From: a virus
DNA: 64,000 nucleotides
Strand: one strand, 5' to 3'
IMG/VR virus record: IMGVR_UViG_3300044701_001455
Span: 1 to 64,000 of that record
The first letter of the stretch is position 1, and each line of letters begins with the position of its first letter. Below, in pieces: positions 1 through 64,000 of the stretch. The notes under the pieces are model-generated. The model saw nothing but the letters and a program-made list of their open reading frames with translations, did not search any database and had not been told where the DNA came from. Both the position numbers and the translations under genes were made by a program.

Positions 1-2
1 TT

Positions 3-776
3 GACCCTGCTAACGGTGAGTTCTTTGTAGGAACCAAAGCAGTTTTCAACAAAAAGAAAATCCGTATTGCTCACAATCATGAAGAAATTGACCTCTTCTA
101 TCAAGGTGAAGTTGCGACTATTCTTCACGCTTGCTTTGATTGTCTACCTCGCACCGATGCTATCGTTCAAGGCGACTTTATTGGTTTTGGCGGCAGTGAT
201 ACTTTTCGCCCCAACACGATCACTTACGTCTTTCCTGAAAGCGTAGATCAGAAAGTTATCATTGCTCCGCACACTGTGTATGAAGCAAACGACGATCTTC
301 GTGATAGTTGGGCACTGCCTCTGATGCTCAATCTGCAGAGCACCGATGACTGCTTGTTCATCAAACCTCAAGCATACATTCAGTATGGTCAAACGTCCTT
401 TGCTGATGTAGAAGAGATCTGCCAGTTTGCCCGCCAGATGGCAACTGCTGTGACCTTTGTTTCTGACAAGGAAGCAGCAAAGATTAAGCAACAACTCAAT
501 GCCCGTATTCGTGCTGGCGAACAGATTAGCACGGAGAGCGTAAATGAGTTTGATTGTGACCCTAACCTCATCCGTTTGTGGGCACTGGTGAAGAGCATCA
601 AAGACGATTGTTTGTTCCTTTGCCGCAATGATGGTCCTGCTGCTTATTTGAACTGTGAGCGTATTGATGCTGAAGGATACGTTCTCTCCAATGAGTTCGG
701 TATGTTCAAACTGGTCAATCGTGAGTGCTTTTCCTATCACAATTTCAACAGCGGGCGCTTTCAGTGTGCCGCCTGA
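3..776 (+). CDS. Hypothetical protein, 5'-truncated by window edge
   Basis: The reading frame is open from base 3 to the TGA at 776, so at least 257 residues are visible and the start lies upstream of the window. The visible part contains a hydrophobic/aromatic strand pattern around IVQGDFIGFGG and the segment YVFPESVDQKVIIAPHTVY. These are loosely reminiscent of the C-terminal part of a nucleotidyltransferase or RNA-ligase-type fold. The KxDG lysine motif that would prove this is not in the visible portion, so no function is assigned. The only internal ATGs lie well inside a continuous protein-like frame, which argues for truncation by the window rather than a start near 276. The stop codon lies inside the first GTGCC/GGCAC stem-loop (766-787). 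Confidence 0.75.
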   Translation, partial: DPANGEFFVGTKAVFNKKKIRIAHNHEEIDLFYQGEVATILHACFDCLPRTDAIVQGDFIGFGGSDTFRPNTITYVFPESVDQKVIIAPHTVYEANDDLRDSWALPLMLNLQSTDDCLFIKPQAYIQYGQTSFADVEEICQFARQMATAVTFVSDKEAAKIKQQLNARIRAGEQISTESVNEFDCDPNLIRLWALVKSIKDDCLFLCRNDGPAAYLNCERIDAEGYVLSNEFGMFKLVNRECFSYHNFNSGRFQCAA

Positions 777-826
777 GGGAGTGGCACAAGACCCCTTGTA
801 ATGCCCCTCATTTGCTGCAATACTAC
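766..826 (+). promoter_or_regulatory. Stem-loop plus promoter-like box (copy 1)
   Basis: GTGCC (766-770) pairs with GGCAC (783-787) across the end of the upstream gene. The 19-base string AGTGGCACAAGACCCCTTG starts at 780 and recurs exactly at 1454. A TGCAATACTAC box at 816-826 resembles TGCCATACTAA of the later copies and ends 24 bases before the ATG at 850. The conserved spacing between the two boxes in copies 1 and 2 (tacta begins 42 positions into each) suggests one functional unit, probably terminator or processing hairpin plus promoter. Promoter activity is inferred. Confidence 0.5.
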
Positions 827-849
827 GTACAGATCAGACAACACCACTG

Positions 850-1428
850 ATGACTGCCTACCTGGAAACCAACCTTCTGCCCCTCATTCTTGACATCAAA
901 ACCCCCAAGACTGAGAGTTATATTTTGATCGCTGCTGGTCTTGGTGATAAAACTTCCCAGAGCAGTGTGTTGATTCAAGTTGGAAACAAACTGGAAGAAT
1001 TCTGGAATCTTGTGATCAGTGAGTGTGCAACAAATCTGATCGAAACTAACAACAAAATCAAAGTCAAGAATTCAAATCGTCAACTAGATCACCTGTTCGA
1101 AGGTATGTCAAACACTCATCTTTTCTATCTGGAAAGTAAGTGTAACCTGAACTTTGATACTGAAAAGAAACCTGCCTCAAATGATAAGGTGAAGCAAGTT
1201 ACCGAAGCAATCACTGAAAAGTATAACAAACCTGTGGAAACTGGTTACTTCGTGCCCTGCATTCGCTCCATTCCTGCTGATGTTCAGAAAAAGTACCCGA
1301 ATGTCAACATCTATGGTGTGGAGTGGTTGATGCAAACTATCAACTGCAATCTATTCACCGTTGACGAATTCTTCACCTTTTTTGAGGAAGTTATCGGTCC
1401 AATTCTGGAGGAGAAAATCTACGGATGA
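850..1428 (+). CDS. Probable PD-(D/E)XK nuclease (restriction-endonuclease-like)
   Basis: This 192-residue protein has a plausible nuclease core: RQLDHLF with Asp80, followed 15 residues later by a strand LFYLESK with Glu95-Ser-Lys97, then CNLNFDTEKK. The D-(X)14-E-X-K arrangement, with each element at the end of a hydrophobic strand, is the signature of the PD-(D/E)XK fold of type II restriction enzymes and related nucleases. The C-terminal part (VNIYGVEWLMQTI) is hydrophobic and helical. No methyltransferase is visible next to it, so a restriction-modification pair is not supported. It could serve host DNA breakdown, exclusion of competing phages or a homing-like role; these are inferences. 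It lies in the early-type gene cluster, 24 bases after a promoter-like box. Active-site assignment is by eye. Confidence 0.5.
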   Translation: MTAYLETNLLPLILDIKTPKTESYILIAAGLGDKTSQSSVLIQVGNKLEEFWNLVISECATNLIETNNKIKVKNSNRQLDHLFEGMSNTHLFYLESKCNLNFDTEKKPASNDKVKQVTEAITEKYNKPVETGYFVPCIRSIPADVQKKYPNVNIYGVEWLMQTINCNLFTVDEFFTFFEEVIGPILEEKIYG

Positions 1429-1435
1429 GATTTCC

Positions 1436-1499
1436 CTTGTGCCAGTTCCCTAAGTGGCACAAGACCCCTTGAGGTTCCCCCCAAGACCTGCCATACTAA
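1436..1499 (+). promoter_or_regulatory. Perfect 9-bp stem-loop plus promoter-like box (copy 2)
   Basis: CTTGTGCCA (1436-1444) and TGGCACAAG (1455-1463) form a perfect 9-bp stem with a 10-base loop just downstream of the 1428 stop. The shared 19-base string starts at 1454. TGCCATACTAA (1489-1499) lies 24 bases before the next ATG (1524). The hairpin is not followed by a T-run, so it is not a classical intrinsic terminator. It could be an RNA-processing or stability element, and the downstream box a promoter. Confidence 0.5.
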
Positions 1500-1523
1500 G
1501 GACATCAAACGGAAACGGAGCAA

Positions 1524-1712
1524 ATGAACAAAGTTTACGCAGTGATCGGTGGTTTTGATTATGAAGGTGAGGACTTCAAATCCCTCCGCCTGTTTGATTG
1601 CTTCTCTACCGCAAATGCTTACCTTGTTCATCTAGAAGAAAATGAGGGTTACGACTACTCTATGATGGATGTTCGGGAAGTTGTGATGGAATCTGCCCTC
1701 GCTGTTGCCTGA
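1524..1712 (+). CDS. Small hypothetical protein
   Basis: 62-residue acidic protein beginning MNKVYAVIGGFDYEGEDF, preceded by CGGAG 5-6 bases upstream. The N-terminus shows a beta-strand, a GG turn, then a helix-rich middle (FDCFSTANAYLVHLEEN). The pattern is common among the short early proteins of cyanomyoviruses, but I do not recognise a domain. It is the first of a series of very short genes that follow one another closely and is driven by the copy 2 promoter-like box. Confidence 0.65.
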   Translation: MNKVYAVIGGFDYEGEDFKSLRLFDCFSTANAYLVHLEENEGYDYSMMDVREVVMESALAVA

Positions 1713-1738
1713 CCTTTACCCCTTTATCTTTTTTCAAA

Positions 1739-1900
1739 ATGCGCTTAGATGTTCGTTGTGATGCTGCCCCTTGGGAGAACACTACCTGTGACGCTGATAA
1801 AGCATACGATCTAGCATACAATCTTGCTGAAGAGTATCAACGACCTGTAGACCTCTATTACAACTCTACGGGCACTCTTTACACTCAAGTGTTTCCTTAG
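1739..1900 (+). CDS. Small hypothetical protein
   Basis: 53-residue ORF from ATG 1739 to TAG 1900. It begins MRLDVRCDAAPWENTTC and contains a helical middle (ADKAYDLAYNLAEEYQRP) followed by a short beta-like end (VDLYYNSTGTLYTQVF). It starts 26 bases after the previous stop, fills the gap in phase with its neighbours and has codon use like theirs. Function unknown; the call rests on packing and codon pattern. Confidence 0.5.
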   Translation: MRLDVRCDAAPWENTTCDADKAYDLAYNLAEEYQRPVDLYYNSTGTLYTQVFP

Positions 1901-1962
1901 AGACTACACTTTATCTTATCTCTGACAAACCTATTCTACTCACATTCTGGAGGATGTGTCAA

Positions 1963-2088
1963 GTGACCAACGAAACTGCTGATCTGTTCATTGAACATGA
2001 AGAGCAAAACAATGTGGATATGGAGCTAGAACGAATGGCAGCAGAATTGGAGATTACTGTTGACTATTTGATGGCAGAATTCCTCTGA
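1963..2088 (+). CDS. Very short acidic hypothetical protein
   Basis: 41 residues if the GTG at 1963 is used. A strong GGAGG (1949-1953) sits 9 bases before it, whereas the in-frame ATG at 1954 abuts the same ribosome-binding site with no spacing, so the GTG start is preferred. The product is strongly acidic and helical (NETADLFIEHEEQNNVDMELERMAAELEITVDYLMAEFL). Function unknown; an acidic, alpha-helical mini-protein in an early cluster could bind a host protein, which is inference only. Confidence 0.5.
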   Translation: MTNETADLFIEHEEQNNVDMELERMAAELEITVDYLMAEFL

Positions 2089-2100
2089 AAAGTGTTGTCT

Positions 2101-2218
2101 GGTGCTCTGACACTTTGAGCACCTTAGACACACCTTCCGGGCGATCCTACGGGGGTCTGTGCCACTCTATAAAGCGCACACTAAATCCCCTGCTGCCCTT
2201 CATTCCGTGCCATACTAA
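2101..2218 (+). promoter_or_regulatory. Tandem stem-loops and promoter-like box (copy 3)
   Basis: GGTGCTC (2101-2107) pairs with GAGCACC (2117-2123) with a 9-base loop. A second weaker stem TGTGC (2158-2162) / GCACA (2176-2180) follows, overlapping a GTGCCACT string like the other copies. TGCCATACTAA (2208-2218) is identical to copy 2 and lies 19 bases before the ATG at 2238. The gap of about 150 bases after 2088 holds nothing else I can see. Confidence 0.5.
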
Positions 2219-2237
2219 CTTTGTTCTGAAAAACGCA

Positions 2238-2375
2238 ATGGATTTCGACACTATCGACACCGACATCTGGACTGAAATTCAGGATGCTCCTGGTGAAATC
2301 TTTGACATTCCAGAGATGTCTGATGCCAAAGACTTCGATCTGAATGGTTACTTCAACTCCAACTACGACTACTGA
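2238..2375 (+). CDS. Small acidic hypothetical protein
   Basis: 45 residues, MDFDTIDTDIWTEIQ at the N-terminus and GYFNSNYDY at the C-terminus, with about a third Asp/Glu. The frame is open further upstream to 2115, but that extension would run across the promoter-like box at 2208-2218 and has no ribosome-binding site, so ATG 2238 is chosen. Function unknown. It begins a run of closely spaced genes to 2888. Confidence 0.6.
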   Translation: MDFDTIDTDIWTEIQDAPGEIFDIPEMSDAKDFDLNGYFNSNYDY

Positions 2376-2377
2376 TC

Positions 2378-2500
2378 ATGATTGAAACTCTTCTTGCTGT
2401 TGCTCTAGTTGTGGGTCAGATTGAGATTGCTCCTGGTATCATCCAAACTGAATACCTTGTGAATGACATTGTGATCACCGAAGTTGAGGACCGTAACTGA
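2378..2500 (+). CDS. Short hydrophobic N-terminus protein
   Basis: 40 residues from ATG 2378. The first 13 residues (MIETLLAVALVVG) are a hydrophobic stretch that could be a short membrane anchor or signal-like segment. The rest (IIQTEYLVNDIVITEVEDRN) is acidic. Its last base is the first base of the next start codon (TGATG arrangement), indicating translational coupling to 2500-2679. Function unknown. Confidence 0.5.
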   Translation: MIETLLAVALVVGQIEIAPGIIQTEYLVNDIVITEVEDRN

Positions 2501-2679
2501 TGCTTGCTTCCATTGTGGTTCGTCATCACTTTCACAAAATGTTGGGCACTGTGACACCTGATACATACAACTTTAGCGGCGATGGTGTCACTCTGCTGGG
2601 TCTAGTTGGAGTCATCTCCACCTTCATTATCATCGTAACAGCATTCCGCCGCTACTACGGTTCGCCTATTCGCAAATGA
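2500..2679 (+). CDS. Small single-pass membrane protein
   Basis: 59 residues. A hydrophobic segment GVTLLGLVGVISTFIIIVTAF at about residues 30-50 is a convincing transmembrane helix, followed by a basic tail (RRYYGSPIRK), which by the positive-inside rule would be cytoplasmic. The start overlaps the preceding stop by one base, and the stop overlaps the following ATG (ATGA at 2676-2679), so three genes are chained by overlapping stop/start codons. The role could be membrane modification or holin-like, but nothing here proves either. Confidence 0.6.
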   Translation: MLASIVVRHHFHKMLGTVTPDTYNFSGDGVTLLGLVGVISTFIIIVTAFRRYYGSPIRK

Positions 2680-2888
2680 AATCCTTCATTCTAGGAGTTA
2701 TATTTGGTGGCGCAATGTCATCTGTTGGGTTTAGTTCTATTGCTCCAATCCTGGACAATGGAATGAGAACAATTCAGCAAACTTCCATCAATGTGGTTCG
2801 CAATCAACAGGGCAACATTACGCCCCAGATATACCCAGATCCCCTGCCTTTGCCCAGTTCTCAAAGTGGCACACAGATTCGCTACTGA
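2676..2888 (+). CDS. Small membrane-anchored or exported protein
   Basis: 70 residues starting MKSFILGVIFGGAMSSVGFSS, an N-terminal hydrophobic glycine/serine-rich segment that could be a signal anchor. It is followed by a polar region ending in a proline-rich stretch (YPDPLPLPSS). It is the last of three genes with overlapping stop/start codons. The same N-terminal style occurs in small cyanophage proteins, but no function is known to me. Confidence 0.6.
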   Translation: MKSFILGVIFGGAMSSVGFSSIAPILDNGMRTIQQTSINVVRNQQGNITPQIYPDPLPLPSSQSGTQIRY

Positions 2889-2890
2889 TC

Positions 2891-2922
2891 CCCCTGATGC
2901 CCTACACTGATTACATCAGGGG
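2891..2922. promoter_or_regulatory. Perfect 9-bp hairpin between genes
   Basis: CCCCTGATG (2891-2899) pairs with CATCAGGGG (2914-2922) around a 14-base loop that contains a TACACT hexamer. The left arm plus loop (CCCCTGATGCCCTA) matches the sequence preceding TAGGAT at 3787-3798, so the same box is used here as half of a hairpin. No T-run follows. It could end the transcript of the three membrane genes or regulate the next ones. Confidence 0.45.
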
Positions 2923-3021
2923 TTGAGAGACACCTGAGTTCCTTGATTTCACCGCTTGAAAACTAGAACAACTTCACTCCTGTTTGTCATCTACTTTCTG
3001 ATCTTTGGTCATGGAGGTATC

Positions 3022-3072
3022 ATGAAGAAAGCAAAATTGAATCTAATCGAACTCCCCCAAATTCACGCCTGA
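3022..3072 (+). CDS. Possible 16-residue leader or micropeptide
   Basis: ATG 3022 is preceded by a good GGAGG (3013-3017) and opens MKKAKLNLIELPQIHA, ending TGA at 3072, five bases before the next ATG (3078). The ribosome-binding site is the best evidence. The peptide may be a leader that couples translation into 3078-3236. It is too short for coding statistics, so confidence is low. Confidence 0.25.
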   Translation: MKKAKLNLIELPQIHA

Positions 3073-3077
3073 TTGAC

Positions 3078-3236
3078 ATGATTACGACTTCTTTTGCTTA
3101 CGGTGAATCCTACGGTGTGAAGGATCATTATGGTTTCGATGAGCGGGATCATGATGACTTCTACACTGCCGAAGATTATGATCAACGGGCAGCAGAGCGG
3201 GACGGTTGGAGAAGTGTCACATGGGATGGGCGCTGA
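3078..3236 (+). CDS. Small acidic/aromatic hypothetical protein
   Basis: 52 residues from ATG 3078 to TGA 3236, rich in Asp, Tyr and His (DHYGFDERDHDDFYTAEDYDQ). No domain recognised. Its 3' end runs into a GTGTCACATGGGATGGGCGC segment that is a degenerate copy of the GTGGCAC element and precedes the next promoter-like site. Confidence 0.5.
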   Translation: MITTSFAYGESYGVKDHYGFDERDHDDFYTAEDYDQRAAERDGWRSVTWDGR

Positions 3237-3251
3237 CCCCCTCCGACCCCT

Positions 3252-3257
3252 TATAAT
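3252..3257 (+). promoter_or_regulatory. Consensus -10 element TATAAT
   Basis: TATAAT occurs within GACCCCTTATAATTGATTC, 26 bases before the ATG at 3284. The upstream GACCCCTT resembles the GACCCCTTG of the repeated boxes at 789 and 1463. No good -35 is visible 17 bases upstream, so recognition may need an activator or an extended element. Confidence 0.45.
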
Positions 3258-3283
3258 TGATTCATACCAAACGAACCGAAACG

Positions 3284-3511
3284 ATGAGCACTCAAACTTT
3301 CAACGGATGGGCAAACTGGGAGACCTGGAATGTTGCCCTCTGGATTGCTAATGATGAGAGCATCTATCATGCTGCCACTGACTGCACTTCCTATCAGCAA
3401 CTGGTTAAAATGCTCTGGGAATGTGGCAGCAAAGAAACCCCAGACGGTTGCCGCTGGGATGACCCTAAGATCGACGGATTGGAGATCAACGAAATGATCT
3501 CCGACCTCTGA
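3284..3511 (+). CDS. Cyanophage small protein with NWETWNVALWIAND motif
   Basis: 75 residues. The N-terminal NGWANWETWNVALWIANDES is a distinctive Trp-rich motif seen in short proteins of cyanophages and other phages (DUF7249-like, from memory). It is followed by two predicted helices and an acidic C-terminus (GLEINEMISDL). The start at ATG 3284 is chosen because an in-frame ATG at 3257 overlaps the -10 hexamer. Function unknown. Confidence 0.7.
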   Translation: MSTQTFNGWANWETWNVALWIANDESIYHAATDCTSYQQLVKMLWECGSKETPDGCRWDDPKIDGLEINEMISDL

Positions 3512-3579
3512 GTTGGAGTCCTGAGTAAGACTTAAAACTGCTCACTTTCACACTTCAAACAACACTTTTCTTTCTGATT

Positions 3580-3747
3580 ATGACCCGCGAAATTGCTATC
3601 AACCTGCTGCGCCAAGGTAACAACGGTGATCAACTTCTCCAGATCCTTGACACTGTGGTTGAAGATTTCACTTCCCAGAACATCGATGATGCTGCCGCAC
3701 ATTATGCCGCGATTTCGATGCCCACTCTGGAACCTGTGGCATTCTGA
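3580..3747 (+). CDS. Small helical hypothetical protein
   Basis: 55 residues, MTREIAINLLRQGNNGDQLLQILDTVVEDF, predicted all-helical, with an Ala-rich segment (DDAAAHYAA). The N-terminal 'INLLRQGNNGDQLLQILD' style is common among short cyanophage proteins. No catalytic motif. The frame does not overlap neighbours and ends just before the GC-rich hairpin at 3769. Confidence 0.55.
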   Translation: MTREIAINLLRQGNNGDQLLQILDTVVEDFTSQNIDDAAAHYAAISMPTLEPVAF

Positions 3748-3768
3748 GTCTGATTTCGAATTGTGTCG

Positions 3769-3802
3769 GGGGCGCTCTGGGGTGCCCCTGATGCCCTAGG
3801 AT
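3769..3802 (+). promoter_or_regulatory. GC hairpin plus TAGGAT -10-like box (copy 4)
   Basis: GGGGCG (3769-3774) pairs with TGCCCC (3783-3788), including one G-T wobble. CCCCTGATGCCC then leads into TAGGAT (3797-3802), 25 bases before the ATG at 3828. TAGGAT recurs in the same context at 4066. The layout (hairpin, C-rich spacer, -10-like box, 20-30-base leader) matches copies 1-3. Confidence 0.45.
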
Positions 3803-3827
3803 GATCAAACAACCAAAGGGAAACCCG

Positions 3828-3998
3828 ATGTTCCGCTCCTACGCTGCCTGCTCTGATCTCCAGAACCGCGCCACCCTGTGGTCTTGCTTTAAGAATGCAG
3901 AGCAGCAGTTCTCCCGCGATGGGCAACCTCAGGTGTTCGATTCGGTGTTCATCGCTGCCTGCTATCGGGATCGCTATTCTGAGGATGTAAAGCGGTGA
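3828..3998 (+). CDS. Small basic hypothetical protein
   Basis: 56 residues from ATG 3828: MFRSYAACSDLQNRATLWSCF, ending YRDRYSEDVKR. An in-frame ATG at 3801 overlaps the TAGGAT box, so the downstream start is preferred. Cys- and Arg-rich but with no zinc-binding spacing that I trust. Function unknown. Confidence 0.5.
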   Translation: MFRSYAACSDLQNRATLWSCFKNAEQQFSRDGQPQVFDSVFIAACYRDRYSEDVKR

Positions 3999-4007
3999 AT
4001 CCCGCCC

Positions 4008-4071
4008 ACCCTGTGCCACTTCAAAAGGTTGCACAGGGTTACCCCGAAGGGGGGCATCTACCGACTAGGAT
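4008..4071 (+). promoter_or_regulatory. 9-bp stem-loop plus TAGGAT box (copy 5)
   Basis: ACCCTGTGC (4008-4016) pairs perfectly with GCACAGGGT (4031-4039). The loop includes CACTTCAAAAGG, related to the GTGCCACTT/AAGTGGCAC element of other copies. Downstream, CCCCGAAGGGG forms a second small hairpin, then TAGGAT (4066-4071) lies 29 bases before ATG 4101. Confidence 0.45.
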
Positions 4072-4100
4072 TACTACAGTTCAAAAAAACACCGAAACCA

Positions 4101-4361
4101 ATGTTCTACCCCGCTCACAACATCGAAGGGCAAATGATCATCCGCAACACCGAAACTGGCAAGGTGTTTCTGTCGCAAATGGAGAACAAAAAGTTCCGTG
4201 AGGTGATTGCTTCCCTCTACAACTTCCTCGGTGAGACTAACCTTGGTTGTGAGGAAGCATACGATTGGGTTTGCAATCAGGTTGGCATTGATACCTTTGT
4301 TGCTGACGAATGGGCATGGGATTGTTTCTGGAATGTGTGGAATTCTTCCACTGCTGCCTGA
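4101..4361 (+). CDS. Hypothetical protein
   Basis: 86 residues starting MFYPAHNIEGQMIIRNTETGKVF. The N-terminal half is beta-like and the C-terminal half helical and Trp-rich (YDWVCNQVGIDTFVADEWAWDCFWNVWNS). The upstream in-frame region crosses the hairpin and promoter-like box, so ATG 4101 is chosen. Function unknown; it belongs to the early-type cluster by position and composition. Confidence 0.6.
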   Translation: MFYPAHNIEGQMIIRNTETGKVFLSQMENKKFREVIASLYNFLGETNLGCEEAYDWVCNQVGIDTFVADEWAWDCFWNVWNSSTAA

Positions 4362-4389
4362 CACTTTTCTCCCCTTACTTCCTCCTCAA

Positions 4390-4572
4390 ATGCGAATTCA
4401 AACTCCCTACAATTTCTCCCGCTTCGCTTACTTCGGGTTGGACACTTCTGCCCGCTCTGGTGATGAGTTTCTAGGTTGCGGGTTGGGTAAACTTTACTTC
4501 GGAATCTACCCCACTCAGTATGGTTTCGAAATTTCCTACGGCATACTGAATGAGAAGGATTGCCTGAACTGA
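4390..4572 (+). CDS. Small hypothetical protein
   Basis: 60 residues from ATG 4390 (MRIQTPYNFSRFAYFGLDTS) to TGA 4572, rich in Tyr/Phe/Gly (GCGLGKLYFGIYPTQYGFEISYG), suggesting a compact beta protein. The frame stays open 61 codons upstream through the previous gene in another frame, which is treated as chance. No domain recognised. Confidence 0.5.
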   Translation: MRIQTPYNFSRFAYFGLDTSARSGDEFLGCGLGKLYFGIYPTQYGFEISYGILNEKDCLN

Positions 4573-4609
4573 TCACCTTCACTCCCGCAAACCAACTACA
4601 CACTCTCCA

Positions 4610-4834
4610 ATGAACTTCACCACCGCGACTAAACTTGATCTGGCAATTGCTGAGGCACGGGGAGAGTTTAAAGTTACCCGCCTGCCTATTCGCTACGCCC
4701 GCAAATCTGAATTGGTGATGAGCAGGGTTGGCGGAGGTGGCAGTCGCTGGAGCAATGCAACTGGCGGCAATGGTAGACTGAAAGCAGGGCAACTCCGCCC
4801 CGATGAGATTGCTCTGAAATCTGCTCTGAGGTAA
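4610..4834 (+). CDS. Small basic hypothetical protein
   Basis: 74 residues. The N-terminal helix (TTATKLDLAIAEARGEF) is followed by a basic, Gly-rich part (RYARKSELVMSRVGGGGSRWSNATGGNGR). The net positive charge could allow nucleic-acid binding, which is inference. It is the last gene of the G+C-richer early-type cluster and is followed by the hairpin at 4845. Confidence 0.55.
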   Translation: MNFTTATKLDLAIAEARGEFKVTRLPIRYARKSELVMSRVGGGGSRWSNATGGNGRLKAGQLRPDEIALKSALR

Positions 4835-4844
4835 CAACGAAGGG

Positions 4845-4890
4845 ATCACGAATGCAGGGGGCAGTATCATTCGTTCTCAGCATTCGTGAT
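4845..4890. promoter_or_regulatory. Strong hairpin with alternative pairing
   Basis: ATCACGAATGC (4845-4855) and GCATTCGTGAT (4880-4890) form a perfect 11-bp stem with a 24-base loop. The loop carries a second copy of CATTCGT (4868-4874), so ACGAATG (4848-4854) could pair with either copy. No T-run follows directly. The rest of the 4835-5080 gap holds a GC-rich patch (GCGCGGCCGTGC near 4924), TATATAAAA (about 4949) and ATTTCC-GGA-GGAAAT (5019-5033). No gene was seen there. Confidence 0.5.
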
Positions 4891-5080
4891 GGGCAGTTGT
4901 CCTTATAACGTTATCGTTATGATGGCGCGGCCGTGCGGTTACCCCCGTATATAAAATCGCTAACTACCCTAACCTACAACGGACCTAAAAAGCGAGAGTG
5001 ATTATAAGACTCTTGAAAATTTCCGGAGGAAATGGTAGAATGCCTCTAAGATTTTCCAAAAAAATTCTGCCCAGAAAAAA

Positions 5081-5227
5081 ATGACACGAAGACCTCAACC
5101 ATACTGGAATTTTTGGAAAGTTGTTTTCGCGGGATGGTTGATACGCTATCCTAAGACATTTTTTAAGATCTTCGGAGTGCCTATCGGAATGATGATCGTC
5201 TGGATATATAATATGATCGCAAGGTAG
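5081..5227 (+). CDS. Small membrane protein
   Basis: 48 residues, MTRRPQPYWNFWKVVFAGWL followed by a basic stretch and a second hydrophobic segment (IFGVPIGMMIVWIYNMIA). Two short membrane-active segments flank a positively charged centre (RYPKTFFK). The aromatic 'PQPYWNFWKVV' N-terminus resembles a small conserved cyanomyovirus protein as I remember it. No clear Shine-Dalgarno is present. Function unknown. Confidence 0.55.
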   Translation: MTRRPQPYWNFWKVVFAGWLIRYPKTFFKIFGVPIGMMIVWIYNMIAR

Positions 5228-5243
5228 GATAACGATTCAAAAA

Positions 5244-5438
5244 ATGCTTGAGAAGATATATCACATATACGCGAAACAAAATTGTCTGTTCCATTCACTC
5301 AAAGAAGAAGAATTCTACACAACTTGGAATACATTAAAAACAATGGTAGGTATTATGAAAACTGATTATAGTCTTGATGATCTGAGTTACGAAGAACTCT
5401 TAGTGAACAGGGAGATCAGTCGGGAAACCTCGAACTGA
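5244..5438 (+). CDS. Conserved-looking cyanophage hypothetical protein
   Basis: 64 residues, MLEKIYHIYAKQNCLFHSLKEEEFYTTWNTLKTM at the N-terminus, then YSLDDLSYEELLVNRE. Predicted mostly helical. The style matches a short protein often found upstream of the baseplate genes in cyanomyoviruses, but I cannot name a domain. It starts 16 bases after the membrane-protein gene, suggesting co-transcription. Confidence 0.6.
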   Translation: MLEKIYHIYAKQNCLFHSLKEEEFYTTWNTLKTMVGIMKTDYSLDDLSYEELLVNREISRETSN

Positions 5439-5454
5439 ACCCCCTTTACAGATA

Positions 5455-5461
5455 CTAAATA
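5455..5461 (+). promoter_or_regulatory. Possible CTAAATA late-promoter variant
   Basis: CTAAATA lies 36 bases before the ATG at 5498, in the gap where transcription of the glycosyltransferase gene would begin. It differs from the NATAAATA form found elsewhere in this window, so the assignment is weak. Confidence 0.3.
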
Positions 5462-5497
5462 GCACGATAGAATTGACCTGAAGGTTTTTTATTTCTT

Positions 5498-6295
5498 ATG
5501 GCAAAAGGATTCACTGTTAAAGCAAACCCTCCCACAAAATCAGAAACTGAGTGGGATTATGAAGCAATTAAAGAAAGAATGCGTGGGAAGACAATTGTTT
5601 TCTGTCTTCCTGGAAGAGGATGTTCATTTATTTTCCTCAAGGCATTTGTGCAACTCTGTTTTGATCTTGTGCAGAATGGTATGGGAATTCAAATTTCTCA
5701 AGACTATTCTTCAATGGTCAACTTTGCACGTTGTAAGTGTCTAGGAGCAAATGTTCTCCGAGGTCCTAAGCAAGTTCCTTGGGATGGAAAACTGCAATAT
5801 GATTATCAACTCTGGATTGATAGCGATATTGTTTTCAATACTGAAAAATTCTGGCAACTTTGTGATGTTTCATTCCCTGCGGATGCAATTGACGAAGAAG
5901 GGAATGTTGATGAAACGAAGAAGAGAGGAATTACTGCTGGTTGGTATGCAACTGAAGATGGTGTCACTACCTCTGTTGCACATTGGTTAGAAGAAGATGA
6001 CTTCCGTAAGAACGGTGGAGTCATGAATCACGAAACCACAGAAAGTATCAGCAAGCGTCGGAAACCATTTACAGTTGATTACACTGGATTTGGTTGGGTA
6101 TTAATTGAGAATGGAGTTTTTGAAAGCCTTGAGTATCCTTGGTTTGCTCCGAAGATGCAAGTTTTTGAATCTGGTGCAGTCCAGGATATGTGCGGTGAGG
6201 ATGTTTCATTCTGCCTTGATGCAAAAGAGGCAGGATTTGAGATCTGGTGTGATCCTCGCATTCGCGTTGGACACGAAAAAACTCGTATTATCTGA
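5498..6295 (+). CDS. GT-A fold glycosyltransferase
   Basis: 265 residues. NFARCKCLGANVLRG is followed by YQLWIDSDIVF, where Asp-Ser-Asp is the DxD metal/nucleotide-sugar motif of GT-A glycosyltransferases. A later YTGFGWVLIENGVFESL acceptor-side strand and GEDVSFCLDAKEAGFEIWCDPRIRVGHEKT supply the usual GED/His end of these enzymes. The protein would transfer a sugar from a nucleotide donor in the cytoplasm; the acceptor could be DNA, a virion protein or host glycan. The start at ATG 5498 follows a GAAGG about 17 bases upstream, which is loose. The enzyme at 54345-55109 has the same motif order, so two such enzymes are present. Confidence 0.8.
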   Translation: MAKGFTVKANPPTKSETEWDYEAIKERMRGKTIVFCLPGRGCSFIFLKAFVQLCFDLVQNGMGIQISQDYSSMVNFARCKCLGANVLRGPKQVPWDGKLQYDYQLWIDSDIVFNTEKFWQLCDVSFPADAIDEEGNVDETKKRGITAGWYATEDGVTTSVAHWLEEDDFRKNGGVMNHETTESISKRRKPFTVDYTGFGWVLIENGVFESLEYPWFAPKMQVFESGAVQDMCGEDVSFCLDAKEAGFEIWCDPRIRVGHEKTRII

Positions 6296-6300
6296 TACGA

Positions 6301-6453
6301 ATGTTCAATATTCTTTATAAAGGCAGAAAGATCTACACAAACCTTGATTATGAAGAATGCACGGAAGTCTTATCAGAACTTTCGTTAACTTATTACCAAA
6401 CTGGTGAATACGATCCACATTACATTGAATTGGAGGAAATTGTAAATGGCTAA
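6301..6453 (+). CDS. Small conserved-looking hypothetical protein
   Basis: 50 residues, MFNILYKGRKIYTNLDYEECTEVLSEL, ending DPHYIELEEIVNG. A short beta-hairpin followed by a helix, then an acidic tail. It begins 5 bases after the glycosyltransferase stop and overlaps the next start by 8 bases, so translation is probably coupled. Similar 50-60-residue proteins accompany this glycosyltransferase in cyanophages as I recall. Function unknown. Confidence 0.65.
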   Translation: MFNILYKGRKIYTNLDYEECTEVLSELSLTYYQTGEYDPHYIELEEIVNG

Positions 6454-6586
6454 GCGACCATCTTCTAATGGAACAGTTAAAATTGAGTCTAAACCTAAGC
6501 GGACTCGGCAGGGTGCAGGGAAACATACGAAGTACTCTGCGTCATCTCGTAATGGAGCTCGAAAACGGTATCGGGGTCAAGGTTAA
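6446..6586 (+). CDS. Highly basic 46-residue protein
   Basis: MAKRPSSNGTVKIESKPKR at the start, ending RNGARKRYRGQG. Lys/Arg are about 30% of residues and there are almost no hydrophobics, so the protein is likely disordered and nucleic-acid or ribosome binding. The start codon lies inside the previous gene (8-base overlap, AATGGCTAA). The terminator at 6597 closes the unit. A protein of this type, with a KIESKPK...RQG...RYRGQG pattern, is conserved in cyanomyoviruses to my memory, but its role is unknown. Confidence 0.7.
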   Translation: MAKRPSSNGTVKIESKPKRTRQGAGKHTKYSASSRNGARKRYRGQG

Positions 6587-6596
6587 TATCTTAAGT

Positions 6597-6630
6597 ATCA
6601 CGGGGAATTCTTATTCCTCGTGATTTTTTT
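6597..6630 (+). terminator. Intrinsic terminator
   Basis: ATCACGGGGAAT pairs with ATTCCTCGTGAT (one G-T wobble) around a 3-4-base loop, immediately followed by seven T residues. It lies 11 bases after the stop of the basic protein gene and should end the 5498-6586 transcript. Confidence 0.85.
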
Positions 6631-6659
6631 ATAAATTGTTATACACTCTCCAAAATTTT

Positions 6660-7112
6660 ATGAAACCTTATGATCACATTGAAGAGTGGATGGTGCAAGT
6701 CTCTCGTATAAGAGGAGAGTTGAATGGGTTTTCTGTATGTCCTTATGCAAAACAAGCAAAATACAAGATCTTAGAGGTTGATATAGAGAACTTAACGGTC
6801 GAAGATGGGTATGATGTCATTATTTTTGTAGTTGATATCAATCTATCATTGGAAAATATTCAAAAATGGTGTAAAATATATAATCAAAAGTATTCTGAAT
6901 GGAAATTTTTTGAGGATTGTGCTTCTTACGACACCTTCATTAACGGAATTCAGACAAATAATGGAAAATATAACCTCATTTTGGCGCAACCGAGGGAAAA
7001 ATTAAGAAAATATCGTGAAATATTGGCAAAAACTAACTATTATAAGATGTGGGACGATGAATATTTGCAAGAAATCTTAGAAGAGGACTATAATTTGCTT
7101 GACAAGGGATAG
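6660..7112 (+). CDS. Hypothetical protein with VCPYAKQA motif
   Basis: 150 residues from ATG 6660; the frame extends to a TTG at 6636 but this lies against the terminator and lacks a ribosome-binding site. The segment GFSVCPYAKQAKYKI, then alternating strands (YDVIIFVVDI, YNLILAQPREKLRKYREIL), suggests a small alpha/beta protein. The C-P-Y motif is reminiscent of redox or DUF1415-like proteins, but with a single conserved Cys I make no functional claim. It is followed by a 46-base gap to the next gene. Confidence 0.65.
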   Translation: MKPYDHIEEWMVQVSRIRGELNGFSVCPYAKQAKYKILEVDIENLTVEDGYDVIIFVVDINLSLENIQKWCKIYNQKYSEWKFFEDCASYDTFINGIQTNNGKYNLILAQPREKLRKYREILAKTNYYKMWDDEYLQEILEEDYNLLDKG

Positions 7113-7158
7113 AAACCCCTTAAAAAGTTCTGATTCTAGTCAAATCAGGAGATCAACA

Positions 7159-7404
7159 ATGGGACAACCATCAGATCGTAGTAAAGAAGTGATGTATCAA
7201 ATGTGGGGAACCACAAAATTAGTCACAGATTATGAAGTTATTCAAGAAAAGAAGATGCTTCGTGAGATTGGGCACGATGAAATCGTTCCTAAAAAGCATA
7301 ATTTTCAAGTTCAGAATGAAATTCACGAAAGAATTCGCAATGAAGAAGATTATGACGATTGGGAATATGGAACTGAACCGATCCCTCTCAGAGAATGGAA
7401 ATAA
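7159..7404 (+). CDS. Hypothetical protein upstream of gp25
   Basis: 81 residues from ATG 7159, with AGGAGA (7147-7152) at good spacing. The frame is open to 7099, overlapping the previous gene, but the ribosome-binding site decides for 7159. Mainly charged and helical (EVIQEKKMLREIGHDEIVPKKHNFQVQNEIHERIRNEEDYDDWEYG). It directly precedes the late promoter and gp25. Function unknown. Confidence 0.65.
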   Translation: MGQPSDRSKEVMYQMWGTTKLVTDYEVIQEKKMLREIGHDEIVPKKHNFQVQNEIHERIRNEEDYDDWEYGTEPIPLREWK

Positions 7405-7408
7405 TGTG

Positions 7409-7416
7409 AATAAATA
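7409..7416 (+). promoter_or_regulatory. T4-type late promoter (AATAAATA)
   Basis: AATAAATA, 23 bases before the gp25 ATG, fits the NATAAATA late-promoter consensus of T4-like cyanophages recognised by gp55-bound RNA polymerase. It is placed where the structural operon begins. Confidence 0.6.
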
Positions 7417-7439
7417 AGGTAGATTATACTTTACCTTAG

Positions 7440-7841
7440 ATGCCTGTAGAGAGAATTAGTAAGGAATTTAAAGATCTTAGTATGTCTCTACAGGTAAGCC
7501 CTTTGAATTATGATATTCTGGCAATAAAAAATGAGACTGCGATTGCTCGCGCAGTTCGTAATCTTGTTTCAACAGTGCCAGGTGAAAGATTTTTTAATCC
7601 TAGAGTTGGATCTGATATTTCTCAATCACTTTTTGAAAATATCGATCCAATTTCAGCATCTGTGATTAAGTCTCAGATTGAAGAAACGATTAAAAACTAT
7701 GAACCAAGAGTTCAGTTGACCGATGTTGAAGTGACTCCTTATTATGATGACAATGAATTCAATGTCACCATTCGTTATAACATCATCGGTATTGATGTTC
7801 AACCCCAGCAGTTAGTGTTCGCATTACAGCCAACTCGATAA
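7440..7841 (+). CDS. gp25: Baseplate wedge subunit gp25
   Basis: 133 residues, essentially the T4 gp25 length (132). The family signature is clear: NETAIARAVRNLVSTVPGERFFNPRVGSDISQSLFENIDP, followed by the C-terminal beta segment (VQLTDVEVTPYYDDNEFNVTIRYNI). gp25 is the lysozyme-like-fold wedge protein (also the type VI secretion TssE homologue) that joins the gp6-gp7 wedge and helps nucleate the sheath. ATG 7440 is chosen because the extra 14 residues before MSLQ are typical of cyanophage gp25. It abuts gp6 with no gap. Confidence 0.93.
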   Translation: MPVERISKEFKDLSMSLQVSPLNYDILAIKNETAIARAVRNLVSTVPGERFFNPRVGSDISQSLFENIDPISASVIKSQIEETIKNYEPRVQLTDVEVTPYYDDNEFNVTIRYNIIGIDVQPQQLVFALQPTR

Positions 7842-9755
7842 ATGGCAATTATAAATTTTACGGATTTAGATTTTGATCAAATAAGACTTTCTATTAAAGA
7901 TTATCTTAGATCAAATTCAAATTTTACAGACTATGATTTTGAAGGATCGAATATGTCGGTCCTGGTAGATATTCTTGCATATAATACTTACATATCTTCT
8001 TACAATGCCAATATGGTAAGTAATGAGATATTCATTGACAGTGCAACTCTTAGAGAGAACATTGTATCTCTTGCAAGAAATATTGGATATGTTCCTCGTT
8101 CAAGAACTGCGGCAAGAGCAAATATATCTTTCTTTATAGATGTATCAAATTATTCATCAATACCTAGAATTGTAACTTTAAATAAGGGTATTGTATGCAT
8201 AACAAGCTCAAATTTTGGAGGAGAAAGTTATACCTTTGCGACTCTTGAGGATATAACCGTTCCTGTTGTAAATGGAATCGCAAGTTTTAACAATATTGAT
8301 GTTTATGAAGGGACATTCTTAACAACTAATTTTACTGTAAATCCAAATGTCCCAAGCCCACCACAAAGATTTATTATTGAAAATCCAAATGTTGATACTA
8401 GTCTGATTAATGTTGTTGTATCGAAGACAGTTTTTAGTAATATTTCTAGTAAATATACGTTAACTAATGATATTTTTGATGTTGATGGCGATTCAAAGAT
8501 TTTCTTTATACAAGAAGTTGATGATCAAAAGTATGAATTAATTTTTGGTGATGGTATTTTCGGTAAAAAACTCGAAGAAAATAATTATATTTCGGTCAAT
8601 TACATAGTATCAAATGGAGAATTGGGTAATGGATTATCCCAGTTTAATTTTGCTGGTAGATTGAACTCCAATATTGGACTTATATCTCGTGGAATATCTT
8701 TAATTACTACCAATCAAGTATCAGATGGTGGAAGGGAAATTGAATCTGTCCAATCCATTCGTAATTATGCTCCCAAAAATTATGCAGCACAAAATAGAGC
8801 AGTAACTGCAGGTGATTTTAAGGCAATTATACCTTTGATCTATCCCGAATTGGAATCAGTTTCTGTATTTGGAGGGGAAGACTTATCTCCACCACAGTAT
8901 GGAAAAGTTTTTGTTGCTGTCAAACCACAAAATGGTTCTTTTTTACCATCAAGTGCTGCTCAAAATTTAAAGAATAAATTAAAGAAATATTCTGTTGCGG
9001 GAATTGTAACAGAAGTCATTGATTTAAAATATTTGTATATTGAATTAGATGTGAGTATCTACTACAATACAAATATGGTGTCAAATTCAGAACTTGCTGC
9101 CAATAAAGTGATCTCAAATCTGAGCAAATATTCAAAATCTATTGAAATTAATAAGTATGGTTCTAGATTTAAATATAGTAAGGTCCTTAAGTTAATTGAT
9201 GATAGTGATGAGGCAATTACTTCTAACATTACAAGAGTTTCTTTAAGAAGAGACTTTAGAGCTTCTATTAATCAATTTGCAGAATATGAAATTTGCTTTG
9301 GTAATGAATTTCATATTAATAATTCAAATGGATATAATATTAAAACTTCTGGATTTAAAGTTAATGGGATTAATGATACCGTTTATTTTTCAGATAAACC
9401 AAACTCAGATATGAAAAAAGGATCACTATTCCTATTCAAGATTGTTCCAGAATCTGTTGATCCTGTTGAGGTTAGACAAAATATTGGGACAATAGATTAT
9501 GAAAAAGGTGAAATTCTTTTAAATCCAATCAAGATCATTTCAACCAGTATAGATAAAGGTGAATCTATTGTTGAAGTTTCAGCAACACCAAAATCGAACG
9601 ATGTTATAGGTTTACATGATCTGTATTTACAATTAGATACTAATAATATTACAGTCACTCCTGTTCCTGATAATATTTCATCTGGAAATGATATTTCTGG
9701 ATCGAACTATATTACAACCTCAAGTTATACGAATGGAAAATTAATCAGAGAATAA
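7842..9755 (+). CDS. gp6: Baseplate wedge subunit gp6
   Basis: 637 residues (T4 gp6 is 660). The N-terminal part has NMSVLVDILAYNTYISSYNANMVSNE and RENIVSLARNIGYVPRSRTAARANISF, and the middle has the baseplate J-like core SDGGREIESVQSIRNYAPKNYAAQNRAVTAGDFKAII followed by VFGGEDLSPPQYGKVFVAVKP. gp6 forms the dimeric iris that holds the six wedges together and changes conformation on contraction. The gene begins at the base after the gp25 stop and ends 4 bases before the giant ORF, so these are one operon. Confidence 0.93.
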   Translation: MAIINFTDLDFDQIRLSIKDYLRSNSNFTDYDFEGSNMSVLVDILAYNTYISSYNANMVSNEIFIDSATLRENIVSLARNIGYVPRSRTAARANISFFIDVSNYSSIPRIVTLNKGIVCITSSNFGGESYTFATLEDITVPVVNGIASFNNIDVYEGTFLTTNFTVNPNVPSPPQRFIIENPNVDTSLINVVVSKTVFSNISSKYTLTNDIFDVDGDSKIFFIQEVDDQKYELIFGDGIFGKKLEENNYISVNYIVSNGELGNGLSQFNFAGRLNSNIGLISRGISLITTNQVSDGGREIESVQSIRNYAPKNYAAQNRAVTAGDFKAIIPLIYPELESVSVFGGEDLSPPQYGKVFVAVKPQNGSFLPSSAAQNLKNKLKKYSVAGIVTEVIDLKYLYIELDVSIYYNTNMVSNSELAANKVISNLSKYSKSIEINKYGSRFKYSKVLKLIDDSDEAITSNITRVSLRRDFRASINQFAEYEICFGNEFHINNSNGYNIKTSGFKVNGINDTVYFSDKPNSDMKKGSLFLFKIVPESVDPVEVRQNIGTIDYEKGEILLNPIKIISTSIDKGESIVEVSATPKSNDVIGLHDLYLQLDTNNITVTPVPDNISSGNDISGSNYITTSSYTNGKLIRE

Positions 9756-9759
9756 TAAA

Positions 9760-12700
9760 ATGAAGAAAGCAAGGATTAACATTAGTAACATACTAAAAAA
9801 CCAACTTCCTAATTTTGTAAAGGAAGAATATCCTTTGGTTGAAGAGTTATTCTCTGAATATTATAAAGGTCAAGAATATCAAGGTGGAATTTTAGACATA
9901 CTTCAAAATATTGATCAGTATATCAAATTAGACAATAATACTAATTTGACTGAAAGCACTAATATTGTATCAGATATTAGTTTTGCAGATGCTGTAATAC
10001 CTGTTACTAACACCAGTGGATTTCCAGATCGCTATGGTTTGATTGAGATTGATTCTGAAGTTATTCTTTATAAGTCAAAAACACAGAATTCATTCGTTGA
10101 TTGTGTAAGAGGTTTTAGTGGAATTACTTCTTATGATAATTCTTTAAATTTTGAACAAACTATTGCTGAAAATCATGTAGATGGATCTGTTGTTAAAAAT
10201 TTAAATATTTTATTTCTGAATGAGTTTTTCAACAAAGTTAAAAAGCAATTCGCACCTGGATTTGAGAATAGAAATTTCTTTAAAGATACATCTTCTAAAA
10301 TTGACCTTAATGAAAATGTTTTCATTAAACAACTGAAAGATTTCTATTCATCTAAGGGAACTGATGATTCGTTTAAAATATTATTCAAATCACTTTTTAA
10401 TGACAATGTTGAAATTATCAGACCTAGAGATTTTTTAATTCGTCCATCAGATGCTCAGTATAGAGTTAATAAGGAATTAATTATTGAAGCAATAGAAGGA
10501 GATCCTTTGGATCTTGTAGATACTACAATCTTCCAAAATCCTTTAACTATAAATGGTGAAGACTTTATTTCATATGCTTATGGAACGGTAAATAAGGTTG
10601 AAACTATTTCTAGAAAAGACAAGACTTATTATGCAGTCAGTCTAGATTTTGATTATAATAAGGATATTAACCTAAAGGGTTCTGTTTATGGTGAATTTGT
10701 AATTGGAGCAAAAACATTTATCACCGATAAAGTTTCTGAGCAGTCTACAGTAATCACAGTAGACTCAACGTATGGATTTCCAGAAACTAATGGAGTTTTA
10801 AGAGTCACATTTGATGATGGTCTAATCTCTACTATCTCGTATCAAAGAAAAAATCTTAATCAATTTATAGGTTGTTCCGAAATTAATAGAGAAATTCCCC
10901 AAGGAAATTCTATTTACTTGAATTATTATTGTGAAGGTGGAAATACTGTAGGGAATGATGAAAATCCTATTAAATTTAGAATTACAGGAGTATTATCAGA
11001 AGCAACAACATCTGATGATTCTCACTATATTGTAGAAGGTAATAGAATTAATCTAAGAACTTTAGGAAAGGATATTCGAGAACCTTCTTTTAATAATTGG
11101 AAATTTAATATTGCTCCAAAATATAATGTTAAAAGTATTATTAAAAATAATACTATCAATAACACTTATTTAATTGAAGTATATGATGAGCATATATTTT
11201 ATAAAGGAGACAGTGTAAAACTTATTTCATCAAGACCTCAATTAGTTCCCGGAACTGATGATCTAGGATTTTCTGAATTTTTTGGCGATGTTCAATCTGT
11301 AGATGGAAAGTTCTCTTTTACTTGTGCCATTAATTTTGATTTAGATACTACTTTAGTATATGAAGTTGAAAGAGAAATTAATAAATTTAATTTTAGTTAT
11401 AATTCTTCTATATCAGATTCAAATAATAATTACGTAACAGATGTTCAAAATGTTTATAGAGACTCTGAAGGATCTCTATATGTCGCTTCTCAGTCATTGC
11501 CAACATATACTAATGATGTTTTACCAATTACTGATGACACTATTGTATTATCATCGAGTGTTTATATAAGCGAAGAACTTAATCAGAACGATCCAGAAAA
11601 AATTGATAAGATTTTAAACATTGGAAGGCATACCTTTAAGACAGGCGATGCGGTTTATTATCAATCCGGAGATAATAATAATAAATTAAATTTATCTGAA
11701 GGAATTTATTATGTTAAAGTAGTTGGATCTCTTAATAACCCAACTCAAATTAAGTTATCTAGTAGCAGAACTAACATTGATAATAACATTTTCTTAGATG
11801 TTAGTTTAAAAAATCCATCTTTGACAGGTAGTGATAATAAATTATATAAGTCTACAAATGAAATAATTTATTTCCAAAATAGTCTTAAAAATAGTTTAAC
11901 TTCTTCAAAATTTGAGAAATTTATTTCTCCAAAGAATTTAATAAAAAAAATTAATAATCCATTAGAAACCAAAGAAAAACAACTGACTTCTCCTGGACAG
12001 ACTGGAATTTTAGTGAATGGTGTTGAAATTGTAAACTATAAATCAAATGATTTTATTTACTATGGATCAATTGAAGATATTAAAATTAAATCTCCAGGAA
12101 GCGACTATGATATTATAACCCCTCCGCAATTAAACATTGTTGATAAAAATGGGTCAGGTGCGTCTGCAATTTGTCACATTAGTGGATCTCTCACTAGAAT
12201 TGATATTTTAAATGGTGGATTTGATTATGAAAAAACTCCTACCATTGAGATTAGTGGTGGTAATGGTATTGATGCTGAAGTAAGTCCAAATATGAGCACA
12301 TTTGAGCATTCCATGGCATTTAGTGCCAAAGAAGGAACCTCTCAAATTAATTTTTCCTCAGATACTATCACATTTAATGTAAGACATAAATTTTATGATG
12401 GTGAGGAAATTAAATATGATTACACTCAAGTTCCTCTTGAAGGTCTTAGGAAAGAAATTACTTACTATGTTGGAACTGAAGATGATTATTCTGTAAAATT
12501 ATATGCAACATATCAGGATTCTATTAAAAAGATCAACCAAATTGATTTAAACTTACCCAATGTATTGGGGACGCATTATCTGATAAGTGTTCAAAAGAAA
12601 TCTACAATAGGATCTATCAATATTGTAAGGGCGGGAACTGGATATTCAAATAGAAAAACAGTTACTCTAAGTCAAAATATTAATATTTTTTCTAATGTAG

Positions 12701-15700
12701 TCAATATTAAAAATCATGGGTATCAAACTGGAGAAAAACTAGTATATTCAACAACAGGATCTCCTATTGTTGGTTTAGCAACAACATCCGAATACTTAGC
12801 TTATAAAGTCAATGAAGATCAATTTAAACTTTGCGAAATTAATAACCAGTCTGAAGATAAAAACTTCTATTTGAGAACAGAACAATTTGTTAATTTTACT
12901 GAAACCGGATCTGGAAATCATATTTTTAATTATCCTCCAATTTCAGTTAAAGTTATTGGATCATTTAAAAATAAAAATTTAAGCCCATCATTACTGGAAG
13001 CGCAAATTGTACCAGCATTTCGAGGATCTATAACTTCAGTTTTTGTTGAAAGTGGTGGAGTTGGTTATGGTTCTTCTGACATTATTAACTACAATAGGCA
13101 GCCAGATTTTGTTCTAGAAAATGGAACTGGTGCCGAATTAAGACCTATTATTTCTCAAGGAAAAATAAGTGAAGTTTTAATTGTAAATGGTGGATCTCAA
13201 TACACTGCGCTTCCGATAATTGAAGTTGTTGGATCGGGAACTGGAGCTAAATTACTGCCAATTATATCAAATGGAAGTATAGTTGATATTGAAATAGTTT
13301 CTTCCGGTATCAATTATGACTCCGATGCAACAATTTTAAATGTCAATTCTGCTGGATCTGGGGCTAATTTTGAATTTTCTATTCAATCTTGGAATGTTAA
13401 TTCTGTCGAAAGGTCAATTCAGAATGGTAATATTTTAACCAGTGATATTTTCCTTTATGACACTAAGAATGAGTATGATGAGAGAATGACTCAAATCACT
13501 CATTTATACGCACCTAGAAAACTTCGTGAAAATCTTATTGTTTCCAAGGAAGAAGGTGGTCAAATTTTCTACAGAAAGGATATTGAAAATGATACTAGAT
13601 TGGATGATTATTATCACTCTCCTATAATTGGTTGGGCATATGATGGAAATCCAATTTATGGACCATTTGGATATGAAAATCCAGATGGATCTGGATTGAC
13701 TAAGAAGATGAAGACTGGATATGGTTTAAATATCAGTAAACCAAATAGACCAAGTATAAACCTTTTCCCTGCTGGATTTTTTGTTGAAGACTATGATTAT
13801 ATTGGTAATGGAGATCTAGACGAATATAATGGAAGATTTTGCGCTACTCCAGAATTTCCAAATGGAACTTATGCATACTTTGCAACACTTGGAGAATTTG
13901 ATAATGTATTCAGTAGAGATTATTTGCGCCCAACCTTCCCATATTTAATAGGAAACTATTATAAATCAACTCCGATTGAATTTAATTTTGATGCTGATAA
14001 TACTCAAAACACGTTAGTATTTGAAAATATTAATTTAATTAGAAATACTACACCATATGGGATAATTTCTAAAAACAGTTCTTACAGTTATGCCTTTAAT
14101 CCAATAGATTATGAGGAACAACTTAATAAAATAACTAGAGTTGGTAATGGAAAAATTGATAATATTAATATTATTTCAGGTGGAGAAAATTATAAAGTAG
14201 GAGATAAAATCACACTTTCTGAGGATGAATTTGGAAACAAATCTTATGCTGAAATTACAAAGATTAAGGGTGTCGGAATATCTTCAATTTCAGTAACCTT
14301 TAATGAAATTCCATATGTTGAATTTGGATCTTCTAGAGACTTTAAAACTATTGTTGGGGTAGCTTCAACTCCACATCAATTAAAAGATCAGGATGTTATT
14401 AATATTATAGGATTAAATGAGATATTTACAAATAGACAAAAAAATGTAACATCAAGAATAAATGTTTTTACAAATCAATTGTCTATAACAAAAAATGTTG
14501 AGCCAAGTTCTGTTACTGGTATAATAACAACATTTCAAGTTAGTGGTAATCTGAATGATTATGCTATTAAGCCAAATGACATTTATATTTCTCAAGAAGG
14601 AGAAGAGATTAAAATACTGAATATTGACCTATCCTCATCTTCTATAAGAGTTAAAAGAGGAGTTGGATTATCAACATATTATTCTGGATCAACTTTAACA
14701 GAAAAACCAAGAAGATTTGAAGTTAGCGCCGTGGAAGCTTCATCTTCAGATAATTTAAATGGTAAAATTTATCCCACTAATAGGGAACTATATTTTAATC
14801 CATCAAACTCTGTTGGTCTTGGAACAGTTGGATTAAGCACTACCATTTTCCTTAATATAGTTCCTTTAAATTATCAAGTTTCAATTGACACCGAAGCAGA
14901 AGTTATTATTGGTGTTACTACAGTTTTAAGAACGGGATTGATTTTCAATAACCCATTGAATGCTGGACAATTTAAAATTGGCGATTATATCAATTTGGTT
15001 GGATCTTCTGACCTTAGTTTTAATGCAGTTCAAAAGGCAAAAGTTCTTAATGTAGGCATTGGATCGATTGTTGTTGATTATGATTCAACCGCACTATCTG
15101 GAATTGGAGTAACTTCTTTTGTTACTAAATGGGAAGTTAGTGAAATTGGAATACAATCATTGTATCTACCAAATCACAACTTAAAAACTGGTGAAAAAAT
15201 TACCTATTATGCAAATTCAGGAACACCCTTAGGAGTTTCTACAGATAAAATATCTTCTTCTTCATTATCTGATGGTAATGAGTTTTATGTTTCTAGTCTT
15301 GATCATGATCACATTGGAATTTCCACAGTAATAGTCGGATTGACGACATCTGGAGAATATTTAAATCCACTTAGTGGGCAAGGATTGCTATATTTTACTT
15401 CTTTGGGAAGTGGTTCTTATCATAGCTTTAAAACAAATTATAATGTCCAAAGTGGTAAAGTTATTAAAAATGTTGCAAGATTAGCAACTACTAAATCCCC
15501 ATCATTATTCTTTAATGAAAATATTGAAGTTTCTAATGTACCAAAAACAAATAGAACCATTGGTGTAAAGTATAATAAAGAAAATAGAAGATTAGTTGTA
15601 AATCCAAAGTCCTTTACCGTTATTGATGTAGATACAAATTCTAGTTCTATTTTTATCCCAGATCACAGATATTCTACTGGTGATAAAATTATCCATACGA

Positions 15701-18700
15701 CTGAAGATTTATCTTCTTTATTAGTAAATAATCAAATATACTACGTTGTCGTTGTTGATATTAATAATATTAAATTATCCGAAACATATTATGAAGCAAT
15801 TTCATTAAATCCAAATATAGTAAGTATTAATACTGCTTCATATGGACAGTTTTCTTTAGTCAACCCTTCTATAAAATTATATAGAAATGAGACTATTAGA
15901 TTTGATTTAACCGACAAATCATTGTCATTCATTAATGACGAAATCACTTACTCTGCATTTAGATTTAATCTATATAAAGATTCTAATTTTACAGAAAGAT
16001 TTACTAAAACTGAAGAGGATACTTTCTTTAGTGTGAGGAAGATAGGGGATGTGGGAATTACAAATAATGCTGCTGTGGAATTGAGGATTAGTGATAAGAC
16101 ACCTTCTAGATTGTATTATAGATTTGAATTAGATAATATTAACTATAATGTACCAAATAATCAGTTAGAATATATTATAGACGATGAAAATATTACCAAT
16201 AGTAGCACTCTTCTAATCGAAGATAGTGTTTATAGTGGAAATTATAATGTTTATAATGTTGGTAATAATTTTATAGAATATATTCTTGAAGAAAGACCTG
16301 AAAAAAGCGTATACTCTAATTTAGAATCATCTATCTCATATATTACAGATTCTTATTCTACTCTAGGTGAGATAGATGATGTTAAGGTTTTATCAAAAGA
16401 TAGGAAATATAGAGTTCTTCCAGGAATTACTTCAGTTTCGACTAAAACTGGATCGGGTGCTATATTATTCCCATATAGTAAGGATATTGGATCTGCTAAA
16501 AAGGTAAAAATTGAAAATATTGGATTTGACTACAGTTCCGACTATAGTTTGAGACCTACTGGAAACCTCCCTCAAATTATTCAAGTAGAGCCATTAAGTA
16601 TCTTTAAAGATATCAAGGTTACTTCTATTGGTAAAAATTACACAATTATTCCGACAATAATTGTTTTGGATGGATTAACTAAAGTTCAAGACAAACAGGC
16701 GGAGTTGAAGTTTTCCCCTGAAGAATCTTTGATTGAAATAATCCAAAATAGTTCAGGTCTTTATAATAAAACACCATATCTGATTCCTATTAATAATTCC
16801 AACGGATTTACTGTAAGTCCAGGATCGGTATCCTTTAACGAGGAAACCAAACTATTGACATTAACATTTAACACTTCTTTCAATAGCTTGGTAGATTTTC
16901 CTTTTTCTATTGGCAGTAAAGTTTTACTCGAAAACTTTAAAGTTAGCTCTACTTTCTTGAACGAATCTGGAGATCTTGAAGAGGCAACTAATGTCAGAGG
17001 ACTTAATTCTGAAGATTATGGATATGCATTATTTGAAATTTATCTATCTTCTGCAGCAGTAGGTGGAAGTGGTGCATCTATTACAATTGATATGACACCA
17101 TATTTAAATGATGATGAAATTCCCGGAATATACTCTCCAGTTAATTCTCTTGGATATGTTGTCCCTGAGAGTTATTTCCCAACTTTTGAAATTACCCTAC
17201 AAAAAAATAATTTTATTTTGGGAGAAGAAGTTATTACGACAAGTGGATATACTGGTATTGTAGAATACTGGGATAATGAAAATGAATTTGTAAGTGTTCT
17301 TTCGGATGATAAGTTTGTAAGCGGCGATAAAATTACGGGTAAAACATCAAACTTGAGTGGAATTGTCGGAAAAGTCGAATTTTTTGATGCAGAGTATAGC
17401 ACCAATTCTTTCTCTGTAGTTCAAAGAGGTTGGGATACTAATATTGGATTTTTAAACGATAGTATTCAAAGAATACACGATAGTGATTATTATCAATATT
17501 TCTCTTATGTTCTTAAATCTAAAACTCAATTTTCTGAGTGGAATGATCCTGTAAGTAGCCTTAATCATACCGTAGGATTCAAAAAATTTGGGACATTATC
17601 TATAGAATCTTTAACACCATCTGTTGGTGCTGCCACCACGGTTTCTTATTCTGAGTTAAATTCTGTTTCCGATTTATTTGAAGTTATTGATCTTAATTCA
17701 TATCACGATTTTGATATGGTTTCCGAAAATGCGTATAATCTGGGTGGAAGAATAGTATCTGACCAAATAATATTCAATACCCGCGAAATACAAGACTATT
17801 CAGAATCTATTGGAAATAGAGTACTGATGATAGATGATTTTAGTAATCAATTTAACAATATTCCAAGAGCAGAAAGATTTTCAATCGTTGACAAATTCCC
17901 AATTTATCAAAATAGGCATAGAAAATACTTTGCTTATGTTAAAGATAAACTCTTCTTTAATGAAAGGCAATTCTCCATAATTTCTTTAATACACGATGAT
18001 TTGAATGGATTTGTAAATCAATATGGAAGATTGGAAACTTACAATGAACTTGGAACGTTTGATTTTGTAATTAATGGTGACGAGGGTCAAGTTCAATTTA
18101 AACCTTTTGACTATGAATTCAATGATTTTGATATAGATTTAGTTTCTTATACTCTATTTGATACTTTTGTTGGTCTGGGAAGCACAACAGTTACAAACTA
18201 CAATATTGGAACTATTGCTAATCTTTCCAATAATGTTGGTGTTCTTCCTGAAAATTCAACAAATGCCGTTACTGTTGCAACTATTCCCATTTCATATAGA
18301 TCTTCTAAAATTATTTTAACTTCTAATAGTTTAAATGGGTCATATAGAGAGTCTACTGAATTAAATATTATTCACGACGGAACCAACGTATATATTACTG
18401 AATATGGAAAGTTATTTACTAAGAATATTAACCCCCCAGTTGGATTAGCAACATATTCTGCGTATATACAAGGTTCAAATATAATTTTAGATCTTGTTCC
18501 ATATGTTGGATATGGGTCTACAGTAGAAGTTAATGTTTTTAAACTATCAGTAAGGGATGAAAATGCAACATCTGGAGGTGTTTTATCTGAAAATAATGCC
18601 AGATTAGAAACTGGATTTATTAATATTCCTTCCGGAAATGTTGGGGTTGCGATTACTTTCCACAATTATTCCTATGAGTATGGTGGTGGATATTATTATA

Positions 18701-21700
18701 TGTCAATTCAAGACAACTCTACCTTTAGATACCAATCCCTAGAACTTTCTACATTAAATAATCAAACTGATGTTTATCATACACAATTTGGATCTATAAT
18801 TACCGACGATTCTTTAGTTGGACTGGGAACTTTTTCCACACAAATAATCGGAAGACGAGTTTATCTATCGTTTATACCTTCAGTAAATGCAAATATTTCT
18901 ATAAGATTCTATTATAATGGAATTAAAACAATTACTGAAACAGATATTCCGCCAAATGAGGTTGTTCTTGATTTAAATGAAGCTCAAATTGTAAGTTTTA
19001 ATTCTGATTATATTGGAACTGAAAATTCTATAAAGAGATCTTTTGATTTGTTCCATAAAAAACTTCCTATTATGAAGAGAACCTTCAGAGGAAATAATTC
19101 TTCTGGAGTTAATTTATCTGCCGACAGGGTAAACATTCCAAATCACTATTTTTCAACTGGCGAAGAAGTTGTGTATGATTTTGGTGCAGATGAACCTATT
19201 GGAATAGCAACAACAACTATTGCTGGTATTGGTATTACTGATCAATTGCCATCTAATCTTTACATTATAAAAGTTAATGATCTTTCAGTAAGAGTTGCTG
19301 CATCAGCATCGGAAGCTTTAAAAGCAAATCCAGAATATTTAAAATTAACATCTTATGGAGTAGGTTCCCAGCATTCATTCACTGGAAAGAAAGGGAATAG
19401 TAGATCATTGATTACGATTGATAATATGATCCAGTCTCCTATCGTATCAGCAGGAAAAACTACATCCTTAAGCGCAAATGTTGCTTTAAAGGAAATAAGA
19501 GTGAAAGTTAATGACCCAAGTATTTTTATTGCTGGTGATATATTTAAAGTTGATGATGAGATTATGAGAGTTAAATCCGTGGGATTTGGTTCTACTAACA
19601 CTTTACTTGTTAATAGATTTTGGATGGGAACTCTTCCAGGTATTCATAGCACTGGGGCTATATGCGAAAGACTGAAGGGAGATTATAATATTATAGGTAA
19701 TAAGATTAATTTCTATGATGCTCCTTATGGAAAAGTTCCAGTAGTTGCAGAAAATCCAAGATATGATGAGGTTGATTATATTGGAATTCAAACCAGTTCT
19801 TCTTTCTCAGGTAGAATATTTAATAAATCAGGAACAACAAATAGCTCTTCAGTGACTTATAGTGATAATATTTTATTAGATGATTTATCAAATGAGTTTA
19901 CTGGAATAGCAACAATATTTACCCTTAATGAAAATGGAACTCCAGTTAGTGGAATTTCAACATCCAATTTATTTGTCTTGATTAAAGATATCCTACAGAT
20001 TCCAAATAATGAACTTAGGACAAATAATGGTGCATTTGAACTAGGATCAAATCTAAGTGGTCAAACTACAATCGTTTTCAATAAAGATCCCGAAAAAGAT
20101 TTTTCTAATATAGATGATATCAATACTACAAATATTCCTTCAGGTGGTATTATACTGAGTGTTGGATCCACATTTGGTGGAGGATATCAACCAATAAAAA
20201 CTGCTGGAGGTATAGCACAGGTTAATAATAGTGGCCAAATTTCTTCGATCTCAATAGGATTTTCTGGATCAGGATATAGAGTATCCGGTGAAAAGGAAAT
20301 AATAGTATCCAGTGCATCAACAGTTTCTATTGGAACTAATATTATTCCAGTTGTTGAAGAGCGAGGATTATTCTCGAAGTTTGCATATTCTGGAGAACCA
20401 ACTTGTAATGTAGGAATTGGAACATCTTTATATTCAGTTTCTATTAGTTCTTATAATTCAGTTTTATCGACAATTACAATATCTAGAAATACTGAGGTTG
20501 AAATTCCAAAATCTACACCAATTTCTATCAAATTGAACGAATTGACTGCAGAATTAGTTGATATTGGAGTTAGGACTGAAAGTAATGAAAATTATGAAAA
20601 ACATTATATTGGATTTACAACTGTTGTTGAAGGGCATATTTCAGGTTCATTGAATCTTATAAATCCCGGCATTGCATTTACAAGTTTTTATGATAAGTTC
20701 AACACTAATACATCAATATCAGTTTCATCTGGATCTACAATATTCTATTTGAATTCTATAAATGATATTTTCGTTGATGACTATATTTCCATCAATTCTT
20801 CAGCGTTGTTAAAAATTGTTGGAATTGGAAATACCTTTGTTTATTCAGAAACTCCTTTTGGTTCCGCAGTTTCTTCAGGAACTAATGTTCTTATTAGAAG
20901 ATATTCCCCTCCAGAAGTTGTATTTGATTCTCCAGTTGGATATTCCAATATCCCATTAGTTTATAGCTCTTTATCGGGTTCTAGTGGAATTGGAACTGGT
21001 GCTAAGATAAAAATTAGTGTAGGTGAGGATGGGGAAGTAATTGATTTTGATATTCAAAATTCTGGATATGGATACAAAAAATCAGATATACTTACAGTTC
21101 CAGTAGGAGGATTGAGTGGAATACCTGCAGATCCTTCACTTACATTTGCTGAATTTAAAATCTTCGTTGACAGTATCTACAACACTAAGTTTTCTGCTTG
21201 GTCTATTGGAGATTTACTTGTTATTGATAATTTTGATGATTTATTTGATGGAAATAGAAGAGTATTTCCAATTAAAATAAATGGAATACCTAGATCAATT
21301 AGAGCAAAAAGAGGATCTACGCTTGATATTCAGGCAACGTTGATCGTTCTGTATAACGACATACTTCAAGTTCCTGGAGAAGGATATACTTTTAAAGGTG
21401 GAAGTATTATTACCTTCCCAGAAGCTCCTAAGTATGAAGATAGGGTCTCTATAATCTTCTATAGAGGAAATGAAGAAGTTGATGTTATTGATGTTGATCT
21501 TCTAGAGACAGTTAAAGTTGGTGATGGATTGAGAATTGTAAATGATCAAAAGAAATTTAACGAAGATCAGAGAATAGTATCTGATGTTGTTTCTTCCGAC
21601 TATGCAAATACAAATCCATATTTGGGTAGAGGTATTTCGCAGAATATTGATTTCTTAAGACCAGTAGTATTCTCAAAACAGAATATTGATTTAGTTATTG

Positions 21701-23325
21701 ATGGAGTTAATATCGGTAAAGATAGAAATTGGTATGAAACGACCATTTATCCATCTACAACTGTTATACAGGATATTGGGATTGGTAGTAGCGAAATATA
21801 CGTTGAGTCTTTAAAGACATTCTTTGATAATGATGCTGAAAATATTGTTGATAAAGATAAATTCGTAATTAAAATTATTGATCAAACTCCACTTAAGGGC
21901 GCAATAGCAACTTGCCAGGTTTCTTCTGGAAATATTTCATCCATTGATTTAATTGATGGTGGATATGGATACTCTGAGGCACCAAAGGTATTAATTGAAA
22001 ATTCTCCAGTTTCTTCTGGAATTGCATATACAATGTCCCTAACTTCAATAATTGATCAATCTGGCATCTCAACAACTGGAGTGACAAGTTCTATTTTAGG
22101 GGAAACTATCATTGGGGTTGAAAGTGATACTATAGCAATTCTTTCCGGAATATCAACTATTGATCCTATTATTTCGTATGTTCCTATTACTCCAACAACA
22201 TTTATTGTTAGTGAAGAGATTAGATTTGAAGAATCTGGTTTAAACGCTGAGATTCAATCACTATCAACAAACTCAAGCAATGCAGTTGGTGTTGCAACCA
22301 TCACTGATGGTGTTGTAACTGGCATTGATATAGTAAATGCTGGATATGGATATACTTATGGACCTATTAAAAACCTAGAAGTTATTAGTAATGGTTCTGG
22401 TTATCCGGAAACTTTAAACCCATCAAATAGTTCATTCTATAATGCAAGACTTAAAACATCAACCGGAATTGGTTTTGGTGGAATTGTAGATGTTATTATT
22501 GAAAAAGATCTTATTACTCTATTACCAGTTCTTGACTTTAATAGTGATAATATTAAAAACGGTGGTTCTAACTATAAAGTTGGAGATATTTTAGAAGTAA
22601 AAACATTTGATAATATTGGAGTTGGACTGACATATAGAAATAAGGTTCTTGATACTCCTATACAATTTAAAGTTACTGAAATAAAAGCACCTTTGGTTAT
22701 TATCGATGAACCGTCACCTGAAGTTGAAGTAATTAAAAATGTATCTTTTACTGGAGATTTTGGTGAAGTTGTTGGTATTGGAACAACAGTAGTTGGTATT
22801 TCAAGTAATGCATTGATCTTTGATCTTTATATTCCTAATGACTCTTATCTAAGAAATTCTATTGTTATTGGAGATACTATAGTTGGTTCTGCTATTACTA
22901 TAAGCCAATTAAGTTTTGGTGATTATTTTGTAATTAGTAATTCAAATATTGGATCTGGAGTTATTTCACTAAGAAATGATGGTTCAGTTATTGGGATTTC
23001 CACATCCGGTGATAATATAAACAATGTTTATCAGGTATATTCTAGTGAAATTTTAGAATTAGACATTGCAACTAGTGGAATAAGAACTTCATATATTAAT
23101 AGAGTAACATCTTTTGTTCAATCTTTTGATAGTGATATTATTAACATTTCTTCTTATGACCAAATATATGCAAATTATAGTTGGGGTAAGATAGGAAATC
23201 TTATCGATAGAACAAATCCTAAAGAATTCAAAACATATCAAGATCAAATTTCTGGAATTGGATCAAATCCAATAATTCAGAGGTTTAAAAACTTAAAATA
23301 TGTTGGATATAGCACAGTATTATAA
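9760..23325 (+). CDS. Giant virion protein in the gene 7 position (4521 aa)
   Basis: An uninterrupted 4521-codon frame between gp6 and gp8, where T4 encodes gp7 (1032 aa). The first ~75 residues (KKARINISNILKNQLPNFVKEEYPLVEELFSEYYKGQEYQG..ILQNIDQY) look like a helical wedge-attachment region. From about residue 85 the protein is made of recurring beta-modules. One is 'GFPDRYGLIEIDSEVILYKS' at ~87. A second is the H..TGE..Y type (for example NHGYQTGEKLVYS). A third is the GSGY/PP type, from ~740 to ~4200. A YHYH-type domain (YYHSPIIGWAYDGNPIYGPFGY) lies near residues 1280-1300. It is presumably a baseplate-peripheral protein combining the gp7 role with adhesive or surface functions; only the position and the N-terminal style support the gp7 link. 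No frameshift or stop interrupts it. Confidence 0.85.
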   Translation: MKKARINISNILKNQLPNFVKEEYPLVEELFSEYYKGQEYQGGILDILQNIDQYIKLDNNTNLTESTNIVSDISFADAVIPVTNTSGFPDRYGLIEIDSEVILYKSKTQNSFVDCVRGFSGITSYDNSLNFEQTIAENHVDGSVVKNLNILFLNEFFNKVKKQFAPGFENRNFFKDTSSKIDLNENVFIKQLKDFYSSKGTDDSFKILFKSLFNDNVEIIRPRDFLIRPSDAQYRVNKELIIEAIEGDPLDLVDTTIFQNPLTINGEDFISYAYGTVNKVETISRKDKTYYAVSLDFDYNKDINLKGSVYGEFVIGAKTFITDKVSEQSTVITVDSTYGFPETNGVLRVTFDDGLISTISYQRKNLNQFIGCSEINREIPQGNSIYLNYYCEGGNTVGNDENPIKFRITGVLSEATTSDDSHYIVEGNRINLRTLGKDIREPSFNNWKFNIAPKYNVKSIIKNNTINNTYLIEVYDEHIFYKGDSVKLISSRPQLVPGTDDLGFSEFFGDVQSVDGKFSFTCAINFDLDTTLVYEVEREINKFNFSYNSSISDSNNNYVTDVQNVYRDSEGSLYVASQSLPTYTNDVLPITDDTIVLSSSVYISEELNQNDPEKIDKILNIGRHTFKTGDAVYYQSGDNNNKLNLSEGIYYVKVVGSLNNPTQIKLSSSRTNIDNNIFLDVSLKNPSLTGSDNKLYKSTNEIIYFQNSLKNSLTSSKFEKFISPKNLIKKINNPLETKEKQLTSPGQTGILVNGVEIVNYKSNDFIYYGSIEDIKIKSPGSDYDIITPPQLNIVDKNGSGASAICHISGSLTRIDILNGGFDYEKTPTIEISGGNGIDAEVSPNMSTFEHSMAFSAKEGTSQINFSSDTITFNVRHKFYDGEEIKYDYTQVPLEGLRKEITYYVGTEDDYSVKLYATYQDSIKKINQIDLNLPNVLGTHYLISVQKKSTIGSINIVRAGTGYSNRKTVTLSQNINIFSNVVNIKNHGYQTGEKLVYSTTGSPIVGLATTSEYLAYKVNEDQFKLCEINNQSEDKNFYLRTEQFVNFTETGSGNHIFNYPPISVKVIGSFKNKNLSPSLLEAQIVPAFRGSITSVFVESGGVGYGSSDIINYNRQPDFVLENGTGAELRPIISQGKISEVLIVNGGSQYTALPIIEVVGSGTGAKLLPIISNGSIVDIEIVSSGINYDSDATILNVNSAGSGANFEFSIQSWNVNSVERSIQNGNILTSDIFLYDTKNEYDERMTQITHLYAPRKLRENLIVSKEEGGQIFYRKDIENDTRLDDYYHSPIIGWAYDGNPIYGPFGYENPDGSGLTKKMKTGYGLNISKPNRPSINLFPAGFFVEDYDYIGNGDLDEYNGRFCATPEFPNGTYAYFATLGEFDNVFSRDYLRPTFPYLIGNYYKSTPIEFNFDADNTQNTLVFENINLIRNTTPYGIISKNSSYSYAFNPIDYEEQLNKITRVGNGKIDNINIISGGENYKVGDKITLSEDEFGNKSYAEITKIKGVGISSISVTFNEIPYVEFGSSRDFKTIVGVASTPHQLKDQDVINIIGLNEIFTNRQKNVTSRINVFTNQLSITKNVEPSSVTGIITTFQVSGNLNDYAIKPNDIYISQEGEEIKILNIDLSSSSIRVKRGVGLSTYYSGSTLTEKPRRFEVSAVEASSSDNLNGKIYPTNRELYFNPSNSVGLGTVGLSTTIFLNIVPLNYQVSIDTEAEVIIGVTTVLRTGLIFNNPLNAGQFKIGDYINLVGSSDLSFNAVQKAKVLNVGIGSIVVDYDSTALSGIGVTSFVTKWEVSEIGIQSLYLPNHNLKTGEKITYYANSGTPLGVSTDKISSSSLSDGNEFYVSSLDHDHIGISTVIVGLTTSGEYLNPLSGQGLLYFTSLGSGSYHSFKTNYNVQSGKVIKNVARLATTKSPSLFFNENIEVSNVPKTNRTIGVKYNKENRRLVVNPKSFTVIDVDTNSSSIFIPDHRYSTGDKIIHTTEDLSSLLVNNQIYYVVVVDINNIKLSETYYEAISLNPNIVSINTASYGQFSLVNPSIKLYRNETIRFDLTDKSLSFINDEITYSAFRFNLYKDSNFTERFTKTEEDTFFSVRKIGDVGITNNAAVELRISDKTPSRLYYRFELDNINYNVPNNQLEYIIDDENITNSSTLLIEDSVYSGNYNVYNVGNNFIEYILEERPEKSVYSNLESSISYITDSYSTLGEIDDVKVLSKDRKYRVLPGITSVSTKTGSGAILFPYSKDIGSAKKVKIENIGFDYSSDYSLRPTGNLPQIIQVEPLSIFKDIKVTSIGKNYTIIPTIIVLDGLTKVQDKQAELKFSPEESLIEIIQNSSGLYNKTPYLIPINNSNGFTVSPGSVSFNEETKLLTLTFNTSFNSLVDFPFSIGSKVLLENFKVSSTFLNESGDLEEATNVRGLNSEDYGYALFEIYLSSAAVGGSGASITIDMTPYLNDDEIPGIYSPVNSLGYVVPESYFPTFEITLQKNNFILGEEVITTSGYTGIVEYWDNENEFVSVLSDDKFVSGDKITGKTSNLSGIVGKVEFFDAEYSTNSFSVVQRGWDTNIGFLNDSIQRIHDSDYYQYFSYVLKSKTQFSEWNDPVSSLNHTVGFKKFGTLSIESLTPSVGAATTVSYSELNSVSDLFEVIDLNSYHDFDMVSENAYNLGGRIVSDQIIFNTREIQDYSESIGNRVLMIDDFSNQFNNIPRAERFSIVDKFPIYQNRHRKYFAYVKDKLFFNERQFSIISLIHDDLNGFVNQYGRLETYNELGTFDFVINGDEGQVQFKPFDYEFNDFDIDLVSYTLFDTFVGLGSTTVTNYNIGTIANLSNNVGVLPENSTNAVTVATIPISYRSSKIILTSNSLNGSYRESTELNIIHDGTNVYITEYGKLFTKNINPPVGLATYSAYIQGSNIILDLVPYVGYGSTVEVNVFKLSVRDENATSGGVLSENNARLETGFINIPSGNVGVAITFHNYSYEYGGGYYYMSIQDNSTFRYQSLELSTLNNQTDVYHTQFGSIITDDSLVGLGTFSTQIIGRRVYLSFIPSVNANISIRFYYNGIKTITETDIPPNEVVLDLNEAQIVSFNSDYIGTENSIKRSFDLFHKKLPIMKRTFRGNNSSGVNLSADRVNIPNHYFSTGEEVVYDFGADEPIGIATTTIAGIGITDQLPSNLYIIKVNDLSVRVAASASEALKANPEYLKLTSYGVGSQHSFTGKKGNSRSLITIDNMIQSPIVSAGKTTSLSANVALKEIRVKVNDPSIFIAGDIFKVDDEIMRVKSVGFGSTNTLLVNRFWMGTLPGIHSTGAICERLKGDYNIIGNKINFYDAPYGKVPVVAENPRYDEVDYIGIQTSSSFSGRIFNKSGTTNSSSVTYSDNILLDDLSNEFTGIATIFTLNENGTPVSGISTSNLFVLIKDILQIPNNELRTNNGAFELGSNLSGQTTIVFNKDPEKDFSNIDDINTTNIPSGGIILSVGSTFGGGYQPIKTAGGIAQVNNSGQISSISIGFSGSGYRVSGEKEIIVSSASTVSIGTNIIPVVEERGLFSKFAYSGEPTCNVGIGTSLYSVSISSYNSVLSTITISRNTEVEIPKSTPISIKLNELTAELVDIGVRTESNENYEKHYIGFTTVVEGHISGSLNLINPGIAFTSFYDKFNTNTSISVSSGSTIFYLNSINDIFVDDYISINSSALLKIVGIGNTFVYSETPFGSAVSSGTNVLIRRYSPPEVVFDSPVGYSNIPLVYSSLSGSSGIGTGAKIKISVGEDGEVIDFDIQNSGYGYKKSDILTVPVGGLSGIPADPSLTFAEFKIFVDSIYNTKFSAWSIGDLLVIDNFDDLFDGNRRVFPIKINGIPRSIRAKRGSTLDIQATLIVLYNDILQVPGEGYTFKGGSIITFPEAPKYEDRVSIIFYRGNEEVDVIDVDLLETVKVGDGLRIVNDQKKFNEDQRIVSDVVSSDYANTNPYLGRGISQNIDFLRPVVFSKQNIDLVIDGVNIGKDRNWYETTIYPSTTVIQDIGIGSSEIYVESLKTFFDNDAENIVDKDKFVIKIIDQTPLKGAIATCQVSSGNISSIDLIDGGYGYSEAPKVLIENSPVSSGIAYTMSLTSIIDQSGISTTGVTSSILGETIIGVESDTIAILSGISTIDPIISYVPITPTTFIVSEEIRFEESGLNAEIQSLSTNSSNAVGVATITDGVVTGIDIVNAGYGYTYGPIKNLEVISNGSGYPETLNPSNSSFYNARLKTSTGIGFGGIVDVIIEKDLITLLPVLDFNSDNIKNGGSNYKVGDILEVKTFDNIGVGLTYRNKVLDTPIQFKVTEIKAPLVIIDEPSPEVEVIKNVSFTGDFGEVVGIGTTVVGISSNALIFDLYIPNDSYLRNSIVIGDTIVGSAITISQLSFGDYFVISNSNIGSGVISLRNDGSVIGISTSGDNINNVYQVYSSEILELDIATSGIRTSYINRVTSFVQSFDSDIINISSYDQIYANYSWGKIGNLIDRTNPKEFKTYQDQISGIGSNPIIQRFKNLKYVGYSTVL

Positions 23326-23333
23326 ATTCACAG

Positions 23334-23341
23334 TATAAATA
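23334..23341 (+). promoter_or_regulatory. Late promoter TATAAATA before gp8
   Basis: Perfect TATAAATA in the 32-base gap between the giant ORF and gp8, 16 bases before ATG 23358. Exact match to the T4 late consensus, giving gp8 and downstream genes an internal late start. Confidence 0.7.
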
Positions 23342-23357
23342 ATCAAAAAAATAAAAA

Positions 23358-24881
23358 ATGTCAGCAATTATAACTGATCAACTTAGAATATCCAATGCTT
23401 TGAGTTTTTTGGATAAAATTAACAATTCATTAAATTCATATTATGTGTTTTTAGGATTGTCAAATCCAACAGAATACCTTAGCACTTGGGAATCTCTTCC
23501 ACCATTTCAGCGTGATAATTTTGATGAAGAGAATAAGTGTTGGGATACTATGTTTTCTTTGAAAAAAATTTCTCCCAGTGATGTTTCTCCAGTTGTTCGA
23601 AGAATAAATTGGGAATCTGGAAGAATATATGATATGTATCGTCATGATATTAGTATTGACAAAAGATCTAACCAAACTCAGGCAACATCTTTATATTCTT
23701 CCGATTACTATGTGGTAACAAAAGATTATAAAGTTTATATTTGCCTTCAAAATGGAACATCACCAGAATCTTTAACTGGAAATCCTTCCTTGGATGAACC
23801 AACTTTTACTGATCTTGAACCAAGAGCAGCGGGGACTAGTGGTGATGGGTATATTTGGAAATATCTTTATACAATTAGACCAAATGAAATTGTTAAATTT
23901 GATAGCACAAATTTTATTCCCTTACCTAAAAATTGGACAACTAATCAGGAAAATGCTGCAGTAAGATTGAACGCATCTTCAAGTGGACAAATAAAGATCA
24001 TTAATATACTTGAAAGGGGTGCCAATTTAGGAGCACCTGGTCTTTATCAAAATGTTCCCATAAGAGGAGATGGACAAGGAGCAACAGCGACAATTGTTGT
24101 TGGTAGTGATAATACTGTAGATAAAATATTTGTATCAAATGGAGGATCTGGATATACTTTTGGAACTGTCGATCTCGAAAATTCAGGTCTATTTCTTGTA
24201 GATCCTCCAAAATTTGATGTCATAATTCCACCAAAAGGTGGTCATGGAGCAAATATTTACAGAGAACTTGGATCTACTAATATTTTATTATATTCTAGAA
24301 TTGAAAATGATATTGGAGATCCTGACTTTATTGTTGGTAATAAAATTGCAAGAATTGGGATTATTGAAAATCCAGAGGCATTTGATTCCACATCAGTTCT
24401 ATCGATACAAAAAGCAAGTTCTTTGTATGCATTAAAATTAAAAGAGCCTGGCGCAAGTTCTGCAGTAATTCCTGCAAATATAACGTTCACCCAAACAATA
24501 ACAGGAGTTGGAACCGCTGTAGGAAGAGCAGTTTCTTATGATAATGAAACCGGTGTATTAAAATATTGGCAGGATAGATCTTTGTATGGGTATACAAAGG
24601 CTGGTGTTTCAACTAATGCTCCCTATGGATTAGTTCAAAATGCATTTACTGGAGGGACTATTAACGTAGACGCAAATACTATTGAAATTGATGGTGGATT
24701 TAGTGGTATATCTACAGTAATAAATAATGGTACAGTTTATCTCGGGCAAAATTTTACTAATGGTCTATCAAACCCTGAGGTAAAAAAATATACCGGAAAT
24801 ATAATTTATGTTGATAATAGACCATCCATAACCAGGTCTGCAAATCAGAAAGAAGATATCAAAGTCATTTTGCAATTCTAA
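23358..24881 (+). CDS. gp8: Baseplate wedge subunit gp8, with inserted beta-repeats
   Basis: 507 residues against 334 for T4 gp8. The N-terminal 190 residues show the family pattern: NSYYVFLGLSNPTEYLSTWESLPPFQRDNFDEENKCWDTMFSLKKISPSDVSPVVRRINW, then YDMYRHD, then SSDYYVVTKDYKVYICLQNG and GDGYIWKYLYTI. Residues ~215-275 are a GSGY-type insert (IINILERGANLGAPGLYQNVPIRGDGQGATATI ... VSNGGSGYTFG), which accounts for much of the extra length. gp8 is a wedge protein bridging gp10 and gp7 in T4. It is followed by 6 bases and then the DUF4815 protein. Confidence 0.9.
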   Translation: MSAIITDQLRISNALSFLDKINNSLNSYYVFLGLSNPTEYLSTWESLPPFQRDNFDEENKCWDTMFSLKKISPSDVSPVVRRINWESGRIYDMYRHDISIDKRSNQTQATSLYSSDYYVVTKDYKVYICLQNGTSPESLTGNPSLDEPTFTDLEPRAAGTSGDGYIWKYLYTIRPNEIVKFDSTNFIPLPKNWTTNQENAAVRLNASSSGQIKIINILERGANLGAPGLYQNVPIRGDGQGATATIVVGSDNTVDKIFVSNGGSGYTFGTVDLENSGLFLVDPPKFDVIIPPKGGHGANIYRELGSTNILLYSRIENDIGDPDFIVGNKIARIGIIENPEAFDSTSVLSIQKASSLYALKLKEPGASSAVIPANITFTQTITGVGTAVGRAVSYDNETGVLKYWQDRSLYGYTKAGVSTNAPYGLVQNAFTGGTINVDANTIEIDGGFSGISTVINNGTVYLGQNFTNGLSNPEVKKYTGNIIYVDNRPSITRSANQKEDIKVILQF

Positions 24882-24887
24882 TCTATC

Positions 24888-27800
24888 ATGCCACAAGAAA
24901 CCAATCTTAACGTATCTCCTTATTTTGACGATTTTGATGATAAAAAGAATTTTTATAAGGTTTTATTTAAGCCAGGATATCCCGTCCAAGCAAGAGAACT
25001 GACAACTTTACAGTCAATTCTCCAAAATCAAATTGAAAAGTTTGGATCTCATATTTTTAAAGAAGGATCTCCTGTTCTTGGTGGTAATGTTGTTTATGAT
25101 AATTATTATGAAGGTATCCAAGTTGAACCAACCTATCTTGGTCTTTCTGTAGATTCATATCTGGGAGATCTTGTAGGTAAATATGTTATAGGGCAGGATT
25201 CTAAAGTTAAAGCAAGAGTTGAATATATTTTATCTTCTAATGATTCCCCTACTAAAAATACAATAGTTTATGTTTCTTATAGAGATTCCAGTGTTGATAA
25301 TAATAGGCAATTTAGAGACGGAGAAATAATCACCACAGAAGAAGATGTTCCTTTTGTTGCAGGAGGAGTGACTAGTATTCAGGCAGGACAAGGTGTTTGT
25401 AAAACAATCTCACAAAACTCATCTGTTACTGGATCATCTATTCATATTTCATCTGGAGTTTATTTTATTAGGGGATATTTTGTAAATGTTGATGAAGAAA
25501 CTCTATTATTGGACCCAACTTCTAATAATGTAACTTATAGTGTAGGATTAAAAATTTTTGAAGATGTTGTAACTTTTGATGATGATGAAACTCTTGCAGA
25601 TAATTCTCAAGGATTTTCTAACTATGCTGCTCCAGGAGCAGATAGATTTTCTATTAAAGTAAGATTAGCAAAATATTCAATTAATGAAAATCAAGATGAA
25701 GGATATTTAGAATTATTTAAGGTTAGGGACGGAATTCCAGATAAAGTTCAAAAAGATGCAGAATATAATCTTCTAGCTAATGAATTTGCTAGGAGAACTT
25801 ATGATGAATCTGGAGATTATTATGTAACTCCATTCAAACTTACTGTCAACGAATCATTAGATAATTTAAAAGGTAATAAAGGTATATTTAAAGAAGGGCA
25901 GCAAACTTATGGTAATAGAACTGCAAGTGAGTCTTTAGGTGTTTACAAATTATCTCCTGGAAAAGCTTATATTAGAGGATTTGAAGTTAATGTCCCAAAT
26001 CCATCTTTTATTGATTTTAATAAACCAAGAGTAACAAAAACTTTATCCAATCAAAGTCTTGTTTATAATACTGGATCTACATTTACACTGAATAGAGTCC
26101 ACGGAACCCCACCTATTGGAATTTCAACAACTTATACTTTAAGTTTTAGATCGGAAAGAATAGGATCTGATAATAACACTGCTCCAGGAAAAGAAATTGG
26201 TATTGCTAGAGTTTATGATTTTGCCTTAGAATCTGGATCATATAATCCATTAAGCCAAAATATAAATGAATGGGATATTACATTATTTGATGTTCAAGCA
26301 TATACTGAAATTACACTTAATGATGCAATTAGTTTAGAGTTTCCTACTTTTATTAAAGGTAGTTCTAGTGGAGCAACTGCATTTCTTAAAGATAATGTAG
26401 TTAATTCAGGAATTCTTACCGCATATAACGTAAATGGTAGGTTCCTAAAAGGAGAAAGATTAAGCTTTGATAGTATCCAGAACAATAGAATTATTACCTC
26501 ATTTAAAACATATGATATTGGAGATTTTAAATCTGTTTATGGAATAGTCGGAACCGGATCGACATTTACTGCCGATATTGTCCAGAAGCAAAAATCTTTT
26601 GTCGGTCCAGTAAGTATATCAGGTTATACATCAGGAATTAGCACTGTCACTAGTTCTAGTTTTATTTTTAATAAAGTTGCTTTAGAGAATGATATAGTTT
26701 CATTTTCTAGTCCTGAGCAAGAAGAACCAACTTATGCAAAAATTGTTAGTGTCAGTGAAAAAAGTATTACAATTACTCAAGTCACTCCAGTATCAGACGT
26801 ATGTGTTAGCACATTGTCACTATCACCTATAAATGTTTCTGATTTTAAAATCTTAACATCATCATTACAATCATCAACTGATAATACATTATATACCATC
26901 TTCCCACATAACAAAATTTCTTCAACTAATCTAGAAAATTCTGAAATTATTATTAGAAGACAAAGGCAAATTGATATTTTAGATAATACTTCTGATGTTA
27001 TTATTTTAGAAGATGATGAAAGATTTATGCCTTATGATGAAGAAAGATATTCAGTGATTTATTCCAATGGGGATACTGAGCCTTTAAGAGAAGATCAGTT
27101 CTCAATTACTCTTGGAGGTCAAAGTCTTAGAATTAATGGTCTATCTTTGACAGGTGTCGCTGCTACACTAACATACACAATTAAAAAACTTAATGTAAGT
27201 GCAAAAGTTAAAACTAGAAATAGAGTTAATAATATTATTGTAGATAAATCAAAATATAATTTCTCTGGAGTTGGGCAAACAACAATTAATGATGGATTAA
27301 CATTTGGAAATTATCCATATGGAACAAGAGTTCATGATGAAGATATATGTTTAAACTATCCAGATATTGTAAAATTATTGGGAGTATTTGAAACTAATAG
27401 TGCTACTGATACACCTTCACTCCCATCAGTTACAATGAGCTTATCTGATGTAACAACATCAAGTATGATTTTGGGTGAAGAATTTATTGGGGAAAGAAGT
27501 AATTGTGTTGCGATATTAGTAGAAAAAATTAATAATAATACAATTAGTTACATCACTCTAAATTCTTCGAGTTTTTCTGAAAATGAAACATTAAAATTCA
27601 AGGAATCTGGAATAGTTGCATCTATCAATTCTTTGAATTCTGGAAACTGTAAAAATATAACAGATAGTTATGTTTTAGATAACGGTCAAAGAGATACTTT
27701 TTATGACTATGGTAGAATTGTTAGAAAATCTACTGCAAGAGAACCACGCAAAAAATTAAAAATTGTTTTTGAATCTACTGATTTTTCACCTTCAGATCCT

Positions 27801-30800
27801 GGAAGTTTTGTAACGGTCGATTCTTATAAGCAGTTTGATTATTGCGATATCCCTTCTTTAAACAACCTTAGAAATTATAATATTTTAGACTTAAGACCTA
27901 GAGTATCTAATTACACGGTTTCTTTAAATGCAAGATCACCATTCGAATCCTTATCCAATAATTTCACAAACGTTTATAATCAAAATTTACCCATTTTAGC
28001 GTCTGATGAGGATATTATTCTCGACTATTCTTATTATTTACCTAGAATTGATAAAATTATCTTATCTAAAGAAGGTAATTTCCAACTACTGATTGGAGAC
28101 CCTTCTGAAACTCCACAGGCACCTCTTAATTTAACTGATTCTTTAGACATTGCTACTATTACACTTCCTGCATATTTGTGCTCATATGAAAGTGTAGGTA
28201 TTGATTTATCGCAACATAAGCGTTATAAAATGAGTGATATTAAAAAACTTGAGGATAGAATTAAAAATCTTGAGTTTTATACCACATTATCTTTACTTGA
28301 AACTGAAACTGCAAACTTTACAATTAAAGATGCAAATGGTTTAGATAGATTTAAATCTGGTTTCTTTGTAGATAATTTTACAACACTAATATCTCAAAAA
28401 ACAACTCAGATTACTAAGAACTCAATTGATATTGAAAATTCACAATTAAGACCATCTGTTTATACAACTTCTATTGATTTAATTCTTGGACACACTGATG
28501 CTGCGGGTAACATTAATTTCAATAATGATGATTTTGACTATAAGTCAAATCAATCTATTATCGGAAATAATGTTAGAAAATCTGTTGGAACCGTTGGTAA
28601 AGGAGTTCTGACTTTAGATTATTCTGAGACTGAAGAAATTATACAACCATATGCGACGAGAGTTGAAAATGTAACGCCATATCTAGTAACATTTTATGGT
28701 GGTATTGCGGATATTAACCCATCTTCCGATATTTGGTTAGATCCCATCGTTCTAGATCCTATTAATCTGGGAGTTAGAGAAGAAATAAAAACTATTGATG
28801 TTGAATTGGAATCCGTTCCAGATAACAATAGTGGATGGGCTCCAATGATTTTTGGTGCTTGGGAAACTTCTTGGACCAACACTTCTGCACCTAGAGAAGT
28901 ATCTAGAGGGCAAAAATATGAATTAGACGGGAAGTGGTATCAAGATGTTGTCTATGCGACTGATAAAAACGGAACTTCTACCAGAACTGGGTCTTCAAAT
29001 AGAATTACTTTCACTGATACTTCAGTATCTTATGGATCTAATGTTGTAACAGTAGATATTGCAACATATTGTCGTGCAAGAAATCTTGAAATAATTTCAA
29101 GGAAGTTAAAGCCATATACAGAAATGTATGCTTTCTTTGATGGGCAAGACGTAAGCCGCTTTATGGTTCCAAAACTCATTGAAATCCAAATGGAGTCTGG
29201 AGTATTCAGAATTGGTGAAACAGTTGAAACAGATACTAGTTCTTCATCTTCAACTGATGCGTTCATTAGATTTAGGTTGTGTCAACCAAATCATAAACAA
29301 GGTAGATACGATTCTCCAACATCAATTTATGGATTAAATCCATATGATAGAACTAACAATATTCCTTCTACGTATTCTTCATCATCTACCGTTTTAAATA
29401 TCGATACTTTCCTTCTTGCCGAACAGGGAATTGGTAATTTTTATGGATATGTATCATCTGGTATGAGACTTATTGGAAAAACTAGTGGGGCAGTTGCAAT
29501 AGTTCAAGAAGTCAGGTTGATAACTGATAATATTGGAACTTTGATGTCTTCATTCTTTATTCCAAATAATAATATACCAAGCAATCCAAGATTTACTACA
29601 GGATCTAAACTTTTTAGACTTTCCAGTCTACAATCAAATTCAACCGTTCCAGGTCTTTTAAACAGTTTAGCAGAAGCAGCTTTTTATGCTCAAGGAACTA
29701 TTACAACAACTCAAGAAACTATCGGAACACTCAGGAATAGTTTGAGAGAGTTAGGAACTTTAACACAAACCATTCCAGCTTCAACAACCGATTTTTCACA
29801 ACCAGTAAGAGTCGAAGTTCCTGCACCCCCAACACCAAAGCCTTCTGAACCATACCCCACTCCTTCCCCAGAACCTACTCCAGAACCTTCTCCTTCCCCA
29901 TCCCCAAGTCCTTCTCCTGGACCAAGTCCTTCTCCTGGACCAAGTCCTTCCCCAGGACCAAGTCCCTCTCCATCCCCAAGTCGTTCTCCTGGACCAAGTC
30001 CCTCCCCAGGACCAAGTCCTTCACCTAGCCCTTCTTCGGATAAGATAGAGCAATTTAAGTTATACACAACACCAGGAACTTATACATTTACTGTTCCAAA
30101 GGGAGTCACTTCGGTTCAAGCATCTGGTGTCGGTGGCGGTGGCGGTGGTGGATTTGGAAGATCTAATAAGTCCGGTGGCGGTGGTGCTGGTGCTGGAGTT
30201 TGTTCTAGAAATATTCCGGTTACTCCTGGTGAAGTTCTTACTGTTATAGTTGGTTCAGGTGGAAGAGGATCTACAACAGATGTTAAAGCAGAAGATGGAC
30301 AGCCAAGTTATATTGTAAATAAAAATATTATCGCTAAAGGTGGTGCCGCCGGATCTAGCACCTCAAAAGGATCTGGTGGAGAAACTAGCGGTGGTGGTGG
30401 AAAGGGTGAAGATGGAAAATATGATTCCTCTGATACTCAAAGAGGTGGTTATGGTGGAGGATCTGGTAGAGAAGGTGGTGGAAACTGCGGTCACTCTAAA
30501 GATAAAGAAGGGTGCGGAAGTCCAACTGCAGGTCCTGGTGGAAATGGTATTAAATTTGCCGGTGCTGGAGGAAATCCTGGTCAAACTCCAGATTGTGGAA
30601 CTAGAACAGGTGGAACCGGTGGAACATATGGTGGTGGCGGTGGTGGAGGTGTTAATGGAGGTTCTGGAGGTAATGGAGCTTCTGGCGCTTTCCTCTTAAA
30701 ATGGAAAGAATCTACATCTACTGCATCTTCCAATATGATTCCGCCAGTAGGACTTGATCCACTAGCACAATCATTTACTATTACTGCACCTGAAGGAAGA

Positions 30801-33227
30801 TTTGTAACAGCAGTAGACCTATTCTTACAATCTAAAGACGATACTCTTCCATTAATTGTTGAGTTAAGACCAATGTCACTTGGCCTTCCAACTGGTGAAA
30901 TATATCCATTCAGTCAGATTGTTGTTAATCCTGAAGATATTCAAGTTTCTGAAGATGGATCTGTTGCGACAAGAGTTCAATTTGAAGCACCAGTATATCT
31001 CAAAGGAAATACTGAGCACGCTCTTGTCCTGAAATCAGATTCCACTAATTATTATGCTTGGATTTCTAGACTTGGTGAAGTAGATATTACGACAGCATCT
31101 TTACCAGAGTCTGGTAGAGTTATTATTGCTAATCAACCAGATATCAGTAAAGTAGGTGTTTTATTCAAATCTCAGAATGCATCGACTTGGTCACCAAGTC
31201 AATTTGAAGATCTCAAATTCACCTTATATTCTGCAGTTTTTGTACAGACTGGAAATGTAAGTTTCTTCAATCCAGATCTAACTGAAAACAATCAACAACT
31301 TTCAACTCTCACTAACAATCCACTTGAAATTTCTTCCAAGAGAATTAAAGTAAGTATTTCTAGCACTTTGAGTGATCCTGATTTTGCATTAGGAAATACT
31401 ATTGTTCAAAGGGTAACTGGAGCAACTGGAAATTACGTTGGTGCAGCAGGTTCGATTGCAAGCATATCCATTACCAATTCCGGAATTGGATACACCCCTT
31501 CAAATGGAACTTCATTTGTATATCAAAATGTTATACTTGCAAATTCCACTTCTAGTGGAAAAAATGCAACTGCTGATATTACAATAGGAACAGATATTGC
31601 TGGTAATAACGGAGTTGCTATTGCCGCAACAATTAGAACAGGTGGTTATGGATATCAGAAGGGTGATGTTCTTTCTGTAGATCAACTTGGTGATCAAACT
31701 TTAGGTAGAAATTTACTTCTCACAGTAGATAATATCACAGCATATAATCAACTCATTATTGATAATGTTGAAGGAGATTTCTTGACAGGAATTGGATATA
31801 CATTGAGATATACTAAAAATACTGGAATTAATACAGACTTGAACTTTAGTTATACTCCCGCAATCTACATTAATGATATTGAAGTTGAAACTGATGGATT
31901 GCATATTAAAGTAAATCATCCAAATCATGGAATGCATTCTGAAATTAACACAGTAACCATTTCAAATGTTCAATCTGATATTCTTCCTGTAAAATTAAGC
32001 TCTAATCTTGCAGCAACTTCAGAGGTAACTTCATCAATTCCTTTAAATTCTTCAGTTGGATTTGGAACATTTGAAAATGTATCTGTAGGGGCAACTACTC
32101 CTGGATATATCCTTATTAATAATGAAATAATTAGATATACCGGAGTTTCTGGAAATGAACTAACTGGTATTACTAGAAACTTTGATAATACTCCTTCTCA
32201 ATCATATTTTGCAAACACTAATGTTTATAAGTATGAGTTGAATGGGGTTTCTTTAAGGAGAATTAATAAGTCTCACGAACTACAGGATGCTAGTGTTTTA
32301 AATCCTATTGGTCTAGATTACTATCACTTAAAAATTAATACTTCAGATAGAGATCCATCTTTGGGAAGTTTGTATTTTTATGATTCCAAGTCTGCAGGTG
32401 GATCAAACGTTAAAGCGTCTAAGAATATCCAATTTGAAATTATTAAACCAAATATTCAAATTATGACCCTGCCACAAACAAGTGTTGCTTCCGATATGAG
32501 AACTATCTCTGCAACAAGTGTGAGTGGAGTTGAACCTTCATTCGTTGATCAAGGATATGAGAGAGTTGATTTTAATGTTGACAATTACCCAACTACCAGT
32601 CGTTTGATTTGCTCTAAGATTAATGAATTAACTAAATTATCTGCTCAACCAGCAAATAAGTCTTTAGAAATTAGAGCTTTCTTAACAACTGAAAATGATA
32701 GATTGAGTCCAGTTATAGACCTTGATAGAGTAGGTGCAATTCTAGTAACAAATAGAATTAATAGTCCAATTGTAGATTATGTAAATGATTCACGCCCATC
32801 AACTCTGAATAAAGATCCTATCGCATTCTCTTATGCAACTAAACCAATTAGTTTAGAGGTTGCTGCAACTTCAATGAGAGTATATGTTGCAGGGTATATC
32901 AATAGAAACTCAGATCTAAGAGCATTTTATGCAGTTCTGAAAGATCCTGCGGAATCTCCCATTTATTATCCATTCCCTGGATATGCTAATAGAATTATCT
33001 CTGGAGAAGTTATTGATATTAATAATAGTAATGGATCTCCAGATAAATTTGTAGCAAATAATGATATTTTTGGAAATGGCAATTCTCAAAATTATTTCAA
33101 GGACTATGAATTTAGTATAGATAATCTTGCAGCATTTAGATATTTCAGCATTAAACTTGTTGCAACATCAAATATCCAAGTATATCCTCCAAAATTAAGA
33201 GATCTTAGAGTCATTGCATTGGCATAA
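24888..33227 (+). CDS. DUF4815-type giant tail/baseplate protein with glycine-rich domain
   Basis: 2779 residues. The N-terminus (VSPYFDDFDDKKNFYKVLFKPGYPVQARELTTLQSILQNQIEKFGSHIFKEGSPVLGG) is typical of the DUF4815 family of phage baseplate/fibre proteins. Residues ~1645-1717 are a proline/serine linker (PSPSPGPSPSP). Residues ~1725-1941 form a glycine-rich domain introduced by YTFTVPKGVTSVQASGVGGGGGG, of the type found in phage adhesin tips. Residues ~1950-2779 contain PPVGLDPLAQSFTI, a GSGY-type repeat (~2180-2270) and a C-terminal domain ending PPKLRDLRVIALA. It sits between gp8 and the neck genes, where T4 has genes 9-12 and wac, so it probably replaces gp10/fibre-attachment functions. 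Function is inferred from family and position. Confidence 0.85.
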   Translation: MPQETNLNVSPYFDDFDDKKNFYKVLFKPGYPVQARELTTLQSILQNQIEKFGSHIFKEGSPVLGGNVVYDNYYEGIQVEPTYLGLSVDSYLGDLVGKYVIGQDSKVKARVEYILSSNDSPTKNTIVYVSYRDSSVDNNRQFRDGEIITTEEDVPFVAGGVTSIQAGQGVCKTISQNSSVTGSSIHISSGVYFIRGYFVNVDEETLLLDPTSNNVTYSVGLKIFEDVVTFDDDETLADNSQGFSNYAAPGADRFSIKVRLAKYSINENQDEGYLELFKVRDGIPDKVQKDAEYNLLANEFARRTYDESGDYYVTPFKLTVNESLDNLKGNKGIFKEGQQTYGNRTASESLGVYKLSPGKAYIRGFEVNVPNPSFIDFNKPRVTKTLSNQSLVYNTGSTFTLNRVHGTPPIGISTTYTLSFRSERIGSDNNTAPGKEIGIARVYDFALESGSYNPLSQNINEWDITLFDVQAYTEITLNDAISLEFPTFIKGSSSGATAFLKDNVVNSGILTAYNVNGRFLKGERLSFDSIQNNRIITSFKTYDIGDFKSVYGIVGTGSTFTADIVQKQKSFVGPVSISGYTSGISTVTSSSFIFNKVALENDIVSFSSPEQEEPTYAKIVSVSEKSITITQVTPVSDVCVSTLSLSPINVSDFKILTSSLQSSTDNTLYTIFPHNKISSTNLENSEIIIRRQRQIDILDNTSDVIILEDDERFMPYDEERYSVIYSNGDTEPLREDQFSITLGGQSLRINGLSLTGVAATLTYTIKKLNVSAKVKTRNRVNNIIVDKSKYNFSGVGQTTINDGLTFGNYPYGTRVHDEDICLNYPDIVKLLGVFETNSATDTPSLPSVTMSLSDVTTSSMILGEEFIGERSNCVAILVEKINNNTISYITLNSSSFSENETLKFKESGIVASINSLNSGNCKNITDSYVLDNGQRDTFYDYGRIVRKSTAREPRKKLKIVFESTDFSPSDPGSFVTVDSYKQFDYCDIPSLNNLRNYNILDLRPRVSNYTVSLNARSPFESLSNNFTNVYNQNLPILASDEDIILDYSYYLPRIDKIILSKEGNFQLLIGDPSETPQAPLNLTDSLDIATITLPAYLCSYESVGIDLSQHKRYKMSDIKKLEDRIKNLEFYTTLSLLETETANFTIKDANGLDRFKSGFFVDNFTTLISQKTTQITKNSIDIENSQLRPSVYTTSIDLILGHTDAAGNINFNNDDFDYKSNQSIIGNNVRKSVGTVGKGVLTLDYSETEEIIQPYATRVENVTPYLVTFYGGIADINPSSDIWLDPIVLDPINLGVREEIKTIDVELESVPDNNSGWAPMIFGAWETSWTNTSAPREVSRGQKYELDGKWYQDVVYATDKNGTSTRTGSSNRITFTDTSVSYGSNVVTVDIATYCRARNLEIISRKLKPYTEMYAFFDGQDVSRFMVPKLIEIQMESGVFRIGETVETDTSSSSSTDAFIRFRLCQPNHKQGRYDSPTSIYGLNPYDRTNNIPSTYSSSSTVLNIDTFLLAEQGIGNFYGYVSSGMRLIGKTSGAVAIVQEVRLITDNIGTLMSSFFIPNNNIPSNPRFTTGSKLFRLSSLQSNSTVPGLLNSLAEAAFYAQGTITTTQETIGTLRNSLRELGTLTQTIPASTTDFSQPVRVEVPAPPTPKPSEPYPTPSPEPTPEPSPSPSPSPSPGPSPSPGPSPSPGPSPSPSPSRSPGPSPSPGPSPSPSPSSDKIEQFKLYTTPGTYTFTVPKGVTSVQASGVGGGGGGGFGRSNKSGGGGAGAGVCSRNIPVTPGEVLTVIVGSGGRGSTTDVKAEDGQPSYIVNKNIIAKGGAAGSSTSKGSGGETSGGGGKGEDGKYDSSDTQRGGYGGGSGREGGGNCGHSKDKEGCGSPTAGPGGNGIKFAGAGGNPGQTPDCGTRTGGTGGTYGGGGGGGVNGGSGGNGASGAFLLKWKESTSTASSNMIPPVGLDPLAQSFTITAPEGRFVTAVDLFLQSKDDTLPLIVELRPMSLGLPTGEIYPFSQIVVNPEDIQVSEDGSVATRVQFEAPVYLKGNTEHALVLKSDSTNYYAWISRLGEVDITTASLPESGRVIIANQPDISKVGVLFKSQNASTWSPSQFEDLKFTLYSAVFVQTGNVSFFNPDLTENNQQLSTLTNNPLEISSKRIKVSISSTLSDPDFALGNTIVQRVTGATGNYVGAAGSIASISITNSGIGYTPSNGTSFVYQNVILANSTSSGKNATADITIGTDIAGNNGVAIAATIRTGGYGYQKGDVLSVDQLGDQTLGRNLLLTVDNITAYNQLIIDNVEGDFLTGIGYTLRYTKNTGINTDLNFSYTPAIYINDIEVETDGLHIKVNHPNHGMHSEINTVTISNVQSDILPVKLSSNLAATSEVTSSIPLNSSVGFGTFENVSVGATTPGYILINNEIIRYTGVSGNELTGITRNFDNTPSQSYFANTNVYKYELNGVSLRRINKSHELQDASVLNPIGLDYYHLKINTSDRDPSLGSLYFYDSKSAGGSNVKASKNIQFEIIKPNIQIMTLPQTSVASDMRTISATSVSGVEPSFVDQGYERVDFNVDNYPTTSRLICSKINELTKLSAQPANKSLEIRAFLTTENDRLSPVIDLDRVGAILVTNRINSPIVDYVNDSRPSTLNKDPIAFSYATKPISLEVAATSMRVYVAGYINRNSDLRAFYAVLKDPAESPIYYPFPGYANRIISGEVIDINNSNGSPDKFVANNDIFGNGNSQNYFKDYEFSIDNLAAFRYFSIKLVATSNIQVYPPKLRDLRVIALA
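29888..30030 (+). repeat. 18-bp tandem repeat encoding Ser-Pro-Ser-Pro-Gly-Pro
   Basis: About seven to eight imperfect copies of an 18-base unit (AGTCCTTCTCCTGGACCA and variants) encode PSPSPGPSPSP-type linker sequence within the DUF4815 protein. Variants at third codon positions show the units are old enough to diverge, but the repeat remains a site where copy number could change by slippage or recombination. Confidence 0.8.
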
Positions 33228-33230
33228 ATT

Positions 33231-33452
33231 ATGAAATACAGTAGAGTTCAAGGACACGATCATCTTTTAAGAGATGAATCTACAAAGTCTATTATAAACA
33301 CAAATGTTTCTGAATATGAAAATTATATCAAAATGAAACAGATTAAAGAAAGTGAAGTTGAAAGAATTAAAAGAATTGAAACTGATTTAACTTCTCTAAA
33401 GGGTGATATTGATGAGATTAAATTTTTACTGAGGAAATTATCTAATGATTAA
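33231..33452 (+). CDS. Small coiled-coil protein
   Basis: 73 residues: MKYSRVQGHDHLLRDESTKSIINTNVSEYENYIKMK, then a helical heptad-like segment (ESEVERIKRIETDLTSLKGDIDEIKFLLRKLSND). A protein of this plan sits beside virion genes in many T4-like phages. It starts 3 bases after the DUF4815 gene and overlaps the following start by 8 bases. Role unknown, perhaps a structural or assembly accessory. Confidence 0.75.
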   Translation: MKYSRVQGHDHLLRDESTKSIINTNVSEYENYIKMKQIKESEVERIKRIETDLTSLKGDIDEIKFLLRKLSND

Positions 33453-33612
33453 TCCTAATGAGATTGAATTGGAAAATATGAGCAAACTTTTTGAATATGA
33501 AAAAATCTCTAGAGATATAGATAGTATAGATGATATTGAACTAGTTAAAAATTTTGCAAAAGCATATGTTAGATTATATTTAAAACAGCAAGAAGTTGTA
33601 TCTAAACTATAA
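33445..33612 (+). CDS. Very short helical protein before gp13
   Basis: 55 residues from ATG 33445, which lies inside the preceding gene (8-base overlap). The stop TAA (33610-33612) shares its last base with the gp13 start codon. The sequence is acidic and helical (NPNEIELENMSKLFEYEKISRDID) with a distinctive end AKAYVRLYLKQQEVVSKL. The chained overlaps on both sides strongly suggest it is translated. No family assigned. Confidence 0.7.
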   Translation: MINPNEIELENMSKLFEYEKISRDIDSIDDIELVKNFAKAYVRLYLKQQEVVSKL

Positions 33613-34445
33613 TGGCACAACCATCCTCAAGGCAAGAACTAATAGACTATTGTTTAAGAAAATTGGGAGCACCAGTTTTAGAAATAAATGTTGCTCAAGA
33701 GCAAGTTGAAGATCTTGTTGATGATGCCATTCAGTTCTTTCAAGAAAGGCACTTTGATGGCGTAATTCAAAATTACCTTAAATATCAAATAACTCAAGAA
33801 GATATTGATAGAGGTAGGGGAAATGTTGGAATTACTACAACAACAGTAAGTAATACTATTAATGCCGTAACAACTCAGTATGATTACAAAGAGAATAGTA
33901 ATTACTTACCTGTTCCATCAAATGTAATTGGAGTAAATAAAATTTACCAATTTGAAGGTACTAACTCGATTTCGAATAGTATGTTCAGTATTAAATATCA
34001 ATTATTCTTAAATGATGTTTATTACTGGGGTTCATTAGAACTATTGACTTATTCTATGGTTAAGAGATATCTTGAGGATATTGACTGGTTATTAAATACG
34101 CAAAAACAAATAAGATTTAACAAGAGACAAGATCGTTTGTATATGGACATCGATTGGTCCAGTTTAATTCCCGGACAATGGTTGATTATTGATTGTTATC
34201 AAGTTATGAATCCAACCGATTTTACTCAGGTTTGGAACGATTCTTTCTTGAAACCATATTTGACTGCTCTTATTAAGAGGCAATGGGGGTATAATATTTC
34301 AAATAAATTTAGAGGATTGAAACTTCCAGGTGGTGTTGAGTTGGATGGAAGAACTCTTGTTGAAGATGCTCAGAGAGAAATTGATACTCTGATGGACAAG
34401 ATGTCATCTACTTATGAACTCCCACCTCTAGATATGATCGGATAA
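33612..34445 (+). CDS. gp13: Neck protein gp13
   Basis: 277 residues (T4 gp13 is 309). Recognisable features are SSRQELIDYCLRKLGAPVLEINVAQEQVEDLVDDAIQFFQERHFDG, a central YYWGSLELLTYSMVKRYLEDIDWLL and QWLIIDCYQVMNPTDFTQVWNDSFLKPYLTALIKRQWG, then KLPGGVELDGRTLVEDAQREIDTL. gp13 with gp14 forms the neck that seals the DNA-filled head and receives the tail. It is followed by gp14 after 4 bases. Confidence 0.93.
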   Translation: MAQPSSRQELIDYCLRKLGAPVLEINVAQEQVEDLVDDAIQFFQERHFDGVIQNYLKYQITQEDIDRGRGNVGITTTTVSNTINAVTTQYDYKENSNYLPVPSNVIGVNKIYQFEGTNSISNSMFSIKYQLFLNDVYYWGSLELLTYSMVKRYLEDIDWLLNTQKQIRFNKRQDRLYMDIDWSSLIPGQWLIIDCYQVMNPTDFTQVWNDSFLKPYLTALIKRQWGYNISNKFRGLKLPGGVELDGRTLVEDAQREIDTLMDKMSSTYELPPLDMIG

Positions 34446-34449
34446 AAAT

Positions 34450-35856
34450 ATGTTAAATCCATTCTTTTTAAACGGTTCTAAGGCAGAACAGGGATTGATG
34501 CAAGACCTGATTAATGAATCTATTAGAATGTATGGTATTGACGTATATTATTTACCTAGACAATATGTAACAGAAAGAACAGTCATAAAAGAGGTTATAG
34601 AATCTGAATTTAATTTTGCATATCCAATTGAGGCATATGTCGATTCATATGACGGATATGGTGGTCAAGGAACTATTCTATCCAAATTTGGTATTCAAGA
34701 ACTAGATGATTTAAAAATAATAATTTCCCAAGAGAGGTTTAGTAATTATATTACACCTTTGATGGAAAAATTACCTGATGTTAAACTTGCAACTCGTCCT
34801 AAAGAGGGTGATTTAATTTATTTTCCTTTAGGTGATCGTTTGTTTGAAATAAAATACGTTGAGCACGAAAAACCCTTCTACCAACTTCAAAAAAACTATG
34901 TTTATGAATTAACTTGCGAACTCTTTAGATATGAAGATGAAGTTATTGATACTGATATGGGATTCATCAATGATAATATTGAAAACGAAGGATATATACA
35001 AACTATTCAAATGATTGGTATTGGATCTACAGCATCTGCTATAGCATCTGTTGTTAATGGTGGTGTAAGATATATTACTATAACCAATAGAGGTTCTGGA
35101 TATACTGATCCACCCAAGGTTGTATTTTCTTCAGCTCCTCCCGGAGGAGTGACTGCTACCGGAGTTGCAGTTATGATTAGTGGAATAGTTGATTTATGCG
35201 AATCTGATCCAAATCTGTTACGAGTTCAAGCAATTCAACTCACAAATGCCGGATCAGGTTACACAGTTGCTCCAAAAATATCTTTTGTTGGTGGTGGCGG
35301 ATCCGGTGCTAAAGCAGAAGCAGTTATTGGAGATGGAATTGTGGGTGTTATTACAGTCACAAATCCTGGATCTGGATATAGTTCTCCACCTTCAATTTCA
35401 TTTACTGGCATTTCAAGTGTTGGAGCAGCAGCTACAGCAATTCTTTCAGCATCAGGTTCTGTAAGTTCCATTAGAATTACAAATTCTGGATTAGGATATA
35501 CTTCCACTTCAGTTCAAATAGGTTCACCAAATACTATGGTAGGTTTTGGAACCTACATTTATAATGAAAAATTAACCGGAAGTGTTAGTAATGTTAAGGC
35601 TAGAGTTAAGTCTTGGAATTCTCAATCTAAAATACTTGAAGTATCAAATATTACTGGAAACTTTAAACCTGGGGAAAATATAGTCGGATCTCAATCTGGA
35701 GCAGTTTATGCTATTGGAAGTATAAATACTAACAATCTAGCAGATCCTTTAGATAAATTGAATGTGAGGGGTAAATTTGCCCAAAACGATATTATTGAAG
35801 AAGAAGCGGATGAAATTTTAGATTTTAGTGAAAAAAATCCTTTTGGAACTCCATAA
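34450..35856 (+). CDS. gp14: Neck protein gp14 with internal beta-repeat insertion
   Basis: 468 residues against 256 in T4. The N-terminal 185 residues are typical gp14 (LINESIRMYGIDVYYLPRQYVTERTVIKEVIESEF, then PKEGDLIYFPLGDRLFEIKYVEHEKPFYQL..YELTCELFRYEDEVIDT). The end (EEADEILDFSEKNPFGTP) is also gp14-like. Between them, residues ~190-350 hold four GSGY modules (ITNRGSGYTDPPKV, LTNAGSGYTVAPKISF, VTNPGSGYSSPPSISF, ITNSGLGYTSTSV), which account for the length difference. The insertion would place a beta-structured domain at the neck, possibly surface exposed. Function of the core is secure; the insert is unexplained. Confidence 0.9.
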   Translation: MLNPFFLNGSKAEQGLMQDLINESIRMYGIDVYYLPRQYVTERTVIKEVIESEFNFAYPIEAYVDSYDGYGGQGTILSKFGIQELDDLKIIISQERFSNYITPLMEKLPDVKLATRPKEGDLIYFPLGDRLFEIKYVEHEKPFYQLQKNYVYELTCELFRYEDEVIDTDMGFINDNIENEGYIQTIQMIGIGSTASAIASVVNGGVRYITITNRGSGYTDPPKVVFSSAPPGGVTATGVAVMISGIVDLCESDPNLLRVQAIQLTNAGSGYTVAPKISFVGGGGSGAKAEAVIGDGIVGVITVTNPGSGYSSPPSISFTGISSVGAAATAILSASGSVSSIRITNSGLGYTSTSVQIGSPNTMVGFGTYIYNEKLTGSVSNVKARVKSWNSQSKILEVSNITGNFKPGENIVGSQSGAVYAIGSINTNNLADPLDKLNVRGKFAQNDIIEEEADEILDFSEKNPFGTP

Positions 35857-35870
35857 ATTAAGAGGTTACG

Positions 35871-36872
35871 ATGTTTGAATATTACTATCACGAAATATTT
35901 CGAAGAACTATAGTTTCATTCGGAACATTATTTAATAACATATCAATTAAGCATTTTAATGATGCGGGAAATGTAACCTCAGTAATTAAAGTTCCTCTAG
36001 CATATGGTCCCACACAGAAATTTCTAGCAAGGTTAGAACAACAACCTAATCTGAATGCACCTGTTCAAATGTCTCTTCCAAGAATGTCATTTGAATTTGT
36101 TGGACTTTCTTATGATGCCGGTAGAAAATTAACAACTACTCAAACATTTTTAACTTCCTCCACTGAAGATAAAACAGATATTAAAAAAGCATATATGCCA
36201 GTTCCATATAATATGGATTTTGAACTGAGTATAATGTGCAAAATAAATGATGATATGCTGCAGATAATTGAGCAGATTTTACCATATTTTCAACCATCAT
36301 ATAATCTAACAGTTGATCTAGTTAAAACAATTGGAGAAAAAAGAGATATTCCAATTGTTTTAGAAAATATTAGTATGGATGATACCTACGAAGGTGATTT
36401 TAATACTAGAAGAGCATTAATTTATACTCTTAGATTTACTGCAAAAACTTACCTGTTTGGTCCTATTGTTTCTGGCGTATCCAAAGATATCATCAAAAAG
36501 GTTACTGTTGGTCTTGTTGCTGGAGATTCTCGCTCAACCGCAAGAGATCTTACATATTCAGTTGAACCAGTTGCTACAACTAGTTATAGTGATAGTTCAA
36601 TTACTACATTATCTCAAAATATTGGACCAACAGATTCTTCAATAACTGTAGACAATTCATCTTCAATTCCAGCACAATCTCACATTGTTCTAAATGATGA
36701 AACAATGCAGGTAACTAAAAAGGTTGGAAATGTTTTGACCGTGGTTAGAGGTTCTTACGGAACCCCAATATTAGATCACGTTTCTGGAACCCCAATTAAA
36801 TTAATTACAGAAACTGATAATTCACTCATCGAATTTGGAGATGATTTTGGATTTAGTGGATCTTCATTTTGA
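35871..36872 (+). CDS. gp15: Tail sheath stabiliser and completion protein gp15, with C-terminal extension
   Basis: 333 residues against 272 in T4. The N-terminus MFEYYYHEIFRRTIVSFGTLFNNISIKHFNDAG followed by VPLAYGPTQKFLARLEQQP matches the family, as do MPVPYNMDFELSIMCKINDDMLQIIEQILPYFQPSYNLTV and the ENISMDDTYEGDFNTRRALIYTLRFTAKTYLFGP segment. gp15 caps the tail tube and sheath and docks the head. Residues ~243-315 are an added module (SSITVDNSSSIPAQSHIVLNDETMQVTKKVGNVLTVVRGSYGTPILDH) of the same type seen in the giant ORF. GAGG lies about 10 bases before the ATG. Confidence 0.93.
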   Translation: MFEYYYHEIFRRTIVSFGTLFNNISIKHFNDAGNVTSVIKVPLAYGPTQKFLARLEQQPNLNAPVQMSLPRMSFEFVGLSYDAGRKLTTTQTFLTSSTEDKTDIKKAYMPVPYNMDFELSIMCKINDDMLQIIEQILPYFQPSYNLTVDLVKTIGEKRDIPIVLENISMDDTYEGDFNTRRALIYTLRFTAKTYLFGPIVSGVSKDIIKKVTVGLVAGDSRSTARDLTYSVEPVATTSYSDSSITTLSQNIGPTDSSITVDNSSSIPAQSHIVLNDETMQVTKKVGNVLTVVRGSYGTPILDHVSGTPIKLITETDNSLIEFGDDFGFSGSSF

Positions 36873-36878
36873 TTTTTT

Positions 36879-37325
36879 ATGGATAAAGACTATAATAAGT
36901 TAGATGATATTTTTAATGTATCTGGAGAAATAATTCATAAAACCTCAGAAGAAGACTCTTCGATCATCCCTAAGGTGGTTGAAGGTAACTCCGATCAAAG
37001 AAATATTGACTTAAAAAATGATTATGAATATACAAGAGGAACGATATATTCTCTGGTAGAAAAGGGTCAGGAATTGATCAATGGAATACTTGAAGTTGCA
37101 CAAGAAACAGAATCTGCAAGAGCATATGAAGTTGCGGGGCAGTTGATTAAAAGTGTATCTGATGCTACAGATAAATTAATCAATCTCCACAAGAACTTGA
37201 AAGATATTGAAGAGGTTAAGCAGGCTGGTCCTACAAATGTTACTAATGCTCTTTTCGTAGGTTCGACAGCAGAATTGTCAAAACTTTTAAAATCTCAAAG
37301 GAAAGAAAATTCAGAAGATAAATAG
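36879..37325 (+). CDS. gp16: Small terminase subunit gp16
   Basis: 148 residues (T4 gp16 is 164). The central helical hairpin ETESARAYEVAGQLIKSVSDATDKLINLHKNLKDIEE is the conserved oligomerisation core of T4-type small terminases, and the N-terminal acidic stretch and C-terminal basic tail (LLKSQRKENSEDK) fit. It assembles as rings that stimulate the gp17 ATPase/nuclease. gp17 does not follow; instead the fibre region begins 19 bases later. Confidence 0.88.
   Translation: MDKDYNKLDDIFNVSGEIIHKTSEEDSSIIPKVVEGNSDQRNIDLKNDYEYTRGTIYSLVEKGQELINGILEVAQETESARAYEVAGQLIKSVSDATDKLINLHKNLKDIEEVKQAGPTNVTNALFVGSTAELSKLLKSQRKENSEDK
37317..37324 (+). promoter_or_regulatory. Possible late promoter GATAAATA
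   Basis: GATAAATA overlaps the gp16 stop codon and lies 20 bases before the next ATG (37345). It fits NATAAATA, but because the motif is also coding (Asp-Lys-stop) chance occurrence cannot be excluded. Confidence 0.4.
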
Positions 37326-37344
37326 TTAAAAATATTTTATTCCA

Positions 37345-37686
37345 ATGGCAGTTGCTGAAATTAACAGTTTAACTATCGAAAGAGGGACTGATTTTGAAGC
37401 GACTTTTAAAATTTTAGAAGCAGATTCATCTCCAGTAACTCTTTCTTATTATACTGGGATTTCTAAAATAAGAAAATATCCCTCCTCACCCACATATCAT
37501 TCCTTTACGGTCGGTATTACAACTGCAACTGGTGAGGTAAATATTTCTATGGGGCAAACTACTACCCGTCTATTAACTCCTGGTAGAAATTACTTTGATA
37601 TTATCATTATTAGTCCAGATATTTCTGATAATATGACGACAAAAGTAGTTGAAGGGACAATTATTGTTTCGGAGAGTAGTTACTAA
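37345..37686 (+). CDS. Virion-associated hypothetical protein, Ig-like beta fold
   Basis: 113 residues, mainly beta (TIERGTDFEATFKILEADSSPVTLSYYTGISKIRKYP, then PGRNYFDIIIISPDISDNMTTKVVEGTIIVSESSY). The RGTDFEATFKI...TGEVNISM pattern resembles N-terminal domains of phage receptor-binding upper-baseplate proteins (BppU-like), which is a weak analogy. Its last base is shared with the next start. Expressed with the fibre genes by position. Confidence 0.7.
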   Translation: MAVAEINSLTIERGTDFEATFKILEADSSPVTLSYYTGISKIRKYPSSPTYHSFTVGITTATGEVNISMGQTTTRLLTPGRNYFDIIIISPDISDNMTTKVVEGTIIVSESSY

Positions 37687-37997
37687 TGGCAGAATTTAAT
37701 ATAAAACTTAGTTCAAAGCCAAAATTCAAAGTCGTTGCTACTACTGGGGGTGTTCAAGTGCCAGCAAGATTTCAGGATCTAATAGATTTTGACCCTACTG
37801 ATAAAAATGACAAATACGTTATAATGTATAATGGAGCAACTGGAAAATATCATTTAGTTAATCCAGATGAAGTTCTAAATGCTGCTGCATCTACAGAAAC
37901 ATTGCAACCGGGATTGGTTGGATTTGCAACTGCGTTCTTAGACAGGGTAGATATTGATTTAGATAATAGAATTGATGTTGATGCCGGAAGTTTCTAA
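37686..37997 (+). CDS. Virion-associated hypothetical protein
   Basis: 103 residues, starting MAEFNIKLSSKPKFKVVATTGGVQVPARFQDLIDFDPTDKNDKYVIMYNGATGKYHLVNPDEVL and ending RIDVDAGSF. The opening resembles short N-terminal attachment domains of fibre proteins, and the D-G/A-G-S-F end recurs in the next gene (DGGSF). Overlaps the upstream stop by one base. Function unknown; probably a structural accessory. Confidence 0.65.
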   Translation: MAEFNIKLSSKPKFKVVATTGGVQVPARFQDLIDFDPTDKNDKYVIMYNGATGKYHLVNPDEVLNAAASTETLQPGLVGFATAFLDRVDIDLDNRIDVDAGSF

Positions 37998-38002
37998 ATT
38001 TT

Positions 38003-38010
38003 TATAAATA
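38003..38010 (+). promoter_or_regulatory. Late promoter TATAAATA
   Basis: Perfect TATAAATA followed by AATACAT, in a 107-base gap, about 95 bases before the fibre ATG at 38105. The leader between them carries an AGAGGA ribosome-binding site just before the ATG. Confidence 0.7.
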
Positions 38011-38104
38011 AATACATATGGTGTTAAATTTATATAATATTAATAATATTTTTGGTGTGGGTTTGACTTGATTATCAAGTTTGTATCTTTACATAGAGGA
38101 AAAA

Positions 38105-39664
38105 ATGCCAGCACCCGCACCTACAATTCAACTTAAAAGAGGTCTTTTCGTAGATCTACCTGGTCTTAAGGCAGGTGAACCAGGATTTACTACGGATACC
38201 AATGATCTGTATATTGGTATCAATAGCACAACTCAGGATAATAAGTTCTTTGGCAGTTCTAGATACTGGGAAAGAGAGAACAATTCAAACAATACTTCTG
38301 CTGTTTTAAAACTATATAACCCAGCTGGTAGCGGAAGTATTAATTTAAATGCACCAGTGGGCCATTCTGGTGTCACAACTTATACTCTCCCTTCAGTTGC
38401 TCCTGTAGGAACAGGACACTTTTTAACTGCTGATGCCAACGGCGTTCTTTCTTGGGAAAGTGTTAGCGCATCGGCAACATTTAGTAATGCCAATTTAACT
38501 GGAATTACTACAATTGCATATATTGATGGAACAGATGCTACTTTCACTGGAATTGTAACTTCATCTTCTTTCTATGTTGATACCACCAAGGTTCTTTCAA
38601 CAGAAGGTGGTCTAGTTACTCTTTCTGGAATTGCAACAATTGATTCTACAACTAAGTCAACTTTAGAGTCTATTCTAAGTCTTGACCCCAATGATTTCGA
38701 TACTCTTAATGTAACTGGTATTGGAACATTTGGTGGTCTTCTTGATGCTAATGCTGGTTTAGATGTTACTGGTCACACTGAACTCGGTGACCTAAATGTA
38801 ACTGGAGTTGCAACATTCACTAGCGCAATTAATGCAGATCTCTCAGGAAATGCTGGAACTGCAACTTCCCTTGCTAATGCTAGAGATTTTGACATTAGCG
38901 GATCTTTTGTAACTGCAACTGCGGTTTCTTTTGACGGAACAGGTAATGTTTCATTAGCGGCAACAATCGCTCCAAACTCAATTACACTTGGAACTTACAC
39001 TTCAGGTGATTATGTTGCATCATTCACCGCAGGTGATGGTTTAACAGGAGATGCTTCAGGAGCAGGTTCAACTCCAACACTTTCAGTTAATGTTGGTGCT
39101 GGTATCACTATTGCATCTGACAATGTTGCTTTCAAAAATGCTAGTTCTTTATCAGATAATACACTCCAAAAGTGGGATGACACTAATGAGCAATTAGTCA
39201 ATTCCATCATTAGTGATAATGGAACTACTGCTACTGTTACTGGTGGATTAACTGTTACTGGTGATTTAACAATCAACGGAACAACAACTCAAGTTAATAC
39301 TACTGAGTTGACTGTTTATGACAGAACTATTACCCTCGGTATTCAGACTGGATCAACTCCAGTTGATACAAGCTGGGATCTTGGAGTTCTGATGAATTAT
39401 GGTGATGCAGGAGTTGCTAAGACTGCTGGTTTTGTTTGGGATTTTGGAACTAAGAGATTCCAATTTGCTTCTAATGCAGACAATCCTGCGGTCGGTGTTA
39501 ATACAACAACTCCAGATATTACAGTTTCTGATTTTGCTTCTATTGAAGTTGGGGGTCTTTGGATTAACAATGGCTGTTCAAGTGGCACTAAAGAGATTAT
39601 TGGATGCACCAACTCAGAATTGCATCTAATGAATATAATTGTTGATGGTGGAAGTTTCACCTGA
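38105..39664 (+). CDS. Fibre/structural protein with tropism-determinant-like N-terminus
   Basis: 519 residues from ATG 38105, chosen over a TTG at 38081 because AGAGGA (38095-38100) is well placed. PTIQLKRGLFVDLPGLKAGEPGFTTDTNDLYIGINS at the N-terminus is the short attachment domain seen in major tropism determinant-like and cyanophage fibre proteins. The middle consists of repeated LNVTGIGTF/DLNVTGVATF shaft segments and ADLSGNAGTATSLANARDF. A C-terminal segment GDLTINGTTTQVNTTELTVYDRTITLGI is shared with the large collagen-like fibre. It ends DGGSFT. Likely a virion fibre or spike. Confidence 0.8.
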   Translation: MPAPAPTIQLKRGLFVDLPGLKAGEPGFTTDTNDLYIGINSTTQDNKFFGSSRYWERENNSNNTSAVLKLYNPAGSGSINLNAPVGHSGVTTYTLPSVAPVGTGHFLTADANGVLSWESVSASATFSNANLTGITTIAYIDGTDATFTGIVTSSSFYVDTTKVLSTEGGLVTLSGIATIDSTTKSTLESILSLDPNDFDTLNVTGIGTFGGLLDANAGLDVTGHTELGDLNVTGVATFTSAINADLSGNAGTATSLANARDFDISGSFVTATAVSFDGTGNVSLAATIAPNSITLGTYTSGDYVASFTAGDGLTGDASGAGSTPTLSVNVGAGITIASDNVAFKNASSLSDNTLQKWDDTNEQLVNSIISDNGTTATVTGGLTVTGDLTINGTTTQVNTTELTVYDRTITLGIQTGSTPVDTSWDLGVLMNYGDAGVAKTAGFVWDFGTKRFQFASNADNPAVGVNTTTPDITVSDFASIEVGGLWINNGCSSGTKEIIGCTNSELHLMNIIVDGGSFT

Positions 39665-39686
39665 TAATTAAATAATACATTTCTAA

Positions 39687-39717
39687 ATAGGGGGGTATAT
39701 ACCCCCCTATTTTTTTA
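39687..39717 (+). terminator. Intrinsic terminator (perfect palindrome)
   Basis: ATAGGGGGG and CCCCCCTAT flank TATATA, giving a 24-base perfect palindrome at 39687-39710, followed by a run of T residues to 39716. The T-run ends at the ATG of the next gene (39717). Confidence 0.9.
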
Positions 39718-39908
39718 TGAATGAAGAAGATTATAAAGCAGTAATTGCTTCATACCAACAAAAAGCATTTGAATTGTTCAATCAAAATATTGTTTTAGAA
39801 ACTCAGATTAGTAGTTTGAGAAAAACTGTTGAAACTTTGACGATTGAAAATGAAAAATTAAAAAAAGTTAAAAAACCCACTAAGCAAGATGCCGGAGACT
39901 TTGTTTGA
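39717..39908 (+). CDS. Small coiled-coil protein
   Basis: 63 residues, with heptads in KAVIASYQQKAFELFNQNIVLETQISSLRKTVETLTIENEKLKK, then a basic tail. The start codon directly follows the terminator T-run, so it must be read from incomplete termination or be independently started; CTAAATA at 39683 is a possible late promoter overlapping the palindrome. Coiled-coil proteins of this size next to fibres may be assembly accessories; function unknown. Confidence 0.65.
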   Translation: MNEEDYKAVIASYQQKAFELFNQNIVLETQISSLRKTVETLTIENEKLKKVKKPTKQDAGDFV

Positions 39909-39932
39909 TTATTACTTTGCATTTAAATAATA

Positions 39933-39968
39933 CATAAATAATAAAAAACCTTTTATATAAAAGGTTTT
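39933..39968 (+). promoter_or_regulatory. Late promoter CATAAATA with adjacent palindrome
   Basis: CATAAATA (39933-39940) is followed 4 bases later by a 24-base perfect palindrome (AAAACCTTTTAT/ATAAAAGGTTTT, 39945-39968). The palindrome could be a bidirectional terminator for the 63-residue gene. If transcription starts about 6-7 bases after the promoter, it could instead be a 5'-terminal hairpin on the mRNA for 39998-42352. Confidence 0.6.
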
Positions 39969-39997
39969 ACGGTAAATACCATTTATGGGGTTAGTGA

Positions 39998-42352
39998 ATG
40001 GCAGCACCTATAATTAGGATTAAAAGATCTTCAGTTCCCGGAAAACGCCCTTCAGTAGAGCAACTTCCATCGGGGGAACTCGCTTTAAATACTTATGATG
40101 CTGAATTATTTGTAAGAAGAGAGCGTTCTGGAATAGGCACTGATGTTGTAAGAGTCGGTGCTGGAGCAACAGTAACAAATATTTTATATGTCACAAAAGA
40201 TGGAAGCGATACAAACACAGGAAAAAAACTTGGAGACGCAAAGGCAACCATCAAAGGAGCGATCTCAGCAGCAACAGAAGGAACAGTTATTAAAGTTTCT
40301 GCTGGATCTTATGTAGAAAATAATCCCATTGAGCTGCTGCCTCAGGTTAGTATAGTTGGAGATAGTTTAAGAGAAGTATCAGTTTCTCCTTTAAATTCTG
40401 GACAAGACTTATTTCATGTTGCTCCGGGAAATTATATTACTGATATGTCCTTTACTGGGACTATGAACTCCGGTTCAGCAATTTGTGCATTTAACCCAAA
40501 TACAGTTAGATATTTTGATCAATCACCTTACATAAGAAACTGTACCAATTTCATTCATAATAGCACTGGTCTAAAAATAGACGGTCAGCACGCTATTGGT
40601 AAACTTAAAAGTATAGTAATTGACTCATTTACTCAATATAATCAAGGTGGTATTGGCGTTTCCATTACAAATGAAGGATATGCTCAGTTAGTTTCTTTAT
40701 TCACGATTTGTAATGATGTTGCAGTTTTTTGTGGAAGTGGGGGTGCTTGTGATTTAACAAACTCAAACTCCTCTTTTGGTAACTATGCATTAGTTGCCGA
40801 TGGAGTAGGTCCAAAAAAATATACTGGAATTGTTACTAGTTCTCAATCTGTGAATAGTGACACTTTTGTGATTGATTTAAATGTACCGACATTAAATATA
40901 ACTTCAGCATTTTATAATAATACAACTGGAATATTAACAGCATATACTTCTTCTGCACATAAGTTTTCTGTTGGGATGGGAGTATCTATTGCTGGTCTTG
41001 GATTTACTTGCCAATCTGGGCCAGGAATTGTTACGTATCCTTCAGGAAATCAGGGGGGTTATGTTTTTAGAGTAAATACTGTTGCTCCTGGTAGATATAT
41101 TGATTCTTATAACTTAATACAAGCAAATAGACAAGAAATTATTGATACAGCATATGCGCAAATTGCAATATCACATCCGTTTTTTACAAATCCAAATCCC
41201 AATAAATGTAAAAGAGATATAGGGTATTTGGTCGATGCAGTTTCTTTAGATGTTAGAGACTATACCGATGAGCAAACAATTAAATTTGTAAAAGCATATT
41301 TTGACAAATCTGGATTTTTAATCGTAAATGGACTTGATGGAGAGACGCAAGAATCAATTACTGCATTTAATAAAGCTAGAGATTTAATGAAACTTGCGAT
41401 TACTAATAATTTAACAGTAAAAGATCTTAGTATTACCGCAGACCCAGCAACCGGATCAAATACAAGTCAATCATCTTGCTCAGATGTTAGAACATTTATT
41501 GACAATTTAGTTTCTATTGTAACAACTCCGATAGGTGAAGGTGATACGAGTTCTTTACCAGCAAATGTTTCTATGGCAAGCACTATTTTTAGTGCATATG
41601 TAGGAACTTCTACTTTACCCCACACTTATAATTCTGGAGGAACTGTAAAAATTGATGTTGTTAGACCTTTCGATGGGCAAGTAGTTTATTTTGGAGATCT
41701 TTATTATACTGTTGGCAGTATTTCAGTTTCTGCAGGGGGAACTGGTTATACTGGAAATGCAGATGTTACAATCTCACCACCAGATACTAATTGGGGAGTT
41801 CCTGCATCTGCTGTAGCGGAAGTTAAAAATGGATCAATTGTTGGAATTGAAATGGTTTCTAGTGGTAGGGGATATAGTTATCCCCCATCAGTTTCAATAA
41901 GCTCACCTAATGTGGGAATAAATACAGCAACAGCTACTGTTAATTTAGTTCCAACTTATTATGTAATTACTTCTTCTACTCCCATTTCCGCTGGTATATG
42001 CACTATTACATTGAGTGATAATGTTCCTTATGAGGTTGGAGTTGGTACTGCAGTTCCATTTTTTAAACAAAGTAGATTATTAGCTTCTGGACATTCTTTG
42101 GAGTATATTGGATCTGGAACTAATATTGATACGGCCCTTCCTTCAACGGGTGGAGTTCCCATTCAAGACCAGGAAGTTGATATGAGAAATGGTGGTCTTG
42201 TTGTTTTTACTTCGACAGATCAGTCTGGTAATTTTAGAATTGGTGATGGTGTTGTTGTTAATCAGCAAACTGGAACCATTTCTGGAACATTCTATTCTAA
42301 GAGTTTGTTTTCATCATTAACACCATTTATTCTAGCATTAGGAGGAGAATAA
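39998..42352 (+). CDS. Parallel beta-helix adhesin
   Basis: 784 residues. The N-terminus (MAAPIIRIKRSSVPGKRPSVEQLPSGELALNTYDAELFVRRE) is the short fibre-attachment domain. From about residue 62, LYVTKDGSDTNTGKKLGDAKATIKGAISAATEGTVIKVSAGSYVENNPIELLPQVSIVGDSL is the classic start of a pectin-lyase-like right-handed beta-helix, continuing to ~290. Residues ~570-655 are two GSGY modules (VSAGGTGYTGNADVTI, VSSGRGYSYPPSVSI). The C-terminus has a compact beta domain (NFRIGDGVVVNQQTGTISG). Such proteins bind or degrade surface polysaccharide; no catalytic residues can be assigned by eye. Four bases separate it from the next gene. Confidence 0.82.
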   Translation: MAAPIIRIKRSSVPGKRPSVEQLPSGELALNTYDAELFVRRERSGIGTDVVRVGAGATVTNILYVTKDGSDTNTGKKLGDAKATIKGAISAATEGTVIKVSAGSYVENNPIELLPQVSIVGDSLREVSVSPLNSGQDLFHVAPGNYITDMSFTGTMNSGSAICAFNPNTVRYFDQSPYIRNCTNFIHNSTGLKIDGQHAIGKLKSIVIDSFTQYNQGGIGVSITNEGYAQLVSLFTICNDVAVFCGSGGACDLTNSNSSFGNYALVADGVGPKKYTGIVTSSQSVNSDTFVIDLNVPTLNITSAFYNNTTGILTAYTSSAHKFSVGMGVSIAGLGFTCQSGPGIVTYPSGNQGGYVFRVNTVAPGRYIDSYNLIQANRQEIIDTAYAQIAISHPFFTNPNPNKCKRDIGYLVDAVSLDVRDYTDEQTIKFVKAYFDKSGFLIVNGLDGETQESITAFNKARDLMKLAITNNLTVKDLSITADPATGSNTSQSSCSDVRTFIDNLVSIVTTPIGEGDTSSLPANVSMASTIFSAYVGTSTLPHTYNSGGTVKIDVVRPFDGQVVYFGDLYYTVGSISVSAGGTGYTGNADVTISPPDTNWGVPASAVAEVKNGSIVGIEMVSSGRGYSYPPSVSISSPNVGINTATATVNLVPTYYVITSSTPISAGICTITLSDNVPYEVGVGTAVPFFKQSRLLASGHSLEYIGSGTNIDTALPSTGGVPIQDQEVDMRNGGLVVFTSTDQSGNFRIGDGVVVNQQTGTISGTFYSKSLFSSLTPFILALGGE

Positions 42353-42356
42353 TAAA

Positions 42357-42698
42357 ATGGCATTAGCACTTAATGTATTCCAGACTGTTACCTCAGTTAT
42401 CACAACTAATCCAGTTGGAATTTATACTGCTCCAGTTGGATATACTGGAGTTATCCTCCTAGCACAAGTTGCAAATATTGGTGGAAATTCTGAAGATATT
42501 TCTTTATCACATCAAAGATCAGTTGCTGGAATAGCAGTAACTACGGAAATGTTAAAGCAATATCCCATTTCGGCAAATGATACTGTTAATTTACTTTCCG
42601 GAAAATTAGTTCTTGAAAGTGGCGATACTTTAGTTCTTTATGGTAGCAATGGATCTAATTTAAAATTTGTTGCAAGTATTTTAGAAACACTTAACTAA
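42357..42698 (+). CDS. Virion-associated hypothetical protein
   Basis: 113 residues, beta-rich: FQTVTSVITTNPVGIYTAPVGYTGVILLAQVANIGGNSEDISLSHQRS, then ANDTVNLLSGKLVLESGDTLVLYGSNGSNLKFVASILETLN. The pattern of a capping jelly-roll-like domain is common beside cyanophage fibres. It lies between two large fibre genes with 4-12-base gaps, so it is co-transcribed. Function unknown. Confidence 0.7.
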   Translation: MALALNVFQTVTSVITTNPVGIYTAPVGYTGVILLAQVANIGGNSEDISLSHQRSVAGIAVTTEMLKQYPISANDTVNLLSGKLVLESGDTLVLYGSNGSNLKFVASILETLN

Positions 42699-50990
<8,292 letters not shown>

Positions 50991-50991
50991 T

Positions 50992-51423
50992 ATGAGAGAA
51001 AATTATACTTACAATTGGGAAATACTTTCTATTACCAAAATGAATCTTGAAGATAACAATAATGTAATCTTCAAGATTATATGGAGATTGATTGGAATAG
51101 ATCCAAATGGTGTAGAGGGAGTATTTAAGGGATCCACCGAACTAACACTACCAGATCAATTTGATGATAATTTTATCGAATATGAAAATATAACCCAAGA
51201 AAATATTATTAACTGGATTCAGCAGATTTTAAATATGGATGATGTTTATTCTGCTATAGATGATGATATGGAAAAAAATAAAAAGCAGATAGAAATTGTT
51301 TTTAATGGACAATATCCTTGGCAACAAATTACTATAGATCCGACTCCAGTAGATCCATCCACAATATTACATGATGCTACGGGTTTACTCACAATATCAC
51401 CAGAACAAAGTTTCTCTAATTAA
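50992..51423 (+). CDS. Hypothetical protein following the collagen-like fibre
   Basis: 143 residues from ATG 50992, two bases after the fibre stop; an upstream TTG start is rejected because it lies inside the fibre. MRENYTYNWEILSITKMNLEDNNNVIFKIIWRLIGID is followed by GVFKGSTELTLPDQFDDNFIEYENITQENIINWIQQIL. This pattern (short beta barrel, then helix) recurs in small cyanophage proteins next to fibres and may act as a chaperone or connector. That is inference; no family is assigned with confidence. Confidence 0.7.
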   Translation: MRENYTYNWEILSITKMNLEDNNNVIFKIIWRLIGIDPNGVEGVFKGSTELTLPDQFDDNFIEYENITQENIINWIQQILNMDDVYSAIDDDMEKNKKQIEIVFNGQYPWQQITIDPTPVDPSTILHDATGLLTISPEQSFSN

Positions 51424-51425
51424 AT

Positions 51426-53465
51426 ATGGTATTACAAAGCAGCGGCGCTATTAGCTTATCTAATATTCAAACGGAATTTGGAGGAACTAATCCGATTTCA
51501 ATCAGTGAATATTATGCTGCAGCTGCAGGTGTTCCTTCTAGTGGGGCTATAGATTTTAGTGATTTTTATGGGAAGTCTTCGACTCCAGCTCCAGCAACAG
51601 GAAGAGGTCTTTTTGCAGGAGGTTATAATACACCAACACCTACTACGTCTATAACTTATAATATAATAGATTATGTCACAATATCAACAGCAGGAAACGC
51701 AACTGATTTTGGTGATTTAACTGTAGGACGCAGATATATTTCAGGATGTTCCTCAAGCACTCGTGCAGTTTTTGGTGGTGGTCAGGCGACTACCGTAGTT
51801 ATCAATAACATAGACTATGTCACAATAGCAACCACAGGAAATGCTATTGATTTTGGGGATTTAACCGGCGCAACTCGCTATGGATACGGATCATTTTCCA
51901 ATAGCACTCGTGGAGTTTTTGGTAGCGGTCAGTCGGTCACGCCGGCGGTGGTGGTGTTAAACGTAATAGACTATGTCACAATAGCAACTACAGGAAATGC
52001 TACTGATTTTGGGGATTTAACTTTGGCACGTTCAGCTGCTTCAGGTTGTTCTTCACCAACTCGTGGAGTTTTTAGTGGTGGATTTGTTTCTCCAATTGCA
52101 TATAATATAATAGACTATGTTACAATAGCAACCACAGGAAATGCTATTGATTTTGGGGATTTAACTGCAGCACGCAGTATTATTAGTTCATGTTCTTCAA
52201 GCACTCGTGGAGTTTTTGGTGGGGGTGGATATTTAAACATAATAGACTATGTCACAATAGCAACCACAGGAAATGCTACAGATTTTGGTGATTTAAGCGG
52301 AGATCGGGTGGGTGCGGCCGCACCTTCCAATAGTACTCGCGGAGTTTTTGGTGGTGGAGCTACATTTATAACGCCAGCAATAATATACATTAACACAATA
52401 GAATACATTACAATAGCAACCACAGGAAATGCTATTGATTTTGGTGATCTAAGTATAACGAGAGGGGATCTTGCAGGATGTTCAGACTCTCACGGCGGTC
52501 TCGATGGCGGCGGTGGTGGTGGCGGCGGGATTGGAAGAGGTGTCTTTGCTGGTGGCGGCATACTTCCTTCCACAGTTCTAAACACTATAGAATACATTAC
52601 AATAGCAACAACAGGTAATTCTACCGATTTTGGTGATTTAACCGTAGCACGGAATGTGGCAGCATGTTCCTCAAGCACTCGTGGTGCATTTGCTGGTGGA
52701 GCAGTTGGCGCAGCACCAACAACAACATATTATAATAATATAGACTATATCACAATAGCAACGACTGGTAATGCTATTGATTTTGGTGATTTAACCGTGA
52801 CAAGAAGCGGTTCTAGGGCTTGCTCTTCAAGCACTCGTGGTGTATTTGGTGGTGGTTTCTCTCCAACATTATATTTAAACACTATAGACTACATCACAAT
52901 AGCAACAACAGGTAATACTATTGATTTTGGTGATTTAACCGCGGCTCGAACAGGTCTATCGGCATGTTCTTCAAGCACTCGCGGGATATTTAGTGGAGGC
53001 AACGCTGCTGCACCTGCTATAACACCAGCAACATTCTATAATACTATAGAATATATAACTATAGCAACAACAGGTAATGCTACTGATTTTGGAGATATGC
53101 TCACAAGACGCACATCCCTATCGGCATGTTCTTCAAGCACTCGTGGATTATTTGCAGGAGGTACATCACCATCGCCAATAGCAAATGTATATTATAACAT
53201 TATAGAATATATAACAATAGCAACGACTGGTAATGCTACTGATTTTGGTGATTTAACTGTCCCGCGTGGATATTTTGGTGCATGTTCCTCAAGCACTCGT
53301 GGAGTTTTTGCTGGTGGATATGATATTCTTTCACCTGTTGTAACTTATAATACGATAGACTACATCACAATAGCAACAACAGGTAATGCTACTGATTTTG
53401 GTGATTTATCAGCATTAATTTATTCATTGGACGGATGTTCAGACTCTCACGGGGGTCTAGCATAA
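51426..53465 (+). CDS. Double Kelch-like propeller adhesin
   Basis: 679 residues. The first ~57 residues (SSGAISLSNIQTEFGG...SGAIDFSDFYGKSS) are an N-terminal domain frequent in phage tail proteins. The remainder is twelve repeats of about 45-50 residues with the pattern R-G-V-F-G-G-G ... I-D-Y-V-T-I-A-T-T-G-N-A-T-D-F-G-D-L-T ... R ... C-S-S-S-T. They fall in two sets of six, each set closing with CSDSHGGL, with a Gly8 linker (nt 52502-52540) between them. The double-glycine plus strand pattern is Kelch-like, so two six-bladed beta-propellers are inferred. Likely a receptor- or glycan-binding virion protein. Confidence 0.8.
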   Translation: MVLQSSGAISLSNIQTEFGGTNPISISEYYAAAAGVPSSGAIDFSDFYGKSSTPAPATGRGLFAGGYNTPTPTTSITYNIIDYVTISTAGNATDFGDLTVGRRYISGCSSSTRAVFGGGQATTVVINNIDYVTIATTGNAIDFGDLTGATRYGYGSFSNSTRGVFGSGQSVTPAVVVLNVIDYVTIATTGNATDFGDLTLARSAASGCSSPTRGVFSGGFVSPIAYNIIDYVTIATTGNAIDFGDLTAARSIISSCSSSTRGVFGGGGYLNIIDYVTIATTGNATDFGDLSGDRVGAAAPSNSTRGVFGGGATFITPAIIYINTIEYITIATTGNAIDFGDLSITRGDLAGCSDSHGGLDGGGGGGGGIGRGVFAGGGILPSTVLNTIEYITIATTGNSTDFGDLTVARNVAACSSSTRGAFAGGAVGAAPTTTYYNNIDYITIATTGNAIDFGDLTVTRSGSRACSSSTRGVFGGGFSPTLYLNTIDYITIATTGNTIDFGDLTAARTGLSACSSSTRGIFSGGNAAAPAITPATFYNTIEYITIATTGNATDFGDMLTRRTSLSACSSSTRGLFAGGTSPSPIANVYYNIIEYITIATTGNATDFGDLTVPRGYFGACSSSTRGVFAGGYDILSPVVTYNTIDYITIATTGNATDFGDLSALIYSLDGCSDSHGGLA

Positions 53466-53468
53466 ATA
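53461..53468 (+). promoter_or_regulatory. Possible late promoter CATAAATA
   Basis: CATAAATA overlaps the stop of the propeller gene and lies 24 bases before ATG 53493. A short inverted repeat ATCATT/AATGAT (53468-53483) follows in the leader. Confidence 0.45.
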
Positions 53469-53492
53469 TCATTAGACAATGATTTGAATTAT

Positions 53493-54341
53493 ATGTCATC
53501 AGAACTTAGTATTAATATTTCATCAATACATAAGGACCTTTCAACACTTCCACAAGAATACACTGGAATGTTGAGTCATATTAGAGAAGGTCTACCAGCA
53601 GTCGAAAGAGTCACAGAAAACTTTTACAAGTCTGGTTCTCAGTTTAAAAATGTAACTCTGGATATTACTGATTTAACACCAATCAGTAGTGTTAAGCATA
53701 TTCTTGCGTCTATTAATAAAACCAAGATGGCACTTACTGAAGCTCAACTTGGAAGAAAAAAAACAGAGATCAATCTAAAAAAGAAACAAAAAGAACTCGA
53801 AACAATCGAAGATGAATTCGATAGAGAACTTTGTCAAATTGAAATTATTGAAATGATGAGTGGGTTAAAGACCTCAGAAGATGTTATGAAAGGTGCGATC
53901 AGAAAACTTTCATTTCTGATGACACAATATCAATCGGTTATGGATCATCTTGGAAAAGATCATTTAACCGAAGAAGATTACGAAAGAGAAGAAAGACGAT
54001 ATCATATTATGACTGCATTTAAGCAAGCATTGAACTCATCTCGCCCAAGACAAGGTGTTATGGATGAAGGAAATTCAATTTATATGTTTGAACTTGGTAT
54101 CAATGTTGGTCACGCTCAAGCAGAAATTCTCAATTACCTTCGGATGGAACATCAGTTGTTCCAAGAAGGAAAGGTTCCAACTCACGAAATGACAATAAAG
54201 TGGTTAGAGGCTTGTGCGGATTTATTTGAAAATTGTCCAGAAAAATTTGCAGAAAGTCGTGGATTTAAAGTTTTAGATCAAAAATCATTAGCAGCACCAG
54301 AACCTTATAAATCAATCGAAGCATCAAAAACTGAGGAATAA
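53493..54341 (+). CDS. Helical hypothetical protein
   Basis: 282 residues from ATG 53493; an upstream TTG (53484) is rejected. Predicted almost entirely helical with a long charged coiled-coil (KMALTEAQLGRKKTEINLKKKQKELETIEDEFDRELCQIEIIEMM), then GKDHLTEEDYEREERRYHIMTAFKQALNSSRPRQG and an acidic C-terminus. The MDEGNSIYMFELGINVGHAQAEILNYL segment looks highly conserved in style. It stands 3 bases before the glycosyltransferase gene, so the two are co-translated neighbours; function unknown. Confidence 0.75.
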   Translation: MSSELSINISSIHKDLSTLPQEYTGMLSHIREGLPAVERVTENFYKSGSQFKNVTLDITDLTPISSVKHILASINKTKMALTEAQLGRKKTEINLKKKQKELETIEDEFDRELCQIEIIEMMSGLKTSEDVMKGAIRKLSFLMTQYQSVMDHLGKDHLTEEDYEREERRYHIMTAFKQALNSSRPRQGVMDEGNSIYMFELGINVGHAQAEILNYLRMEHQLFQEGKVPTHEMTIKWLEACADLFENCPEKFAESRGFKVLDQKSLAAPEPYKSIEASKTEE

Positions 54342-54344
54342 ATT

Positions 54345-55109
54345 ATGTTTCATCTTGCTATTGGAACTCCAATGTATGGAGGTCAGTGTACTAGTGAATA
54401 TACACAATCCGTTTTAAATTTAACAGAAGCAATTAACACAAGCGGCAATAGAGTAACTTCAATTTTTCTTGGAAATGAGTCATTAATTCAAAGAGGAAGA
54501 AATACAATTGCTCACCATTTCTTAAATACAGATGCCACACATCTGATCTTTATTGATGCTGATATTAAATTCAGACCTGGCGACATCGCTAAAATGATCA
54601 AGGCAGATAAAGAATTAATCATTGGCCCAGTTCCACTAAAAGGTATTGACTGGGAAAACGTAAGAATGTGTGCTCTTGAGGGAAAGGAAAATCTTTGGAA
54701 ACAGGGTGGTGTGTTTAACATTAATCATCTTGATGGGCATTTTATGCAAGATGAAGAAGAACCTTTTGAAATTAAGCACGGTGGTGGTGCAATGATGCTC
54801 ATCAAAAGAGAAGTATTTGAAAGTCTAATTCCACATACGGACACTTACATTAATGGTGGAGTGACAATTCCACAAGGAAAAGAGATTTATAACTTCTTTA
54901 GAGTTGAGATTAACGAAGAAAAACAACTTTTATCTGAAGATTATTTCTTCTGCGAATCTTATAGGAAAATTGGTGGAAAAGTTTGGTGTGCTCCTTGGTT
55001 TGATGTGGGGCATTTTGGATCTTACCTATTCTCAGGTAAGTATTCTGAAACTTTTAAACCAGAAATCACCAAGCCCAAGTCACCGCAGAATATCTTTTCC
55101 CAACTGTAA
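54345..55109 (+). CDS. GT-A fold glycosyltransferase (second copy)
   Basis: 254 residues. LIQRGRNTIAHHFLNTDATHLIFIDADIKFRPGDIAKMI contains the DxD motif (Asp-Ala-Asp). HGGGAMMLIKREVFESL and LLSEDYFFCESYRKIGGKVWCAPWFDVGHFGSYLFSGKY supply the acceptor/His end. It has the same motif order as the enzyme at 5498 but low direct similarity, so they are distant members of one type. Lying beside collagen-like fibres and two oxygenases, it is a candidate for glycosylating virion fibres, though lipid or host glycan acceptors are equally possible. Its last 44 bases overlap the end of the convergent oxygenase gene. Confidence 0.82.
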   Translation: MFHLAIGTPMYGGQCTSEYTQSVLNLTEAINTSGNRVTSIFLGNESLIQRGRNTIAHHFLNTDATHLIFIDADIKFRPGDIAKMIKADKELIIGPVPLKGIDWENVRMCALEGKENLWKQGGVFNINHLDGHFMQDEEEPFEIKHGGGAMMLIKREVFESLIPHTDTYINGGVTIPQGKEIYNFFRVEINEEKQLLSEDYFFCESYRKIGGKVWCAPWFDVGHFGSYLFSGKYSETFKPEITKPKSPQNIFSQL

Positions 55110-55647
55110 CTTCTTTAACTTGATGTGGATACATAAAATTACTCGGGAACATAATAATGTCTCCACATCCAAGTTTTACTGCCTGATCTCCCCAGAATAC
55201 TAACTCACCACCAGTATAATCATCATTAAAATTTAAAATGAAACTGAGAACTGGAATTCCTTTTTCGTTACCATCAAATATTGAATGAATATGGTCAAAG
55301 TGTTCTCTCATTATTTGACCTTTTGAATAACGATTAAACCGAATATTGCAAAATTTATTCATAATTTGGCACATTCTTGGAATATCCAAATAAGCAAACT
55401 TTGAATTATAAATTGCTCCCGCTTGAATGACATATGGAGTAAGAACTTGATTCAACTCTGGAGATGCAGTTTGTACATCCAATTCCATCGTTTCTTCGCT
55501 ACTAGCATTGTTACTAATAGGACTATGCCATTGATGGGGGGACCATTGATTTTCCTCTATTTGTTGAATAATATCAACGCATAAATCTTTTGGAATAAAT
55601 TCTTTTTCCAAATGAACATAATCTTTAATATTTTCGTATCTAATCAT
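55066..55647 (-). CDS. 2OG-Fe(II) oxygenase, prolyl 4-hydroxylase type
   Basis: 193 residues on the minus strand. The iron and 2-oxoglutarate ligands are visible: His116-Phe-Asp118 in REHFDHIH, His175 in MYPHQV and Arg185 in GKRYSAVTW. Core strands VLSFILNFNDDYTGGELVFW and GCGDIIMFPSNFMYPH have the double-stranded beta-helix pattern of the P4H family. These enzymes hydroxylate protein or small-molecule substrates using O2 and 2-oxoglutarate. The start codon overlaps the upstream oxygenase stop (ATGA), indicating translational coupling, and the 3' end overlaps the + strand glycosyltransferase by 44 bases. Confidence 0.88.
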   Translation of the reverse strand: MIRYENIKDYVHLEKEFIPKDLCVDIIQQIEENQWSPHQWHSPISNNASSEETMELDVQTASPELNQVLTPYVIQAGAIYNSKFAYLDIPRMCQIMNKFCNIRFNRYSKGQIMREHFDHIHSIFDGNEKGIPVLSFILNFNDDYTGGELVFWGDQAVKLGCGDIIMFPSNFMYPHQVKEVTVGKRYSAVTWAW

Positions 55648-56264
55648 TTTAGTGGAAGGTAAGTTAAGGATTCAATTTTACCAAGAGACTCTGTTTCAAA
55701 TGTATTAAATGCAAGGCTAATTCTTGGAGTTGTAGATACATTTTCAGGGACACCATGATAAAGTGTTGATGGAAATAAAATAAGTTCTCCAGTTTCTAAC
55801 GGGAGTAAAAATGTTTCTGCATTAAAATTATTATGATTTTTAATGGTGAATGAATACATTTCATTATTTTTGTTTCTAAATTCAATGGGTGGAAGAGTTT
55901 TGTTTATTTGAAAATAAAATACTCCACTAACAATACTATTAGGATGCCGATGTTCGTGATGTTTTTTTCCATTGTCAGTAATATTTGCCCAAGATTGTGT
56001 AATTTTTAATTTATTTGAGCATTCGAGGACATCATTAACGTAAAAATTAATTTGAGAATCAATAAATTCTCTGATATTTTTTAGTTGAGGGTTATCTAAT
56101 AAAAAAGTATCAGAAGATTGTTTGCTATATATTTTTTGCGTTTCTGGAGTATTTAAATTATATTCTAAACTCTTTACATATTCCAATTCTTCAGACAAAT
56201 CTTTTTCATATTTTGAAATAAGAACCGGAATTGGAAATAATTGTAGAAGTTCTCTATTTGACAT
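55644..56264 (-). CDS. 2OG-Fe(II) oxygenase, TIGR02466/Oxy_5 type
   Basis: 206 residues from the ATG at 56264 on the minus strand; a longer reading to 56315 would begin upstream of the -10 element and is rejected. ITQSWANITDNGKKHHEHRHPNSIVSGVFYF carries the HxH-PN-SGV motif, and LILFPSTLYHGVPENVSTTPRISLAFN the distal His170 and Arg181, both typical of the TIGR02466 family common in cyanophages. Substrate unknown. It is the first gene of the only minus-strand operon in the window. Confidence 0.85.
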   Translation of the reverse strand: MSNRELLQLFPIPVLISKYEKDLSEELEYVKSLEYNLNTPETQKIYSKQSSDTFLLDNPQLKNIREFIDSQINFYVNDVLECSNKLKITQSWANITDNGKKHHEHRHPNSIVSGVFYFQINKTLPPIEFRNKNNEMYSFTIKNHNNFNAETFLLPLETGELILFPSTLYHGVPENVSTTPRISLAFNTFETESLGKIESLTYLPLK

Positions 56265-56286
56265 ATATTTAAAGATACATATAGAA

Positions 56287-56315
56287 ATTATACAATATTC
56301 ATATTGAATATGCAA
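56287..56315 (-). promoter_or_regulatory. Sigma70-type promoter TTGCAT-N17-TATAAT with operator-like palindrome
   Basis: Read on the minus strand, TTGCAT (56315-56310) and TATAAT (56292-56287) are separated by exactly 17 bases, ending 22 bases before the oxygenase ATG. The spacer contains the inverted repeat ATATTCA-TAT-TGAATAT (56295-56311), placed where a repressor would block polymerase. This is the best host-type promoter in the window. Confidence 0.65.
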
Positions 56316-56345
56316 ATTTTGAGGTTTAATTCATTATAAATCAAT

Positions 56346-56353
56346 GATAAATA
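56346..56353 (+). promoter_or_regulatory. Possible late promoter GATAAATA
   Basis: GATAAATA lies 55 bases before the GTG start of the collagen-like fibre, in the divergent gap opposite the oxygenase promoter. Fits NATAAATA. Confidence 0.5.
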
Positions 56354-56408
56354 ACTAAAGCATTTTTTAAATTATATTAGTGAGTAAATATCCTAGGAAC
56401 CGAAGAAC

Positions 56409-59400
56409 GTGGCATATTTAAGTACTTTACTTGGGGCTAATTTCACTGGAGCACAAGGTACTCAAGGTGTCCAGGGAAGGCAGGGAACTACTGGCACTCA
56501 AGGAGCAACAGGAACACAAGGACTTCAGGGAATTCAGGGATCTTTAGGTCCTCAAGGAATTCAGGGAATTACAGGATCTCAGGGAGCAACAGGAACCCAA
56601 GGTCTTCAGGGAATTCAGGGAACTATAGGTCCTCAGGGTATTCAGGGAACTATAGGATCTCAAGGTATTCAAGGACGTCAGGGTATTCAGGGAACTATAG
56701 GTCCTCAGGGTATTCAGGGAACTATAGGATCTCAAGGTATTCAAGGACGTCAGGGTATTCAGGGAACTACAGGATCTCAGGGAACTACAGGTGCAACTGG
56801 TGCGACTGGATCTCAAGGAACTACAGGAACTACTGGAACTACTGGTGCGACTGGATCTCAAGGAACTATAGGATCTCAAGGAACTGCAGGCGCGACTGGC
56901 GCGACTGGATCTCAGGGAACTGCAGGATCTCAAGGAACTATAGGATCTCAGGGTATTCAAGGTGTTCAAGGTATTCAAGGACGTCAGGGTATTCAGGGAA
57001 CCACAGGAACTACAGGTTCTCAAGGAACTACAGGAACCACAGGAACTACAGGTTCTCAAGGAACTACAGGAACCCAAGGAACTACAGGAACCACAGGAAC
57101 TACAGGTTCTCAAGGAACAACTGGATCTCAAGGAACAACTGGATCTCAAGGTGTTCAGGGTCGTCAAGGGACTACAGGTGCATCAGGAGAAACTGGTGCT
57201 ACTGGTGCTCAAGGAACTACAGGTTCTCAAGGAATCCAAGGAATTACAGGTCCAGTAGCAGGTTCCGCAAATCAAGTTGTATATAAAGACGGATCTAATA
57301 ACCCAACAGGTTCTAGTAATTTAACTTTTAATGGAACTGCACTTTATGCAAATCAAATTACTGGTCCAGCGGAACTTGTAATTGATCCAACGTCTATTGG
57401 AGATAATACTGGAGCAGTAAGAATTAAAGGTGATTTATATGTTGATGGTTCAAACTTCATAGTCAATTCATCAACAATTGAGTTGGCAGATTTTGTGGTT
57501 GGTATTGCATCTACAGTAGCAACAAATGCACTTCTTGATGGAGCTGGTATTGGTATTGGATCCGTAGGAATTCGCAAGACAATTACTTGGAATAATACTG
57601 CAACCGCATTAACATCGAGCGAAGATTGGAATCTTGCTTCAGGTAAGCAATATAAGATTAATGGAACTTCGGTATTAACTTCAACAACACTAGGTTCTGG
57701 AGTTGTCAATTCATCTTTAACTTCCGTTGGAACATTAGGTCTATTAAATGTTACTGGTATTGTTACTGCATCTAGATTTGTTTCTAATGTGGCAACAGGA
57801 ACTGCACCATTCACAGTCTCTTCAACGACTCTTGTATCTAATTTAAATGCCGATTTACTTGATGGGTTAAATTCCGCATCGACAAACACAGCATCAACTA
57901 TTGTAGCAAGAGATGCTTCAGGTAACTTTAGTGCTGGCACTATTAGTGCTTCGTTGACAGGTTCTGCTTCAAACAACGTGTTGAAAGCAGGCGACACGAT
58001 GACAGGTCAATTGATTTCAACTCTTGCAAATAATACTGCAACTGGTGGTGGTCAAATATACCTGAATGGGGCAAATGGAAATAGAATTGATTTTAATACA
58101 AATGGTGTTGCTGCTCCGACAACTACAACAAGAAGTGCTGGAACTAAGTTAGTTTTATGGCCAGGACTAAGTGCAACTAATGTTGATTATGCACTTGGTA
58201 TTGATAGTTCTACTATGTGGTATTCTGTTGATACTACTTCAGCACAATTTAAGTGGTTTGCAGGAACTAGTAATGTCGCCACTTTAACTGGCGCCGGAAA
58301 CTTCAGTGCGACTGGAAGTATTACTGGAAATACAATCGTAAAATCTGGAGGAACTTCGTCTCAGTTCTTAAAAGCAGATGGATCTGTAGATACTAATACC
58401 TATATTACTTCTGCTTCTGTAGGCAATGGAACTCTGTCTTTAGCAGTTTCCGGAACTGGTCTTTCTGGTTCAGCATCATTTACTGCAAACCAAAGTGGAA
58501 ATACAACTTTTACAGTAACATCTAATGCAACTTCAGCAAACACAGCATCTGCAATAGTTGCTAGAGATGCTTCGGGTAACTTTACTGCGGGAACAATTAC
58601 TGCAAATTTAACAGGAAATATAACAAATACAGTTACAGGAACTAATTCAACTGCACTAGTTTATGGTAATATGGCAGATAACGACCAATTTAGAATTTTA
58701 ATTGGCGGAACTGCTTCTAATGCTGGATATGTTGAAATTGCAACAGCAGATGACGGAACTGAACCAATTTATGTAAGACAATATACGGGCGTATTTACAA
58801 CACTTGCAAGAACTGCCACACTACTTGATGGAAGTGGAAATACTAGTTTTCCTGGCAGTGTTACAGGAAATACAATCGTAAAATCTGGAGGAACTTCTTC
58901 TCAGTTCCTAAAAGCAGATGGATCCGTTGATTCTAATACTTATATTACTTCAGCTTCTGTAGGTAACGGAACTCTTACTTTAGGAGTTTCTGGAACTGGT
59001 CTTTCTGGTTCCGCATCATTTACCGCAAACCAAAGTGGTGCTACCACATTCACTGTAACTTCGAACGCGACTTCAGCAAACACAGCATCTGCAATAGTTG
59101 CTAGAGATGCTTCTGGAAACTTTACTGCTGGAACTATTACTGCTACAAGTTTCTCAGGTTCCTTAGCAAACACATTAACTTTAAATACCTCAGGAACTGG
59201 ATTATCTGGATCCACAACATTTAATAACTCTGGTGCAGCAACATTTACCGTAACATCTAACGCGACTTCTGCAAACACAGCATCTGCAATAGTTGCTAGA
59301 GATGCTTCCGGAAACTTTACTGCTGGAACTATTACTGCTGCAACTTCATTTGTAAAATCTGGAGGAACTTCATCTCAGTTCTTAAAAGCAGATGGTTCTG

Positions 59401-61679
59401 TTGACTCCAATGCTTACATTACTTCTGCTTCTGTAGGCAATGGAACTCTGACTTTAGCAGTTTCCGGAACTGGATTATCTGGATCTGCATCATTTACGGC
59501 AAACCAAAGTGGTGCGACAACATTCACAGTAACCTCTAATGCAACTAATGCAAATACAGCATCTGCAATAGTTGCTCGTGATGCTTCGGGTAACTTTAGT
59601 GCTGGCACAATATCAGCAGGATTATCCGCTTCTGCAGACGCGGCAATTGTCAATCAAAACAACGGAAACTCTGCTGCTTGGTATGGTAGAATTCTTTCTA
59701 AAAACTCAACCAGTGATAAAGCATCATTCTTAGGAACTTATGGTAGTATTGCTGGAGTTTTTGCACATAATAATGCTCTAAGTGCTTGGACGGATTTATA
59801 TGTGAATACCGTTGATGGTGGAAGCAATGGTGGTACAGTAAGAATGCCCCCCTCCGTCTTAGTCAATGGAAGCCAAGTTTGGCACGCTGGTAATGATGGT
59901 GCAGGTAGTGGATTAGATGCCGATTTAATTGATGGTATTAATTCCACTGGTTTATTCAATAATATGGGAGCTCTTCACTCTACAAGAAGTAGTTTTGATG
60001 CCACAACACCTTCTTATGATTTTGGTTTTAGATTTGTTCAAGGAAGCACCAATGGTCCAGGAACTTCTGGATCTCAATTCTATTCTTGGTATATTGGTCT
60101 AGGTTCTGAATATGCAGCGACTGGTGCTGGTTCTTATGGAGCAATGTTTGCTGTTGATAGAAATGTCACCAACCCATATTTAACAGTTAGATATAATGAA
60201 GGAAATTCTTTCACTTCCTGGTATAAGATCAGAGCAGGTGCTGCGGACCAAGTAATAAATTCAGTTACCTTTAATAACGGTGGTGCTGGTGGTGCATCTG
60301 GTAGCACATTTAATGGAAGTGGTGCTTTAACAGTTTCTTATAACACAATCGGTGCATCTCCGTTAGCAGGTTCCACTAGTTTAACCACCACTGGTACTGT
60401 AACTACTGGTACTTGGTCTGGTTCTTTTGGTGCTGTATCTGGTGCTAACTTAACTAGTCTTACTGCAGGAAACTTAAGTGGAACAATACCTTCAGCAGTA
60501 TTAGGTAACTCAGTTCACTTCATTGGCACTACTTCTATTGCACTAAACAGAGCATCTGCTGCTCAAACTTTAACTGGAGTAAATATTGATGGCAGTTCTG
60601 GTTCTTGTACTGGTAATGCTGCCACAGCAACTAGTGCCGACCAAATAGACGGAATTGCATTTAGAAATTCAAATAGCACATCAGCGATTAGTGCTCCAGA
60701 TACATTAGATAGCAATGGAATTGGATATGTAACTAATATATCACTTTATAGCCAAACTGACGGTGCTTTATATGCACAAGCATATAGTGCAGCTTGGCAA
60801 CATCAGATATATGGAGATTATAGAACTGGTCAAATAGCAATAAGAGGTAAAAATAATGGAACTTGGCAGGCTTGGCGTAATGTTCTCGATAGCACTAATT
60901 ACACTACATATGCTGCTGCAAGTAACCATACACACGGTAATATTACCAATGCTGGTGCTATTGGTTCTGTAGCAAACCTACCAATTATTACAACAACAAG
61001 TGGTGTATTAACTACTGGTTCATTTGGTTCAGCAGCAAATACTTTCTGTCAAGGTAATGATTCTCGTCTAAGTGATACTAGAAACACAACTAATAGCATT
61101 ACGTTTAACAATGCTGGTGCTGGGGATGCCAGCGGAACAACTTTCAATGGATCCACCGCAAGAACAATTTCATACAACACAATCGGCGCATCTCCGTTAG
61201 CAGGTTCCACTAGTTTAACTACAACTGGCACCGTAACTAATGGTACTTGGTCTGGTACTTTTGGTGTCGTATCTGGTGCTAACTTAACTAATTTGACTGC
61301 AGGAAACTTAAGTGGAACAATACCTTCAGCAGTATTAGGTAACTCAGTTCACTTCATTGGTACTACTTCTATTGCACTCAATAGAGCATCTGCTTCACAA
61401 AGTTTAACTGGCGTAAGCATTGATGGTTCTTCAGGTTCTTGTACTGGCAACTCTTCTACTGCAACAACCTTACAAACAACAAGAACTATTTGGGGTCAAA
61501 ACTTTAATGGTAGTGCCAATGTTTCTGGTGCATTGACTGGAGTAACTAATATAACTGCTACTGGCAACATTGCTGCCGATGGTGCATTCCGTGCAGAGTC
61601 TTCAGACTCTACACAAAGATTTGATATTTACTATAATGAGACTACTGATAGTCTTGATTTTGATTATCTCACCGCATAA
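56409..61679 (+). CDS. Long collagen-like tail fibre without S74 domain
   Basis: 1756 residues from a GTG start with AGGAA (56395-56399) about 9 bases upstream. Residues 15-282 are Gly-X-Y collagen-like ([20 protein letters not shown], then QGTTGATG). Residues ~283-345 ([34 protein letters not shown]) are nearly identical to part of the fibre at 42711. The middle repeats SSQFLKADGSVDSNTYITSASVGNGTL...NTASAIVARDASGNFTAGTI three to four times. Two copies of a GASPLAGSTSLTTTGTVT..NLSGTIPSAVLGNSVHFIGTTSIALNRAS segment lie near 1310 and 1590. Tail-fibre 'W.AWRNVLDS.N' and 'SWYKIRAG' motifs occur. It ends SLDFDYLTA, with no autocleaving chaperone. Confidence 0.88.
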   Translation: MAYLSTLLGANFTGAQGTQGVQGRQGTTGTQGATGTQGLQGIQGSLGPQGIQGITGSQGATGTQGLQGIQGTIGPQGIQGTIGSQGIQGRQGIQGTIGPQGIQGTIGSQGIQGRQGIQGTTGSQGTTGATGATGSQGTTGTTGTTGATGSQGTIGSQGTAGATGATGSQGTAGSQGTIGSQGIQGVQGIQGRQGIQGTTGTTGSQGTTGTTGTTGSQGTTGTQGTTGTTGTTGSQGTTGSQGTTGSQGVQGRQGTTGASGETGATGAQGTTGSQGIQGITGPVAGSANQVVYKDGSNNPTGSSNLTFNGTALYANQITGPAELVIDPTSIGDNTGAVRIKGDLYVDGSNFIVNSSTIELADFVVGIASTVATNALLDGAGIGIGSVGIRKTITWNNTATALTSSEDWNLASGKQYKINGTSVLTSTTLGSGVVNSSLTSVGTLGLLNVTGIVTASRFVSNVATGTAPFTVSSTTLVSNLNADLLDGLNSASTNTASTIVARDASGNFSAGTISASLTGSASNNVLKAGDTMTGQLISTLANNTATGGGQIYLNGANGNRIDFNTNGVAAPTTTTRSAGTKLVLWPGLSATNVDYALGIDSSTMWYSVDTTSAQFKWFAGTSNVATLTGAGNFSATGSITGNTIVKSGGTSSQFLKADGSVDTNTYITSASVGNGTLSLAVSGTGLSGSASFTANQSGNTTFTVTSNATSANTASAIVARDASGNFTAGTITANLTGNITNTVTGTNSTALVYGNMADNDQFRILIGGTASNAGYVEIATADDGTEPIYVRQYTGVFTTLARTATLLDGSGNTSFPGSVTGNTIVKSGGTSSQFLKADGSVDSNTYITSASVGNGTLTLGVSGTGLSGSASFTANQSGATTFTVTSNATSANTASAIVARDASGNFTAGTITATSFSGSLANTLTLNTSGTGLSGSTTFNNSGAATFTVTSNATSANTASAIVARDASGNFTAGTITAATSFVKSGGTSSQFLKADGSVDSNAYITSASVGNGTLTLAVSGTGLSGSASFTANQSGATTFTVTSNATNANTASAIVARDASGNFSAGTISAGLSASADAAIVNQNNGNSAAWYGRILSKNSTSDKASFLGTYGSIAGVFAHNNALSAWTDLYVNTVDGGSNGGTVRMPPSVLVNGSQVWHAGNDGAGSGLDADLIDGINSTGLFNNMGALHSTRSSFDATTPSYDFGFRFVQGSTNGPGTSGSQFYSWYIGLGSEYAATGAGSYGAMFAVDRNVTNPYLTVRYNEGNSFTSWYKIRAGAADQVINSVTFNNGGAGGASGSTFNGSGALTVSYNTIGASPLAGSTSLTTTGTVTTGTWSGSFGAVSGANLTSLTAGNLSGTIPSAVLGNSVHFIGTTSIALNRASAAQTLTGVNIDGSSGSCTGNAATATSADQIDGIAFRNSNSTSAISAPDTLDSNGIGYVTNISLYSQTDGALYAQAYSAAWQHQIYGDYRTGQIAIRGKNNGTWQAWRNVLDSTNYTTYAAASNHTHGNITNAGAIGSVANLPIITTTSGVLTTGSFGSAANTFCQGNDSRLSDTRNTTNSITFNNAGAGDASGTTFNGSTARTISYNTIGASPLAGSTSLTTTGTVTNGTWSGTFGVVSGANLTNLTAGNLSGTIPSAVLGNSVHFIGTTSIALNRASASQSLTGVSIDGSSGSCTGNSSTATTLQTTRTIWGQNFNGSANVSGALTGVTNITATGNIAADGAFRAESSDSTQRFDIYYNETTDSLDFDYLTA
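56451..57255 (+). repeat. Collagen-coding repeat of the second fibre
   Basis: Tandem 9-base units encode Gly-X-Y with QGIQGRQG and TIGPQGIQG cassettes in two long nearly identical copies (around 56635-56690 and 56695-56765). It shares cassettes with the repeats at 45-50 kb. Confidence 0.88.
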
Positions 61680-61693
61680 TATAAATATAAATA
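61680..61693 (+). promoter_or_regulatory. Tandem overlapping late promoters TATAAATA
   Basis: Two TATAAATA sequences overlap by two bases (61680-61687 and 61686-61693), starting one base past the fibre stop and 21-27 bases before ATG 61714. Both are exact late-consensus matches. Confidence 0.7.
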
Positions 61694-61713
61694 AATTTTT
61701 ACTATTCTAAAAA

Positions 61714-61926
61714 ATGACTGACCAACAACAAGATCTAAAAAATATTATTGAGACACAAAAAACTTTGATCAACGAAATCAATGAACTCAATAATTCCATT
61801 GCCGTGAAAAAGGAATTAGCACTAAAGTATCAAGGAATTATTGAGTATCTGACTGCTTCAGGTGTTACTTTGCCTGAACCAGAAACAGAAGAACAGGCCA
61901 TTGAAATTCAATCTGAGGGAGAATAA
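61714..61926 (+). CDS. Small coiled-coil protein after fibre
   Basis: 70 residues, heptad-rich (QDLKNIIETQKTLINEINELNNSIAVKKELALKYQGIIEYL) with an acidic tail (EPETEEQAIEIQSEGE). By position, just after a fibre and with its own late promoters, it may be a fibre assembly chaperone or trimerisation helper; that is inference. Confidence 0.7.
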   Translation: MTDQQQDLKNIIETQKTLINEINELNNSIAVKKELALKYQGIIEYLTASGVTLPEPETEEQAIEIQSEGE

Positions 61927-61931
61927 ATGCA

Positions 61932-62246
61932 ATGACGGAAGAAATGCAACCTGGTATATCATACCCAGTTATTACATATACTGTTGGTGATTATGTTGAA
62001 GGTGATAATTCTGTAGAAGTCACCTACACGAATAGTCAAGGATTTATCTACAAGAGAATGGTCAATATTCCATATCTAGAAATTGGACAATATGAAGAAG
62101 GTGAAAGTTCTATTGACCAACCATACTTTCAAGAAATTCTTGAAGGGCAATTGATGGGAGTTATTAATAAAGCAAGAATGGGTCTTATTACTTTTATAGA
62201 TCCAAATGCACCAACAGAACCAGTAGGAATAGGAACGACTTCATAA
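61932..62246 (+). CDS. Small beta-rich hypothetical protein
   Basis: 104 residues, MTEEMQPGISYPVITYTVGDYVEGDNSVEVTYTNSQGFIYKRMVNIPYLE, then FQEILEGQLMGVINKARMGLITF and a Pro/Thr tail. Similar in style and placement to the protein after the first fibre (50992-51423): beta domain, then a short helix. Function unknown. Confidence 0.7.
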   Translation: MTEEMQPGISYPVITYTVGDYVEGDNSVEVTYTNSQGFIYKRMVNIPYLEIGQYEEGESSIDQPYFQEILEGQLMGVINKARMGLITFIDPNAPTEPVGIGTTS

Positions 62247-62255
62247 TCTTAACCT

Positions 62256-64000
62256 ATGACTATAGCAGCAAGACTCACCAGTATCGGCACCTTTTTCGCA
62301 TATGATTATGACGAAACTGTGGTGACCAAATTTAGAATAGGTAGTGATGGAACTGCTTATTCTAATGAGTTTGATGAAAATACTTCAACAACACTAAGTG
62401 GCACTAAAAGAATGAGTGTCACTTCTCTTGGGAATTTGATTGTTTTAGATTCAATTAATGAGATTGATCCATTTATAACCACAGTTCCAACAACTGGACT
62501 TCAACTTAATATTGATCCAGCACAACCACCTGCATCTGAAACTCTTCCAGTAGGTCAGCAAGCATATACAACAGCACAAACTACAACTTTCACTGTTCCC
62601 AATGGTTGTACTTCAATTTCTGCAGTCTGTATCGGTGGTGGTGGAGGAGGTGGTGGATCTGATTCCAGAAGTGAAGGAACTCAAGGTGGCGCTGGTGGGG
62701 CATTATGCTATGGAACGATAGCAGTAACACCAGGAGAACAACTTACAATAGTTGTTGGTTCTGGTGGAAATGGAGGTGGTTCTGGAAATGATGGTAGTAA
62801 TGGCGGAAATACCTCAATATCAAGAGGTGCCACAGCATTATTGACTGCAAATGGAGGAAGCGGAGGAAATGAAAGGAGCACTGGTGCTGTAGGCGCAGCA
62901 ACATATACAGTCAATACTACATTTGTTACCAGTAGTGGTGGTGGCAATGGTGGTGGTTGTAATGGTAGTTCTAATAGCGGTGGCGCTGGCGGTGGCGGTG
63001 CTGGTGGATATTCTGGCAATGGTGGAACTGGTGGTGGAGGAACAACAGGTGCTAGTGCTGGGCAAGGAGGAGGATCTGGTGGTGGTGGCCACACGACTTC
63101 AGGTTTAGGCGCAGGCGGTGGTGGAACTGGAATTTTAGGTTCTGGTTCAAATGGAGCTGCTGGAACTTCTGGCGCAACACCAACTGGAGGTGGAAGAGGT
63201 TCTTACATATCAGGTTCTTTCCCAACTTCTGGAACAAGAGCTGCCGGTGGAGCATATGGCGGTGGTGGTGGTGGATATGCTGCAAATGCTAATGGTTCTG
63301 GTGGCAATGGTGGTGTTGGTGCTGTAAGAATTATTTGGGGAACTGGTAGATCTTATCCTTCAACCAGTGTTGCTGATGCTACTGTGGTTAATTATGCATT
63401 CACTTTATCAGACTTAAGTGGCAATTCAAGAACCGCAAGTGCTGTAAATGGAGCAAGTCGCAATGCTTCACTTAATGGTGGTGTTGTAGTTTATGATGGA
63501 ACAAACGATTATATGACTGTTACCTCATATAAAGGTGTGACAGGAACTGGTGCAAGAACTTCTATTGTGTGGTTCAAAGCAAGTGTTCCAAACACTTTTG
63601 ATCGAATTATGGGTTGGGGGGCAACAACGGCAGCAGGAAATAAATGGGGAATGGAACCCGATTCCACAACATTTAAACTTCATCTATCAACTTCAAACGG
63701 AGCATATGCTGTTGGTGGTTCAACAACTCCTAATATTATGGATGGAAAATGGCATATGATTGCAGCATCAGTTGGTGCAAGTCAAACTGTAAATGATATT
63801 AAGTTATATGTGGATGGAAATTTATTGACTGATGTAACCCGTGCTCTTGGGGCAACAGCAATTAATACATCTTCAAGTGCTGATGTGTCTTTTGGTGCAT
63901 CACTTGCCGATGCTTCTCCAGAATATTTAAATGGTCACACTTCCCAAGTTTTAATTTATAATGTTCAGTTAAGTGATCTAGAAATAAAACAAGTTCATAG
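62256..64000 (+). CDS. Glycine-rich adhesin with LamG-like domain, 3' truncated
   Basis: Open from ATG 62256 to the window end (581 residues visible, no stop). N-terminus MTIAARLTSIGTFFAYDYDETVVTKFRIGSDGTAYSNEFDE. Residues ~105-365 are a glycine-rich domain beginning TTTFTVPNGCTSISAVCIGGGGGGGG, the same introduction as in the DUF4815 protein. From ~385 a LamG/concanavalin-like sandwich is evident (YDGTNDYMTVTSYKGVTGTGARTSIVWFKA, then MDGKWHMIAASVGAS...DIKLYVDGNLL). Probably a carbohydrate-binding tip protein. Confidence 0.8.
   Translation, partial: MTIAARLTSIGTFFAYDYDETVVTKFRIGSDGTAYSNEFDENTSTTLSGTKRMSVTSLGNLIVLDSINEIDPFITTVPTTGLQLNIDPAQPPASETLPVGQQAYTTAQTTTFTVPNGCTSISAVCIGGGGGGGGSDSRSEGTQGGAGGALCYGTIAVTPGEQLTIVVGSGGNGGGSGNDGSNGGNTSISRGATALLTANGGSGGNERSTGAVGAATYTVNTTFVTSSGGGNGGGCNGSSNSGGAGGGGAGGYSGNGGTGGGGTTGASAGQGGGSGGGGHTTSGLGAGGGGTGILGSGSNGAAGTSGATPTGGGRGSYISGSFPTSGTRAAGGAYGGGGGGYAANANGSGGNGGVGAVRIIWGTGRSYPSTSVADATVVNYAFTLSDLSGNSRTASAVNGASRNASLNGGVVVYDGTNDYMTVTSYKGVTGTGARTSIVWFKASVPNTFDRIMGWGATTAAGNKWGMEPDSTTFKLHLSTSNGAYAVGGSTTPNIMDGKWHMIAASVGASQTVNDIKLYVDGNLLTDVTRALGATAINTSSSADVSFGASLADASPEYLNGHTSQVLIYNVQLSDLEIKQVH

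Follow-up and report, generated by a model that had tools for sequence, protein, structure and literature searches.

The window analyzed here is a stretch of 64,000 nucleotides, positions 1 to 64,000 of the IMG/VR virus record IMGVR_UViG_3300044701_001455; the record itself is a fragment of 70,128 bases. Pfam and PHROGs matches on the plus strand resolve a run of baseplate genes in the order gp25 (sheath initiator/wedge; 7440..7841; PF04965, 2.1e-15, and phrog_261), gp6 (baseplate wedge; 7842..9755; PF21379, 1.6e-16, and phrog_219, 9e-194), an ORF of 4521 residues (9760..23325) and gp8 (baseplate wedge; 23358..24881; PF09215, 1.9e-16, and phrog_438), so that the long ORF lies between gp6 and gp8, the place that marks the gp7 family. 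A VrlC-like gene distinct from this ORF follows at 24888..33227 (phrog_358), and the same profile matches the ‘VrlC protein’ of S-SM2, which occupies the same place after gp8. The first-pass annotation had described a single 13.6 kb frame between gp6 and gp8 that is over four times the length of T4 gp7. Both statements are accurate: the frame opens with an ATG four bases past the gp6 stop codon, continues uninterrupted through 4521 codons without an internal stop, and compares with 1032 residues in T4. GC content changes from ~42–51% at window positions 1–5000, where most ORFs are short, to ~26–33% at 7500–12000, where structural genes are located.

The ORF is conserved as a gene. Intact orthologues are present on independent IMG/VR contigs, with closed frames of 4521, 4518, 4516, 4509, 4375, 4366, 4052, 4007, and 3001 residues. 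Against two relatives of 90% and 87% amino-acid identity (dS ~0.5–0.6), dN/dS is 0.10 and 0.11, respectively, and the ratio is low in nearly every 500-residue block of the ORF. Intact orthologues and low dN/dS together indicate that the full length is kept as a protein; a chance ORF is ruled out by the same orthologues and the dN/dS of 0.10. The protein matches the PHROG family ‘baseplate wedge subunit’ (phrog_2885) over essentially the full length of the profile, with a score of 2980 bits (residues 3–4186 against profile positions 7–4038 of 4179). A near-identity search among cultured phages gave no match; a tblastn search with the first 1000 residues retrieved 487 phage records, mostly from Synechococcus and Prochlorococcus phages, which points to a probable relation of the window phage to cyanophages. 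Many of these records carry the annotation gp7 or ‘baseplate wedge initiator’.

Since gene order by itself can give rise to such annotations, the window protein was compared directly with T4 gp7. BLAST aligns residues 178–219 with T4 gp7 residues 717–758 (E 1e-5), with the common stretch DFYS.KG..S.K.LFK.L....VEI. In hhalign, the profile of the N-terminal 330 residues matches the Straboviridae gp7 profile with a probability of 97.2 (E 3.6e-11), pairing residues 186–296 with T4 725–814. As controls, 12 other 330-residue tiles of the protein reached a probability of 30 at most, and 20 column-shuffles reached 1.0 at most; the weak match of tile 2311–2640 to the T4 core profile (probability 30, E 5e-4) was taken as noise. 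An HMM of the core matches T4 gp7 residues 707–798 (E 1.2e-9), and when the N-terminal profile is searched against all PDB sequences, T4-type gp7 alone is significant (2.3e-5 and 4.2e-5). Conversely, the T4 gp7 profile phrog_964, run over the 70,128-base record, gives one match, at 10267–10416 inside the ORF (E 9.7e-9). The strong part of the similarity spans only ~90–110 residues, and the match covers only positions 709–757 of the 1030-position phrog_964 profile: the full T4 architecture, in which the core is preceded by ~640 residues and followed by domain VI, was not found. Likewise, the Pfam gp7 domains V and VI have no match in the window protein, and the Pfam family Baseplate_wedge (PF23786) scores 20.0 bits, below its curated cut-off of 27, which is exceeded in the relatives S-SM2 (28.4), IME-SM1 (29.4), and Melnitz-2 (40).

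These matches locate the wedge core at the N-terminal end of the giant protein. Residues 1–62 (9760..9945) form an N-terminal helical segment and presumably supply the core-bundle helices; five short helices are predicted within residues 8–60 at modest confidence (pLDDT), in line with the short helical N-terminus that had been claimed. Searched alone by sequence, these helices have no match in T4 gp7. They are followed by the first copy of a β-module named module B (residues 67–123; 9958..10128; module HMM), whose predicted fold resembles the tail-tip β-domains of phages Chi and JBD30 (Z ~10.5). The wedge core domain proper (residues 144–300; 10189..10659) is equivalent to T4 gp7 residues ~707–815, as found by hhalign, the core HMM, and the PDB-wide profile search. 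The proposed identity as gp7 is supported, with a correction: the N-terminal match falls on T4 ~707–815, near the C-terminus of that protein, and homology to the T4 gp7 N-terminus was rejected. Neither an unrelated N-terminus nor a separate gp7 elsewhere, the pair of findings that the first-pass annotation had set against its own reading, was encountered within the 70-kb record.

Structural comparison of the predicted N-terminus with T4 gp7, also proposed at first pass, gave a divided result. The model is of moderate confidence (mean pLDDT 76, pTM 0.39). Foldseek returned T4 gp7 (5iv5) as the sole match at E <0.001, but global superposition on T4 gp7 was poor, with a TM of 0.15, so the three-dimensional match counts as local support. 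The VIA-align rows obtained for this model are taken up by its two B modules, not by the core.

Behind the wedge core, the protein consists of ~4,200 residues of β-modules. We searched for them with iterated HMMs built from internal repeats, and five module families were recognized, of which module A (56 positions) is of a GxGY type. The earlier description, ‘dozens of recurrent beta-modules’, is fair: there are 30 matches, with none in 20 shuffled sequences. Module A is counted 16 times (some matches overlapping), module B three times, module C six times, module D three times, and module E twice. As the HMMs were trained on the gp7 family, these counts describe the family and are no independent proof of homology elsewhere. 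From the N-terminal side, the chain, as delineated by the module HMMs, begins with the second module B (residues 319–379; 10714..10896), a β-domain that by its predicted fold has counterparts in tail tips and tailspikes of phages (Z 8–11.6). It continues with module C copy 1 (616–672; 11605..11775), a module A pair (769–847; 12064..12300), module C copies 2 (867–920; 12358..12519) and 3 (978–1030; 12691..12849), and a module A cluster (1089–1217; 13024..13410). Beyond the YHYH domain described below, there are a module A (1464–1515; 14149..14304), module C copies 4 (1799–1860; 15154..15339) and 5 (1961–2012; 15640..15795), a module A (2203–2258; 16366..16533), and the third module B (2319–2377; 16714..16890). 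The distal half holds the three copies of module D (2737–2782, 2864–2914, and 2992–3040; 17968..18879), module C copy 6 (3121–3185; 19120..19314), module E copy 1 (3370–3442; 19867..20085), a module A pair (3442–3542; 20083..20385), a single module A (3721–3772; 20920..21075), module E copy 2 (3820–3902; 21217..21465), and a last series of module A matches (4030–4071, 4155–4198, 4201–4255, and 4261–4298; 21847..22653).

The YHYH-type domain that had been noticed near residue 1280 was recovered at residues 1284–1377 (13609..13890), where PF14240 matches with 86.4 bits (3.3e-24; curated cut-off 25) over positions 90–182 of its 193. Its HSPIIGWAYDGNPIYGP motif is near-invariant in relatives and recurs in the gp7 proteins of five cultured cyanophages; the same pattern was not found in three short gene-7-slot proteins. 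The YHYH region has no relative by sequence in the PDB copy searched. Residues 1121–1200, within the preceding module A cluster, are predicted to be all-β (pLDDT ~85). The predicted structure of the larger region that comprises the A modules and the YHYH domain (1081–1470) has a mean pLDDT of 46 and gave no Foldseek match. At the far end of the protein lies a YSWGKI box (residues 4473–4478; 23176..23193), and the underlying pattern SWG[KR][IM] is found near the C-terminus in all 16 of the near-full-length relatives among the matches listed.

Modules of the same types occur in other proteins of the window: module A in gp14 (four matches), gp8 (two), VrlC (one), and a tail-fiber gene (one), and module B in gp15 (one) and VrlC (one). 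One stock of modules seems to be shared by neck, baseplate, and other tail proteins. Gp14 (34450–35856) has 468 residues, compared with 256 in T4, and its four module A matches lie behind the neck-protein domain; gp15 is encoded at 35871–36872.

To see how the wedge core is embedded in relatives, we located it with profiles of its two segments, the helices and the core domain. The helical segment (1–62) is recognized at the N-terminus of 9/9 gene-7-slot proteins tested from this group, which range from 503 to 6180 residues, and slot proteins of 503, 896, 1454, 2845, 4156, 5195, 6076, and 6180 residues all carry this core at their front. In the smallest, from Stenotrophomonas phage IME-SM1 (503 residues), the two segments are nearly contiguous (2–55 and 68–193); in Methylophilales phage Melnitz-2 (896 residues) they lie at 8–50 and 158–291, and in S-CRM01 (1454 residues) at 1–64 and 148–243. 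B23, whose slot protein of 2845 residues is accompanied by a separate gene for another 1081, shows a similar gap between helices and core domain, as do S-SM2 (4156 residues), the window protein, and P-SSM2 (5195 residues). In Syn9 (6076) and S-SM1 (6180), the helices again occupy residues 1–62, but the core domain lies at ~653–801, and modules A, B, and E fill the ~590 residues between them. The positions of the segments across relatives therefore define a constant wedge core with two growth points, one at the junction of helices and core domain and the other at the C-terminus.

A giant gp7 is thus of ordinary size for this phage group, as S-SM2, P-SSM2, Syn9, and S-SM1 show, and the design, a wedge core with a β-module chain, has precedents: marine cyanophages have such proteins by annotation, and GenBank lists them as gp7. 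The nearest comparison is with the giant gp7 of S-SM2 and P-SSM2 (phrog_2885), which share the gene slot, the N-terminal core, the module families in similar order, the YHYH motif, and the C-terminal SWGK/R box. S-SM2 gp7 is 35% identical to the window protein over residues 1–3647; the window protein has 16 module A matches, against 11 in S-SM2 and 10 in P-SSM2. S-SM1 T4-GC969 (16150–34692 of its genome) and Syn9 gp101 (16144–34374) share the core, modules A, B, and E, and the YHYH motif, and differ by the modules inserted into the core. In both phages, the gene that follows encodes a gp9/gp10-like connector, not gp8. T4 gp7 of the Straboviridae has the wedge core and the position between genes 6 and 8 in common with the window protein, but there ~640 residues, including an fn3-like domain, precede the core, which adjoins a Pfam gp7 helical domain at 643–689, and Pfam domain VI lies behind it, whereas in the window protein the core comes first and the modules follow. 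In evolutionary terms, judged from the sequences, T4 gp7 would have grown at its N-terminus and the group of the window phage at the gap inside the core and at the C-terminus; the parts taken as peripheral are attached to opposite ends of the wedge core in the two. A single BLAST of S-SM1 residues 1–640 against T4 gp7 gave nothing significant.

In the known systems, each wedge is built from two gp6 chains and one gp7 chain, which associate by a helical core bundle at the N-terminus and by a trifurcation domain (PMC6300606, PMC10457771). The minimal orthologues XM1 gp17 and TssG, likened here by description, take the same place in the (gp6)2–gp7 and (TssF)2–TssG heterotrimers (PMC10457771, PMC6300606); XM1 gp17 differs in having only 242 residues and in binding separate tail spikes, which it does by a loop and its C-terminal tail (PMC10457771). 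The 4521-residue ORF is very probably the gp7 of this phage and part of a (gp6)2–gp7 wedge, with the chain most likely peripheral. Residues 1–62 would bundle with two gp6 chains, the core domain at ~144–300 is equivalent to the wedge core of T4 gp7, and both segments would enter the wedge when it assembles with gp6 and gp25, following the T4 pattern. The module chain would leave the core on its C-terminal side, with one module lying between helices and core domain, and would run outside the hub as a peripheral scaffold or arms in six copies per tail, where it may hold the tail fibers or contact the cell surface. It could thereby take over the jobs of T4 gp10, gp11, and the N-terminal domains of T4 gp7. 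The C-terminal side that binds spikes in XM1 would here carry the module chain itself, so that the peripheral structure is supplied in cis. No match to PF07880 (gp9/gp10) was found in the 70-kb record; PF08677 (gp11) likewise has none, and since it failed in every control as well, this result is uninformative. As a tentative extension, which we regard as somewhat doubtful, the wedge protein itself may have become the peripheral baseplate: modules added to the gp7 core at its C-terminal end, and in the line of S-SM1 and Syn9 also within a loop of it, would replace gp10 and gp11 as the attachment platform, and six arms of ~500 kDa would link the wedge to fibers or to the host surface. The PDB copy searched holds no structure of a giant gp7 and no relative beyond the T4 gp7 core. 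As for presence in the virion, 41 proteins were reported in purified S-SM1 particles, T4-GC969 among them (PMC3037559). T4-GC969 corresponds to SSM1_102 of the S-SM1 record, the 6180-residue protein in the gene 7 slot, and contains the core (E 1e-23). Arguing by analogy, since this homologue is distant and belongs to a different length class, we strongly infer that the window gp7 is likewise present in virions.

The literature offers a different assignment. T4 gp7 was described as absent from pelagimyophages and cyanomyophages and apparently replaced by VrlC (PMC7029224), and a second paper placed gp7 in the non-cyanophage core and remarked on its extreme divergence (PMC3037559). The giant protein could then be a tail fiber or adhesin that sits in the gene 7 slot while VrlC supplies the gp7 role, a reading to which the annotation of the Syn9 homologue as ‘putative fiber’ and the tail-protein-type modules that form the bulk of the 4521 residues would lend themselves. 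We consider it very improbable. The T4 gp7 core is found in the giant ORF and nowhere else in the 70-kb record, VrlC included; in the window, as in S-SM2, the gp7 core and VrlC are encoded by separate genes, which makes the giant protein the better gp7 candidate; and even a slot protein of 503 residues with hardly any module chain has the core. The published reading, gp7 absent and VrlC in its place, does not fit the window data.

Two further alternatives accept the protein as gp7 and concern the chain. It might be cleaved in the virion, leaving a small wedge subunit and the modules as separate proteins. Phage B23 could be cited for this, as its gp7 equivalent (16004–27783) is divided between two neighboring genes, for 2845 and 1081 residues, with a 4-base overlap, and such a split implies that an unbroken chain is not essential; the break separates the region of module D from that of module E. 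Yet most relatives keep one intact frame, and the B23 split may be a sequencing or local event. We know of no evidence for processing of the gp7 chain, and we hold cleavage to be improbable. The other alternative, a sub-case of the preferred reading, is that the chain is mainly a scaffold by which the wedge is connected with gp8, VrlC, and the sheath, and does not face the host. The recurrence of modules A and B in gp14, gp8, VrlC, and gp15 and the even purifying selection along the chain, with no obvious hypervariable tip, are in keeping with it, and the even selection together with the modules shared with gp8 and gp14 leans slightly toward a scaffold. The predicted module B domains, on the other hand, resemble β-domains of the tail tips of phages Chi, JBD30, and lambda and of tailspikes (Z ~8–11.6), a likeness that leans slightly toward a peripheral position but fails to separate scaffold from adhesin. 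Nothing decisive stands against a mainly scaffolding chain, which we rate as rather unlikely.

Marine T4-like phages are very abundant. For a gp7 headed by a wedge core, the mapping shows that this core is constant while its attachments range from almost nothing to ~6,000 residues, and it offers structural biologists a division of the protein into ~300 residues to be modeled within the wedge and ~4,200 to be sought outside it. The precise placing of the core within the giant protein is also what argues against substitution by VrlC. Elsewhere in the window, two other long genes, at 42711–50990 (2759 residues) and 56409–61679 (1756 residues), match tail-fiber and collagen-like PHROGs, with ~20 repeated matching stretches in the former and up to five in the latter.
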